Shown piece after piece: positions 1 to 64,000 of a stretch of 64,000 nucleotides of DNA; positions within the stretch are counted from its first letter, which is position 1, and every line of letters starts with the position of its first letter. Under the pieces are notes generated by a model, which worked only from the letters and a program-made list of their open reading frames with translations, ran no database searches and was not told the DNA's origin. The stretch comes from Apiotrichum sp. Y4204. Its lineage: Eukaryota > Basidiomycota > Tremellomycetes > Trichosporonales > Trichosporonaceae. The position numbers and the translations under genes were made by a program. Location of the stretch: assembly GCA_025531455.1 (NCBI GenBank), contig JAMYHL010000001.1, forward strand, positions 682,001-746,000, read 5' to 3'.

Positions 1-2
1 AC

Positions 3-83
3 GGCGGCGCAGCCGAGCGGGGTATCGAGCTGTCGTGGCGGCGCGACGAGGTGGATGCCGAGGAGACGAGAGATGGGGTGTAG
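3..83 (+). CDS. Possible C-terminal end of a gene entering from the left
   Basis: One frame is open from the left edge to a TAG at 81-83. It reads a charged tail (AAERGIELSWRRDEVDAEE and a few more residues). Composition and codon use resemble the neighbouring genes, and the sequence just after the stop becomes low-complexity and TG-rich, as in an untranslated region. No domain is visible in 26 residues, so this could equally be chance. The product is not recognised. Confidence 0.3.
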   Translation, partial: GGAAERGIELSWRRDEVDAEETRDGV

Positions 84-858
84 TGGCGTTCGGGGGGTGC
101 AAGGCCGGCCGGGGTGGTAGATGGCGCGGCGCTCGCGGCCGACGGCGGGCGGGGATGGTCCGGCATCGATATCGGTATCGATGCGGATGGTGTACTCGCG
201 TTCATGTTTGTGTGGGTATTTATACTTGTGTTTGTATTTGTGTTTGTTTGTGCACTCGTCCCCGTTCCCGCTCCCGCAGTCACGCTCCAGAACGGCTCGT
301 CGGTCTCGTCGCTGAGGGTGGCGAACGACTGGACGGGGGACGGGAGGCGCGCGGCGCCTCCTCGCGGTGACCGGCCGGAGCTGCCGGATAACATTGTGGG
401 TGTGCGTGGGAGGGGGAGGGGGGAGTGAGCGGGTGGGGGAGTGGTGTTGACGAGGGGTGATGTGGTCGTGAGCTCGAGCACCAAGTACAGCAATAAACAG
501 GACACACACACACTCTGTGTCTGTCACGGTGGCCAAGGCGCGCAAGGCGACAACAAACGGACAACGGAGGCCCGGTTAAACTGGCTGAATACCCACGTGG
601 TCATTTGCCTCCGAAGGTCGGATGGGTCGGAGGCTGACAGCGGCTGACTGCGTCATGGCACGTGAATAAATGAGGGGATCCAAAAAAGGGATTATGAACA
701 TTGCACGGAATTCTCCAGTGTGCTCCAGAGAGTGCTCCTCGTCGTCGGCGTCGTCGAGCAAACCGAGAGATCAGAAGAGCTCCACCATCTATAAAGATAC
801 AAGGCTACAACGCTACAACGCACAACACAACCCTACTACCACACCGCACATACCCACC
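84..858. other. Intergenic region with TG-rich tract
   Basis: No supportable gene. A T/G-rich low-complexity tract lies at about 204-251. The short open frames overlap in several phases and show no protein-like conservation. The right end is the promoter and 5' leader of the next gene. Confidence 0.6.
790..796 (+). promoter_or_regulatory. TATA box of the PBDC1-like gene
   Basis: TATAAAG lies 63 nt before the start codon at 859 and is followed by a CA-rich leader. The position suits a TATA element with a short 5' leader. Inferred from sequence only. Confidence 0.5.
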
Positions 859-1579
859 ATGGCAGCAGTGACCAACATCAACGAGTTCGACCCCGAGACG
901 GCGGGCAACAACGAGGAGATTGAGATGCAATTGTGAGTCGCCAACGGCCGTGGTAACGCAGGACGGAATGATATGGATGAGAGCTGACATTGTAGTGGTG
1001 AGTGCGCGTCTCGTAACGGCTACGACGCCGAGGCTCGAGCTCGGGATCGGAATTCGAACTCCTCTCGACTGGAGCCAGAGCTGCTAGAGCGCCAGATCGC
1101 CAAGCCCGCCGTTAGCCCGGACATCACTGACCCCCAGCCGTCAAGACGGTGGAGCACCTCGAGGCGTACGAGAAGCTCATCACCTCGATCCCCCCGCGCA
1201 AGATCCGTCTCACCCCGTGAGCACCCTCGACTCTCCTATTCCTAACATCAGGATCGACGACGACATCTACGAGGACCTGATGACGCATTTCCCAGAGTAC
1301 AAGTTTGAGGAGCCGCTGCGCCTCCTCGACGAGGAGAGCATGAAGTCTCCCGAGGGCAAGAACCGGTGGCGCAAGTTTATCATGGGCTACGAAAAGAGCC
1401 TTGCCGACTACAACTTTGGCACGCTCATCCGCCGCGACGCGCACCTCCCTTACTCGGAGGACAATACGATTCTCGTCACGCGCGCGCAGTTTGTCGCGCT
1501 CGAGGTAGCGCGCAACCGGACCGGCATCAACGACTACATCTACGAGCAGGCGCAGAAGGCCAAGGCGGGCAAGGCCTAG
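859..1579 (+). CDS. PBDC1: PBDC1/Chp1-like eEF1A chaperone (YPL225W family)
   Basis: The 160-residue product matches the PBDC1 family (yeast YPL225W/Chp1), described as a chaperone that helps newly made eEF1A fold at the ribosome in the cytosol. Recognisable stretches are FDPETAGNNEEIEMQFAVK near the start, DDDIYEDLMTHFPEYKF, and DYNFGTLIRR...TRAQFVALEVARNR in the last exon. Exons are 859-932, 996-997, 1138-1216 and 1252-1579. The second exon is only 2 nt. It is needed to restore the frame and to give the family's QFAVK sequence, and the introns on both sides have good donors, CTGAC-type branch sites and AG acceptors. The gene converges with the KAT6-like gene. Confidence 0.93.
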
Positions 1580-1953
1580 ATGGAGTGTAGCAGTAAAAGG
1601 ACTTGGGCGGTCTAGCGCGCTCCGAGCCGCAAACGCTTGAAACGCTTGAGATCAAACGCAGAGTCGCACCCTACAAACGAGCATGGAGCATGGACGCGGC
1701 CGCGCCGCAGTGTATAATGCATGTGTGCATCTAGAGAGCAGGGATCCGTCGGGATAGCCTTCAAAGACTGTCTCCAGGCTTTGTAGCCTCTTTAATTGGA
1801 ATGTTCTCCTTCGATACTGACAACTGATCTGATCGCGGCCCTCTGACACCTCACTCCACTACATCAGCGCTGGTCACCCAATCGCCCAGAAGCACTCTGC
1901 ACTCTGACTCGGCTTTATCACAATGGTACTGCATACAGAAAATCCTACAAGTA
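1580..1953. other. Convergent 3' intergenic region
   Basis: The 3' ends of the PBDC1-like and KAT6-like genes face each other here. No gene, RNA or repeat is supported. Confidence 0.6.
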
Positions 1954-5444
<3,491 letters not shown>

Positions 5445-6121
5445 ACTCGCTGGCCGGGGTGGGCGGGTCGAGTGAAGGCGTGCTCAGGCTGTGCGGGGGA
5501 ATGCCATTAGACCGGAGGAGAGCAAGGAATGTGTGTGTGGGGTGTGTGGGTGTGGGCGATGCAGGTGATGGGATAGAGAAGGAAATGGATGGGGTGGGTG
5601 CACAAATCAATGGCGACGAATGCAGATACGGCCAGAGACAGTGGACGGGAGGAGCGAGTAGCGAGGGAAGGCAGGATGACTGGATGTAGGCAGGCGCTGG
5701 GAAGGGGGAAGGGGGGAAGGCAGAATTGCAGAGGGGAGAAGGGGGAAAGGGCAGACGCAAAACACAGTCAGCTCTGTGCGGTGTGAGGGAAGACAAAGAC
5801 ACCACCAACACGAGGGAGGGCGATTGACAATTATGCTGCCGGTATCAGTACAAATTATTTCACACGTCATTTACTATCTGCACCACCACCTTGACTGCTG
5901 CTGTTACCGTTCTTCTTTGTCGTCGCTGCTCTCGACGAGCTCTCGATCATCACAAAAACTCTGTTCAGTTCACGACATCCAACATCCACAAAAGCATCAA
6001 CACTTCTGTTTCGAATCGCTCGCATTTAGACCGACAGGACCACTGGCCCCAGCACGCGTTCGTTCCGCTTCGACAAATCGTCCACTCCTTTCCCCATCAC
6101 CCCCTCACCCATCCCATCCAC
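5445..6121. other. Divergent promoter region KAT6-like / SNRNP40
   Basis: Shared upstream region of two divergent nuclear genes. A pyrimidine-rich stretch at about 6083-6120 precedes the SNRNP40 start, as is common in tremellomycete 5' leaders. No ORF with protein-like features was found. Confidence 0.55.
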
Positions 6122-7496
6122 ATGTCCGTCCGCAAGGAGCCGCCGGCGTCGGGGCCAGGCATGGCTGTCGCGAAGCGCGCACGCGTCGAGGACGAGGAGG
6201 ACGAGAACACCATGACTCTTACGGTCGCATCATCGGGCGAGGGGCAGCGGAAGAATGCGCTCGTGCGGACGGTCAAGCGCACGTCGGGGCTCGAGGCGCC
6301 GATTGTCAGCCTCGCGGGCGCACATGGTGTGAGTAGAGATGGGGTGGCGGAGGGAGAAGGAGAGGAAGGATGAGAGATGATAGGAATCTGGATTGTGTGA
6401 CCATTGTGGCTGACGGCAGGGCGAGATTACCGCGTGCGAGTTCGACCCGTCGGGGCAGACATTGGCGGCGTGCTCGGTGGACCGCAGCATCTGTGGGTAG
6501 TGGGAGACGAAGGTTATCTAACCCGCCAGCATTGTGGAGGACGTATCCCCCGCATGAGAACTACGGAATTCTCCCAAACGTGCACAAGCAGGCAGTGCTT
6601 GACATTGGCTACTCGCTGGACTCGGAGGTGCTCTACTCTGTGCGTTGAATTGCGTAAACATTTCTGACAGCAGGGCGGTGCGGACGGATATCTGATCGCG
6701 ACGGACCTGCGCAACGGCGAGCGGCTAGCGCGCTATGCCGCACACTTTGGCCCACTGAACTCCCTGGCCGTGGCTATCTCTGGCGGACGCGAGCTGGTGC
6801 TTACAGGTGGCGACGACGGGATCGCGCGTGTGTGGGACCTCGCGATCGACTCGAAGGAGCCTGTTGCGGAGTTTGACGACGAGCGCGACTGCCCCGTCAC
6901 AGCTGTGGAGTGGAGCGCAGACGGGAACCAGTGCTTTGTGGGAGGGGTGGACAACGAGATTAAGGTGGGTTTGGGGACGCATCTCGCACTAACCCTCAGG
7001 TGTGGGATCTCCGGACACAGAAGGTGTTGTATTCTCTCCACGGCCACACGGATACTGTGAGTGCTGGCTTCTTTGCCCCACCCATCCTGGACCCCCAGTC
7101 TAACCCCAGATCGCCTCGCTCGCACTCTCGCCGAACGGGCACTACCTCGCGACGTACTCGCTCGACTCGGCGCTGATCATCTACGACGTGCGGCCGTTCT
7201 CGTCTGACCCGATGCGCGTGTACCGCAGTCTGACCGGGGCGCCGGCCGGGTTTGAGCAGACGCTTATCCGCTGCGCGTGGTCCAAGCACGACAACGGCGC
7301 AAGGATAGCGGCGGGCGGCGGCGACCGCAGCGTGACCATCTGGGAGGTCGAGACCGGCAAGATCCTGTACAAGCTCCCAGGGCACAAGGGCACGGTCACC
7401 GGCGTCGACTTCCACCCGCGCGAGCCGATTATCCTTACGGGCTCAAAGGACGCGAACATGCTCCTCGGCGAGCTGGACGCACAGGACTTTTCGTAG
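6122..7496 (+). CDS. SNRNP40: U5 snRNP 40 kDa WD40 protein (Spf38/Cwf17-like)
   Basis: A 374-residue seven-bladed WD40 protein of the U5 snRNP, part of the spliceosome in the nucleus. Exons are 6122-6328, 6420-6492, 6530-6639, 6674-6964, 7000-7056 and 7110-7496. WD-type strands are clear: GGEITACEFDPSGQTLAAC, ARVWDLA, KVWDLRTQKVL, GHTDTIASLALSPNG, TIWEVETGKILYKLPGHKG and FHPREPIILTGSKD. The C-terminal part (YDVRPF, then RCAWSKHDNGARIAAGGGD) matches human SNRNP40 and S. pombe Cwf17 closely. The N terminus is basic and hydrophilic, as in the family. Acceptor choice before 6674 could shift by one codon (tandem CAG). Confidence 0.93.
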
Positions 7497-8172
7497 GGCG
7501 GAACAGCGTACTGTGGGATGTAGGTGCGGCTCGGATGGGATCTGTGGGGCGTGTGATGGAGCGCGTGGGGGGTATAGGGTGTGGGGTGCAGATGCTCGAT
7601 GCGCGTTCGACTATGCATGCATGCGATACTAGAATGATGATGATGATGTCTCGATAAGTATATAAGTATCGCCACCAAGCCACGCCGCGCAGCATGCCGC
7701 AGAGGTCGTCATCTGTACCTACTTGAGCGAGCGGCTCCCCGCCCGGCGCCCCGGGTTGGAAATGCCCCACAGAACTGGCTGCGGCCCGGGATGCACGCTG
7801 CACTGGATGCAAACAATGTATTGAATCGATGCATGGAACGCGCGAGCAGACGTGTAGTGAGTGGGGTGTGCATGCATGGCGTCGAGCGGCGGCGGCGTGA
7901 TCCGTTGCGCCCAGCCCAGTGGCCGGTGCCGAGCGCCGAGCGCCGAGTGCCGAGAGCGGACCATGCGACCAAATGACCACCGATGTGTAACCTGTTTTGC
8001 CCAACTTTTTTCCCCCTTTCCCCGGCGCTGTTTCTTATCATCAAACCGTTTGTCACCACAACCACAACCACCACCACCACCACCAGAACCTTACAAAAAG
8101 CCGGGCAGCGCATATCCCCGCCGGCGCGACTTTTTTCTTCTCGGCACTGCGGCTCTCACTCGGCTCCTCACC
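7497..8172. other. Intergenic region between SNRNP40 and FLX1
   Basis: Holds the SNRNP40 3' region, a short ATG-repeat run near 7634-7646, and the FLX1 leader with a (CCA)n-like run at about 8061-8090. No gene is supported. Confidence 0.55.
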
Positions 8173-9684
8173 ATGGCGACCAACCAGCCGGCGCTCTTCG
8201 GCGAGGCATCCATCGTGAGTAGATGTGCTCTGGGCTCGGGGGCTCGGAACACCCCCATAACCCTATACCCCCCACCTTATAACCCTCCACTAACTCCAGG
8301 ACCACGCGGTCGCCGGTCTCGGCGCCGGCACGGTCGCGACGCTGGTGATGCACCCGCTCGACCTCGTCAAGGTGCGCTTCCAGCTCGGCGAGGTGCCCCG
8401 GAAACGCTTCGGGCGCGCGCTGTACGACGTCCTCGCCGACGCCGTGCGCAGGGACGGGTGGAAGGGGCTGTACCGCGGCCTCGGACCGAATCTTGTTGGC
8501 GGGGCGGGAAGCTGGGGACTGTACTTTTTGTTGTGAGTAGCCTTAAATGGTGGGGAGAGGTGGGAAGTGGTGCGGTCCGAGGGATAGTGCGAACGGGGAG
8601 GGAGACGCGGGATCAAGCAGTGGGATGGAGCGGTCGGAGGTGTCTCAACCCCGGACTTGGTCTCCTTGCGCACGCCGAGGCGCCGACGCGCCGAGGCGCC
8701 GACGCGCATATCTTTTCTCGCCGCAAGCTCCCTCGCAGCTCCCCATGCTCCCCCAACCCAGCAATCAACTTACGACCCCTCGCTCACACCAGCTACAACT
8801 CGATCAAGAAGCAGATGCAGGGCGGCGACCCAAACTACCGCACAAGCGCGGGACAGCACCTGCTCGCAGCGGCGGAGGCGAGCGCAATCACCGCGATGAT
8901 GACCAACCCCATCTGGGTAGTCAAGACGCGCGTGTTCGCGACGCCCGCAAACGACCCAAACGCGTACTCTGGCCTATGGAGTGAGTGAACAAGAGGGAGC
9001 GCTGTTCTGCCGATGTGGATCTTTTCTACTAGCCCACCCTATGTTGTTTTATTTCCACTCACACGCAGGCTCCCTCAAGCGCATTTACACCGCCGAGGGC
9101 TGGCGCGGGCTGTATCGCGGCAGCCTGCTCGCGCTCGTGGGCGTGTCCAACGGCTCGATCCAGTTTGCGACCTACGAGGAGATTAAGCGCCGGAGAGTCG
9201 AGATCAAGCACAAAAAGTTTGTCGAGGCCGGGAAAGAGTTCCGTCTCGAGGACGAGAAACTTGTGAGTTTGTCGTTGAGCGGTTGACTGAATGTGGGACC
9301 TTCGAAACTCAGCTCTCACTCTGCTGTCCTCCGGGGAGCCACGCTTCCTCTGCTTGCTCTGCTCAATGCTGACCCCAGACCAACACGGAATACATTCTCG
9401 CGTCCGGCGCCTCCAAATTCGTCGCTATCGCACTCACGTATCCGTACCAGGTCGTCCGCGCGCGCATCCAGAACAACCCCATGGGCCCTGAGAACACCAT
9501 CCCCCGCGTCATCGCCAACACATATAAGCGCGAGGGGCTGCTCGCGTTCTACAAGGGACTCGGCACGAATGCGCTGCGTATCCTCCCGGGAACGTGCACC
9601 ACGTTTGTCGTATATGAGAACCTTGTGTGGGCGTTCCGGCGGCTCGCAAAGGTGCGCGCGCAGAAGGAGGAGGCGCTCGCATAG
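8173..9684 (+). CDS. FLX1: Mitochondrial FAD/folate carrier (SLC25, Flx1-like)
   Basis: A 320-residue SLC25 carrier predicted to move FAD or folate across the inner mitochondrial membrane. Exons are 8173-8214, 8300-8532, 8793-8980, 9069-9262 and 9379-9684. The three carrier repeats each have their signature: HPLDLVKVRFQL, NPIWVVKTRV and YPYQVVRARI, followed by GWKGLYRGLGPNL, GWRGLYRGSL and GLLAFYKGLGTN. The unusual PIWV form of the second motif is typical of the Flx1/SLC25A32 group. Length is normal for the family. Substrate is inferred from family only. The 3' end converges with the acid phosphatase gene, 226 bp apart. Confidence 0.9.
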
Positions 9685-9910
9685 CGCGGTAGAGAAGGAT
9701 CGCAAGGAGCCAAAAGGCGAGGAGGTCTCCGCTGTACGATAGACTGTTAGAGCACCGTACCCACACCCACATCGCACCACTGCATCGTAATACCTCATCG
9801 TAATGCATTTACAACGGTGAAAATGTAACTTCCCGCGGGTATAAGACACGACGTTCCCATACGATATTCTGGATTGGGTCACGGTGAATCCGAGTCTGGT
9901 CATCGGGTAT

Positions 9911-12110
9911 CTACTTGCGCACCGGCTGGCCGTTTGTGATGTCGTCGAGATTCAAGTCGTAATCTGAAGTTAGTCTCTGGGTAGTTTCATCTCTTTTTTT
10001 ACCCACCCGCATAGCAGTCATGCGCAAAGTCGACTTCGCCAATGAGCGTCTGCATCGAGCTGACGAACGCATCCATATCGCACAGGCCGTGGCGGTTCTT
10101 GCGGCACCCGTTGATGCCGGTGAGGGGAACGGGCGCGTCGTTGAGGACAAGGCGGATGTAACGCGACTCGCCCTCGCCCTCGGGCTGGGTCTGGGGCGCC
10201 GGCTCAGAGTCCTTGTCCTCCTCCTGCTCATCGCGCTTTGCGTTCGGGTCCAAGTCCTCGTCGCCGCCGAACGGCCACCAGCTTTCGTCCGTGTCGTTAC
10301 CCGCCGCGCGGTTCGCGCATGTGAGCACCTGGACCTGGAGGTTGGTCGCGAAGGGCGCAAACTTGGACGAGATGAACGGCCACTTGGGGGGAATGTGCGT
10401 CGTGGGCGGGGCACCGGCCGCGCCGAACGAGGTGAGGTTCATGGACGGGAGGACTGGAGTCAGCATGCCGCAATATATTCCCACATACGCTGGGCAAATG
10501 TCGTGTCGTGCGTAAAGTCGACATAGAGCGAGTGGTTGACCGGGAAGTGGATGTCGTTGTGGAGGGTCGAGTTGATGGACGAGTTGAACTGCGTCAACGG
10601 CGTGTGCGTCAGGCGCGCGGTGAGCTCCTGCATCCATCCGAGGCCCTCGGCACGCGCAACGGGACTGCCGTAGCTCGCCGCGTACCACCAGTAGATGTCC
10701 CAGCGGTACTGGTATCCCTTCCACTCCTTGTCGGTGAAGAGCGGGCAGAAGGCCGAGTATCCGAGAGCCGTGGTCTGATGTCAGCGGGAATGTCAAGTCA
10801 GTCTTGAGTGAGTGCCGGTGCATACCTCGTAGGCACACGTGTCCATCTGGAAAGTCAGCGTCATATTCACCCATGCCGCCGGACTCACCATCTCCTTTAC
10901 GTCAATGAGAGCGAGGTCGTAGCCCTTGATCATCTTCTGGAGGCGCTTGCGCGTGTCCTTGAGGAAGACGGCGTCCCACTCGGCCAGCTTGACCTGCGTG
11001 GCGGGATACACCTTGACGTCGTTTGGGCATGAGTGGTACGGCGCGAGCGAGCAATTGAAGCCCGGCGCCTCGATCATGACTTCGAGGTTGTACTGGCCCT
11101 GGTCGGGGATGCCAAAGAAGCCCGCCGCCCAGTTCTGCGCCGAACGAAGCATGCGGCTGAGAGTTAGGGATCATCTGTATCAAACTCACTCCTGGGACTC
11201 GGTACGGAGAACAGGAAGGATGCCTTGCATCTTGTCGAGGAGGAAGCCGTACTTGACGCGTGCAGCCACACCGAGGTTGTACAGCTGGCTGCGGCCGTAG
11301 GGAGTGAGGAGCTCGGCGCCGAGCTGGTACTTGTAGTCATTGAGGAACTTGAGGTCGCCGGTCGCTTTCCATCCCTTGGCGGCAGTGATGCGCTTGGCAA
11401 ATCCGGCGGGACCGAGCGGGTTTGATGTCGGGTAGCGCGCGCCGTGGCGCTGAAGCCAGTGCAGCTCGTCGAGCTCGCACCCGTCCGGAATAAGCAGCGA
11501 CGCGTCCGGGAGTCCGTGGCTCTTCACCGAGTGGTACGGGCTCAAGTTACCCCAGTGGTTCATGACCGCGAACGACTCCTTGTTGCCCTTTGGCGGGCTG
11601 AGCGGCGAGATGGGCGTGTACATCGGGAGCGCGGGCGCAGTGACAACCAGCGCCGCCCTGGGGATCAGTGCTGCTCCGTGAATCAATCAACGCCACTCAC
11701 TCAGCACCAGTCGGCGTGGGGCCCGGGTATCCGACACTGCCGTCAGTCGAGCTCAGTGCATTGCGCGCGACAGCTCACTCAATAGGAAAGTTGGGGTCGT
11801 GGCCCTTGGTCGCGGGCCAGAGCGACGAGATCCACTGCTTGACTCCATCTGGGAGCTGGTCGAATTTGGTGCTGGCGAGCTGTCCCCGCGCGTAGAGACA
11901 CCCGAGGAGGCCGGCAGCAGGAATAAACACCCCAAGGAGAATACACAGGCAGAGGAGCGGGCGGCGGCGTTTGCGGATGAGCGTGCGGGACGGCGGCGAG
12001 GCTGGGCGGTGTTCCCTTTCCTCGCGCGAGTTTGCGTAGCGCTCGTATTGCGGGAGCAGGGGCTCCTCGTCGTGCAGCCTGTCGACGTCGTCGGGCTTGT
12101 CGCGGAACAT
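9911..12110 (-). CDS. Membrane-anchored histidine acid phosphatase (phytase-like)
   Basis: A 636-residue histidine-phosphatase-superfamily enzyme that should cleave phosphomonoesters through a phospho-histidine intermediate. Exons in coding order are 12110-11779, 11736-11701, 11657-11190, 11156-10889, 10846-10826 (21 nt), 10774-10489, 10453-10007 and 9963-9911. The catalytic motif RHGARYP is at about 193-199 and the proton-donor HD at about 464-465 (YVDFTHDTTF). Residues 44-50 are basic (LIRKRRR) and are followed by one hydrophobic helix at about 51-72 (LLCLCILLGVFIPAAGLLG). This predicts a type II membrane protein with the enzyme on the luminal or extracellular side, unlike ordinary secreted fungal phytases. 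An acidic low-complexity insert lies near residue 550. The start at 12110 is preferred over an in-frame ATG at 12278, which would add an atypical hydrophobic leader. Confidence 0.88.
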
Positions 12111-12801
12111 GGTGGAGGAGAGTAAGGGAGTAAAGGAACGTCGATGTATGGGGGAGTGTAAGAGTTGCGGAACGTGTCCCCGCACCAGTGTAGCCAAGAA
12201 GAAGGAAAGAGGAGGGAAAGAAGGAGGGATGAGAAGGAAAGTGAATGGGGACTGTAACGTCGAGTTGGACGGCAACAACGTTGTATCGAGTCGCGAAGCC
12301 GGCCGTTGCCACTAGTCCCGCCACCGCTTACCGCTCTCTCTGCTGGGACCTGAGCCACTCTCTCACACTGCCAGTTGTTCGGAATCAGCCCACCCAGGTG
12401 ATTCCCACCACTCCAGCTGGACCAGCAATGCATTCTTCTCGACGCACTGCAACACTGATGCTTGGCAGTTGATACTGCTACATGCATCATGCTCGGATAC
12501 CCTTCACTCTCTTATACCCCATATGCATGCTTGCTCTCCATATTGCATGGGGGCCCAATCCCACACTGTGGGCAGTCACTATCAATGGTAGTCACCGACG
12601 GAGATATCCCCATTCTCCGTCTTTTGGAAATCGAATCCATTCACTTCAACTGGAGAGAAGGGCTGAAGGCCAAGTGCCGAGTCGGGGATTGCGGCCATTC
12701 CGCACACCGAGGGGCCGAGCCACAGTTAAAGTAATCTGGGATCCCCAGCTAGTTCCAATGTCTCAATACCCACCACACTCTCCACTTCCACAACACTCAA
12801 A
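12111..12801. other. Divergent promoter region phosphatase / YAH1
   Basis: Bidirectional upstream region. A purine-rich stretch at about 12190-12245 is the pyrimidine-rich leader of the phosphatase gene read on its own strand. No gene or strong site was recognised. Confidence 0.55.
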
Positions 12802-13652
12802 ATGCGGTCCACCATCCTCCGCGCCGCGCTCGCTGCGCGCCCCCGTCCCCGCGCCGCTCTCCCGCTCGCACGGCCGGTGCCGGCACCCCGCGCGTTCTCC
12901 GTTTCTGCCGGTACGTCAATTTCCCGCGAGTGGCGGCAATGCTCGTAACCCGAGTCTGGAGAGCGTCCACCGCCACTTGATCTTTGGCTGTGCTGACCCC
13001 AGTGTCGCGCCACGGCGACCTCAAGCGCCCGGAACCGGGCAAAGGGTGGGTTAGCTCCCCTACTGTTGTTCTGACGGCAGGATCAAGGTGACGTTTACGG
13101 ACTCGAAGGGGAACAAGATCAAGACGATTGAGGGGTGTGAGGGCGACGACCTGCTGTCGCTTGCGCACGAGCACGATGTGGATCTTGAGGGTGGGTACCG
13201 AGCGGCGGAGCGGGGCGAGGGGGGGAGAGACTGTAGGAGAGAGTGCAGGTGGAGTGCAAGTGGAGTGCGAGTTTGCAAGTCTCACTCGGGACGCCTCCCA
13301 ACCCACGCCACGCCGACCAGCTCCGACTCTCCGATCTTTCTGACTAACCCCAGGCGCATGTGAGCGCTCCGTCGCATGCTCGACATGCCACGTGATCCTC
13401 GACCCGAAGAGCTACGACAAGCTGCCCGAGGCCGACGACGAGGAGAACGACATGCTGGATCTCGCGTTTGGTCTCGAGGAGACGTGAGTCGAGGGTAGCA
13501 GCTAATCAACGTTTCACTTTAGCTGCTTTGGTCCTGTGCATTATCTCACGCCCAGATCCCGCCTCGGATGCCAGGTGCTCCTCAAGCCCGAGCTCGACGG
13601 CATGGTCGCGCAGCTCCCTGCCGCGACGCGCAACATGTCCTTCCAGGGTTAG
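12802..13652 (+). CDS. YAH1: Mitochondrial [2Fe-2S] ferredoxin (adrenodoxin-type)
   Basis: A 162-residue adrenodoxin-type ferredoxin that passes electrons for Fe-S cluster assembly and heme A/ubiquinone synthesis in the mitochondrial matrix. Exons are 12802-12910, 13003-13045, 13081-13190, 13354-13483 and 13556-13652. The first 35 residues are Arg/Ala/Pro-rich with no acidic residues, typical of a presequence. Cluster ligands appear as [14 protein letters not shown] (Cys-x5-Cys-x2-Cys) with the fourth Cys in LGCQV. The acidic surface helix that binds the reductase is visible as [16 protein letters not shown]. Length and motif order are normal. Confidence 0.94.
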
Positions 13653-14069
13653 TTGTTCGCGTGGGGCCGGTGCTCCGCGGGGTTGCCACTGACTGGCAGG
13701 AGACAAGCCGCGTACCCACTAGATATCCCGCATGCATGCACACCGCTTATATTCTGGGATGGGAGATGGGCTGAATGGCGGGTAGGCTGAGCAGGGCCAC
13801 GACAGGCCGTTGTTTCTCGGCAGTCGCAGCCAAGCGACAGCTCATCGCTTATTCTGAACACTGCACATCCTGCCTCTCCCAACATGTCAGCCCCTCCCAA
13901 ATGTATAAATCACATCGAGGCTCCGCGAGCCAATGCTAACAAGTACCGAACCACTGCCTCCCTATGGCTGTAAGAGCCTCCTCTCCACCGTGCGCTGGAT
14001 ATATGTCTACTCGAGCCTGATGAATGTTGTTGCTACTATTGCCGATGGCTATCTTACGCCCGCCGCCTC
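13653..14069. other. Convergent 3' intergenic region YAH1 / CK2 beta
   Basis: 3' ends of two convergent genes. No supported gene or structured RNA. Confidence 0.55.
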
Positions 14070-15344
14070 TCACCGCACCTGCTGCGGCTTTGCCTGCGGG
14101 TCGTCGTCCTCCTCCTCTTCCTCGTCGTCCTCTGGCTCCTCGTCGTCGTCATCGTCAAACAGCCGGCCGTTGCGCCCCTCTTTGGTCTTGGCGGCCGGCT
14201 CGTCCGCCGCATTTGCGCCCGCCTCGCTCTTCCACCGTGCCTTCCAGTCAACCTGATCCAGCTCGTCGTGCCGCTCCGGCCGTTCGCGGAGCCATCGCAT
14301 GCGCGGTCCGCTCCGTGCCCGCTCCGACACCTTGAAACCGTATATGCGCGGGACGTAGACTTTGCCGAGGGCCGGGCGCTGACCGCCGTAAATGTTCGGG
14401 TTTGTAAGCACCTCGCCGCCGACAGGGCGGTTGGGAGACGGGGACACGAGACGATCAGAGGGTGTGGCCGCAGTGCTGGGCGCGGTGTTCGCGGCGGGGG
14501 CGAAGGGGGCGGAAAGGAGTTCAGGGTAGGTCTGGAAGAAGAGGCCTGCAAACGACGTGCCAAAGAACGCGCCGTCGACCTGCGAATATCGGCTGCTCGG
14601 GGGCGCGTACATGTCGCAGCAGTTGGGGCAGAAGAGCTTGACCGTGTCGATGCCCGGCATGTCGGAGCGGCCGCAAGGCAGGACATATGTCGAATGGCAA
14701 AAGACGCGCGGGCACACACCAAAGTGTCCCGCCTCGTACTTCTCCACCATCATCGACAGGCCAGGCTTGGTGAGAATAAAGCGCTGGTGAACGAGACCGT
14801 AGAGAAGCTCTGCAGACGACTCGACAATCGAAACATCGGGGATCTTGGACGAGTCCTCTTCTGCAATTGTCAGTGGGTGGCAGAAAAGGGTCTACCCACC
14901 AGGCTCAACGTCAAGAACCATCTCGAGCGCCTCCTTGCAGAACGGCACCAGAGACTGAAGACCTGCGGTTAGCTCTAGAAAACATTCGAATAGACCCACC
15001 AGTAAGGTTGAAGTCATCCTCAATAAAGTCCTCGTGCACTTCGCAAAAGTAGTCGTGACCTGGGAGGGTGGTAAACCACGTCTGAAAGTCAGCGCCGCGT
15101 ACGCGTCACAATGTGTTGCCCATACTCACAATCCATGTCAGCGTCGAGCCGTCATCTGATGACCCCTGCGAGGACGAGTCTGCAGGTAAGCTAGGCCTCG
15201 AAACGCAGAACGAACGAATCCGAAACTGTATCTGTCGTGCCGAAGCTGCCGCAACACATCCCACTCACCAAACTCCAGCTCATCCTCGTCGTGTTGAAGC
15301 CCAAGCGGATCGTTGTTCATGTCGACGTCGAGGATGTAATTCAT
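14070..15344 (-). CDS. CKB1: Casein kinase 2 regulatory (beta) subunit
   Basis: A 353-residue regulatory subunit of protein kinase CK2, which dimerises and docks two catalytic subunits in nucleus and cytoplasm. Exons in coding order are 15344-15269, 15179-15130, 15081-15000, 14962-14900 and 14860-14070. Family hallmarks: [30 protein letters not shown], and the four-cysteine zinc site CPRVFC (140-145) with FCPNCC (168-172). The invariant [10 protein letters not shown] follows further on. Relative to the ~215-residue animal subunit there is an Ala/Pro/Ser-rich insert and a long acidic C-terminal tail ([19 protein letters not shown]). Whether this is CKB1 or CKB2 in yeast terms cannot be told. 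The acceptor of intron 1 is set by frame: the alternative AG 14 nt later gives an early stop. Confidence 0.94.
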
Positions 15345-16631
15345 AGAGGCGGTAGTGGCGACCACGGCGGCAAGAGCGATCACGAGAACGCGCTGTTGTT
15401 CGCGCGAGGGTTGGCGAATGGTGAGAAGATGGAAGAGGGGTGTGGCTGGCCGCAGAGAAGGGAGAGAGTAATATGCGACTGGGGGATATATGCGTGGCTT
15501 GGAATGACACTTGAAGGGACGATGATGTGTGAATGCCAAGCCTGGTGTATGCGTCTAGTGGTGTTGTCTCTCTCAAGGTGTTGTCCTGCTGTGCGTGTCT
15601 CGTTCTCTGTGACCGAAACTGAATTCGCCTGTGCACTCGATTTCGGCGCTGATGCTGCTGCTGCGCGTTGTAGTGGTTGTAGTGGTGGTGGTGGTGGTGA
15701 GGAGGTGCTCGTTGATGGTGTGCACCTCGTACTGGATAACAACGACAGGAACAACCACAAGCACTGAGAGAAGGAAGGCGGCAGAGATGGGACAGGCAGT
15801 ACGCGAGGTGACAGGACCGCAGCTGGATGCCCGCCAGAAGGGAATGCCACAAAGGGGAATCGCCGCTCCTTAGCAGCAAGGTCATTTCATATTTCCGTCC
15901 ACGCCATTTGCATGTGGGTCTCGCGCTTTGCAGAAGCAGTGGCGCGCGTGGCGCAGTGGCACCGGGGCCCCAAGGAGGGAATGAGACCCCCAGGATGACG
16001 AAGCACTTGTGGGACCTTGTGCGGGATGGCCTCTCTGTGCAGCGCTGTGCCCATCGAATGGTACCATGGCAAACCCTAGATACACGTCAGGTGGTGCTGG
16101 ACGCCGAGGAGCGCCAACAAGCATGCATGCAAAAATCATGTGAGCCGTAGAGGCCTTGCCGGCCTGCAGCTTGCAGCACATGGTGGGCGTGGTGGGGACC
16201 AGAGCTTCAACGGTGTATGCAGATGGGGCAGAGGGGGAGTCCAGATCTCTGAGAGTGGAGGTTGTTGCTCCAGGCTTACAGGGGGAGCTGCTGACGCGCG
16301 CCCAGCCTCCCCGCCGCCGCGCCACTACAATCCTCAGGGGGAAGGCATGACGATGCAACCAACTGCCAGCCAGCCAGCCAGCCGGCTGCACCCAGCGAGA
16401 GAGCACCAAGGCTGGCTGTGTCCAGATCACACATCGCCGCTGACCCCCTTCATCAACACCCGTCTGTTTCTTCTTCTTTCCTCCTCATCTCTCTCGCTCT
16501 CACCCTCTCTTCGACTTTCTTTCTCTTCTTCTACTTATCCTCTCGTTCTCGTCAAGCGGCACATTGCTTGACCTTTGCACCTCTCACTTGCACATTTATC
16601 ACTACTACTACTACATCATCATCTAATCACC
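15345..16631. other. Long divergent intergenic region CK2 beta / GDI1
   Basis: About 1.3 kb with no supported gene. Contains a (GTG)n run at about 15682-15703, a (CCAG)n run at about 16366-16383, and a strongly pyrimidine-rich GDI1 leader at about 16462-16550. The overlapping ORFs here are low-complexity (Ser/Leu or Val repeats) and look like chance products of these tracts. Confidence 0.55.
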
Positions 16632-18460
16632 ATGGACGAGGAGTACGATGTAAGTATCTGTCAAGCGTATGTGGTATTGTCTTCCCTTCGCCCTCGTCCT
16701 CGGCGAGGAGCGATAAGGAGAGCAGCTCCACCCAGACCTTTCCCGCTCTGCACTCATACTAACCAATACAGGTCGTCGTTCTGGTAAGCCTATCATACAA
16801 CAGCTCTCCACGTCACATCGCTCACACGCACAGGGCACTGGCCTCACCGAGTGCATTCTCTCGGGTCTCCTTTCGGTCGACGGGCAGAAGGTCCTCCACA
16901 TGGACCGCAACGACTACTACGGCGGCGAGAGCGCGTCCTTGAACCTCACCCAGGTGGGTCTCCTATTGTGGTTCTGTAGCTCATCTCCCAGCTCTACAAG
17001 AAGTTCCGTGACACTGCGCCACCCGAGCAGCTCAACCTTGGCCGTGACCGCGACTACGCCGTCGACCTCATTCCCAAGTTTATCCTTGCGTCCGGCGAGC
17101 TCACCAAGATTCTTGTGCACACGGACGTGACCCGCTACCTCGAGTTCAAGCAGATTGCCGGCTCGTACGTGTACCGCGATGGCAAGATCTCCAAGGTGCC
17201 TTCGAACGAGTCTGAGGCTATTCGCTCCCCGCTCATGGGCCTCTTTGAGAAGCGCCGTGCGCGCAACTTCTTCCTCTACATCCAGAACTGGAAGGAGGAC
17301 GACCCGACGACCCACCAGGGTGAGTGCAAACTGGCGCTGTCGTGTCATGCCACGGCCACGGTCGGCTGTCCGCGGGGGCCCCGGCCCAAGACAACCTACG
17401 CAGCGCCCATTACTGCAAGCGATTGCAATGGCTGACGCTCAGGCTTTGACGCCAACAACCAGACCATGAAGGAGCTGTACACCAAGTTTGGCCTCGAGCC
17501 CGGAACCCAGGACTTTATCGGCCACGCCATGGCCCTCTGGCTTGATGACACGTGAGTGGACTGCTGATGAGAGCTATATTGAAGGGCCACACTGACATGC
17601 AGCTACATCAACAAGCCTGCCAAGCCCACTATTGAGCGTATTGGTCTGTACGCCCAGTCGATGGCACGGTACGGCAAGTCGCCCTACCTCTACCCCCTCT
17701 ACGGCCTTGGTGAGCTTCCCCAGGCGTTTGCTCGTCTCTCGGCCATCTACGGCGGCACGTACATGCTCGACAAGAAGATCGAGTCGGTCAACTTTGACGC
17801 CGATGGCAAGTTCACCGGTGTCACCTCGGACGGCGAGACTGTCAAGGCTAAACGCGTGATTGGTGACCCCTCGTACTTTGGTGCCGGACAGGAGCCCGGT
17901 GCCGACGGCGGTAAGATCCGCGTCGTCGAGACCGGCAAGGTCGTCCGTGCGATCTGTATCCTCAAGCACCCCATTCCTGGCACCGATGAGGCCGACTCGT
18001 GCCAGATTATCCTTCCGCAAAATCAGGTCGGCCGCAAGAACGGTAAGTGATGCCTATAGGATGGGAACTAACTGCAGACATCTACATTGCTGCCGTCTCG
18101 TCGTCGCACAACGTTGCTGCCAAGGACGTCTACATTGCCATTGTCTCCACCATTGTCGAGACCTCGGTGCCGGAGCGCGAGCTTCTCCCGGGTCTCCAGC
18201 TTCTCGGCAATGTCGTCGACAAGTGAGTGAAGTCACACAGCCCGCCATTCGTAGGGTACCCGCTGACCACCAGGTTTGTCTCCATCACCCCCATCTACGA
18301 GCCCACAGAGGACGGGCGGGACTCGCAGTGCTTCATCTCGCGCTCGTTTGACGCAACCTCGCACTTTGAGACTGTGGTCGACGACGTCAACGACATCTGG
18401 CAGCGCATCAAGGGCGAGCCCCTTGTGCTCAAGAAGCGCGACACCGAGATCGAGGCCTAG
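16632..18460 (+). CDS. GDI1: RAB GDP-dissociation inhibitor
   Basis: A 452-residue RabGDI that extracts GDP-bound Rab GTPases from membranes and recycles them. Exons are 16632-16649, 16772-16783 (12 nt), 16834-16953, 16992-17319, 17443-17551, 17603-18042, 18078-18222 and 18274-18460. The N terminus reads [21 protein letters not shown], the dinucleotide-like motif shared by GDI and REP, and continues with [14 protein letters not shown]. Other family stretches are [17 protein letters not shown] and [19 protein letters not shown]. The C terminus (residues [11 protein letters not shown]) has the expected length. Intron 1 has a perfect TACTAAC branch site. The acceptor at 16991 is chosen because the nearer AG would make an intron of only 26 nt. 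Confidence 0.95.
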
Positions 18461-18715
18461 ACGGAGGTGTGGGATCGTCCCGGAAGGGGACAAGCGTAGA
18501 CGAAGTTGGCAATGTAGTTACGTTAGGTGATGACACTCCTATTCCTTGCAACGCGGTGCTGTTGTGTGGGATGGTGGATCAGTGGGTTATTATGTCACGT
18601 GATGCGACACGGACACACCATTCCAAGGACCAAACAAAAACTCAAGTCAAGCTCCTTTTCTCCTCTCGTTCCCTTCTCATTCTCATTCATCTTAACAAAG
18701 AAGGGTGACAGCGGT

Positions 18716-19408
18716 ATGCGAGGTCCGCACAGCCCTCAAGGCCCTCCAGCCCCTAATGACCTGCAAGGTTTACCGACCGGACCAGCCGAGCCGCCCGCGC
18801 CAATATCCGCCGATCCGCGTACCCCCGGGGCTGTGGACCTTGCGACAACGCTGAATAATATCACCACACTCCTCGAGACCTACGATAAGGGCGCCGAGGA
18901 GCGGGAGAAGCGCGCGGAGGATCGTGAGAAGCGCGCGGAGGATCGCGAGAAGCGCGCGGAGGATCGTGAGAAGCGCGCGGAGGAGCGGGCGAAGCAAGCT
19001 GAAGAAACCGCTCTTTATCGGTATGTTTGTTTGCCATGTTCTTGTTTTGCTTGTGTTATGTCTCTACTTTGTAACGTTCACTGTGCTGACCGTAGTCTGG
19101 TCAATAGGGCCTGCTTCGCCAGTGGCGAGCCGCTGATTCCACTTGGGACTCTGCAGCCGGTAAGTTCGGCAATTGTTCAGCGCGTCCTGCTTCGTGTAAC
19201 ATTCTGATGGCAGCCCATTAATTCAATTCAAGACATCTTGTCGCTGTCGCGTGATGAGTTGATCTTGCGTATCCAGGACCTCGCGCCAGGTCTCGAGATG
19301 GGCGAGCGCTCCGGAACTGCCCTGCAGAACGTACTCTGTTCCTTATACGGAGTTTCAGTCATCAACCTGTCCAACATGCCCAAGTGCCGCGATGCTTTGC
19401 GTCCATGA
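18716..19408 (+). CDS. Mug135-like protein with EDREKRA heptad repeats
   Basis: Three exons (18716-19020, 19096-19159, 19214-19408) encode 187 residues. The first part is Pro-rich (SPQGPPAPNDLQGLP). It is followed by a charged helix built from five 7-residue units of EDREKRA type, predicted to be a long single helix or coiled coil. The C-terminal 75 residues (RACFASGEPLIPLGTL, then ILRIQDLAPGL) resemble the Mug135-like C-terminal domain seen in many basidiomycete proteins of unknown function. That match is from memory and modest. Introns have good sites and frame is kept. The start at 18716 is chosen because codons before it (translated GWWISGLLCHVM) look non-coding. Confidence 0.65.
18896..19000 (+). 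repeat. 21-bp in-frame tandem repeat
   Basis: Five units of about GAGGATCGTGAGAAGCGCGCG encode EDREKRA-type heptads. The middle three units are nearly identical at DNA level; the outer two are degenerate. Such arrays commonly change copy number by slippage. Confidence 0.9.
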
Positions 19409-19878
19409 GTGTAATTAGTAATGTAGCTGTAGAGTATGATGTTAATGCCGAAATAGCCGTTATCAATGACGAGGGCCTTGTACCAGTGTGAATACCGATG
19501 AGAAGTGGTGCTGCATGATGTCGACAATTACAGATATGCCGCAGCGACAAGACAATGTGGTGGAATCTAGCGCGGTGGTGGTGTATGTCTTCCTCTGGCC
19601 CGTCCTCCTCCTCCCCCCTCGTGACCTTCTCCCGTCCCTCGTCGTCTTCTTTTCTCTATTGGTGTCGTGGCCAGTGGAAGCCCTCGGAGCTCCGAATCGC
19701 CAGTGCCGACACGCTTTTTTCGTCTATCGTTCTTCATCCTTCTTCATCCGTCGTCCGTCGTCACTTGACTTTGCCTTTCCGGCACGCCCGCGACAAAGTC
19801 CGGACACGACACGCAGCATGTGCGATGGAGTACGACGTTCTGCACGCATCCACACACACTGCGCAAGGCATAATCCAA
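19409..19878. other. Convergent 3' intergenic region
   Basis: Between the Mug135-like gene and MGE1. No gene is supported. A long plus-strand open frame that starts here and runs through MGE1 is an antisense shadow. Confidence 0.55.
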
Positions 19879-20601
19879 TTACTCGAGCTGAACGATGCCG
19901 ACCTCGGCCGGGCGGAGGACACGGGTCTTGATCATCCAGCCCTCCTTGGACACCTCGATGATCTGGCCGGCAGCAGGCTCGCCACCGTCGGGACCCTTGG
20001 GCGCGACCGCCGACGGGACCTGGAACGTCGCCTCGTGAAGGTTGGGGTCGAACTCGGTGCCGACGAGCTTGCCCATGGGGACGACGCCGTGCACCTCAAA
20101 CGTCTTGAGCAGCGCCTTCTGCGTGAGCTCGACGCCGTTCGCCAGCTGCTGCAGCGGGGAACCCTCCTCGATCGGGGTCGGGACGTGCTTGAGCGCCGTG
20201 TTGAGCACGTCGCTCGTCGACAGCAGCGCGCGCGCAAACTTCTGGATCGCAAAGTCGCCGGCCTTGGCCTTCTCCTCCTGCACGCGGCGCGACATTGTCT
20301 GGTAGTCGGCACGGAGGTACTGCATCTCCTTCTGTCTTGTCAGCCGTGTCCCTCAGCTCTCTCTCCATCACACTGTCATCTGCTCCTAACTCTCTCCTCC
20401 TTCTCAAACTCCTATACTCACGTTCAGCTCCTCAAGCTTGCCCTGCAGCTCGGCAATCTTCTTGGTGCTCTCGTCCTCGGCGCCGGCCTCCTTCTTCTCG
20501 GCCTCGGCAGAGTAAAAGCGGGCAGCAGCGACGCGCGACGGGCCAGCGACGGGGCGGAGCGCGGGGCGCGCGACAGAGCGGAGGGCGGAGCGGGCGAGCA
20601 T
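19879..20601 (-). CDS. MGE1: Mitochondrial GrpE nucleotide-exchange factor
   Basis: A 210-residue GrpE homologue that releases ADP from mitochondrial Hsp70 (Ssc1) during protein import and folding. Exons are 20601-20422 and 20331-19879, with a 90-nt intron. Residues 1-30 are an Arg/Ala/Ser-rich presequence (MLARSALRSVARPALRP) ending near ARFYSAEA. Then come the coiled-coil dimer segment (KIAELQGKLEELN, KEMQYLRADYQTMSRR) and the GrpE core: AIQKFARALLSTSDVL, VELTQKALLKTFEVHG and FDPNLHEATFQ. It closes with GWMIKTRVLRPAEVGIVQ, a characteristic GrpE ending. Confidence 0.95.
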
Positions 20602-21203
20602 CGTGCAATGGGGTGGAATTGGATGGGTGGTGGGTGGAAGTGAGGTGCGGTGAGGTGAAAGGTGGAGGAAAAAGAGATGGAAGCCAAAGGAAAAGTTCAG
20701 AGATGGGTGGGGAGTTTGTCGCGCGATGGGTTGTTTCGGGGAAGGGACACTCATTTAAGAGACGGAAAATTACCCGAATTCAATCCACCAGCCGGCTCTT
20801 GGCCTTTTGGTTTTGCGACTTTTTGCGACGGTTTGGAAGCAACCCATACAAAAAGGAAACTCGCAATCTGATAGAACAGAAGAATAGAGCCGAGGACGGA
20901 CCCATGCGTACCTCCTACGGTGCAGGCATTGTTATCAATCTCGGCCCTCAGTGGAGAGCACTAGAAGATACACGAGGTGGTAGGGATATTCGGACTTGTC
21001 TCTCCCCGGCCGACGAGTCTCGTGCACTATCAGTGGTGTGGATGTATTGTATCTTGTGCATTGATCAGACAAAGCCGACAAGCGCGGCCCTCACGACCTT
21101 TGACCCGTGTCTCAGTCTCACCACCACCCGTGTCTCCTATCCAGTTTGCCCAGCTCGTCCATTCAATACATCCATGATCCATGCATATGTCACACTTGGC
21201 TTC
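20602..21203. other. Intergenic region MGE1 / RCF1
   Basis: MGE1 upstream region and RCF1 3' region. Polypurine near 20655-20705 on the + strand, i.e. a pyrimidine-rich MGE1 leader. Nothing else supported. Confidence 0.5.
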
Positions 21204-22013
21204 CTAGAAGCTCTTGTCGTCGCTCTCGCGCAGGCGCTTCGTAAATTCCGAGACCTTGGTCTTCGTGCGTGGCGGGTACAGGTGCGCGTGCTCGTCCTCT
21301 GTGAGCACGCGTTCGGGCGGCGGAGGCGGCGGGGCGGCGGCTGCTGTTAGCGGATAAAGGTGTGGGTTGTGGGATGCGAGCTGAGCTGTGGGTCTCCAGG
21401 AATGGCTGCAACGTTTGCAGGAGATCCGAGTCTCCAAGCCTGCCGACAAGAGGGCCACACCGTGTCTGAGAAAATCCTCCCTTCTACGGATCTCAGTCTC
21501 CCGAGCTGTGAGATGAGATTCAACAGCTTGGACGAGGGGCCGTACGCCGCTCTCCGTATTACCGTCCGGTCCCGCATCCTTTCCAGCTCGCTCCGCTCCT
21601 CTACTCACCGACTTGCGGTTGGCGGTTGTGCTCGACCTCCGTCGTGAGGTAGTACGCGCCAATGACCATCGCGACGACAGTGACGCCCTGCGCGCTGCGT
21701 GTCAGTGTGTGATGATGATTTGTCGACCTTCCCGCTCGTCTCCCTATCTCCCTCGTGTCCCCTCTCACACCTATTTCCCTCCCTCACCGCTCTCCTCTCC
21801 TCTCTTCTCCAGGACTCACGCAACACGCAACCGCAGATAGTTCTGGAACTGCTTGCGGTTCCCACTCCGCAGGCTCGCCGTCGCACCAAGGAGCGCAACC
21901 GTCGTCGCAGCCGCGCCGAGCGGCACGATCGGGTTCTTCTTGCACTTCTCCCATCCGTGCTTCCAGTACGTCATCTCGTCGCCGGCGGCGGCGGCGGGCA
22001 TGGGCGAGGTCAT
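21204..22013 (-). CDS. RCF1: HIG1-domain respiratory supercomplex factor
   Basis: A small inner-membrane protein of the HIG1 family (yeast Rcf1, animal HIGD) that helps cytochrome c oxidase assemble into supercomplexes. Exons are 22013-21820, 21694-21609 and about 21343-21204, giving 138-139 residues. The HIG1 core reads WEKCKKNPIVPLGAAATTVAL (first membrane helix), NRKQFQNYLRLRVAAQG, then VTVVAMVIGAYYL (second helix). The tail is hydrophilic and ends KRLRESDDKSF. Intron 2 is 265 nt, long for this locus, and its acceptor is a tandem CAGCAG that overlaps the only good branch site, so the exact junction may move by one codon. Confidence 0.85.
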
Positions 22014-23342
22014 TGCGGGTAAGGGGGGTTTGTTTTTGGGATTGGGGGGTGAAGAATGAGTTGGGCTCGAGTTGGATGGATGGAGTTGGAGGACACGAAA
22101 AGTGGAGGCCGCCGGGGGAAATCGACGGGCTGGCGCGTCGGTCGCGGGGGTATGGCCGCCACCTGGGCCAGGCATGTCTCGGTCTCGGACCTCGCCACCG
22201 CAACCGTATCGTCATCCGCCGCTTTGGTCCAGAAGTATCGTCTTGCATCTTTGTGCTCGTCGAGGTGTTCATCCTCGACAACACCGATCAAGGCCGGACA
22301 GCTGGGTGTCGATATCCTAATCGCCAAGACAACCGGCCCAGGCTGCCGGCGTCATACCGAGATCTTGTACAACTCTTCTCTCTCTGGCACGCAACCATAC
22401 TCTCTCAGGCTCGAAGTCCAAACACGGTCGGGACACCACGATACATTGATCCATGGTTGCTTGTGACGTACTGCAGGCCCATAGGAAAAATTAGAAACAA
22501 TACATCGGTACATCTCTGCAAACGCCCAGTCCACAACGAGGTATGCCGACGGGATGGTTAACTGAGATCCCTCATACGGGCCGTGAGCCGTATCTTTAGA
22601 TCTCTGAGACTTGGAACCTCATTCCGGCACTCACTATCCGTCGGGCGACTTGTCATTCTTGTGTGCGAAGCTTATCTGACCATCTGACAGCTGACCTGCC
22701 GATCCAGCGGGGTTCTAGCTGACCGTGTTGTGGGCTTACACCTAACAAGTATTGAGAAATCTTCACACCTGGTGCAAAATATACAACCAACGATCCGGCC
22801 CGAATGAAGCAAACTGAAACGGTGATGTATCGCCGTCTCATCATGGTCCTAGACGCTGTGCTTTGAACCAAACGACCGAACAAGGACCCACTACGCATAA
22901 ATAGATGTTCCTTCGGAAGCGACCGTGCCAAGACCGCGGTACGCGGTACGCGTCAATTCCTCACCTCCTTCGGAAGCATCGATACCGACGACCGACTGAG
23001 GTCCACACAACGTGCGTGTACTGCTCATCGTGGCCATCTGCATGCATGTCTGCGTCGAGCGTAATACACCAGGGCACTGCGCGGATCAGGTGACGACGAA
23101 ACGGTTGGGAGAACGGACTTGGCGGGTCGAGCGACAAGTGGGGCGGCACAGCATTGACTGTATCATGAGAGAGAACCAGCAACAACTTCCGATGGCAATT
23201 GAACAACTGTTACGATGTCTCCGTCAAGGTGATGGTGGCAGTCTCGTTGATATATCGCGTCCTGTTCCGTATATAAGAGGATGGATGAGGGGACGCTTTC
23301 AACCCCAGATCAAGGCAGTTCAGCTTAGGCAAACCACTCAAC
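22014..23342. other. Long divergent intergenic region RCF1 / secreted peptidase
   Basis: About 1.3 kb. No ORF here has protein-like features. A direct repeat CTTCGGAAGC occurs near 22912 and 22970, and GGTACGC is repeated around 22936-22954. The right end carries the TATA element described separately. Confidence 0.5.
23270..23277 (+). promoter_or_regulatory. TATA box of the secreted peptidase gene
   Basis: TATATAAG lies 73 nt before the ATG at 23343. A strong TATA suggests regulated rather than constant expression, which suits a secreted enzyme. Inference. Confidence 0.5.
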
Positions 23343-24210
23343 ATGCTTCTTTCCAACATCTACACGCTCGTCGTATTGGCGGCCACCGCCTTTGCGACGA
23401 TTGAACAGCCGTGTATCGGCGCCGGCGGTCGCGCAGGTGCGTATCTCCCTCCCGCAATCCCTAACTCCAGGCGTGTGTCTCGCCAAGGCCAAGTGCACCG
23501 GCGCCGGCGGCAGTGCCGCCACGGTCGGGACGTGTGCGAACCCCGTTGCCGGGGAGGTATGCTGCACCAAGGCGGTGTGCAGCAACACGGTCTTCTCGGG
23601 CGGCAACTGCAGGTGGAAGAGCGACTGCAAGGGCGCGTCGCCGGGCCACGGGTGTCCTGGCGGGTCGCAGTTTGTGTGCTGCCGTGAGAAAGAAGGCCAG
23701 TACGGCCCGTACAAGCAGCCGCCGCCGTTCCCGAAGGGGGGCTGCAAGAAGCAGGCCGTGGACGGCGCGAACCGTATCGTCAAGCAGTTCCCGGGACGTA
23801 TCCGCGACATTGGCTGCTATCGCACGGACACGGCGTGCCGGGTCGGGTATTCAGACCATCCGTGCGGACTTGCGGTCGACCTCATGTGCTCTGACGGTGC
23901 TGGTGTGAGTCGCAAAATGGGGGATGGGCGGATCAAGGTCCAAACGACTGATCCCGCAGCTCGCGACAAACGGCGGCACCGACATTGCGACCTGGGTGAT
24001 GAACAACGCCGCGTCGCTGCGCGTCTCGTACGTCATCTGGGGCCAGCGCATCTGGAGCCCTGGAAAGGACAAGGTTCCCAAGCCGTGGAGCAAGTGGCGC
24101 ACGCAGGAGAACCGCGGCGGCATCACCATCAACCACTGGTATGTGCTTTGAGCGAGGAGCGAGTAGAACTGACGAGCAGGGACCACGTTCACGTCAGCTT
24201 CAAGCCCTAG
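23343..24210 (+). CDS. Secreted Cys-rich protein with LAS/M15-like peptidase domain
   Basis: A 245-residue secreted protein. Exons are 23343-23436, 23471-23904, 23960-24138 and 24180-24210. Residues 1-18 are a signal peptide (MLLSNIYTLVVLAATAFA). The next ~85 residues hold many cysteines in two modules (VCLAKAKC...EVCCTKAVC, CRWKSDC...FVCC). The C-terminal ~120 residues have the LAS/M15 zinc-peptidase pattern SxHxxGxAxD as SDHPCGLAVD (His161, Asp168) and a closing HxH in DHVHVSF (His238, His240). This resembles the fungal secreted protein ARB_07466 C-terminal domain, which also has actinobacterial relatives. LAS enzymes usually cut peptidoglycan stem peptides, so an antibacterial or wall-remodelling role is possible but unproven. 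Confidence 0.8.
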
Positions 24211-24848
24211 TCTGGCTCTGACGATGTATAGCCGTCGCCCTGCAGCGGTAGGCGGTGTGCTTCTTGAATGGGTGATGTCCGTCGGAATGTGACCATAGTG
24301 AAGCAAAATTAGTAGTCATTAAAAATCAGCATGCGATTTTCTCAGCGATACCTTGAAGCTTTGAGTCGCTTCAGACCGTTCTCGGTCAACGTTGCGACTC
24401 AAAAGACTTGGACCCAAGCCGGCGAGCTCATGTCGACCGTGCGGAACCCCCAAGACCTCTGCCCATTGCCCCGGAATCAGGTCATTTCAGCCACGATTTC
24501 TTGGGATGAGCACATGAGCTTGAAGATGACGCGCGACATCCCATGGCGGAACGCGACGCGCATTGATGTAGTTTGCGTTAGTCAATGAACGCATCAGGAT
24601 GAGAGACGGGGAGTGTTGTCGACCTCTTGATGCTGGTCGGCGATACGACTGCGCACCGTTCTAGAACCGACTCCACGTCGATCACGTGACCGGCTCTTCT
24701 CGGGCCTTGGGGCCGTCGAGCCACGCCGGAGTGACGCGCGAGCGGCATCGCAAACTGTTTCTCCAACAGCAACAACAACAACGACAACAACTAACAATAA
24801 AACATCAACAGCGCTGTCAGCCCCGAGACCCTACTCTGAGCTGCGTTG
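24211..24848. other. Intergenic region upstream of MDL1
   Basis: Contains an 85-codon ORF at 24331-24588 that I do not support, and a (CAA)n run at about 24766-24795 in the MDL1 leader. Nothing else seen. Confidence 0.5.
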
Positions 24849-27056
24849 ATGTGGGCCACCAAAGTCGGCCTCAGCCTCGGCCTCGCCGCGAGATGTCGGA
24901 GTGGTGAGTCACTCGGAGGGTGGGGGCGTGATTCTGGCTAGATGCAGATCGGTGGGCCGCGACTCATCATCACCGCGATTTCCGGCTGACAACCAGCACC
25001 GGCACCGCGCTTGGCGCTTGCCGCGCTTTCCCGACATGCAGCGCATACGCGGCTCGGCGCTCGGTACAACTCGAATGCAAGCAGCAGTAGTCCGACGCCG
25101 TCATCTCAGTCCACCAAAAGCCTAGTTGAGGAGAAGCCGCAGTCCACGTCGATACTCTCTCGTATCTCTGCCGCACTCTCCCTTGGCCCCTCGTCTGATA
25201 GCACCGAGAAGGCCGAGTCGAATGTCGGAAAACTCATTCAGCTCGCCGTGCCGGAGCGCAAGACGCTCGGCATTGCAGTCGGTCTGGTGAGCTGCGTCCC
25301 CGTGAGAGCTTAGCTTACACCAGCTCGTCATTTCATCCTCCGTGTCCATGCTCGTGCCATTGACTATTGGAAAACTTATTGATTTTTTCTCCTCGAATGC
25401 TGTGAGTTCAGCTGGTCTTGTCGTGCCTTAGCTGACTTTCAGTCTACATTTATGGGCCTGTCGTTCCCGGTCGCTGCGACCGGTCTGGCGGCAGCGTTCA
25501 TCATCGGCGCGACGGCCAACGCCGGTCGTGTGATGCTGATGCGGACGGCCGGCCAGCGGATTATTGCGCGTATTCGTGACCAGGCGTATCTCTCGAGTCT
25601 CCGACAGGAGCCCGAGTTTGCGGACCGGTCAGCAGGTGACATTGTCTCGCGGCTGAACGCCGACGCGAACATTCTCGGCGACTCGGTCACGTCTAATCTG
25701 TCTGATGGGCTGCGTGCGATTATCTCGGCATCGGTCGGCGTGGCCGCCATGTTCTGGATCTCGACAAAGCTCACGGTCGTCATGCTTTGCGTCGTCCCGC
25801 CCATTTCGCTCGGCGCCGTCTTTTACGGACGGTATCTGCGGAAACTGTCCAACAAGACGCAGGAGTCGCTTGGAGACATGTCCAAGACGGCCGAGGAGAA
25901 GCTCAACGCGTTTAAGACTGTTACTGCGTACAATGCACAGCAGCTTGAGGGAAACCTATTCGCCGCCAAGGTCCAGCAGGTATTCAACCTCGCCAAGAAG
26001 GAGGCCATTGCGAGTGGTATCTTCTTCGGCGCCACTGGTCTCACGGGAAATCTCGCGATGCTTTGTCTTCTCAGCTACGGCGGCCACCTTGTTTCCACCG
26101 GGGCCATCACGGTTGGTGACCTCACCTCGCTTCTCATCTACAGCGGCTACGTTGGTTCCTCGGTCTCGGGCCTCACCTCGTTCTTCAGTGGAATCATGAA
26201 GGGTGTCGGCGCCGGCCAGCGAGTTTTCTACCTTCTCGACCGCCAGTCGGCCATTCCTCTCGGCGTTGGACAAGAGCTCTCTTCTACGCGTAATGGCCCC
26301 ATTCGCTTCGACGATGTGCGCTTCACGTACCCGTCCCGGAAAGAGGTCGAAGTGCTTAAGGGCATCAACCTGGAGATTCAACCCGGCCAGAGTGTTGCGC
26401 TCGTCGGCACATCAGGCAGCGGAAAGTCCTCGCTCCTTACGCTTATCGACCGCTTCTACGACCCCACCAGCGGACGCATCTCGTTTGACGGCACGGATAT
26501 CAAGGCATTCACCCCCGAGTCGTGGCGCGACCGCATCGGCGTCGTCTTCCAGGACCCGATACTGTTCTCTGGCTCGGTGCACGACAACATTGCGTACGGC
26601 TCACCGAATGTGACACGCACAGACGTCGAGGCGGCCGCGCGTGCCGCCAACTGCGACTTTATCTGGAGTCTACCACAGGGCTTTGACACGATGCTCGGCA
26701 AGGCGAGCCTGAGCGGCGGGCAGCGGCAGCGCGTGAGCATTGCGCGTGCGCTCGTGCGCAACCCGTCAATCCTGTTGTTGGACGAGGCGACGTCCGCGCT
26801 CGACTCGGCATCAGAGGATGCCGTGAACGCCGCGATCGACGACATTATCAAGTCGCAGAACATCACTGTCATCCTTGCGGCGCATCGCCTCAGCTCAATT
26901 GCGCGTGCGGAACGCGTCGTCGTGCTCGAAAACGGCATCATTTCAGAGCAGGGGCGGTATGAGGACCTCGCGACGGCCGAGGGCAGCAGATTTAGGACGC
27001 TCATGGCTGCCCAGCTTCTCCTCGAGCAGAGCAACAAGGCCAAGGAGGGCCGTTAG
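24849..27056 (+). CDS. MDL1: Mitochondrial ABC half-transporter (Mdl1/ABCB10-like)
   Basis: A 678-residue half-size ABCB transporter. Mdl1 relatives export peptides from the mitochondrial matrix through the inner membrane. Exons are 24849-24903, 24997-25286, 25324-25401 and 25443-27056. A basic N-terminal presequence (LSLGLAARCRSAPAPRLA) precedes the ABC transmembrane domain (about residues 105-400). The nucleotide-binding domain has Walker A GTSGSGKSS at about 463, Q-loop VVFQDPILF, signature LSGGQRQR at about 564, Walker B ILLLDEATSALDS and H-loop AAHRLSS. All catalytic motifs are intact. The last exon carries most of the protein with no intron. Confidence 0.93.
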
Positions 27057-27407
27057 AGTGAAGGCGAGATTTAGACCGTATATCTGCATATATGCAATGC
27101 ACATCATTCTTGTACTGGTCACTCAGGACTCGTGTTGCCAGTGCAGGCGTCGTCGTCGTCGCCACTCGCGCCACTCCACTCGCGCCACTCCACTCGCGCC
27201 ACTGCCACTGATCCTCTGATGCGATCTGACTGTACCAACATTTTGGTCCCGCCACCGGACCTCGGCGTTCAACCCAACGTCAACGTCCACCACTCGCGCC
27301 CCCGCGCCATTCCTGCATTCCTCATCCTCAAACCCGGGCATAACAACAATTCCCTTCCATCCCATCCACCGCTTTCACCATCGCCATCCATCCCACGCAT
27401 CCTCGCA
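27057..27407. other. Intergenic region MDL1 / HIR1
   Basis: Contains the 14-bp triple repeat listed separately and a pyrimidine-rich HIR1 leader at about 27352-27400. No gene. Confidence 0.55.
27164..27205. repeat. 14-bp tandem repeat, three copies
   Basis: Three tandem copies of ACTCGCGCCACTCC, the last with one mismatch. Noncoding, about 200 bp upstream of HIR1. No known site is recognised in it. Confidence 0.85.
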
Positions 27408-30400
27408 ATGAGGGTCATAAAGCCCAACTGGGTGGAGCACGCGGCCGGTACGTGTGCACCGCGGCGTGCTGGACATGGCCACCCCGCCCAAGTCCAGGGA
27501 AGACGCGACGAACTCTGGGAACTGAGGAACTGACGCGCAGGCGAGAAACAGACAAAGTCGCCCATCTACTCGATCAGCGTGCATCCTGACGGGACACGTC
27601 TCGCGACTGGCGGACAGGGTGAGCTGGAGGGGTCGTAGGCCAAAGCTCACGGCAGATAACAAGGTCAAGATCTGGAGCACGCTGCCCATCCTCGACGAGG
27701 AGGCGCAGAACAATGAGGCCAACCACCGCCTGTTGTGCACCATGTCGGCGCATACCGGTATGTTCCTACCGCTGGTCAGATCTGACGACAGGCCCCGTGC
27801 TGACCGTGCGGTGGGCGCACCACGGGCGCTACCTTGCGTCCGGATCGGATGACAGCGTGCTGCTCATCTGGGATCTCGATTCCGGAGGCGGCGGGCGCGT
27901 ATTCGGCAGCGAGGAGGTCAATGTCGAGAACTGGAAGGCGCTGCGGCGCGTCGTGGGCCACGTTGCGGATGTGGTTGACTGCGCGTGGTCGAGGGACGAC
28001 TCGATGCTCGCGAGTGTTGGTCTCGATAGCAAGATTATCATCTGGGACGGTTTCACGTTTGGTGCGTGCTGTACGATGGACTGCTGTACTCATGGACAGA
28101 GCGGTTGCGGACTATCGACGCGCACCAGGGCTTTGTCAAGGGCGTGACTTGGGATCCGGTCGGCAATTACCTTGCCACCCAGGTGAGCTGGTCCTCTAAG
28201 TTGCAAGCTGACACTACAGTCCGACGACAAGACGGTTCGCATCTGGAATACGGAGAACTGGCAGTGTGTGCAGACTGTCAGCGAGCCGTTCGCAATGTCA
28301 CCGCAGTCCACATTCTTTCGTCGTCTCAGGTGGGTTTCGCCCTCTTTAGTCATCTAACCCTCAGTTGGTCCCCCGATGGCGCCTTCATCGCCGCGTCCAA
28401 CGCCATGAACGGGCCGGTGTTCGTCGCGGCTGTGATTGAGCGGGAGGGCTGGTCGTCGGAGATCTCGTTTGTCGGACACGAGAACACCATCCAGGTCGCC
28501 GCGTTCAACCCCCGACTCTTCTTCTCCGAGGACCGGCCGAAAGACCGCATAAACGCGTCATGCATGGTTGCGCTCGGCGCGGACGACTACAACATTTCCA
28601 TCTGGCGCAACACGTATCACAAGCCTCTGGTCGTTCTGCGCGATGTCTTTGCGCGGCAACTCCTCGACCTCTGCTGGTGAGTTCGGCTTGCAGGCAACTC
28701 TGACACGCAGGGCGAACGATGGCCTCACCCTATACGGCTGCTCTGCGGATGGCACGATCATGGCCGTGAGGTTCACCAAGGAGGAGTTCCCAGAGCTGGC
28801 GGGTCCAGAAATGACAGACAAGATACTCAACGACTACGGCTACAAGGGCCGTAGAAACCGTCCCGTTGTTGCGCCACGCATGCTGGACGTCTCGACATCG
28901 TTCGCTTCGGCAAAGGGCACCGAGGAGCATGTCAATGTCATAGTTCCTCGTAAAGGAAAGAAGGCCGGACCCCGTCGTGTCATGCTCGATAGGTCAGGTC
29001 CCAACGGCAGCACGTCAACTGCGCCCAGTGGGGGTGGTCGTCCCCCTCTACAACGCCCCACGCCACCTTCTCCGAAGCGCAACGATCCGTTTGCGGGCGA
29101 ACTCTACCGCCAGAACTCTCGCTCGGCCACAGACGACATGCGCTCCGCTATGAACCGCAATAACCGCAATGACCCATTCGCAGATGCCGAGCTGCAGCCT
29201 ATAAACTCGCGTTCTGCTGCGGACGACATGCGTTCCGATCTCAAGCGCAAGGCAATGGACGACGACTACAGCCGACCGAATATTGGCCGCAACATGGGGC
29301 CATCACGCGCCGCTGCCCCCGTCGCGGAGATTCGCGCACCGCGTGTTCTGATGAGCATGTCAACTGGGGCTGGATCAGGAAACATTCTGGCCGTCCCGTC
29401 CATCCAGAGCGTACTCCGCATGTCGTCAGACGACAATGTGCACGTACTTACAGCTGAAAACGCGACCGACAACGGGTACAACTTTGTTTCCCTGGCGAAC
29501 AACAAGGAAGGAACAAACCTGTGGATAGATTTTGTTCCTTCTCCTGTGCTGGCCATTGCGACGACTCCGCAGCTCTCAGCAGTGGCATGTGAAGATGGAA
29601 CTGTTCGGGTGTACGCCCCATCAGGGCGAAAGTGGGTCTCGGAAGCCATTCTCACCCATGGAATGCTAACGTACGCAGTACACACTCGGTTACCTTCAGC
29701 GCGCCAGTGTCCGAACTGGTGGCCTGCAAGGAGTTCCTCCTGATTCTCACCGCCGACTGTATGGTGCGCGTAATCGACACTCGCCGATCTGAGACCACCA
29801 TCTCCGCATACTCTATGAGCCATCTGCTCAACCCCCCGCAAGGATCATCCACAGCGGCCACCGTCTCTGATGTGACCATACGACCAAACGGCTGTCCAAT
29901 TATCATCACCTCGACTCCGGAGGCATGGGCATACGACAGCGAAATCGAGGGCTGGACGAAGATCGCCTGTGCTTGGTGGGGCAACTCGCCGCTCAACGAC
30001 CACCAGCGCACGCGCGGCAGCCGAAGTCCATCCCAGTTGGGACCGTTGGCGGAGATTGAGCACCGCATCGCGAATCTCTGCGACGGTGATGACCGCCGCC
30101 AGCGGCCGCAGTGGTGGAAGGAGGCCATGTCGGCCAGTCACTACGAAACACGCCTACGTGCGTCGCAACTCCTCGACTCGAAGGACGAGTACAAGCACTG
30201 GCTGCGCGAGTATAGCAAGTTCCTGGGCGAGGAGAACTTCCGTGGCCGCGCAGAGGAGCTCATCACTGAGCTGATGGGACCTGTTTACCAGTGAGCTACT
30301 GGAACCATTTCTAAAAGCTGACAACAGACACTCGGGCTCCACGTTCTGGGAGCCGACACTCCTGGGCACGTCGAAGCGTGAATTCGCGGTCCAGGCTCTT

Positions 30401-30496
30401 AACGCTATGAAGACAAGCGTCGCGCTGGGCCAGTTTGCCCAACACCACCTGGGTATTCTTAAGAGCATCCAGACAGATGAGGCCAAGTGGGCGTAA
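27408..30496 (+). CDS. HIR1: Histone H3-H4 chaperone subunit Hir1/HIRA
   Basis: An 898-residue WD40 protein of the HIR complex, which deposits H3-H4 independently of replication and represses histone genes. Exons are 27408-27447, 27541-27618, 27656-27757, 27792-28061, 28100-28182, 28220-28329, 28365-28676, 28711-29631, 29679-30290 and 30328-30496. The start MRVIKPNWVEHAAG and ISVHPDGTRLATGGQDNKVKIW match HIRA N termini. Further blades are VRWAHHGRYLASGSDDSVLLIW, AWSRDDSMLASVGLDSKIIIW and SDDKTVRIWN. The middle is Pro/Arg/Asp-rich; the second half has the HIRA C-terminal region (SELVACKEFLLILTADCMVRVID). Intron 29632-29678 is preferred over a 29-nt alternative because it has a perfect CTAAC branch site and normal length. 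Confidence 0.92.
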
Positions 30497-30878
30497 TGAC
30501 GGAGTAGACATAGATGTTGATAGGTTTCGTATGGCTTGTTACAATGGCGTGCATGTATCATTGGTAATGTACTAAAGCAGTGATTGAAGCATGGTTCGTC
30601 TTGAGGAGAGTGCCTATCTCCACACCACCTGCCAACGCGGCTGGGGGCGTGTCATTGTGCGTGTTGTGGTCGACTCACCCGTGTTGATCATCTGGGAATG
30701 GCGTGCCTGATCCACCACTAGCCGATCTAGAATAAGCATCATTTAGTAGATCACTGATCGTCCATGCACACACAAAGCTCACGTCACCATCACCACCGCT
30801 TCGACAACTCCTCCCTTCGTCCCCAGTCCTCCTCTTCCTTCCATTCGCCCTCTGCGCTCCCCGCATGTCCAAAAAGCA
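30497..30878. other. Intergenic region HIR1 / tRNA cluster
   Basis: No gene supported. An A5 run at about 30871-30875 is the Pol III terminator (T5 on the minus strand) of the first tRNA. Confidence 0.55.
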
Positions 30879-30971
30879 GGCCCTTGCCCGGATTTGAACC
30901 GAGGACCACTCCCAGACTTAAGATGCTTCTGCAACCCTAAGAGAGTATGATAGCCACTACACCACAAGAGC
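30879..30971 (-). tRNA. tRNA-Pro (AGG), intron-containing
   Basis: Read on the minus strand. Acceptor arms GCTCTTG and CAAGGGC pair, the anticodon stem CTCTC/GGGAG closes the loop TTAGGGT with anticodon AGG, and the T arm is CTCGG-TTCAAAT-CCGGG. A 20-nt intron (30915-30934) sits between positions 37 and 38. A T5 terminator follows. Confidence 0.9.
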
Positions 30972-31388
30972 CGACAAAAATTGCGTCGTGGCGCGTCAAC
31001 GCGTGCTTTGGTTGAGGGAAGGGAGACCGTGGTGGCCAAGAGTTGCGGTCTCTCATCTGTTGTGTCAATGTGTGTTTGTGAATTCTCGTGGCCAGTCAAG
31101 CGTGAGACCCTGGCAGCGTATTCCTCCGGCTCTAAAGCGAACAGCACGCATGATGCCTCGCCCGTGACAACACCTAGACGGTGGGAACGCACTGGACGCT
31201 ATCAGATAACCTTGGTGCGGTGCCTGAATCGCCACACAGACGTACTAATAAGACATGATCACCGCCACACAGAAATTCAGCCCTCCACCACCACCATCCA
31301 CCAACACTTTTCTCCTCTTCCTCTCACTTCTCTTTTCTCCCCCTTCGCTCCCCTGCTTCCCCCCGCTCTCCCGAACAAGAAAAAGCAA
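30972..31388. other. Spacer between tRNA-Pro copies
   Basis: No gene supported. Pyrimidine-rich stretch at about 31281-31375. The flanks of the two tRNA-Pro copies are not obviously alike, so the duplication is old or copied only the gene. Confidence 0.5.
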
Positions 31389-31481
31389 GGCCCTTGCCCG
31401 GATTTGAACCGAGGACCACTCCCAGACTTAAGATGCGTCTGCAACCCTAAGAGAGTATGATAGCCACTACACCACAAGAGC
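31389..31481 (-). tRNA. tRNA-Pro (AGG), second copy, intron-containing
   Basis: Mature sequence identical to the copy at 30879-30971. The 20-nt intron (31425-31444) differs at one base. An A5 run at 31380-31384 is the T5 terminator on the minus strand. Confidence 0.9.
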
Positions 31482-32010
31482 TCACAAACGGCGATTTCGA
31501 CGCGTAGTTGTGCGCTAACCGTCTGAGAGACAGATCTGGCGAGATCGTGAAGAGAGATGTGCTTGCCTTGGAGATTGCTAACCAGCAGAAGCGGTAGAAT
31601 TTACCCAAAAATTGGAACCGACTCTGGTCGTCGACTGGTTGGAACCAACATGGGGAAACCACGCCCAGATTAACGTGGGCTTTCCAAGGTTTTCTTGGCA
31701 ATGGCCTCCCGACAATGCAGCTGCCGCTGTCACAGACGGTGACTATCAATACCATTTACAGTTGGCCTCGGCAACAGGGTGCTCATTGGGGATGGCGGTA
31801 ATTTTGCGTCCAGGGACAACCACCCCCTTCCGAAGGGTTCCCTCACGCTTCCAGTGATCTGAAGTCTGGAAAGCGGGGGTCCATCTCATCTAGCTGACCT
31901 CACAGACTCTCGCACGGCGGTACTTGTAGGCCCAACACAAACGCACACGTCGACAAGCTGGAGAGGCGTGGGATAAAACCCCACTCTGCCTCTGGACCGC
32001 CTTCCACCCA
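31482..32010. other. Spacer between tRNA-Pro and tRNA-Arg genes
   Basis: No gene, repeat or RNA recognised in this 529-bp stretch. Confidence 0.5.
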
Positions 32011-32095
32011 GGTCGCGTGGCCAAATGGTACGGCGTCTGACTACGACTCTCGAGCGTTTATCAGGAGATCGCGGGTTCGATCCCCGTCGTGACCT
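32011..32095 (+). tRNA. tRNA-Arg (ACG), copy 1, 13-nt intron
   Basis: Acceptor arms GGTCGCG and CGTGACC pair, anticodon stem TCTGA/TCAGG, loop CTACGAA with anticodon ACG (inosine-34, reads CGN), T arm GCGGG-TTCGATC-CCCGT. Intron 32047-32059 between 37 and 38. A T run follows directly (Pol III terminator). Confidence 0.92.
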
Positions 32096-32377
32096 TTTTG
32101 GGCTTGTTGGGCGCCTCCTGGGACGCTGGGAGTCATTGCTGAGGCTCCAGGACGTTCGGGAGTGATCATAGAAGGAGAACGCTCGACAAAGATGTCGGAA
32201 GCGGCACATAAGACTGATCTGACTTGTTCCCGCAGTCTGTTCCTCGTCTGGTTGCCTTCCCACCCCGGCGCAAGCCTGGGGTCTTGCATTGTGAGCTAGC
32301 AGCCCTCACCTCCCGAGCTGCATCCGTTCGCCAACGCCGAACCGCCGCGCGGCGACGCCGATCGTCGACGACATCCA

Positions 32378-32455
32378 GGTCGCGTGGCCAAATGGTACGG
32401 CGTCTGACTACGATGAGCAATCAGGAGATCGCGGGTTCGATCCCCGTCGTGACCT
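32378..32455 (+). tRNA. tRNA-Arg (ACG), copy 2, 6-nt intron
   Basis: Mature sequence identical to copy 1. The intron is only 6 nt (TGAGCA, 32414-32419), near the lower limit known for nuclear tRNA introns. T-run terminator follows. Confidence 0.9.
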
Positions 32456-32595
32456 TTTTGAAGCTCTGCAGTGTCGCGGAGAGTCCTGGGTGCAAAGTGG
32501 AAGTGTAAAATTGAAGGAAGAGGGATGTGGAGAAGGTCGATGGTCGATGTGTGGAGTGTGGCGGCTCACAACACCGCACTGACCCACTTTCATCC

Positions 32596-32675
32596 GGTCG
32601 CGTGGCCAAATGGTACGGCGTCTGACTACGATTGCGATAATCAGGAGATCGCGGGTTCGATCCCCGTCGTGACCT
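32596..32675 (+). tRNA. tRNA-Arg (ACG), copy 3, 8-nt intron
   Basis: Mature sequence identical to copies 1 and 2. Intron 32632-32639 (TTGCGATA). T-run terminator follows. Confidence 0.9.
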
Positions 32676-33017
32676 TTTTGATGCTGTGCAGCGTTGAGAA
32701 CATGCAGGGAGTGCAGGAAAGAAAGAAGAAAAGAGGTGGGGAGGTGGAAATGGAGGATGACTGGTCGTTTGGAGAGTGTGGCGTTTTGGTGTGTGTGGAG
32801 GGAAAGATTTTCGGTGATGCTTAATTTCGGGCGCATTTTAGGCCGATTTGCCGGCACACATCCGGGATATCCGAGATTAGACCCGCTTATCGCATCTCGT
32901 CGTCTGTCTTCAACTGCTCAATCCCGTGAGTCTGGAAACTTTCTGCAGAGACCAGAGGTCGCAGATGACGGGTAACGCGTTTGGAGGCGGCGAAACGACT
33001 TGACGCAATTTTCAGAA
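32676..33017. other. Spacer between tRNA-Arg and tRNA-Cys genes
   Basis: No gene or repeat recognised. Confidence 0.5.
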
Positions 33018-33109
33018 GTGGCGATAGCTCAGTGGTAGAGTAGCAGATTGCAACTCGGGAAGCAATCTCAAGTATCTGTTGGTCCCCGGTTCGAACCCGG
33101 GTCGTCACT
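33018..33109 (+). tRNA. tRNA-Cys (GCA), copy 1, 20-nt intron
   Basis: Acceptor arms GTGGCGA and TCGTCAC pair, anticodon stem GCAGA/TCTGT, loop TTGCAAA with anticodon GCA, T arm CCCGG-TTCGAAC-CCGGG. Intron 33054-33073 between 37 and 38. The nearest T4 run is at 33134-33137. Confidence 0.9.
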
Positions 33110-33341
33110 AGCCGAAAAGTTCGCAAGAACAAACCTTTTGCGCATAATTTTTGTTGCAGAATTCCGAAGTCTCCCCTGAACTTTGAATCCTTGAGCGCGC
33201 TTTCGCCAATCCGGTCGTGTGTTCGAAATGGTGTGGAGGAATGCAGATCCGCTGATCTATGTGTGTGCAGTTGTGGCACTTGTCCGGACTGTGGCACTTC
33301 TTCGCTCCTTGACATCCCCCACAATTTCGGCAGCTCTCGTC

Positions 33342-33430
33342 GTGGCAATAGCTCAGTGGTAGAGTAGCAGATTGCAACCTGTATGAAGCGAAGCATCTGT
33401 TGGTCCCCGGTTCGATCCCGGGTTGTCACT
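33342..33430 (+). tRNA. tRNA-Cys (GCA), copy 2, 17-nt intron
   Basis: Same fold as copy 1. The acceptor arm changed as a pair: GTGGCAA with TTGTCAC, so the 6-67 pair is A-T instead of G-C. The T loop differs by one base. Intron 33378-33394 is unrelated in sequence to that of copy 1. Confidence 0.9.
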
Positions 33431-34056
33431 GGTCGCGTGGGCGATGCCTTTGCGTAAACGTTTTGCTTTTATCGGTCGCGGGAGTGGTCTCCGGGTGCAG
33501 AATGGGCTGGAATGGGATTCTTGGGCCACCGCGGCAGCTATAGTGTATAGTGTAAGCTTATCGAGTGTAGATTTGTGCACTGCAACCGAAGCAGGAAATG
33601 CGGAGCGAGGGATTGAGAACTCAGAATCAAGGGCCTTTCCCCACGCGCATTCACCCTCGACATGGGGCACAATCGGCACCTCCCCTTTTCTCTTCCTCCT
33701 CCTTTCACTACTCTCCCTCATCACAAGCTAAAAGCAGCAATAGCGTAGCGGGGAGTTCAGGTTGTGGCTCCTGTTGGAAATGTGAGACCGAAGCCGTCGA
33801 GTACTCGGCTGTTAGCAGAGATGACGGCTCGACTTGCACCCCTTTGATGATCAAAGGAACAATCGAGGAATGTGCCTGGCTGGGCGGCATCCACCGATCG
33901 TTCCGGCCCAACTGTCCGTGCGTCGACAATCTCGCGAAATTCGTGGGCCGCCAAACACGAGACATTGTGCATGTCTTTCTTCCCGTTTATAACACGTCGA
34001 AATGCATGCGAGGGAGAGACACTTGAGAAACCAATGAGAGATAGTTCAAAAAGTCG
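33431..34056. other. Spacer between tRNA-Cys and tRNA-His genes
   Basis: No gene supported. Pyrimidine-rich run at about 33684-33722. Confidence 0.5.
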
Positions 34057-34139
34057 TGCTCGCACGCTGAGTCGAACAGCGGTCGGGTCGGGAGCGGTGA
34101 ACCACAACGACCAGTGATAACCACCTACACTATACGAGC
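34057..34139 (-). tRNA. tRNA-His (GTG), 10-nt intron
   Basis: On the minus strand: acceptor arms GCTCGTA and TGCGAGC, D arm GTG...CAC, anticodon stem GGTCG/CGACC, loop TTGTGGC with anticodon GTG, T arm CGCTG-TTCGACT-CAGCG. Intron 34092-34101 between 37 and 38. A CGACC doublet makes the variable loop short (4 nt). T5 terminator at 34048-34052. Confidence 0.8.
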
Positions 34140-34419
34140 CACAAACATTTTTCTCAGCGCTTTTCATGAGGACCCTATGCTTGGGAGTCGGGGAGACGAG
34201 GAAGGACGACTGGGGTTCCTTGTCATCAGTTTGAAATGAAACACCTCGTTCGCCAACAGACAGTGCTTCATGGTGCATCACAGTGCTGTGGATCACGATG
34301 TCTCAATAAATGAAGAAATAGCATGCAATGCGATTGTGAAATGGTTGTGATACAGATGTGAAGTGTAAATACAGAATGATTTGGGGAAAAGGAGAGAAGG
34401 AAAGAAACACCGATCGAAA

Positions 34420-35370
34420 CTACTTGGGTTTGCGCCAGCAGGTGCGGTCCTCAGGGACCTTCCAGAGGTCGGTCTGGGCTCCGTCCTGGAAGCCGTAGTC
34501 GGTGTTATAGTACGGGGGGTCGTTTCCGTTGTCCTGGAAGTTATTGTTGCCCTCGCGTTGGGACCAGTAGTGCGGCTGCTTGGCGCCAACTGTGCAGTTT
34601 GACTTGTCCTGGGGACACTTGTTGGCGATGCGCGGGCGGGGGAGCGGCTTGCCGTTCGGGTCGGCGTTCGTCACCTTGCACTTGTAGCCGAGAAAGTACA
34701 TTTCGTTCGGCTTGCCGCCCTTTGTGCCGTGGACCCAGCCCCACATGCAATGGCAGCCGCCGGGCGGGCACTCGCGGAGGCCGGCGGGGATCTTGAACTC
34801 GGTGTACGTGTTCCACGGGGAGCTCTGGTTGGTTGAGATGATGACAAAGTCCTCGGGCTTGATCTTCTTGACGTCGCTCTCGTAGACGATGCCAATGGCA
34901 GTACCCTTGACATCCTTGACCTTGTCAAGGGGGGTGTTCCAGTTGTCGGAAGAGTGGAGCGCACCAGACTGGTTGGGGTCCTTGGGGTTCGAAGTGCAGC
35001 CACGCTCGGGGACGGTGTGGTTGGGTCCAAAGACTCCATAGGTCGTGTGGACGCGGTGGCAGGCAATCTGGCCCATGTAAGTGCCACCAGCGGGCAGCTC
35101 CATGAAGGCACCCTCGGGCGGAGGCTCGTCGATGTAACCGTGGAACCACCAGTCCTTGAAGGACAGATCACTGAGAGGGTTTACGCCCTTGTTGGTGTTG
35201 GCACCCTCGCCTTCCCAGCTGTAATGTTAATGAGTGTTCTGGATAGCAATGCGCCCCATGAGTACTCACCCGTACATGGATCGGTCGTAGAGCGCCATGT
35301 GGGCGAGGGCGGGAGTGGCCGCGAGAAGGGTGAGGAGCCCAAACATCTTGGGCGAGGTGGATGATGACAT
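34420..35370 (-). CDS. AA14-like lytic polysaccharide monooxygenase (Cel1-like)
   Basis: A 299-residue secreted protein. Exons are 35370-35270 and 35218-34420. The signal peptide (MFGLLTLLAATPALA within residues 9-23) is followed directly by His, so the mature protein would start HMALYDRSMYGW, with the N-terminal histidine needed for an LPMO copper brace. LSFKDWWFHGYIDEPPP and MELPAGGTYMGQIACHR match the AA14 family, whose members oxidise xylan-coated cellulose; C. neoformans Cel1 belongs there. A second brace histidine probably lies in ACHRVHTTYG, and CPPGGCHCMWGWV is also family-like. No GPI signal at the C terminus. Substrate is inferred only. Confidence 0.82.
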
Positions 35371-37207
35371 GTGGGAGGCAATTGATGGCACTAGGCAGGT
35401 CGAGCGGTCCAAAGTAAACGATGACGACCTCAAGCCTGTGTCTGGAGTTGATACGGTATGAATAGAAACGATTGAGGTCGGATATCTGTGAGGCAGTTCT
35501 TCCCGTCTTTATATACATCTCGCTCGTCGTTCGACCACACACAGTACGGCGCGGCAGGGTCGGTGGAGTGGTGCACCGACGTGCCGACGGCCGGCGATCT
35601 AGAAGACAAAAAGGTGACTTCAGATGCATGTCTGTTCCGCTGCGCTCGCCCAGCGCAGTGCCGCGTTCGTTATCGCCTGCATCGGTGTCCCTCCTCTGGA
35701 TGGAACGGCGGTGACTTACACCGCCCCATGTTGCCACACAGTGTCACATTGTCAGGAGCGTGTCAGAAGTTTTGCGGCCAGGGCCAGATCTGAAGGGCCA
35801 AATCTGAATCATGAGGATCCAGGGGCCGGACGACTCACCTGGAACTCTGAAACACCGGCCACATACACATTTCGTGCATTTTTCGTAATGACCGTGTTGG
35901 GCGGTGTTTTCTTTGGTTGTTCTTTTCTCGAACCTTTCGCTCCAGCTGCCGCTGTGACTATGCATTGGCTTAGCGATAACAGAGCCGTATGCTCTGGACA
36001 GTCATTATGCGGAAAACACGTCATCCTCTAGACCATCCAAGACAGTTAACAAGCCAATGTTTACAAAGCCTCACTGCTGTACTCATGTTAATGTCGCACT
36101 GCATCGTTTCAGGCCGTGCGGCCGACCTTTGCGTTGCTGATCTCCCGCATCCCTTGCCCAGAGCGGGTGCCTGGCTGCTGGAGGTCAGATCCCCGCGTCC
36201 ACTCCGGGGTTTGATATGTACGGTTTCGACCCGAAGCGAAGACAGTCCGCAACGAAGGAGCATTGTCCGTAGTACTAACAGCTGCTATCATTCTGTCTGA
36301 CAGTCGAACGGTCAAGCGTGGTCGCTTCTCGGTCTGCAGAGTCCGCTTCCAGATGCGAAATAAGCTCCAAAGCGGGTGAACAAGGTTCTGTCCACCGCCT
36401 CGGTGCGCCGAAACTGCCCAACTGGGACAGCTTTCTCTGCAGCCCCATGTCGCAGATGCGCTTCTGGATATCTGGAGCAAAGGAGAGTTGTGCCTGCAGG
36501 AAACACCTGCGTCTCCACACTTGCAAGTAACGTACATCCAGATCACATTAGTGGTTTCAGTAGTAGTGTCGGATACCCTGGAACTGTCAGTATTGCTTCC
36601 TCCCCCATGGTACGCTCTTTTCGGGCGGTGGAGAGTTGCGGATCACGAGGTGGCAAGGAGCCGCGACCGGATCGTAACGAGAGAGATACCCCTGGAGAGA
36701 CTTGGCACCACCGAGAACCGACAAGACACAACGAATGACGGCTCTCACTGGCGCAGATTACGACGACATTACCCAACGGCCGGCCATCTGATACAGAAAA
36801 CACCGTACCCTAACACAATCTCCGCAGAGACTAGGCTTGCACGCGTCCAAGTTGAGAAGTTCGTTCTACAAGGGAATTCCCCTCTCGAGCGGCACCACAC
36901 CTCAGAACAACGGGTGCCTCATTCGAGATTCATTTATTCGGGTGTCCCCGAAGTTTGGATAGTTTGCGATCTGAGGGCAATTTGAGATTAGTTTGGTCCA
37001 TAAGACGAGTGAAGAAGGTCTGAGGAATGAGGGCCAGGCGACCTCTAAGAACGCGTGTTGGGTTGACTTGTCCAGGGCCGAGGTTGAACTCGGCCACCAT
37101 TCACCAGATCGGTTCCTCAGATGGTGACTCAATCTTGCAACGTCTCAGAGAGAGCTGCATCTCTGAACGGGACCACATGGTCCGCTGCGATCACAGCTAC
37201 ATCTCAT
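35371..37207. other. Large intergenic region
   Basis: 1.84 kb without a supportable gene. The open frames are short, overlap on both strands and show no domain, repeat or codon pattern. Apart from the TATA element at 35508-35515, no transposon ends, tRNA or long repeat were recognised. Confidence 0.5.
35508..35515 (-). promoter_or_regulatory. TATA box of the AA14-like gene
   Basis: TATATAAA on the minus strand, about 138 nt upstream of the start at 35370. A strong TATA is compatible with an inducible secreted-enzyme gene. Inference. Confidence 0.45.
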
Positions 37208-38259
37208 TTACCCCTGAATGGGCTTGTCGCGGCGGTAGATCCAACAGCTCCCCTCGACCTTCAAGAGCGCGTAACCAAGTTTCTCCGCAAGGGAGAGGAA
37301 GATGGGGACCGCGAGAGACACGTCGGAGTAGCGGTTGTCGCGCTTGATGATCAGGCGATCGTGCCCGCCAACACCCCAGATTGGGTGGCCCATCTCGATC
37401 TCAAACAGGAGCGCCTGGCGTGAGCTTTCTGCATCGAGAGGGTGGGTCTCGATTCTTTAATCTTCGAGCAAACTCACTCGGTCCGACCGATTCGTATCAA
37501 TCGCACACCACTTCTTCAAGTATCCCTTGAACAACTCCAGTGTGGGCGCATGAGAGCCATGGATCTCGACTCGGCTGCCTGACCCGATGATCATCAGGTG
37601 GTATGGCGGCGCGGCCATGAGCTTCTGGGGCCGCGGCAGCGCGTCAAGGCTGGGAAGATAGTCTGGCACCATGGCTGGGGAGGGATGCGGACTTGCGGCG
37701 GCAGTGACCGCGTTAAGAGTCGGAGCGGGCTCAATCACCGCCCCAGTCTGGTCGACCTGGGCCCAATCGTCGACAGGGGCAATCGCTGGCGAAGGCTTGG
37801 GATTGAACAGGTCTAGAAGAGCCTCTTCGTGTTCGTTCTCAAAGCTGCGGTTCACAAATTCCACTCGCGGCAGCTCAATGACAAACTGGTTGGGCTCGCG
37901 AAACTTGGTCTTTGCAACCTGATCATCCGATACCTGTCGTCAGCACTGGGTTGAATCGCACTCACATCTACAGCCACGAGCAAGCTTCCACCCTTCGACA
38001 CTTTGTCCGTGATCTTCATCGTCCAATCTTCGTGTTTCGGGTCATCAAGGAGCTTTGCAAAAACCCGGCACCAGTCGGCAGCTACCGCCGCCGCAACTTC
38101 GACGACGCGCTGCTTGTCGCCAACGATGGGCGCGAGCACACCCTGAACCGCTTGCCACTCGGGAACGATGGAGACAGGTGCCCCAAGCACGTCCTTCAAT
38201 GCCTCCAGCTCCTGCTGAAGCTTGCCGTTCGGCGAGTCCCAGAAGTCCCGGATGCCCAT
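37208..38259 (-). CDS. Orphan protein of unknown function, three exons
   Basis: Exons 38259-37966, 37933-37478 and 37414-37208 give 318 residues; all three introns/exon joins are phase 0 with proper donors and acceptors (GCTCACGCCAG before exon 3). I do not recognise the family. The first 100 residues look helical (MGIRDFWDSPNGKLQQELE, VVEVAAAVAADWCRVFAKLL). The middle is Pro/Ala-rich and probably disordered (AIAPVDDWAQVDQTGAVIEP). The C-terminal 110 residues look folded, alpha/beta-like (YHLMIIGSGSRVEIHG, then SLAEKLGYALLKVEGSCWIY). No signal peptide or membrane helix. Confidence 0.7.
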
Positions 38260-39146
38260 GCGGGTCTTGAGGTCGCTGGTGTGAGCGTGATCCTCCTGGA
38301 GGCTTACAGTTGGGACATGGTGGGTACGTGCGGGACTTGAAGTTGTGAGGAGACAACAGGATAATCCTCCAAACTATGGGGAAGTATCTTTATAGCGACT
38401 GTCGACGACAATGCCACTGCTACCCTTTGCCGTTGAGTGGTTATGAAACAGGTGGCGCCAATGTCGTGGCATCGGCGCTTTCGACCACCGATCAGCTTGT
38501 TGATCGTTGTGGTGATCATGGCCGATGTCGCGATGTGATTCTTCCTCCAGCTATCACGCTTCCTGTTAGTAGACTCATTTTCCAACTGCTTTGCTTCCAA
38601 CCCCCACCACTGAAAGACGGACTGATCCCTTCTCAATGCTGCGTCCAGTTCTGATAGTAGCTGGAAAGCTTGAGGTTGTCAGGATCGTCGGGACTCGCCC
38701 TCGGCATCGCCCTCGGGAACTCGGGAGGGGGGTGGCCCGTGCATGTCGCGCAATCGAGGCACAGTGCGCACAGTCCGTCTTTCGGGAATCCCTGGTGCCC
38801 CAGTGCGCCTCTGGCCGTTGGCCTTTGGCTTCTGTTCCTCTTGTGCAGGATGAGCGCCAAGAAACGCGTCCCCGGTGGGTACCAGCGGGTCAGTCGCGTC
38901 TTGTAAGCATTGCATATTTTACGTAAACACTTTTAGGTACGCTCTTTTAGGTACGCGGGAAAATGTTCAAACAATGGTAGACGCCTAGTTCGATCGGGAG
39001 CTGGAAAGGCCCGCCAGGTCGTGTACTCTTTAGGCCCCTCTCCTCAGCCCACGCCGAAGCCCTGAAGATCTTCTCCTGACCTTCGAGATCGTCAACGCAT
39101 TCCCAACCTCAACATCTTGCCTATAACAACCACACAAGCACCAATA
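38260..39146. other. Intergenic region, FAS1-protein promoter
   Basis: No gene supported. A 12-bp direct repeat TTTTAGGTACGC occurs at 38931-38942 and 38945-38956, about 200 bp upstream of the FAS1-protein start, and may be a paired regulatory site (inference). Confidence 0.5.
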
Positions 39147-39902
39147 ATGAAACGCTTCGCCATCGTCCTCGCGCTCGGCGCACTCGTCGGTGCCTCCTTC
39201 GTCCGCCTCCCCAAGGCCGGTGACGCCGTGAACCCTCAGTTGGTCGACGGCGAGCTCCAGGCCGTGTTCGCGCCACCGAGCACCAACCTCGGAGGGGGAT
39301 TCGCCACCGGCGACGGAATCGATGCTGGTACCGCGACCGGCCTCAGCCTTGCGGATGCGTTGACCCTCGAGCGGAGGGCAAGCCTCTGGTGGGAATATGC
39401 CCGTGACATTGCGTCTGTGGTGAGTCACCGAGTGCAAGCAGGTATCGTCGCGTTTGCATCACTTGTAGTTAGCAACGCTGCATCACTGTATGGCGATGTA
39501 ATGCTCACTTCAGACATCTCGCCTCACGCGCAAGGGAGAGACGACACTGCTTGTCCCTGTCGACCGGGCGATCATGGCGCTGCCAAGGAAACCGTGCGTA
39601 TCTGATTTAGCTCAGCTGGCACTCCGCAGATCACTCTAACATCCAGCCACCAGAACGCGGATGGAAGCGTCGCGAGCGAAAAGGAGGCGCGCGCGAACGT
39701 CGAGTCCTTCCTCTCCGCGCATATCGTTCCCGGCACTGTTACGCCAGGCAAGCCTGCGCAGACGCTTCACGAGAACGTCGAAGTGACAGTCACTGGCGAG
39801 GAGGGCGCGTGGATCGTGCAGCCGGGAGACATCAGGGTCCTTGGCGTCACTCAGGCGAGCAACGGAAAGATCTACTACCTCGATGGCGTTGTCTCTTTCT
39901 GA
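39147..39902 (+). CDS. Secreted FAS1 (fasciclin) domain protein
   Basis: A 202-residue protein. Exons are 39147-39419, 39514-39593 and 39647-39902. The N terminus is a signal peptide (MKRFAIVLALGALVGASF). The second half has a FAS1-like pattern: ETTLLVPVDRAIMALP (H1-like motif), a helix ANVESFLSAHIVPG, LHENVEVTVTGEEG, and GKIYYLDGVVSF (H2-like end). FAS1 proteins are usually secreted or wall-bound adhesion or matrix proteins. No GPI signal is present. The third exon starts after ATCCAG, because the later CAG would break the frame. The preceding branch site CTAAC supports this. Confidence 0.78.
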
Positions 39903-41071
39903 GCTGCGTGATCTGTTCTGGGGTGGCAATCCGTGAGCGTCGAGCGGCCTCGCCAGTTGCATGTCGATGTCCGCGCGAGAGATCTTCCGCAGTAGGCGTC
40001 GTGCGCGTACTCCCACACCGGCTCTCTGGTTGAAGCCGCAGATGTGCACAATCTCTAACGCTGTATCTAACCTTGAAGCGGCGCTACTCCGTCTATCCTT
40101 ACCATCCGCGTTGTACAGTACTGTCTGTACTATAGTATGTTATGCTTGAACTGCTGTCCCCGTGTGCCATTAGCGCCAGGGACTTCAACAGCCGGCGCTG
40201 CGGAACAGGGTCCGTGGGCGAGATCTACCCGTTGGTGGCAAGATGAATCGCATGTTGCCAAAGTAAGGGAACATTGGGGCAGTAAAACTGCAGGCTGAGG
40301 TCTTGCCAGGCATGCTGGATACAACCTTGCAGCTTGCAGCTTGCAGCTTGCAGCTTGCAGATTATCAGAGATGCAAATCCGCTGCTTGCGATCAACAGAT
40401 CAATGATCAATGTGGCATATGTGGCACAGCGGTACAGCGATCTGTACAGTGAGTTGGTGCTGCTCGTCACGTGCAGCGAGGCCTCGCCTGGCCTCCTGAT
40501 TGCGCGATTGCGCGCCTGATATCATAGGTCACCTTGTGTAATTGTGTAACGGGGAATGTGGATCATGTGGAGCATCAGGCCGAGACAGGACTTTGACCGC
40601 TGCACATTGCCCTACCATGGTGGACGCCGTCACGAATTTGTCGTCGACGTTACGACGTTATCTGTGTGTTCTTCAGCAAAAAAAGTCAGCTGCGCAGATT
40701 ATCATCTTTATCGACATTGCAACATTGACATTGCACTGCGTTTCTCTTTTGCACAGCGCTGGACGTTCCGGGCCCGGCCCGAGCGACTCCACCCCCGCAA
40801 CGCGTCAAGACAGGGTGCAATACCGTGCCTGATCCCCGCGATCGTCACCGTGCTTCTGAGCTTCTCGGCCCCACCGTAGCAGAGAGCCATGCTGGCAGTG
40901 GAGAGCAACAACAGACGTCAGACAATGTGTCAGTCAGCTCGTGCAATTGTGGAACTCGCAACTTGCAACTTGCAAGCTGTCCATTGCTTTGTACGCGCTG
41001 TACACGATAACAACACCCATCGAAGCGCGTACGTTCGCACGAGTAGACTATCCCACCATCACAACACCATC
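39903..41071. other. Intergenic region with CTTGCAG repeats
   Basis: No gene supported. Contains the 7-bp repeat array listed separately and related GCAACTTGCA sequence near 40960-40975. Confidence 0.5.
40326..40360. repeat. (CTTGCAG)5 tandem repeat
   Basis: Five perfect tandem copies of CTTGCAG in a noncoding region. Confidence 0.95.
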
Positions 41072-42274
41072 ATGACGGCCACGAAATCCCTCTCGTCTGA
41101 ACAGGCCGACCGCGCCGTCGGCGCGCTGCTCGGCACGGTGTGTGGCGACACACTCACGAACACGGACGGCGGGTGGGGCGAGGGCGTGGCGCTCGCTATC
41201 CCAGTACTGGAGAGCATTGGCGCGGGCCTCGACGTCCACAGCCCAGACACGCAGGGGCGCATCGTGCGGCGCTGGATCGAGTGGTCCCTCTCCGTCCCCG
41301 ACGACCCCAATCCCTCCCCGGCACTCGAGGTGCTCACCCGCCTCTCCGGAAACGACTGGGACGAACATGCGGACGATACCGTCGCCAATGCGTGTATCCA
41401 CACTGCGCGCACGGTTGCGAAGAAGCGCGCCAAGAGCAAGGACAAGGACACGGAGAAGGAGGACAACACGACCATCGACTGCGGGGCGCTCCTCGGCGCA
41501 GGAATCCTGGCCATTGGCTTTCTGCACATTCCCGACGACTCGCCGTCGCTTGCGGGGGCCGCGCGCGCACTCGCGGCCCTCACGGACCCAAGGGAGGAGG
41601 TGGCCGAGGCGTGCATCATGTGGGCGAGTGCCATCCGCCAGCAGATCCTCACCGGCGACGGCTCGATTACTGCCGGACTGCGGTTCATGGAGCCGCAGCG
41701 CGCGTCCAAGTGGTTCCAGATGTTCAAGACGGCCGGGATTGCGGAGGCGCTCGGCGCGAGCGGCACGCCGACCGTGCAGACCGCTGTGCCGGACACGAAC
41801 TCGTGCGCGGCCAACATGATCGCCGCGTGGATGAACGTTAGCGGCACGGACCGCCCCAACGTTCAGGCGTACCTCGACGAAGCGCTCAACATGAAGGGCA
41901 AGTACTACACTGCTGAAACGGTTGCTCTCACCGGCACGGTCGTTGGCGCGACGATGGGAGGGAGCAAGATTCCGCACGACTGGAAGTCGATGATGCACGG
42001 CTGGCCCGGCATTGTTGATGACGCGCTCGAGCGTCTCGTCACGGAAGCGATCGATGCGTCGGCGACAGGAATGACCACGCATGCGGCTGCCGGCGCCGCA
42101 CCAGGATACGGAGATGCCCCCGCCTACGATGCCCCGCCGTACGACGAAGCCCCAGGTTACAGCGCCGCGCCGGGCTACACTTGTCCTCCGCCTTCGGACG
42201 CGCCTGCCTACTACCGTTCCCCCACCCCGCCGACCGGACCACCTGTTTACGACTCCCCTCCGCCTAATTGCTAG
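41072..42274 (+). CDS. ADP-ribosylglycohydrolase-fold protein, probably inactive, PY-rich tail
   Basis: A 400-residue intronless gene. The helical layout follows the DraG/ARH family: GALLGTVCGDTLTNTDGGW at residues 17-35, ALAIPVLESI, DCGALLGAGILAIGF, DPREEVAEACIMWASAIR, and ALTGTVVGATMGGSKIPHDW near 290-310. Active members bind two Mg ions through TDDT near the N terminus and a D-x-D-T near the C terminus (consensus GGDTDTVGA). Here the first position reads WGEG and the second ALTGTVVGA, so the metal-binding aspartates are missing. This predicts a non-catalytic ADP-ribose-binding or scaffold protein. The last 65 residues are Pro/Tyr/Ala-rich (DAPAYDAPPYDEAPGYSAAP), a low-complexity tail possibly bound by WW or similar domains. 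Confidence 0.75.
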   Translation: MTATKSLSSEQADRAVGALLGTVCGDTLTNTDGGWGEGVALAIPVLESIGAGLDVHSPDTQGRIVRRWIEWSLSVPDDPNPSPALEVLTRLSGNDWDEHADDTVANACIHTARTVAKKRAKSKDKDTEKEDNTTIDCGALLGAGILAIGFLHIPDDSPSLAGAARALAALTDPREEVAEACIMWASAIRQQILTGDGSITAGLRFMEPQRASKWFQMFKTAGIAEALGASGTPTVQTAVPDTNSCAANMIAAWMNVSGTDRPNVQAYLDEALNMKGKYYTAETVALTGTVVGATMGGSKIPHDWKSMMHGWPGIVDDALERLVTEAIDASATGMTTHAAAGAAPGYGDAPAYDAPPYDEAPGYSAAPGYTCPPPSDAPAYYRSPTPPTGPPVYDSPPPNC

Positions 42275-42470
42275 AGTATGGGGCTGTACGGCAAAGTTGT
42301 TTGTAGTTCAATTACGATTCATGATGATAGGACGCTCCATTCAGTCAAGCTCCTCACACCGCTCTTCCTCAGAACGATCCATAGTCATGTGGTATGTAAT
42401 GCAGGGTATAGCGTTCGTCGTATGCGAGTTCTCTTCTGCTCTTCTGACCGTGCTGCTCCAAACTAAGCTA

Positions 42471-43247
42471 CTACACATTCACTTCTGCGATTAGAGTCTG
42501 CAGCCGCGAGTCGAATAGCGATGAGTTGATGGGCATCTCGGGCGTCTGGAACGGGTTCTTCATGACCGCGTCCGCGTCTGAGTGAGCGTCAGCGACATGT
42601 AACAAATATCTCCGGAGGGGGGGCATTCTGGGAGCGGAAGGATACCGCCAGAGACCCGCGCTAGCGAGATGCGAGTCCGTTTTGACATCTCGCGGGCGGG
42701 TTCCATCACACTCCCAGATACTCTACTCACAGATTTCGTACACCCTCTTCAGCAGCTCGTCGAGGCCGGGATGCCCGAGTGAGTGGAGGACAACAAACTT
42801 GATTCCTGTTGTGTAAGTCAATACGTCAGAAGGAAGGGGACGGCCAAATCCAGCTCAAGTAACACGCTTCCTGAGCGAACAACATCTGTCCGCCTACCAT
42901 ATCTGCCGCACTTACCCGTCTGTGTGAGGAAGACGTGCCCGCCCCATCCCTCGGCCTCGAAGCTCTGCAGGCCCGCCGGCGGGGCGCCGGGCGGCGGCGC
43001 AGGCGAAAGCCGTGCGGTGATAGCGTGAATACCGTGCAGCGTTCCTGCCAGAACGAGAATTGTGTTGAGCGGGAGCTGGGGAAGGACGTCTGTTGTGAGA
43101 GGCGCCGGTATCAAGTTCGGGTCGGTGATTGGATTGCACCCGTGTCAGCTACACGCCGCATTAATATCAACGAGACTCACCGGAGTACGAGCGGCTGTAG
43201 ACCAGACCTCCGGCCTTGTTGATGACCCAGAGCGAGTGAATCGTCAT
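42471..43247 (-). CDS. TRS23: TRAPP complex subunit Trs23/TRAPPC4
   Basis: A 140-residue sybindin-family core subunit of TRAPP, the GEF for Ypt1/Rab1 in ER-Golgi traffic. Exons are 43247-43181, 43089-42916, 42805-42731 and 42577-42471. It starts MTIHSLWVINKAGGLVYSRSY, the typical longin-like first strand of the family. Then follow LPQLPLNTILVLAGTLHGIHAI, GIKFVVLHSLGHPGLDELLKRV, and the C-terminal YADAVMKNPFQTPEMPI, which is highly conserved in TRAPPC4. Introns are 91-153 nt, longer than elsewhere in the window. Confidence 0.93.
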
Positions 43248-43703
43248 GATTGCGAGAGCGGGCGGTGATGTGTGAGTGGAATGGAAGGATAAGAGGGGGT
43301 AGAATGGAGAAGAGGGCGCCGTCGCCATCATTTCATGGCTGGACGCGACTGATGCAACGTCACTGCACTCCGTAGACAGGGCTCGAAAGCGGGATCAAAA
43401 TCGGGCGATCAAAGCACTTAACAGAAGTGGACGAATGTGTTGACGACATTGCAGAGTTCGAATCCCGCCCAGTTGTGAAACTATTTCTCCAATGTCATCT
43501 GCGCCGTGCTCATCGCTCGACGATTCTGCTGTTACATTCAATGTCCAATGTCCGTAGAATAACGACGAAGACAAGAGACTATATGAAGCTGACGAGTACG
43601 ACTATATAGATGAGAGAACGTAAATGTCCATTTATAAAAGCAATATTGTCCGTCATCGAAACGAGTGGTGGGTGGTCGGATCGGACGAGTGGGACGTCCG
43701 GTT
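43248..43703. other. Intergenic region TRS23 / PriA-like
   Basis: No gene supported. A T-arm-like sequence near 43456-43475 was examined and rejected as a tRNA. Confidence 0.5.
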
Positions 43704-44279
43704 TCATTTGTCGACGTATTGTTCCTCGTCGTCCTCATCCTCGTATGTATCGACTTCGAGGTCGGTATCCGTATCCACGAGTTCGATCTCCTTATCCGCT
43801 TCCTTCACGAGCTCATGGTTGGCGATACACCGTCCCTTCTTTGCCGTCCACCCCTCCTCGCACTCGCGAATGACGCATCTGCCCTCTACGCACTGTACGT
43901 CGACGGCGTTTTCGATCTGGGTGCAGTCCATGCCGATCTCCTCCAGCGAGAGCACGGGAGCCTCTTGGACGCGGAGGTCGCGCGCGCTTCCGACAATCAT
44001 GTTGGTGTGGCGTCCGCTCGCCGCGCGCCCGACGATGCACCCGCCACACGACTCGAGGTCGTTCATAATGTCCACGCACAGGTGCCGCCCGAGCCACGAC
44101 CACTTGGTCGTCAGCGCGTCGCCGACGTACTCGTACACCGGGCACGCGCTCAGGCCGAAGGCGCACGGCCGCGCCGGACGGTGCAGCGCACGCGGGCACA
44201 CATGGGGCCCGTCATTGTGGGCTGTTGCGAATGGAGTGAGGAGGGTCGCCAGAACGACGGTGAGAAAGGCGAGCTGCAT
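43704..44279 (-). CDS. PriA-like secreted Cys-rich protein
   Basis: An intronless 191-residue protein. A signal peptide (MQLAFLTVVLATLLTPFATA) is followed by a cysteine-rich region like the basidiomycete PriA family (first described in Lentinula): CPVYEYVGDA, DLESCGGC, then GMDCTQIENAVDVQCVEGRCVI as GxDCTxI...VxCVxGxCVI. The last 50 residues are very acidic (ELVDTDTDLEVDTYEDEDDE), which is not typical of the family. Function of PriA proteins is unknown; they are extracellular. The start at 44279 is preferred over an in-frame ATG at 44327 because it puts the hydrophobic core at the very N terminus. Confidence 0.78.
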   Translation of the reverse strand: MQLAFLTVVLATLLTPFATAHNDGPHVCPRALHRPARPCAFGLSACPVYEYVGDALTTKWSWLGRHLCVDIMNDLESCGGCIVGRAASGRHTNMIVGSARDLRVQEAPVLSLEEIGMDCTQIENAVDVQCVEGRCVIRECEEGWTAKKGRCIANHELVKEADKEIELVDTDTDLEVDTYEDEDDEEQYVDK

Positions 44280-45301
44280 GATGGTCGCGTCGAGAAGGGC
44301 ACGATAGCTTTTTGTTGCTGGGGACACAAAGTTTCTTGAGGGGCACGGGTCTCAGAGACGATGGTCCATGGGTGTTATACCCACCCCCCCGTCCTCTCCT
44401 CCCTCTGGCTCCTCAAGGCCCCTCGCAGCTGTTCCCACCCTCGCAGCTCTTCTCTTGACTCACCTTGGACTCTCTCGACATACCTTGAGCCCTCGCAGCT
44501 ACCCACGCTCACCGTCTTTCACCAGCACATGTCCGAGTCGTTGTTGTGTAAGCAAACACTGACATTCACATGACCTCCAGCTCGCCCACAGAGCCAAGAT
44601 GCTGAATGCGCCGAAGAGCACATAGCTCACACACTTGAAGAGCCGACTTTCCCAATACGATGATAAGCAACGACGAGCACAACGTCACCGGAATGACTAG
44701 CAGCACCGGTTTCACCATCTCGTGAGCTATCTTTGACATTAGATCGTCAGGTTGCATTCACTGCCCATCGGCTATGGCCCCTCGGCGTTACACTGCGGTC
44801 TCCGGCCAGGACCCTAACAAATGTCGCAGACACCAGTGCTCCGACGCCACACCCAATCCGGAGGGGTACCGGTACTTCACATCATTCAGCCGTGCATAAC
44901 AGACTGTAGTTCACATTCATTCACCTTCTCGCTGTTGCTGGAATGGGCACACTGCGCCAGCGGCCCTTTTTCGGCGCTACTTGGTGAATCCTGTGATCTT
45001 CATCTAGGCTAGTTGTATTGTCATGTTACTCACTCCAGGACTACATACAACACCCACGACTCTAACCTAGTCACTCAACCTAACCACCTCCACCCACGTC
45101 ATCCTGTCGAAGTAGCCGTCTCTCGCCGAGATCACTGCTCAGCCAGAAATGGAACCGGCAATGGGTCGGCGGTTCGGCATCTCTCAAAGGACTACATAAC
45201 ATCAGGGACTACAAACGACGGTGCCCAAGCTGCGAACTGACACCAGGGCCAGACGCTGCACTTCACAGCTCTCTACGTGGGTCTACTTATTTACGGCCAT
45301 C
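44280..45301. other. Intergenic region left of the tandem family
   Basis: No gene supported. CCTCGCAGCT occurs three times (44421, 44439, 44491). Marks the change from region 3 to the paralogous array. Confidence 0.5.
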
Positions 45302-46750
45302 TCACATGCCAACCCCATCAAGGCCGGCCGCCCGCTGCCGTTCGTCGAGTTCGCGTTCACGGTCGGCCAAATGCTGGAACAAAAGATTAACCACCCATTG
45401 CCTCCTCTGGAGCGCCTCCCGCTGGGTTTCCGCCACTTTCTTGACATCGGCGAAGGCATTCTGGACGCCCAAAAGCTGTCGCTTGACTTCGCGCTCAATC
45501 GTGCGGTCAGCCATTGCCGTGATCCGGTCCCGGACGAAAACAGAAAGATACTCGACATTGGGGGTCCTCATCGGGCCGCCCCAGCGCAGCTGGTGCTCGA
45601 CGTCTGCAAGCGCCACGCGTACGTGCTGCTCGGTGCGGCGTTTGACTTGAATTTTCAGGTTGTTGCGCTCCGTGGTGAGGTGGCGCTGGACTTCCTTCAA
45701 CTCTTTCTCCCGCTGCAGAACCTTGAACTCCAGGTTGCGGACGTACTGTTCCATCTCCTGAACCTTGAGTTCCTGCTCGCGGACACGCTGTTCCTTGCGC
45801 TGAACCTCGAGCTCCCGGAGGCGCACCTGCTGCTCCCTCAGGTTGAGCTCTCCTTCGGTAGGAGGAAAGCGAAATACGTTTGAGGCAGGAGCGGAAGTTG
45901 GATTAACTATGACCTCAGGAACATCGAAGCCCTCCACCACCGGAGAAGGAGGGTCAGCAGACTCGGCGATCACTGATGGCGTAGGCAGAGGCGTCGAAAT
46001 TGGGGACAGGGACGTGTCCGCAGTGGCAACCGCGTCGAGGTTGGGGGCAGAAGTGAACGGGTTCCGAAGGGCGTGATCGCGGCTGCACTCGCGGATATCT
46101 GCCAGCGCAGCAAGAGCGGCGACACCGTTGTACGGATGAGGAACGCCAGCCAGATCCCACATGTCGTAATTCGGGGCCAAGTACGAGGTGTTCAAGACAT
46201 CACGGTAAACGCTCGGGGAAACGTCGTCGAAGGCGATGTCTTTGTCTGTTAACGCGAGGTACAGTACCAGGGCCATCGGCTGCAGGTCCCTGGCCTGCAG
46301 GTACCAGCAGTGCTCGTCCCAAACGTCACGCATGTGTTCGTAAACGACCTGGACAAACATTGCCCAGGGGCTGTTGGGGTCGTCGACAATGCCGTAACGC
46401 TGATGGGCCGGAACCATGGAGAGGGCGATGAATGCCTGCGCAATTAAAGGCGGCAGAACACACGTGATGGGGCCGCCGTCCTTGATGAGCGCGTCGGGCA
46501 GGAGCATGTCGAGAAGATCCATGGCGTCGGGGGGCGAATTGTCGATTGGCTCCGGAAGGAGCGGTTCAAGGAGAGGCACCAAGTTCCTCTCAGGCGCTGC
46601 AGGCGGAGCTGCGGGCGAAGAAAAATATTCGAGGAACGAAATGGCAATGATGGCGGTAAGGACAATAGGTACGAGCAGGGGCATGACGAGGGTGGCCAGG
46701 AAAACAAGAAGTGGCGCGAGAAGCACGAGCGTCACGACGCGCGACGACAT
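45302..46750 (-). CDS. Tandem family member 1, with N-terminal membrane segment
   Basis: A 482-residue intronless gene, the most diverged member of the array. Residues 5-42 are strongly hydrophobic (VVTLVLLAPLLVFLATLVMP and on), predicting one or two membrane helices not found in its neighbours. Residues ~99-200 fit the family domain: PPLIAQAFIAL, then HQRYGIVDDPNSPWAMFVQVV in place of TRYRxGL...PWTxLVxI, and VYRDVLNTSYLAPNYDMWDL. A long heptad coiled coil runs from about 288 to 375 (LREQQVRLRELEVQRKEQR). The end has LADRERELDERQ, matching the family's ERExEL motif. Start 46750 is chosen so that the membrane segment begins the protein; an in-frame ATG at 46987 exists. Function unknown. Confidence 0.72.
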   Translation of the reverse strand: MSSRVVTLVLLAPLLVFLATLVMPLLVPIVLTAIIAISFLEYFSSPAAPPAAPERNLVPLLEPLLPEPIDNSPPDAMDLLDMLLPDALIKDGGPITCVLPPLIAQAFIALSMVPAHQRYGIVDDPNSPWAMFVQVVYEHMRDVWDEHCWYLQARDLQPMALVLYLALTDKDIAFDDVSPSVYRDVLNTSYLAPNYDMWDLAGVPHPYNGVAALAALADIRECSRDHALRNPFTSAPNLDAVATADTSLSPISTPLPTPSVIAESADPPSPVVEGFDVPEVIVNPTSAPASNVFRFPPTEGELNLREQQVRLRELEVQRKEQRVREQELKVQEMEQYVRNLEFKVLQREKELKEVQRHLTTERNNLKIQVKRRTEQHVRVALADVEHQLRWGGPMRTPNVEYLSVFVRDRITAMADRTIEREVKRQLLGVQNAFADVKKVAETQREALQRRQWVVNLLFQHLADRERELDERQRAAGLDGVGM

Positions 46751-47710
46751 GATGAAGAAGGTGTGGATGCGCGGTGAGTGATCAGGAAATGGTGCGGAGG
46801 AGAGAATATGAAGAGGAGAGAGGTAGTGATAGCGAAGAAGAATGAAGGGAGGGATATGGAGAGAAGAGAAGAGTGAGGAGCAAACATCATGTTGGGAGAC
46901 CCACAGCGCGAATAGCATGGCCGTCGAGGACAGACACCAGCGGGCGCCCAGGATTCCATATGGCGAGGCTGCCACACACACAGACACAGCTGGAGAGGAG
47001 ACATGCTTGTGTATGTTTACTCCCTCTCCCCCTCATGTGTATGTTTGCGCGCTCTCGCCTCGTGCTGTTGCCTCGAGGTTTGCTCAGGCTGTCAAGGTAC
47101 CGCGTTGGTCGCGCGTGAGGTTCTCCAGCCCTAGTGATTGATGATTGCACCAGCTCTGATGACAATGACAGAGAATGTGATGCTGGGACCGTCTTCTACC
47201 GAACCTCTTTTTCTTGGGAACGGTGCACTACTGGCTTCATTACTGTTTTGCTGATGTTGCGCGTTCAAGAGGTAGAAGTCCGGGGTGGACCTCAATAGTG
47301 GAGGCTGACCAGCAATACGTCACAAGACTGTATATCCTGGCTGGGAGCTTTATCCAGCCGGTGGTGTTTTCTGAAGTATCTGTCACCCAACCACCGTATC
47401 TTCATTACCTTTACAAATATTCCAAGTCTCGACGGCGAAGAACCTCGGGCTTGCAATATTTGGCTTTTCCCTGTTTGGGATCTCGAACTCTCAACTGCAG
47501 CGTTTGCCTTCGACTGGGCCCATGACGCGTGGGGAGGGGACGCTCAGGAGAAAACGCTCGGATCTCCAAACAAAACAAAGAACCTGGGGGTAGCAACACG
47601 AGGGTACATACATGAGGGGACTTCTTGGTGACAGTGGGAAATTTGCTTGTCTCTCTCGCCTTTATTAAATCTCTACTTTATCTTTAAAGCGTTCTACAGC
47701 CACCCTTTTC
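46751..47710. other. Spacer between family members 1 and 2
   Basis: 960 bp. Polypurine on the + strand at about 46796-46885 (pyrimidine-rich leader of member 1). No gene supported. Confidence 0.5.
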
Positions 47711-49252
47711 TCAATCACTGTCGTTGGGGACGGTCGACTCTAGCGCCTGAACACGTTGAATCAGCTCCTTCTCCCTCTCATTCATCTTAAGGCGCTCCTT
47801 GTTCAGCTGGCGGCGTTTTTGGAGAGACTTGAGCTCGGCCTGCAGGTGCTCCTCCTCGGCTTCGAACAGCTTCCTCTCGTACTCATTGCGGAGGAACGCA
47901 TCGCGCAGATCGATTTCCGCCTCGAGCCTGCGTTTGATGACAACAACGGCGGACGCATCAATGCGCGACAGTTTTCGCCACGGGTCGTCGTCGAATTCGG
48001 CCTCGGTAGTCTCGCTCCTCGTGCGCTTAGGAGAAGGTCGATCCAGCTCGTCAGGGCCATCCAGGAATCGGTCGGAGACCGCATCGGCTTGGGCAACTTC
48101 GAAGGTGAGAGAGTCGATGTCCAGACAATTGGTTTCGGTAGCTTCAGGTGATTCTTGCGATGATGTGGGGGATTCCTCGATGACGTTTTCCTGAATGGCA
48201 CCGACATCCGGGACTGAGGACGGCGGGGTACACGACCCGTCGATTGACTGCACGTCGCTCTCTTGACTGGCATCGCTGTTGGCAGTCGCTTGAGAAGAGG
48301 GACTCGGGGAACATGACCCGTCGATCACTCCAATGTCGGTCTCTTGTACGGGATTGATGTGGGCCATTGTCTGGCGAGAGGAACACGGGTTGCATGGCTC
48401 GGCAATCTCTGAATCGTCGCACTCTTGAACGGAATCGATGTTGGCGATTGTCTGGAGAGAGGGACACGGGGTGCATAACCCCCCGATTACTGGGATGTCG
48501 CTCTTTTGGACAGAATCCATATTGACGATTGCCTGGGGAGAGGGTTCCGGGGTACATAAACCGGCGATCACTTGAACGGGGCTCTCTTGAACGGCTTCGA
48601 TGTTGGCGACTGTCTGGCCAGGGGAATAACCGCTAGCCTCAGGCGTAGCAGGGGGGATTGTTATTTGTGACGGCGAAGGAGTAGTCGTCGGCTGTGCTGG
48701 GGGAGAAGCAGTTTGTGACATGGGTGTAGTCGACTGGATGGTGCTCCGGCCAGTCTGAGGAGTAGTACAAGTGGAAGCAGGAGTCAGGGAAGACTGTGAA
48801 ACTTCCATCACTGATCGCAGATGCGTTTTCAGCCACTGTTCCGGACCCCCAGCTGGCTTCCAGGTGACACACTTTTGAGCTTGGTCGAGGTAGTCCCCCC
48901 CGGTACCCAAAATGACCCCAAAGTCTTCTCTGCTGAAAAGAGAAGACAAGTGGTCAAACTTGGACTCGGACAGGACAAACTGCCAAGCGGCGTACTCGGC
49001 CCACTCGTGTAAGTCTGCAGTGGGGACGACCAAGAACGGCGCGGCACAGCGGAACTTCTCCACGATAATCATAACGAGCGTCGTCCACGGATATCCTGGT
49101 CGGAGACCAAGAGTGTAACGAGATTCTCTGGGGCAGAGGATGAAGGAGATGACGGAGTTTTTGAGGTCGGGAGGTAATAAACGGGCCTCAGACTTGAACC
49201 CGGGAGCAACGAGATTGACCAACCGAATGATCTTGGGATCGGAAAGCGACAT
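47711..49252 (-). CDS. Tandem family member 2, with 27-residue repeats
   Basis: A 513-residue intronless protein. Residues ~8-150 are the family domain: LVNLVAPGFK, VISFILCPRESRYTLGL, GYPWTTLVMIIVEKF, EWAEYAAWQFVL. A Thr/Pro/Gln-rich linker leads to five 27-residue repeats (about 217-345) with core VQ[ES]xDxxVIxGxCTPxPS. Then come basic SPKRTRSE (possible NLS) and a coiled coil from ~430 ending NEREKELIQRVQALES. Start 49252 lines up with the starts of members 3 and 8; an ATG at 49354 is also in frame. Function unknown. Only 168 bp separate it from member 3. Confidence 0.78.
   Translation of the reverse strand: MSLSDPKIIRLVNLVAPGFKSEARLLPPDLKNSVISFILCPRESRYTLGLRPGYPWTTLVMIIVEKFRCAAPFLVVPTADLHEWAEYAAWQFVLSESKFDHLSSLFSREDFGVILGTGGDYLDQAQKCVTWKPAGGPEQWLKTHLRSVMEVSQSSLTPASTCTTPQTGRSTIQSTTPMSQTASPPAQPTTTPSPSQITIPPATPEASGYSPGQTVANIEAVQESPVQVIAGLCTPEPSPQAIVNMDSVQKSDIPVIGGLCTPCPSLQTIANIDSVQECDDSEIAEPCNPCSSRQTMAHINPVQETDIGVIDGSCSPSPSSQATANSDASQESDVQSIDGSCTPPSSVPDVGAIQENVIEESPTSSQESPEATETNCLDIDSLTFEVAQADAVSDRFLDGPDELDRPSPKRTRSETTEAEFDDDPWRKLSRIDASAVVVIKRRLEAEIDLRDAFLRNEYERKLFEAEEEHLQAELKSLQKRRQLNKERLKMNEREKELIQRVQALESTVPNDSD
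48220..48604 (-). repeat. 81-bp coding minisatellite, about five units
   Basis: Five consecutive 27-residue units in member 2, for example NIEAVQESPVQVIAGLCTPE and NMDSVQKSDIPVIGGLCTPC. Each unit has one or two Cys and an acidic VQxxD core. Units differ at many positions but keep exact length, so the array is in frame and diverging. Confidence 0.88.
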
Positions 49253-49420
49253 TGTTGAGATGATCCACGTTGTCTTGCGGCGGTCAGTCGTCTGGAACAA
49301 TCGATAATAGGACGAAAGAAAAGAAGGGATGAGAGAAGGCAGCGAAGACTCCATAATGGAGGGTAAATGGTTGGTGGTGATAAGTGGAGAAGGAATGCAC
49401 CTTCCTTGGCCCTTGCCACC

Positions 49421-50470
49421 TCAATCTTCACGCGCTTCACGCTGCACCTCCATCCTTGGCCCCTCTAGATCACGTATTATCTCTTCCAGGTCCTCTCTCT
49501 CCTGCTGGTTTTTCGTTATCCGCTCTGTGATATCTCGAAGCATGAAATTCAAGTGTCGGCTCTCGACGCGGAGGGCTACCCTCCTCCGCAAGGCTTCCTC
49601 ATGGCGGTCGTCCTGCCTCCGATTTTGCTCGGTATTGACAACGATCGGATTGTTACGGGGTGGGTTGGCGGACTCGGTTTCGGCCTCCGAGGAGTCACTT
49701 TCCCGTTTTCTTTTCCTCTCCGGAGGGGGAGACGAGGAGGGTCGCGCAGGCTGAGTTGATGGCCCCGCCTCCTGGTTTTGACTTATGACCGAAGCAGACG
49801 TGCCCGCCTGACGCTGGCTATCGGGCTCTTGTGTAGTCGAGGTTGATGGTTGCGAAACCGGCTCAGGGGCTGATCCAGCAGCAGAAGGACCCGGAGCGGC
49901 CGGGGGTGGGATCGGCAACGTTCCAGAATTTTCCACAGCTTGCGGGACACGCGGGGGGATAAAAGCTGATGGGGGCAAGGCCGGCGCTGTTTTCAACGAA
50001 TCCAGGATGCTCCAAAGGCGTGCTTTGTTCCGGTGCTGCTCGATACTCCAAGCCTTCAAACCCCACTCGGCGAAGTTGGGTGTAAGGTCTTGAGTGGCTT
50101 CGGCTCCGACAATCTCGTTGTAGACCGGTCGATTCCAGGAGGGCTGGGGCAGATCCGGGGAGAGCGGGGGCCGACCACATACGGCAAGCACGAGCTCGCA
50201 GGAGGCTCGCTCACCCCACTTTTCAAGTTCCTTCGTCGAATATTGTCCGCGATATCGCAATCTTGCATTGGTGAAGAGTTGGATAACAATTTTGACAAGC
50301 GCAGTCCATGGATACCCGTCCTCCAGGCAACGGCGATAGCGTGTGTGCTTGCTACACCAGAGAAACGAGACGATCGCCTCGCCTAAAGGCGTAGGTAGCC
50401 GCTTCGTGGCCCTGAAGTCGCCGGCTACGACGTTGAGAAAGTGCTGATAATCATCTTGCGGAGACGACAT
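49421..50470 (-). CDS. Tandem family member 3
   Basis: A 349-residue intronless protein. Family domain at 9-150: FLNVVAGDFR, AIVSFLWCSKHTRYRRCL, DGYPWTALVKIVIQLF, LVLAVCGRPP, and YNEIVGAEATQDLTPNFAEWG. The middle is Pro/Ser/Gln-rich (PPPAAPGPSAAGSAPEPVSQ). It holds PPERKRKRESDSSEAE, a possible NLS. The C-terminal coiled coil is more degenerate than in other members (NQQEREDLEEIIRDLEGP). Function unknown. Confidence 0.77.
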   Translation of the reverse strand: MSSPQDDYQHFLNVVAGDFRATKRLPTPLGEAIVSFLWCSKHTRYRRCLEDGYPWTALVKIVIQLFTNARLRYRGQYSTKELEKWGERASCELVLAVCGRPPLSPDLPQPSWNRPVYNEIVGAEATQDLTPNFAEWGLKAWSIEQHRNKARLWSILDSLKTAPALPPSAFIPPRVPQAVENSGTLPIPPPAAPGPSAAGSAPEPVSQPSTSTTQEPDSQRQAGTSASVISQNQEAGPSTQPARPSSSPPPERKRKRESDSSEAETESANPPRNNPIVVNTEQNRRQDDRHEEALRRRVALRVESRHLNFMLRDITERITKNQQEREDLEEIIRDLEGPRMEVQREARED

Positions 50471-51343
50471 TTTATAGGGACTATCAGGGAGTGGAAGCCT
50501 CCGATGAAGGGTAGAGTGCAGAGTGAGTGGGTGATGAAGAAAAGGTTAATGGGGAGAGATCGCTTTTAGAGGAGATCGTGGTGGAGGCACCAGGGTGAGG
50601 GTGGAGGGTCACCATAAGGTTTTTGCATCTGACAGGTTTGATCTGATCTCGGCGGACCTCAAGCATGAACGTTATGGAATCTTCAACCAAGGGAACCTCC
50701 CGCTGCGACCCAGCTTTGGTGTCGGGTGCGATTTGTGCGATTTCCAAGATTTATCTGATACTTTTGGTTGTTTGCTCAACAGGGTGCTGCTGTGTCCTGT
50801 GGGGTGCGTTTTTTGACAGGTCTGAAAAGTGATCGGCTCGGCGGGTTGCAAGACTGTACTGACCTGGTGACTGCAACGCGAGCGACTGGGCAGTACTCCT
50901 CGATACCCTGTGCACCTCTGACTGCACCTAACATCTACGCAAGTGGTGCAAGTGATTTATGGCCTCCGTGACTGTGATTTCTTTGTGCACGTGAGGGCGA
51001 AAACACCAATGTGGCAGATTTGGAGTCAAATGTGGCACTCATCTTTCACAGCTTTCACAATGCAGGGTGGGCTTGCGGCATCTGCTGCAGCATTGAGGAC
51101 ATGACTACGCCCATCATCAATTGCAGTGAACTTCAACATCTGTCTAACACGCATGGCTGTCACATCTTCCAACGACTATGTACAAAGGATCTGGGTTTCT
51201 CTTGCGGCCATCTTGGCTACGTACTGTATCTGGTGACTACGGACTCATACTCATTAGCTATGTCATTACTTTGCGTCGTATAGGAGTAACGTTTGCCTAT
51301 CCGACGAAACATACGCTGGGGTTGTGTGCAGGTGGCTCGAATC
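50471..51343. other. Spacer between family members 3 and 4
   Basis: 873 bp without supported gene. No trace of a degenerate extra copy was recognised, although the size would allow one. Confidence 0.45.
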
Positions 51344-52363
51344 TTAGGCGCGGGCGACGACAACACTAGAATCTTCTTGACGCTTACTCCTCCTCGCCCG
51401 CGAGTTCGGACTCCAAGCCTTGATGCGATCCCTGAGCTCCTTCTCCTTCTCGAGATGCATGGTGCGCTGCTCGACGATCTTGACTTCGGCGGCCAGGAGC
51501 AGCTGCTTGGTTTCAAGGTGGTTTTTCTCAGCGTCGAGAAGCTTCTTTTCGTACGTGTGGTGTAAGAGCTCCGCAGAGTCGACGCGGCGAAGCTTGGATA
51601 GAGGGGTGTCCTCCTCGTCGCGGTTGGTATCCACATGTTTACGCTTCTTGCCATTCTTAGACGACTCGAGTTGGCGGTCTTTAGCTTCCATGGGTGCGGA
51701 AATCATGGTGGTGAGGCTACGATCGGTCCGGTTCGATGGTTGATTTTTGCCAAGCTCAGAACCTTGAGAGCCGGGGAAAGGGGATGTGGAACTGGAGAGG
51801 GTCGGCGAGCGTGGAGGGGCCGAAAGAACGGTAGAGGCAGAAGTGCCAGGGGGAGACACCTTGTCGTTAAGGGACGATGGATGGTCTCCAGTCCGTTCCG
51901 AGTTCTCCAGGAGCTGCCAATAGTATTCCAGGCAAACCTTGGGGTCCCAACTCGTATTCCAGTATTTGGGGTAGAGCTTGGGAACAAGGCGACGCATTGT
52001 TTGGTCAATGTTAAGATTCTCGATTTCTTTGAACGTTTCGAAAGGACGTGTGAGGGGAGGGAGCTCACAGACTGCCCGAATCAGGGTGCACATGGCCCAC
52101 ATGACAGCAATATTGAAGTCGTCGAAGAAGGGTGACCCAACAGGCTGATGACAATGATGCTCGAAGAGTTTCACCACAACGACCCGCAGAATAGACACTG
52201 GAGAGTCCCACTCCCACGGGAGAGCACGAAATCGAGTGTCCTTGGGACAAAGACAGAAGGCAATGACGGCGGTGTGGAGACCGAATGGGATTTTGTTGTC
52301 CTTCTCGAAATCGGGTGCCACGGCACGAAGCACAGTCTTGTGGTCGCTGAATGGGTTGTCCAT
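51344..52363 (-). CDS. Tandem family member 4
   Basis: A 339-residue intronless protein. Family domain at 8-150 begins VLRAVAPDFEKDNKIP and AVIAFCLCPKDTRFRAL; the signature itself is partly lost (PWEWDSPVSILRVVVVKLF instead of PWTxLV). AVCELPPL and LVPKLYPKYWNTSW keep the family spacing. A basic stretch KNGKKRKHVD and LSKLRRVDSAE (shared with member 2, LSRIDAS) precede the coiled coil, which ends EKEKELRDRIKAW. Function unknown; basic stretch suggests the nucleus. Confidence 0.76.
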   Translation of the reverse strand: MDNPFSDHKTVLRAVAPDFEKDNKIPFGLHTAVIAFCLCPKDTRFRALPWEWDSPVSILRVVVVKLFEHHCHQPVGSPFFDDFNIAVMWAMCTLIRAVCELPPLTRPFETFKEIENLNIDQTMRRLVPKLYPKYWNTSWDPKVCLEYYWQLLENSERTGDHPSSLNDKVSPPGTSASTVLSAPPRSPTLSSSTSPFPGSQGSELGKNQPSNRTDRSLTTMISAPMEAKDRQLESSKNGKKRKHVDTNRDEEDTPLSKLRRVDSAELLHHTYEKKLLDAEKNHLETKQLLLAAEVKIVEQRTMHLEKEKELRDRIKAWSPNSRARRSKRQEDSSVVVARA

Positions 52364-52724
52364 TCTTGAAGTGTTGACAGATGAGAAATCGAGAGAGACG
52401 ATGGAAGAGAAGAGGAGATGAAGAGAAGAAGAGAAGGCAAAATGATCAATTCTGCACTGAGGCTGTGTGTGTGTATGTTTGATGAGTAGACTGGACAGCT
52501 GGACGAGTGAGTAGCGGGCTCACCGCACTTCTCATGCTGCTCAGAAGCCTCCACCGCTCATGGGCCTCCTAGTTCTCATGCGATCATGCAGCGTGCGCCG
52601 TGCAAGGTACATGTACAGTATGCATAGGCTGCAGGGCGCTGCATAGGGTGCGCTACATGTCGCTATATATGCTCGTGCTTTGTATGAGCTGCTTTTGGCG
52701 CTACAAATGTATTGCAAGCTACAA
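52364..52724. other. Spacer between family members 4 and 5
   Basis: 361 bp. Purine-rich on the + strand at 52380-52440 (leader of member 4). A GTGCGC/TGCAT-rich stretch lies near 52570-52650. No gene. Confidence 0.5.
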
Positions 52725-54020
52725 TCACTGCTTCCGCAGTCTCGCTTCCAGCTCCTTGATGCGATCGGTGAGCTCCCTCTCCCTCTCGCGGAGTTTCATG
52801 CGCAGCTCGGCCTTGTCAAACTCGGACTGTAGGCGCTGCTGTTCGGCCAGAGTAATCTTCTTCCTCGCTTCGACGAGTTTAGCCTCAAATTCACGGTGAA
52901 TGTCGGTCGCGTCAAGGGGGGGTTTCTTGGTTTGATGGCTGTCGGAATTGCGGGGTTTGAGGACTTTGTACTTTGAGGGCTGCCATGAAGACTCTGGACC
53001 CACAAGCGGGCCCACAGGCGGACGGCTGCCCTTAAACGCGAATGGGTCTGAAACTCCGTTGCGCGGAGCTGGGGACGGGGAAGGGGGACTCGCACTTCGT
53101 CTGGCTTGGGCGGGGGCGACGGGGGGAACTTCCGGGAGCTCTGGGATGATGTCGGTTTGGAGCTGCCACCCCGTGAAGAGTCGAGGTGTAACGACAAAAC
53201 CAGTCGGGTCGCTGGAAAGACGCGATAAAACGACAGACGGCGAGCTCCATGGGTCGGTCGCAAACGACAAGAAAAGGAGCAACGCGTATTCAGGATGAAG
53301 AGTCGTCGGGGCGCGGGGAGGCTGATAGTACACGACAAGCTCTTCATCGGCTGAGGCCCCGACGATTTCATCAAAGCGCCAGCTCTGAGGGACCAAGAGA
53401 GGCCGGCCGCATACTGCAAAGACGAAGGCGCACGCGACATGCTCCATCCTTTGCCAGTGTGTTTCCCAGGCAGGAGGGGCAGGGGGCGGATCAGGAGGGG
53501 AACTCTGGCGCGACTTCTCTGCGTCCAGGAAGACGTGCCAGATAATCAGCACCAGTTTGGTCCATGGGCGACTGTAGGGAAGGCCGACGCGATAGCGAGT
53601 TTCCTTGGGACACTGGAGAAAGTAGAAGACGGCCTTGTGCACGATGAGAGGGAACTCGTTGTGTTTCTCGAATCTCGGAGCGAGGGCACAGAGGATCTCC
53701 CACCACTCGCTGTAGATGGGCTCGTGGTTCTTGGGCAATGTAAGAGGATTTCGGGTGACGGTGACGGCTGTTTGTTTGGAGGCGCTTTTACTGTCGTCTG
53801 GCTGAGGTGGTTTGTGTGAAGCTTGTGTACGGATCGCCCCGTCCTTCAAGGAGTGGGTTAACGAGCCGCTCAAGGAGTCATTCGAGTAGCCGTCAGAGTA
53901 GTTGGCTGAATTGTCGTTCGAGAAGTCGGCCGAGCAGTCGTCCGAGTAATCATTTGAGGAGTCATTCGAGTCGTTCGAGCAGTTGATCGAGGTGTCGTTT
54001 AAAGGTCTTTCGAGGAGCAT
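52725..54020 (-). CDS. Tandem family member 5, with Asn/Asp/Ser-rich N terminus
   Basis: A 431-residue intronless protein. Residues 8-52 are a low-complexity run of Asn, Asp, Ser and Tyr (INCSNDSNDSSNDYSDDCSA and on). The family domain follows at ~105-260: WWEILCALAPRFEKHNEFP, VFYFLQCPKETRYRVGL, RPWTKLVLIIWHVF, AFVFAVCGRPLL, RFDEIVGASADEEL. A Pro-rich linker precedes a coiled coil ending LRERERELTDRIKELEARL, the best form of the family's C-terminal motif. Function unknown. Confidence 0.78.
   Translation of the reverse strand: MLLERPLNDTSINCSNDSNDSSNDYSDDCSADFSNDNSANYSDGYSNDSLSGSLTHSLKDGAIRTQASHKPPQPDDSKSASKQTAVTVTRNPLTLPKNHEPIYSEWWEILCALAPRFEKHNEFPLIVHKAVFYFLQCPKETRYRVGLPYSRPWTKLVLIIWHVFLDAEKSRQSSPPDPPPAPPAWETHWQRMEHVACAFVFAVCGRPLLVPQSWRFDEIVGASADEELVVYYQPPRAPTTLHPEYALLLFLSFATDPWSSPSVVLSRLSSDPTGFVVTPRLFTGWQLQTDIIPELPEVPPVAPAQARRSASPPSPSPAPRNGVSDPFAFKGSRPPVGPLVGPESSWQPSKYKVLKPRNSDSHQTKKPPLDATDIHREFEAKLVEARKKITLAEQQRLQSEFDKAELRMKLRERERELTDRIKELEARLRKQ
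53855..53998 (-). repeat. Degenerate trinucleotide-like array coding Asn/Asp/Ser
   Basis: Repeated TCGTTCGAG / TCGGAGTAG-type units on the + strand encode the low-complexity N terminus of family member 5. Likely slippage-prone. Confidence 0.65.
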
Positions 54021-54398
54021 TTTGAGGTGTCTACAGTACAGAGTCGAGGAAGGCGTTTGGAGATACTGTACAGTAAAGCAAGTGGTGGGGAAAGAAAGGA
54101 GATTATAAGGCGGTAGGTAGAAGAAGAAAAGTCGGAAGATCAGAAGAGAGAATGGAACAAGTCAACAAACAGCCAGAAACCAGAGTGTGTTTGTTTGTGT
54201 CGCCCATCCATCAGGCCATCAGGCCATCAGCCGTCAGCACCGAGTTCTTCCAAATTGATTTTTCTTGTTGTGTCCCCGTACGTGTAAATCTGAATTCTCG
54301 CGCGCAGTGATATTGCATGCAGGGTCTCTCCAGGCTACAAGTATGTTGTACCAATGTGTGCAACAAGAACCGTATCGTCCGCTCCCATCAGCTACAAA
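54021..54398. other. Spacer between family members 5 and 6
   Basis: 378 bp. Purine-rich + strand at 54082-54155 (leader of member 5); GGCCATCA is repeated near 54213-54230. No gene. Confidence 0.5.
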
Positions 54399-55151
54399 CT
54401 ACGCCGTGCCACCTTCGCCCTGCAACCTGTTCTCCAACTCGTGGATTCGGTCCATGAGCTCCTTCTCGCGCTTTTCCTTTACAAGTTGCTCGACGCTCTC
54501 CAGCTCAGAGCGAAGACGCTGCTGCTTCGCCTCGAGGGTTTCGTTCTCGCGGCGGGATTCCATACGTGGCTGCTTGCGGCGACGGTTGTCTGAGTTGTCG
54601 TCGTCTCGTTCGCGCTTGACCCTAGCGGACGCGGTAGAAGCTGCCTCTCGTGACGCGGTGGGAGGAGCTTGAAGGTTTCCCGGAGCCGCCGACGACGACC
54701 GGGAAGTGTCGGGCTTGACGAGCCAGAGATACTTCTGCAGCCACGTCGTAGCGGTGCTGGGACTGGTGGCGTCCATATTCCACGGCTGGTTCCTGGGCAC
54801 GAGCTCGATGGCCGCCGAGTCGCCGAGAATCTTGCCGAAGCGCATCCTGTCCAAACGTGAGGGCGGGCGGTCGCACACGGAAAGAACGAAGGCAAAAGTG
54901 GCGTACTCGGCGCACTCGTGCAGCACGTCGGTGGGAATTGGCTTGTGCTGGTATGCGAGATAGTGCTCGGCGACGATCATGACGAGAGTCGTCCACGGGG
55001 TATCCGCTGGAAGGCCGGGTTGGTATCGGGTGTCCTTTGGACACTGAAGGAAGAAGACGATCGCCTTGGACAGCGCCGGGGGAATAATCTTGTCTTTCTC
55101 AAACTGGGGAGCGACGGCCTTGACCACCTTCCACCACGTTCTCTTGAGCAT
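54399..55151 (-). CDS. Tandem family member 6 (shortest copy)
   Basis: A 250-residue intronless protein showing the family at its most compact. Domain at 5-150: WWKVVKAVAPQFEKDKIIP, ALSKAIVFFLQCPKDTRY, GLPADTPWTTLVMIVAEHY, ECAEYATFAFVLSVCDRPPS, RFGKILGDSAAIELVP. A short Ser/Ala linker contains VKRERDDD and NRRRKQPR (possible bipartite NLS). The coiled coil ends EKREKELMDRIHELENRL. Start 55151 matches members 5 and 7 in spacing; an ATG at 55232 is in frame but would add an unlike leader. Function unknown. Confidence 0.78.
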   Translation of the reverse strand: MLKRTWWKVVKAVAPQFEKDKIIPPALSKAIVFFLQCPKDTRYQPGLPADTPWTTLVMIVAEHYLAYQHKPIPTDVLHECAEYATFAFVLSVCDRPPSRLDRMRFGKILGDSAAIELVPRNQPWNMDATSPSTATTWLQKYLWLVKPDTSRSSSAAPGNLQAPPTASREAASTASARVKRERDDDNSDNRRRKQPRMESRRENETLEAKQQRLRSELESVEQLVKEKREKELMDRIHELENRLQGEGGTA

Positions 55152-55628
55152 TGTCGCGGTTATTGTGTTGTTGCGATGGACGGAGGAGTGGGGATGAGGT
55201 AGGAATGAGAGACGAGAAATTACGGCAAACAAATGACAATAACGCGAGAACTAGAAAACCAGAAAGAGCCGGTGTGCGCGTATGTGTGTCTCGAGGAAGT
55301 CAGAGAAGAGCGAAATTAAGGAGAGGAAAGTAAAAGAGTGTCGGTGACAGAAGTCGAAATGGAAGGGTGGAAAACGAGGTTGAATGAGAGTTTGGACGAG
55401 ACTGAGAGAAGCTGTCTGCTGTATATACAGTACTCATGCACCTGCCTCGTCGGACAACGTCCTGGTAGGGTGGCAAATTGAATGGAGCTGGTAGTCGCGG
55501 AGTCGTAAAGTAACTTGAAGTGATCTGACAGGAATGGTTTGGACGCGCCTAACTTATTTTGGCTGCTTAGTGTGTTCCAGAGAGACACTAGCCAGCTTCT
55601 TTTGATCGCTTGGGTCCTGATCGACAAA
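55152..55628. other. Spacer between family members 6 and 7
   Basis: 477 bp, leader of member 6 and 3' region of member 7. No gene. Confidence 0.5.
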
Positions 55629-56576
55629 TCATCCATCGAGGTCAGAACGCCGGCTCTTAAGCATGCGCACCGTCTCCTCCAGCTCAGCTTTGTGCTCCAA
55701 CCACGCCCTCTCGCGCTCGTTCATCTCCTTGGCGTGGCGCACGGCCTCCAGCTCCGTCTGGAGGTGCTTCTCGCGAGCGGCGAGGAGTTCCCTATCGTGC
55801 TTGTTCTGCATTTTTGCTTTGAGGTCCTCCATCTCAGAAGTAATGGATGGGAGGATCGAGCGGGACGGAGGGGACTGGGAGGCAATACGGCGACGTTTGT
55901 GCCGATGGTTGTCGTGTGTATCAACGCTGGGAGCTACACTGTGCATCGAGCTGGGAGGGGAAAGCGAGTCCTCTCCTTGGAGGTCTTGCCGGCTGGGAGA
56001 CTCCTCCCTCTCAGGAGCGAGAGAGGCTCCGAAAACGCCGTTCGCGCGTTTCCGGACGATCACCGGAGCATTGTCGGGGTAGGCGCACGCGCCCGCTGGT
56101 GTATCCTTTGTGAGGTCCGCGAGGATATCCTCCAGCGTGCCAGGTCCGCAGGGCATCGGACGCAGGCCCCACTTGGCGTACTGTGGCACGAGGGGCGCGA
56201 GGGGCGGAGTGCTGGGCGTAGCCGGTTTGCGAGGGCCGAGGACGTGCTGGAGGGTACGCGGGTCGCATTCCAGCAGCGGGGGGATGGGATTGCCGCAGAT
56301 GCGGAGAAGGAGGGTGAAAGCCGCGCGTTCTGCGCGGATGTCGAGGAGGAAGCCGAGGGGCGGCCCGCCCCCTTGGCGGTAGAGCTCTTTCAGGATGCGG
56401 ATCAGCGTCGTCCACTGCGTATCCCTCGGAAGGCCCGGACGGTAGCGCGTCGCGGGATCACTCTGGAGGAAGGCGACGAGGGCCTTGCCTAGGATGTATG
56501 GGATGGAGTTTGAGTCCGGCGCGATTGTGGTGATGAAGGAGCCGGCTGAAAGGGCGGATGAAGATGGTGGTGGCAT
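55629..56576 (-). CDS. Tandem family member 7
   Basis: A 315-residue intronless protein, closest to member 8. Domain at 11-170: SFITTIAPDSNSIPYILGKA, LVAFLQSDPATRYRPGL, RDTQWTTLIRILKELY, AERAAFTLLLRICGNPIPP, LVPQYAKWGLRP, TLEDILADLTKD. A basic segment NHRHKRRRIASQ lies in the linker. The coiled coil shares REKHLQTELEAVRHAKEMNE and RERAW with member 8 (RAKQLQSELEGVRRAQEMNA). Start 56576 aligns with member 8; an ATG at 56681 is in frame. Function unknown. Confidence 0.78.
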   Translation of the reverse strand: MPPPSSSALSAGSFITTIAPDSNSIPYILGKALVAFLQSDPATRYRPGLPRDTQWTTLIRILKELYRQGGGPPLGFLLDIRAERAAFTLLLRICGNPIPPLLECDPRTLQHVLGPRKPATPSTPPLAPLVPQYAKWGLRPMPCGPGTLEDILADLTKDTPAGACAYPDNAPVIVRKRANGVFGASLAPEREESPSRQDLQGEDSLSPPSSMHSVAPSVDTHDNHRHKRRRIASQSPPSRSILPSITSEMEDLKAKMQNKHDRELLAAREKHLQTELEAVRHAKEMNERERAWLEHKAELEETVRMLKSRRSDLDG

Positions 56577-56975
56577 GGTCTGCCTGGGCGGGTAGGTGAT
56601 TGTGAGAAGGGCGGAGAAGAGGAAGGAGTGACAATGTGGGAAGACAGCTAAACGAGCGAGTGTCAGGCAAGCGGAGAACACATGGGGTAAGAAATGGACA
56701 CACTGATGGAGTGAGACAGCAGCAGACAGTGACGGAGTGAGAGGGCAACGAGTGATGAGTGATGAGACGAGACGTGTGAAGAAGTTATGTTTTGATGATG
56801 ATTGACGACTGTCGGGCGATCGCCGCGCGGTGCAGTTGCCTGATATACCAGATACCCGTCACGTCAGTCGCAAGCGAATCACTCATGATCACTCAATACC
56901 TAGAACGTCGCGCACGAGATACATCCATTCTTGATTGTACTTATGAGATCAGTGTACATCGCACCTGGCTCGGGG
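56577..56975. other. Spacer between family members 7 and 8
   Basis: 399 bp; GAGTGA-rich leader of member 7 near 56700-56770. No gene. Confidence 0.5.
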
Positions 56976-57902
56976 TCACTCGGCGCGCGGCCGCTTCCTC
57001 AAGACCTCCACCATCTCCTCCAGCTCCGCATTCCGCTTAAGCCACGTCCTCTCGCGCGCATTCATCTCCTGGGCGCGGCGCACGCCCTCGAGCTCGGACT
57101 GAAGCTGTTTCGCGCGGACGGCAAGGAGCGCGGCGTCGTGGGAGTTCTGCTCGCGCGCGATCGTGCGTTCGGCCTCGTATGAGCGAGATGGTCTACCGGC
57201 GCTCGCGGGCTGTCTGTCGGGATCGGGAACGACTGGGTTGTACGCGCTGGGCGGCTGGATGCGTTCCTGACTGCCATGGGAATCTCCCGACCGCATCACA
57301 TTTGTGTCCGTGGGGCGATACGGCGGGGGCGCAGGGGCACCAGGGGGCGTAGCCGGGGCTGGGGCTTTGGAGCGAGGGCTGGCGGGCTCGGACTTGGGCT
57401 CGGGCTCGGGTTCGACGCCGTCTTCACGCTCAAAAGGTACCCAGCCAGGGACGTCCTCCGCGAGGTCTAGCAGAATCCGCTCGAGCGTTTTCTGGGTGTA
57501 GGCCGCGGGGCGGAGGCCCCAAGTCTCGTACTGCGGGCGGAGGTTACGCGCCGCCCCGCCGCCAATGACGCGTTCGTACGTTTCCGCATCGTACGTCGCC
57601 TGCGGGGGCGGGTGCCCGCAGACGACGAGTACGAGTGTGAATGCCGCTGCTTGGGCGCGGCGCGCGAGGCGGGGGATATCTGGCGGCGGGGGGGAAGTGA
57701 GGGCGTAGAGGTGCTCGATGATGCGGACCAGGGCGGTCCATGGTGTTCCCGGGCGGAGACCGGGGCGATAGCGCGACGAGGGGTCGCATGCCAGGAAGGA
57801 GAGGAGGGACTTGGCGAGAATGTAGGGCAGCTGGTTTGATTCCCAGGCTGGGGCGATAACTGCGAGGAAGGTTGGGAGGGTGAGCAGGGGGTCGTCTGAC
57901 AT
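56976..57902 (-). CDS. Tandem family member 8
   Basis: A 308-residue intronless protein. Domain at 10-165: TFLAVIAPAWESNQLPYILA, SLLSFLACDPSSRYRPGL, PGTPWTALVRIIEHLY, QAAAFTLVLVVCGHPPP, NLRPQYETWGLRP, TLERILLDLAEDVPG. The linker is rich in Pro/Glu/Lys (EPEPEPKSEPASPRSKAPAP). The coiled coil (ALLAVRAKQLQSELEGVRR) ends with NAELEEMVEVLRKRPRAE. Members 7 and 8 appear to be the youngest duplication. Function unknown. Confidence 0.78.
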   Translation of the reverse strand: MSDDPLLTLPTFLAVIAPAWESNQLPYILAKSLLSFLACDPSSRYRPGLRPGTPWTALVRIIEHLYALTSPPPPDIPRLARRAQAAAFTLVLVVCGHPPPQATYDAETYERVIGGGAARNLRPQYETWGLRPAAYTQKTLERILLDLAEDVPGWVPFEREDGVEPEPEPKSEPASPRSKAPAPATPPGAPAPPPYRPTDTNVMRSGDSHGSQERIQPPSAYNPVVPDPDRQPASAGRPSRSYEAERTIAREQNSHDAALLAVRAKQLQSELEGVRRAQEMNARERTWLKRNAELEEMVEVLRKRPRAE

Positions 57903-58422
57903 TGTGAGTCAGGAGGATGTGGTGAAGGGAAGAGGAAGGAGTGAAGGTGAGAGTGTGTTAAGAGAAGTGAGAGTGGGAACACGATGCGCAATCTTGAGTG
58001 ACGGCGAGTGCACGAGAAGAAGAGTGTGTCCACCGTGAGACGGGTAGATGAGGTGAGATAGCTTGTACTCTGCGAAATGGTCGTTCTTCTCACGTTACCC
58101 GCTGATCTTGAGGCCAGGCGCACATGCTCATACCACCTCTGCGCCTCGATGTTAACACCCTGCAGTCAGTTATCCGTCAGTACTCGCCCACAAGTGGGTG
58201 TCCAGCGCAGAAATGCCATTACTCTGCCCCCCACCTTGGCCCCTTTCGCTACGCATACAGATACTGTAGATGCAATTAATACGTGGTAGAAACGCTAGCT
58301 CGCAGGCGATGCTCGTACATGCTGATGCAGTGACTGTCTGTGTCTGGTATCGAGGTCGGGGGTAATAGTAACGGTAACGGTAACACGTGCTATGCGCTCA
58401 TCTGGATCGGGATCGTCTACTC
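57903..58422. other. Intergenic region right of the tandem family
   Basis: 520 bp, promoter of member 8 and 3' region of the SAPS gene. Purine-rich near 57910-57980. No gene. Confidence 0.5.
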
Positions 58423-61400
58423 CTACTCGTCCACGCGGCGGTCGATCGCCTCCTCGACCCCGCGCACAATGTCGTCCTCGGGCACGCGCACGACCGTGCC
58501 GTCCGGCATTGTGCGTTCAAGCATGCCGTCTGCGTCGACGCGCGTGTTTGCGCTCACACCGGGGCCGAGAGGGTGCTGCTCCGAGGTGGCTTCTACAAGC
58601 ACGTCGTCGCGTTCCTCCTCGGGAGAGAGGACATGCTCCGGTGTTGAGAGCGCCGTGGATGCCGAAGACGCCGAGGGTGCCCGGATGTTCAGACCCGCCG
58701 TGTCGCGCGTGACGTTCTCGAGGTTGGGAGCGGCTGGCGGCAGGTCTTCGCCTTGGTCGTCTGACTCATCGCCAGGGAACGACCAGGAGGATGTCGGCGT
58801 GTTGACGACATCGACCTCTGTCTCGGGCGCATCGTCGTCGGGCACAACGATCGCAGGGACCTCGTCCGTCTCCGCGTCCTCATTCCAGGGTTGCTGCGGC
58901 CCAGAGTCAAATTCCCGCTCAAATGCCTCTGCCCAGTCCCGCGGCGTCAACGGCTCGGCAGACCGAAAGGAGTCTACGCTGCTCGAAGACGGGGCGAATG
59001 CGTCGTCGCCAAAGGGGTTCTCGGGATTGCTTTCGTTGTTGACAGATGTAAACGATCCCCACGCGTCGTCGTCGTCGAAATCGACCTTGTTCGAGGACTG
59101 GAATGTCTAAAGTCAGCGCTGGAATACAAACGCTAAACCCACCCCGAAATCATCCTCGTCGCCGTCCTTTGCCCGCCCAGCACTAGGACGCAGCCAGTCG
59201 GCATCATCGTCGTCGTCATCCGACGAGTCCGTACCCGCCCCGCGCGTGGTGCGCGGCCGCCAGAACTGCTCCATCTGGTGGTCATCATCCTCCGTCGCGT
59301 CGCCGTACGCATCAGCCTGCTTGGCGGTCGTGCGGCTGAGGGGCTCGCCAATGATCGGGCCATGGTGGTCGTCGTCGTCGCTTCCAGAGTCGCTCCGCTC
59401 GCTGTGCGACTCCATGCCGCCACCAAGTCCGGAATGCGGCTTGCCGCCGGCGAGAGGCTGGGTATCGCGGGCGCGTGTTTCCCGGAGCGAGCCATCCACG
59501 AACGCCTCCCACTGCGCCTGAGGGTATGAGTCGCGGATCAGGTCCATGAGATCCGGGGGACAACGGGCAAAGAACTTGACTAGCTCCTCGGCAATCAGAC
59601 TGATGTGGCCCATGTACGAGAGACGCGGCTTGCCAGCGGCGACCACCTCGTCGTTGCGCTTCTGCGCCTCAAGCACGCGGTACACCAGGCGGGCCTTTGA
59701 GAAGAGCTCAATTATCAGCTCGCGGTTGTATCCCTTCCCAAGCTGGCCGTTGAGAATCTGCTGAAGAATGTCGTACACGAGGTGGTGGAGGAAGTTGTTG
59801 TTCTCGTACTCAAAGAAGAGATCGAGCAGCGTCGGAAGCACACTGAACTTGATGAACTGCGACTTTAGGTTCTCGCCGGTAGACAGCTCCTCTTCAGCAC
59901 CAGGGGTCTTTGTTTCCGGCTCCTTCTCCATCACGTCCCGCAACCGCTCCGCATTCTCAGGCGATGGCGGAGGCGGGTCCTCCTGAACAACTGGAGTCTT
60001 TGGCGAGGACTGTAATGTCTTTGGCGGGGATGGTGTGTCGTCATCATCTGAGAGCGGAACATCATCGCTCTCGGTGAGCGAGTAGTCGGTGCTGCCAGAG
60101 GATACTGGCAGCTCGCGCGCAGGTGTGACCTGGTCCTCTGGGGTGTCCTCCACCTGCTCCTCTTCTGAGTTCTCGCTCGCCTGGAGCGCCTGTCCCAGTC
60201 GGTCCAGGCCGTCGAGACCACCAGTGAGCGCTCCAGTGTCGTCGTACAGTGGACCAGTACCCGGAACGCGGTTCAAGGTGGACATGTTCGACGAGTGCAG
60301 AAGCTCGGCATAGAGCTCGATCACACGGAAGCGCTCCATGGTGAGAGGCTTTTTGGTGAGCGCGCTCTTCACCCTCTCCTGGCTGCGGGGGGATGCGAGA
60401 AGCTTGTGCAGCTCGCCGAACCGGTCGGCGATCGCGCCGACGAGGTTTCCAAGATGCACAATAGCGAGCTTCTCCGCAAGCTCGGGAAGCGCACCCTCAA
60501 GCTTCTTGCGGTGCTCCTCGCCCTCTGTGTCGGTGTCTGGATCACTCTCCTCAGGCGCAACCTCCTTTGTCATCGACTCGCTCTGGATGGCCATGAGACG
60601 GTTGCGCATCGTGTTGAAGAGATATGGCTCCGCGAGGTCCGAGTTATTCCTCCGGATCACCTCGACGATGACGTTGCACACATAGCATAAGGAGCTGGTG
60701 GTCGACGCAATCGAGGGGAGCGGGTGGACAACAAAAGGATCGGCCGGGTGGGGGTCGCCGGCGGCGAGGCCCTTCCAGTCCTTGTCGGTCAGGTCCGCGA
60801 CGCTAGTCATGTAGCCGAGGAGGGTGTTGATGCTCTCGCGCGACGTCAGCTCGCGCACCAGACGGTTGTCCTTGTGTCCAGGGCCGTTGGAACCCGTCTG
60901 GTCGACAATGTTGCCGCCGTGCGGGTTGAAGCTCGAGTTGGGGGCGGAGACAGAGATGATGCCCTTGAGGAGGTCGGCGATGATGGCGTGCATGCTGGGC
61001 GGGTATTGCGGGGAAAGGTGGTGAAGGAGTTTGGGGATGAGATGCTGCTCTCCGAGCCAGTTCATGACATCTGGCACCGAGTCCTCGGCCTGGATGATCC
61101 TGGCGAGCATGTCCTGGATTGCGGGCGACTCAATCTGCGCCATCATGCGCTCGACAATATTCGGAAGCGACTGGATAAACCGAATCATCTAGTGGTTAGA
61201 GCGGTCAGTCCGCAATGTACGCACCTCTGTCGTCCTCCGCAAGAGAAAGCTGCCATTGACGCGCATCCACATTCCGCGAATCACCTCCCGCTGCCGCTCA
61301 CGCTCCTCGTCCTCCTCTGTCCAGAACAGGAGCTTCGCCCGTTCCCGTTCGCTACGCTCTTCCGCGCTGCGCGGCTTGTGTTCGAGGGGCGGAACAACCG

Positions 61401-62247
61401 CATCCCAGAACGGGCGGAGAAGCGATTCTTTGTGGTTCATGACAGTCTCGGGAATCGTCCACAGCTCGGACGTGAGGATCTCGGCCGCGACCTGGGGATA
61501 CCTGAGCGTTAAATGAGGCGGGTAGGTTTCAACGCACCGAGACCGGTTGCCCTCCGACGACGACCCTTGATCCGGGCCCGTCAGCCCCTCGCCGAGGCCG
61601 ATCCCGAGCATGGTCGGGAGGTTGGAGTTCCCCTCGTCGACGTCCATCTTATCTGCTGCGTTGTCGCCGTCCGTTGCACCCAGTTTCCGGAACGGCGGGT
61701 TGATGTCTGTGCTCTCCAGTGCCTTCTTGTACGCCTCGTTCTCGGCCCTTGCCGCCGCGGCATCGAGTTCGTCGAGGCCGCTGGTCACCCATCCGAGCAG
61801 CGACTTGACGTTGTCGTCGCGCGACAGATATGTGACGAGTCTGGCGTGTCAGCGGCAACATGGCCGTCGGAGGGAGTGCGGGCATGAGGAAGGGAAGGAA
61901 GTGCAGTGGTGTGAGAGAGCGAATCGCCGAACTGATGATGAAGCAGACGCGTGCCGCCATGCCCTGTCCGGACATGCGACGTCCCAGTTCCACACACACA
62001 CGCCCTTGTCAAGTCGTCCCACCCGTCCCCGGCCTCGAACTGGTGTTCCAAGCAGGTGCGCCCCGGATCACGCTTACGCTCACGCGCCTGCGCCCGTCCT
62101 CCTCTCGCGTACGCACTTTGTATTCTGCGCCTTGCACTCTGCGAGAATGTCCTGTTCGTCGAGCAGCTCCTCGACGCTGGGCGGGGTCTCGCGCGAGAGC
62201 AGCGTGTCGAGCGTCGAGCCCGACGCGAAACTAAACTTCCACAACAT
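58423..62247 (-). CDS. SAPS-domain phosphatase regulatory protein (Sit4/PP6-associated)
   Basis: A 1,146-residue homologue of yeast Sap185/Sap190 and animal PPP6R, which bind and direct the Sit4/PP6 phosphatase in cell-cycle and nutrient signalling. Exons in coding order are 62247-62117, 61840-61538, 61501-61225, 61188-59143 and 59106-58423. The N terminus (MLWKFSFASGSTLDTLL) and LVTYLSRDDNVKSLLGWVTS are typical. The helical SAPS domain continues through SIPNIVERM-like repeats (LPNIVERMMAQIESP) and TMERFRVIELYAELLHSSNM, then LPTLLDLFFEYENNNFLHHLVY. The second half is acidic and disordered with NPFGDDAF near the end. Intron 1 is 276 nt with a GCTGAC branch site; the others are 36 nt. Confidence 0.92.
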
Positions 62248-63468
62248 GGTGGAATATGTCTAGCGGATGTTGTGGAGGGGAGCTCGGGGGTGATAGATCG
62301 CTGTGCGCGAGATGCCGCACCAGGTTCGCGCAACGGAAGCTCGGAGGCTCGGAGAGTGAGGTTCGGCGCGTTTCGAGGCTGGGTGGCTCGCTTGCTCGCT
62401 TTTTTTGCGCCCAATGCGCGTGTTCGGCTCCGAGGACGGGGTGCGGGGTCTGCGCGCCGGCGTCTGAGGAGTGCCGCTTGGTGGTGAGGGTGGGTGTTGG
62501 ATGTGGTGTGGTGTGGTGTGGATGGAGTGGATGGAGTGTATCAATCAATGCAATGTAAGCGGAGCCCACAAGAACGAGCGGATGGTTTGTGTTGGCTGGC
62601 ACAGGCAGGAGGAGGAGGGAAAAGGAAGGTTGGCTGGTGGTGAAAAAAGCAGGGACACACACACACCGGATGTGGAGGGGCAGAGCGCCAGAGCCCAGCC
62701 TCTCCTCCGTCCCCCCCCCCCCCCCAGCCAACCCCACCACCACTGTGATCCTGTAGTGACGCAAACGCACACGACCTCCCCCACCCGACTCGATGATGAT
62801 GATGATCAATGCATGCATGCATCACGACGCAACGCATGCACGCCTGTAGCACTGCAGTTCACCACCGTCGTACCGTCGGTGCACAGGCTGTTCAGAGATA
62901 TGCCGTCCATGTCTGCTGAGCTACTACTGATCTACTGATTTAGGGCCCAAGGACAGGATACACGCACGCGAGTTGTGTGAGATGGCAATCTCCACTCCCC
63001 CCAGATCCTTACTCAATTACTCGCAGATCCCAAGCGTATGCATCCCGGTCTCTCGGGGTGGCTGATACATGCTACATGCTACACTTTCGTTGCTTCGACC
63101 GGTCCGTTGCCGGGAGCCTCTTTTCGCTCTCTTTCTCTGCGTTTCCCTCCATCTCTCTCTTCTCTATCTACTCCCCCTCTAGCTCCATCTGGCCATCAGG
63201 ATGGGGCCAAACCCAAAACCCGTCAAAGTGGCACCCAGATCCCATGTCTTGGTGGGTTCACATCATGTTCCCACATTCACATCCTATAATCTAAACACCG
63301 TGGCTGTCCTCTTCTCTCCTGAACTCGTGATGTCGGCGCGTTCACGGTGGCGCCCTGTGCGCCGTGATACAGAATCCTGCAATCCAGCAAGATCAATAGC
63401 TAGATCAAGATCAAGATCGATATCAAGATCAAACAGATACATACAAAAGCCAACTACAACACCCCCTC
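62248..63468. other. Intergenic region SAPS / thioesterase, simple-repeat rich
   Basis: 1.2 kb with no supported gene. Contains (GTGTG)n at about 62502-62521, a 15-base C run, (GAT)n with TGCATGCATGCA at about 62791-62822, and GATCAA repeats at about 63386-63434. Some of these are likely leader sequence of the SAPS gene. Confidence 0.55.
62711..62725. repeat. Poly-C tract
   Basis: Fifteen consecutive C bases; length may be misread by sequencing. Confidence 0.9.
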
Positions 63469-64000
63469 TCAGAGCTTGCCCTTGTTCCGCTCAATCTCGC
63501 GGGTAGGGCGAATACCCTCCCCGAGGTCGGCGCGGATCACACCCTCTTGCGACGTCGCGGCGAGCAGGTGGCCCTTCTCGGTGTACACGAGGCCGCGGAC
63601 GAGGCCGCGCCCGGACGCGACGTCGACGGATACGGCCTCCATGATGTGCAGGAGCGGGGCGTCGGCGTCAAAGTCGGAGGGGAAGGGGTAGTAGTGCGTC
63701 GTGTGGTCGAGCGAGGCCTGGAGAGTTAGGAGCTGGGGGCAAGAGGGGAAAGTCAAGCGGGTATCTGTCAGGGAAGAGGGAAGAACGAGAAGTGGAGAGG
63801 GAGAGAGAAGAACGGGGACACCCTCATCAGAATCGTAGAGGGCCCATCATCAGAATGGAAGGGGACCCATCCTCCATCATCACTCACCATCATACCGAGA
63901 CGTGGGGTCGACGTGCCCGAAAGACCTATCGCGCGCGCACCGGTACCGATAAACTGAAAGTCGGTCATGAATCCGAACAATGCCTGCCATGTCAGCCTTC
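63469..64000 (-). CDS. Acyl-CoA thioesterase (TesB/ACOT8-like), 3' part
   Basis: Two exons are visible: 64000-63888 (enters from the right edge) and 63717-63469. The product hydrolyses acyl-CoA to free acid and CoA. ALFGFMTDFQFIGTGARA resembles the strand before the last hot-dog helix. The last exon starts ASLDHTTHYY, with the catalytic Asp of the D-T-Q triad. VDVASGRGLVRG and the QEGVIR motif follow. The protein ends NKGKL; GKL is a poor peroxisomal PTS1, so location is open. The intron of 170 nt has a GTGAGT donor. An AG just left of GCATTG at about 63984 might be another acceptor, so the rightmost bases could be intron. The start codon lies outside the window. Confidence 0.85.

Follow-up and report, generated by a model that had tools for sequence, protein, structure and literature searches.

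Gene content of the cluster

The window, the whole stretch of 64,000 nucleotides that was analysed, was scanned for ORFs, and eight were present on the minus strand at 45302..57902 (Table 1). The genome of the source yeast looks hybrid-like, with two subgenomes, and the homeologous contig C5 carries all eight members, in the same order and open, so that 16 of 16 frames are open over both subgenomes. Between homeologs, dN/dS is below 1 in every member and the bootstrap 95% intervals all exclude 1. Because the order is the same and the frames are open on C5, and because no member reaches a dN/dS of 1, the uninterrupted frames are coding. Members 1 to 8 are therefore protein-coding genes under selection, which upholds the eight co-oriented minus-strand genes of the first-pass annotation. 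Members 1 and 2 are counted from the starts common to their C5 copies (46750, not 46918, and 49252, not 49354), the longer ORF starts being absent from C5. Direct repeats common within the cluster turned out to be simply parts of the coding sequences. The members share a layout: first an N-domain some 140 residues long, then a linker that varies, and last a charged C-terminus largely free of P and G.

Table 1. Genes of the cluster and their regions, in window coordinates
Feature	Position	Strand	Evidence and remarks
Member 1	45302..46750	-	482 aa from C5-shared start; hydrophobic N-terminus, then divergent domain copy; dN/dS 0.30
N-domain, member 1	46058..46531	-	alignment A4; C132 and C155 carry most of it as a degenerate fragment; homeologs highly diverged here
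P/G-free charged stretch, member 1, probable coiled coil	45581..45850	-	composition
Member 2	47711..49252	-	513 aa from C5-shared start; dN/dS 0.61
N-domain, member 2	48803..49252	-	alignment A4
C-terminal P/G-free charged stretch, member 2, probable coiled coil	47729..47980	-	BLASTP, composition, periodicity
Member 3	49421..50470	-	349 aa; ORF; dN/dS 0.43
N-domain, member 3	49979..50470	-	alignment A4
C-terminal P/G-free charged stretch, member 3, probable coiled coil	49463..49645	-	composition, periodicity
Member 4	51344..52363	-	339 aa; ORF; 68% identity to C5 copy, most diverged; dN 0.21, dS 0.32, dN/dS 0.67
N-domain, member 4 (motif partly lost)	51890..52363	-	alignment A4
C-terminal P/G-free charged stretch, member 4, probable coiled coil	51410..51601	-	BLASTP, composition
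Member 5	52725..54020	-	431 aa; ORF; S/N/D-rich N-terminal extension ahead of domain; dN/dS 0.28
N-domain, member 5	53235..53723	-	alignment A4
C-terminal P/G-free charged stretch, member 5, probable coiled coil	52728..52916	-	BLASTP, composition, periodicity
Member 6	54399..55151	-	250 aa; ORF, BLASTP; dN/dS 0.15, lowest of the eight
Helical N-domain, member 6	54702..55151	-	alignment A4; AlphaFold2 pLDDT 87.1, pTM 0.86
C-terminal P/G-free charged stretch, member 6, probable coiled coil	54420..54566	-	BLASTP, composition, periodicity
Member 7	55629..56576	-	315 aa; ORF, BLASTP; nearest member 8 (39%); dN/dS 0.28
N-domain, member 7	56082..56576	-	alignment A4
C-terminal P/G-free charged stretch, member 7, probable coiled coil	55635..55847	-	BLASTP, composition, periodicity
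Member 8	56976..57902	-	308 aa; ORF; homeolog C5:24066-24995, 90% identity; dN/dS 0.37
Helical N-domain, member 8	57408..57902	-	alignment A4; AlphaFold2 pLDDT 87.7, pTM 0.85, residues 1-152
C-terminal charged region, member 8 (conserved with member 7)	56991..57209	-	BLASTP, regional dN/dS

Domain structure of the members

Members 2 to 8 match one another by BLASTP in 21 of 21 pairs, with best E-values per pair from 2.8e-55 to 1.7e-5; the weakest match within the N-domain alone is that between members 2 and 7 (E 6e-4). Member 1 is weak in pairwise comparison (best 2.4e-5, with member 2; 0.8-1.4 with members 4, 5 and 7; all these E-values refer to the eight-sequence set), and by hhalign it aligns collinearly with the profile of the other seven over 122 columns (E 1.7e-5, prob 78.5). 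Judged by these alignments, the N-domains of all eight members share a common ancestry. The shared N-terminal domain proposed earlier is thus confirmed, by BLASTP for members 2 to 8 and by profile comparison for member 1, and the eight domains were not found to be unrelated. Its signature had been placed at residues 43-60 in almost every copy; this describes members 2, 3, 4, 6, 7 and 8, where it lies at about 40-60, but not member 5, where it follows some 100 extra residues, nor member 1, where it follows about 75. Member 4 lacks the PWT part of the signature, and its C5 copy lacks the TRYR part too.

Structure prediction with AlphaFold2, from eight-row alignments, yielded confident, all-helical N-domains for members 6 and 8, with a similar order of helices in the two. 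The net charge of the domain ranges from -10 to +5 across members, which gives no hint of generic nucleic-acid binding and is of little use for judging whether basic residues form a local patch.

Separate matches link the C-termini of members 7 and 2 (1e-7), 6 and 5 (8e-8) and 5 and 2 (7e-7) in BLASTP. The C-terminal coiled coil of the first-pass annotation is supported by long charged P/G-free C-termini with heptad-like periodicity; judged by composition and periodicity only, it is probable. A crude pattern finds basic NLS-like clusters in six of the eight members, not in 1 and 5, and in member 8 inside the C-terminal region only. The N-terminus of member 1 has a mean hydropathy of 2.78 across 19 residues.

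Searches for relatives

When each of the eight members, and also member 4 as it stands on C5, was run against the own genome, full genes turned up in the two clusters only; these were single-sequence queries with the best candidates scored, which very diverged members elsewhere could escape. The remaining matches had E-values of 0.04 or higher in six of nine queries, and the member-8 query listed E ≤ 0.001 only.

A Pfam scan of the eight members at E ≤ 1 gave sub-threshold matches only, as did NCBIfam. The strongest Pfam matches, SPX (E 0.0046) and CDC14 (E 0.0074), both fall in the C-terminal half of member 6 and are well under the cut-offs. Pfam includes a model for the JBP1 DNA-binding domain family, and none was listed in the eight members at E ≤ 1; the same holds for HET, NACHT/NB-ARC or related allorecognition domains. 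No usable match was found among PDB sequences (lowest E 0.31, within the C-terminal part) or PDB folds (best E 1.5 and 0.73 for the predicted domains of members 6 and 8), and the member-6 domain, the only one compared with viral folds, had no match at E ≤ 0.001 (best E 0.28).

Among about 5.8 billion proteins, an alignment query of seven members gave nothing at E ≤ 0.01 among the 7993 candidates sharing most words, and a query with the member-6 domain nothing at E ≤ 0.1 among 85 candidates. This search requires exact shared five-residue words and similar length, so that distant relatives may escape it. A control query with the housekeeping SAPS neighbour recovered, at E ≤ 1e-10, 85 proteins with identities of up to 71%, among them three from Cutaneotrichosporon (67-69%), one from Vanrija humicola (66%) and Cryptococcus relatives, so that the database does cover genera of this kind. 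Because no very close relative of the source species was among these control matches, the most that the negative permits is that relatives were not detected there. Term searches of an open-licence literature library found no description of such a family and no JBP1-like domains in fungi. Within Pfam, NCBIfam, PDB sequences, PDB folds, viral folds and these proteins, the earlier statement that no known family has this pattern is supported.

Selection and divergence between the subgenomes

The 24-kb stretch and its flanks are collinear between both subgenomes; the genes flanking the cluster are the SAPS gene and a CPL1-like gene. Protein identity between homeologs is 68-93% for the members versus 99.4% for the SAPS neighbour, which supports the fast divergence noted earlier, as compared with conserved neighbours; against it stand the dN/dS values, below 1 throughout, and a comparison with 15 control ORF pairs (median dN/dS 0.131, maximum 1.12) in which the difference from the members was not significant (p=0.095). 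These controls were picked mechanically from homeologous stretches, unfiltered and with none dropped before the count, and several are probably no genes (61571-62260 and 62234-62821 of the window; a member-1 fragment in L047), which makes the comparison weak. Positive selection across whole genes is ruled out by the ratios below 1.

By region, dN/dS in the linker exceeds that in the domain for seven of eight members, the exception being member 4 (region borders were set by the analyst). The domain of member 6 has a ratio of 0.06. At the C-terminus, members 5 to 8 have ratios of 0.10-0.20, and members 1, 2, 3 and 4 have 0.38, 0.42, 0.87 and 0.53, respectively; in the hydrophobic start of member 1 the ratio reaches 1.18, on few changes.

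Possible roles of the family

The explanation that we favour, tentatively and somewhat short of probable, is a lineage-restricted family that expanded through tandem duplications of old date and whose genes selection keeps functional, its products being coiled-coil adaptors and not enzymes. The C-termini, to judge from composition and periodicity, would form coiled-coil dimers, possibly, as a guess, between different members. The N-domain would serve as a module for binding proteins, and divergence of its surface among members would give the set different specificities. Dimerising C-termini and partner-binding N-domains together would make the proteins adaptors that pair bound partners. The basic clusters may direct several members to the nucleus, and the hydrophobic N-terminus may anchor member 1 in the membrane. 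Lineage-restricted tandem gene families are a general kind in fungi; the cluster is like them in its old tandem copies, its divergence and the lack of relatives detectable outside the lineage, and differs in that the whole set is kept in both subgenomes and has a confidently predicted helical domain. Two observations were counted against the adaptor view: a weak recurring match to a DNA-binding domain points, if anywhere, to DNA, and the dN/dS of the C-terminus is not below that of the linker everywhere.

That match is to the JBP1 DNA-binding domain (PDB 2xse / 8bbm), which is helical, of similar size and ranked top by Z with either predicted domain, with 105-107 of about 150 residues aligned. 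By analogy, the members might be a set of divergent DNA-binding regulators in which the helical N-domain contacts DNA as the JBP1 domain does and the C-terminus dimerises. We consider this unlikely. A genome search for a Tet_JBP gene gave no match, its controls being silent as well. Dimeric regulators of the bZIP type are alike in having a basic cluster followed, in several members, by a charged, probably coiled C-terminus; they differ in their profile of basic region plus leucine zipper, and none of the eight members has a bZIP match in Pfam at E ≤ 1.

A locus of conflict or self-recognition (allorecognition, spore killing or defence against genetic parasites), whose variable N-domains would be recognition surfaces exchanged with a dispersed silent copy through ectopic conversion, is likewise rather unlikely. 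It draws on the unusual divergence, which is confined to the member-1 domain and member 4. In the domain of member 1, dS is 0.58, with 40-codon windows reaching 1.0, versus 0.05-0.24 in the remaining gene (permutation p=0.0004), and the part duplicated on contigs C132 and C155 is this segment (reading-frame nt 263-701). Of the three groupings of the four copies of the segment, the two that conflict with the expected one are backed by 10 and 4 sites. Member 4 is just 68% identical across the subgenomes, with a dN of 0.21. However, a synonymous peak of this type occurs in member 1 alone among nine genes tested, and the copies on C132 and C155 are broken fragments that could be a dead duplicate. 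The expected grouping, with both member-1 copies together, still has the most sites (19). Moreover, overall dN/dS is below 1, one genome holds both versions of the cluster, and Pfam at E ≤ 1 gives neither HET or NLR domains nor any other domain known from allorecognition. A more specific form, which we regard as highly improbable, is a new fungal recognition locus whose variable part is the helical domain; the member-1 domain would be swapped as a cassette with the dispersed silent copy, leaving old, deeply diverged variants in both parental genomes and the gene otherwise ordinary.

Mating, one of the roles named in the first-pass annotation, was not borne out. Basidiomycete mating-type loci (HD and P/R; for Trichosporonales MAT, PMC6730849) are alike in being clusters of divergent genes, but they have homeodomain, receptor and pheromone genes, and Pfam finds none of these in the eight members, in the gene on either side of the cluster or in 20 further ORFs of the window, a scan that intron-split homeodomain exons could escape. 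STE3 matches lie on contigs C13 and C51 only and the cluster on C1 and C5; mating-type linkage was rejected on this basis.

That the genes are neutral or decaying duplicates, which tandem duplication produced incidentally and of which the redundant ones drift, is very unlikely. The ratios of members 2 and 4 (dN/dS 0.61-0.67), the different frame of the C-terminal tail in the two subgenome copies of member 4 and the degenerate member-1 fragments elsewhere would fit; the open frames in both subgenomes, the intervals that exclude 1 and the constrained domain of member 6 argue against it. Mobile-element remains or viral genes, to which uninterrupted frames and the lack of cellular relatives in the proteins searched could point, are barely credible given full genes in the two clusters only, collinear stretch and flanks, and no viral fold match of the member-6 domain.

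In conclusion, a confidently predicted helical domain with no convincing match in Pfam or among solved structures, present in eight tandem copies in both subgenomes, provides a test bed for the origin and role of lineage-restricted families, and the homeologous pairs allow constraint to be measured inside a single genome. If it is true that the domain of member 1 exchanges with a dispersed copy, the cluster would give a tangible clue to a recognition system among these yeasts.

A family of eight genes and its homeologous copy

Eight open reading frames (ORFs), all on the minus strand, occupy positions 45302-57902, as the first-pass annotation had described, and on C5, the contig homeologous to C1, all eight members are found in unchanged order with open frames. 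Start codons common to both copies lie at 46750 for member 1 and at 49252 for member 2. BLASTP matched 21 of the 21 pairs among members 2-8, the best E-value per pair, computed for the set of eight sequences, ranging from 2.8e-55 (members 7 and 8) to 1.7e-5 (members 4 and 7); between members 2 and 7, the N-terminal domain alone gave 6e-4 and the C-terminal match 1e-7. Member 1 was weaker (2.4e-5 against member 2, 1.4e-4 against member 6, 0.002-1.4 against the rest). A profile of the member-1 domain, built from its two copies, nevertheless matched one built from the fourteen domains of members 2-8 (E 1.7e-5, probability 78.5, 122 columns aligned), and the proline, RY, PW and L.P.Y..W positions lined up. 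The BLASTP matches together with this profile match therefore define a family of eight members, and the proposed shared N-terminal domain extends to all of them.

The window corresponds to C1:682001-746000. The 24-kb stretch bearing the cluster has its partner on C5 at 90.2% identity, and many protein-kinase matches across the genome (48.9 Mb, 182 contigs) form near-identical pairs, each on two contigs. Such pairing would be expected of a hybrid with one subgenome from each parent. The hybrid look of the genome shows in pairs of contigs, C1/C5 and C132/C155 among them, these two being about 5-10% apart at the DNA level. Hybrid Trichosporonales are the topic of PMC6642101 and are also mentioned in PMC6730849.

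Genomic confinement and neighbourhood

The whole genome was searched with each of the eight members from the window and with member 4 as it occurs on C5. These searches, one of which listed matches at E<=0.001 only, found the two clusters; other matches had E-values of at least 0.04, except for the member-1 domain, which has a further copy on C132 and C155. This copy (65-83% identity, spread over more than one frame) corresponds to nucleotides 263-701 of the reading frame of member 1, and the sequences on either side of it are similar between the two contigs and unrelated to member 1. The copy is a broken fragment and, unless copying happened twice, arose before the two subgenomes separated. 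The C132 fragment carries a short tandem repeat that was not seen in its C155 counterpart. Close by, on the opposite strand, a long ORF resembles, by eye, a spermidine synthase/saccharopine dehydrogenase fusion.

The SAPS-domain neighbour has its best named database relatives in Cutaneotrichosporon and Vanrija, in keeping with a placement in Trichosporonales. Beyond the CPL1-like gene on the left come, in addition to the AA14 ORF, one ORF that matches ADP-ribosylglycohydrolase below threshold, one for an ABC transporter, and ORFs with PHD and MYST zinc fingers. Mating had been raised as a possible role; nothing was found tying the cluster to it, and the STE3 receptor matches sit on C13 and C51.

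Coordinates of features in and around the cluster and of related copies
Feature	Location	Remarks
AA14 lytic polysaccharide monooxygenase ORF, left of CPL1-like gene	window 34423-35226	Pfam E 1.3e-70
CPL1-like gene beside cluster	window 43704-44279	Pfam E 3.4e-15; dN/dS 0.43 for frame
Synonymous-divergence peak	window 46058-46531 vs L019:7083-7556 (C5 stretch with partner cluster)	sharp; confined to member-1 domain; several times rest of gene
Member 4	window 51344-52363 vs C5:18408-19425	
SAPS-domain gene	window 59113-61188	cluster neighbour
ORF with response-regulator receiver domain, beyond SAPS gene	C5:35241-35861 (stretch L021)	by eye like Skn7
Broken member-1 domain copy	L047:3865-4349 (C132), L048:4260-4671 (C155)	distant from cluster; contigs homeologous-looking
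Same copy, whole-genome search	C132 198855-199353, C155 191250-191643	

Selection and rate of divergence

Nei-Gojobori dN/dS between the two copies of members 1-8 was, in order, 0.30, 0.61, 0.43, 0.67, 0.28, 0.15, 0.28 and 0.37. None of the eight bootstrap 95% intervals reached 1 (the highest upper limit, that of member 4, was 0.92), so purifying selection acts on all of the genes, though loosely. The fast divergence first proposed stands against the conserved SAPS neighbour (0.02), with the longest frames at two kinase-hit loci at 0.13 and 0.12; against 15 mechanically chosen control ORF pairs, likely including non-genes, the cluster was not significantly faster (control median 0.131, p=0.095), so that 'fast' is firm only relative to conserved neighbours. 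The suggested comparison by region placed the linker above the domain in seven of the eight members, the exception being member 4, which is fast throughout. The C-terminus was slow in members 5-8 (0.10-0.20) and not in members 1-4 (0.38, 0.42, 0.87 and 0.53). The copies of member 4 share just 68% identity between subgenomes; the C5 copy has lost the motif, and the reading frame of the C-terminal tail differs between the two.

Synonymous divergence in member 1 reached 0.58 at residues 86-235 (up to 1.0 in 40-codon windows), with 0.05 before and 0.16-0.24 after. When synonymous changes were shuffled along each of nine genes, the 100-codon peak in member 1 had p=0.0004 and the other eight gave 0.18-0.97. 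The peak lies within the segment present as fragments on C132 and C155. Of the 424 sites without gaps across the four copies, 19 pair the two member-1 copies as expected, and the two other groupings are supported by 10 and 4; private sites number 33 in the C5 copy and 18 in the window copy. Ectopic conversion or the retention of old variants would each explain the anomaly, and the data favour neither.

Architecture and significance

Each protein consists of the N-terminal domain, a variable linker and a charged C-terminus with a long stretch (34-90 residues) free of proline and glycine. A crude pattern found basic clusters in six of the eight, and member 1 starts with a strongly hydrophobic stretch. 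The members may act as dimerising adaptors whose helical binding domains have diversified, most of the proteins being nuclear and one membrane-bound. The analysis establishes that the genes are homologous, constrained and confined to the two clusters, and gives a predicted class of fold; to this we add dimerisation, binding and location by inference. The tandem family is real, apparently lineage-restricted and, within the searches made, undescribed, and its member 1 holds one intriguing local anomaly. It is interesting as an orphan family, though its general kind is familiar.
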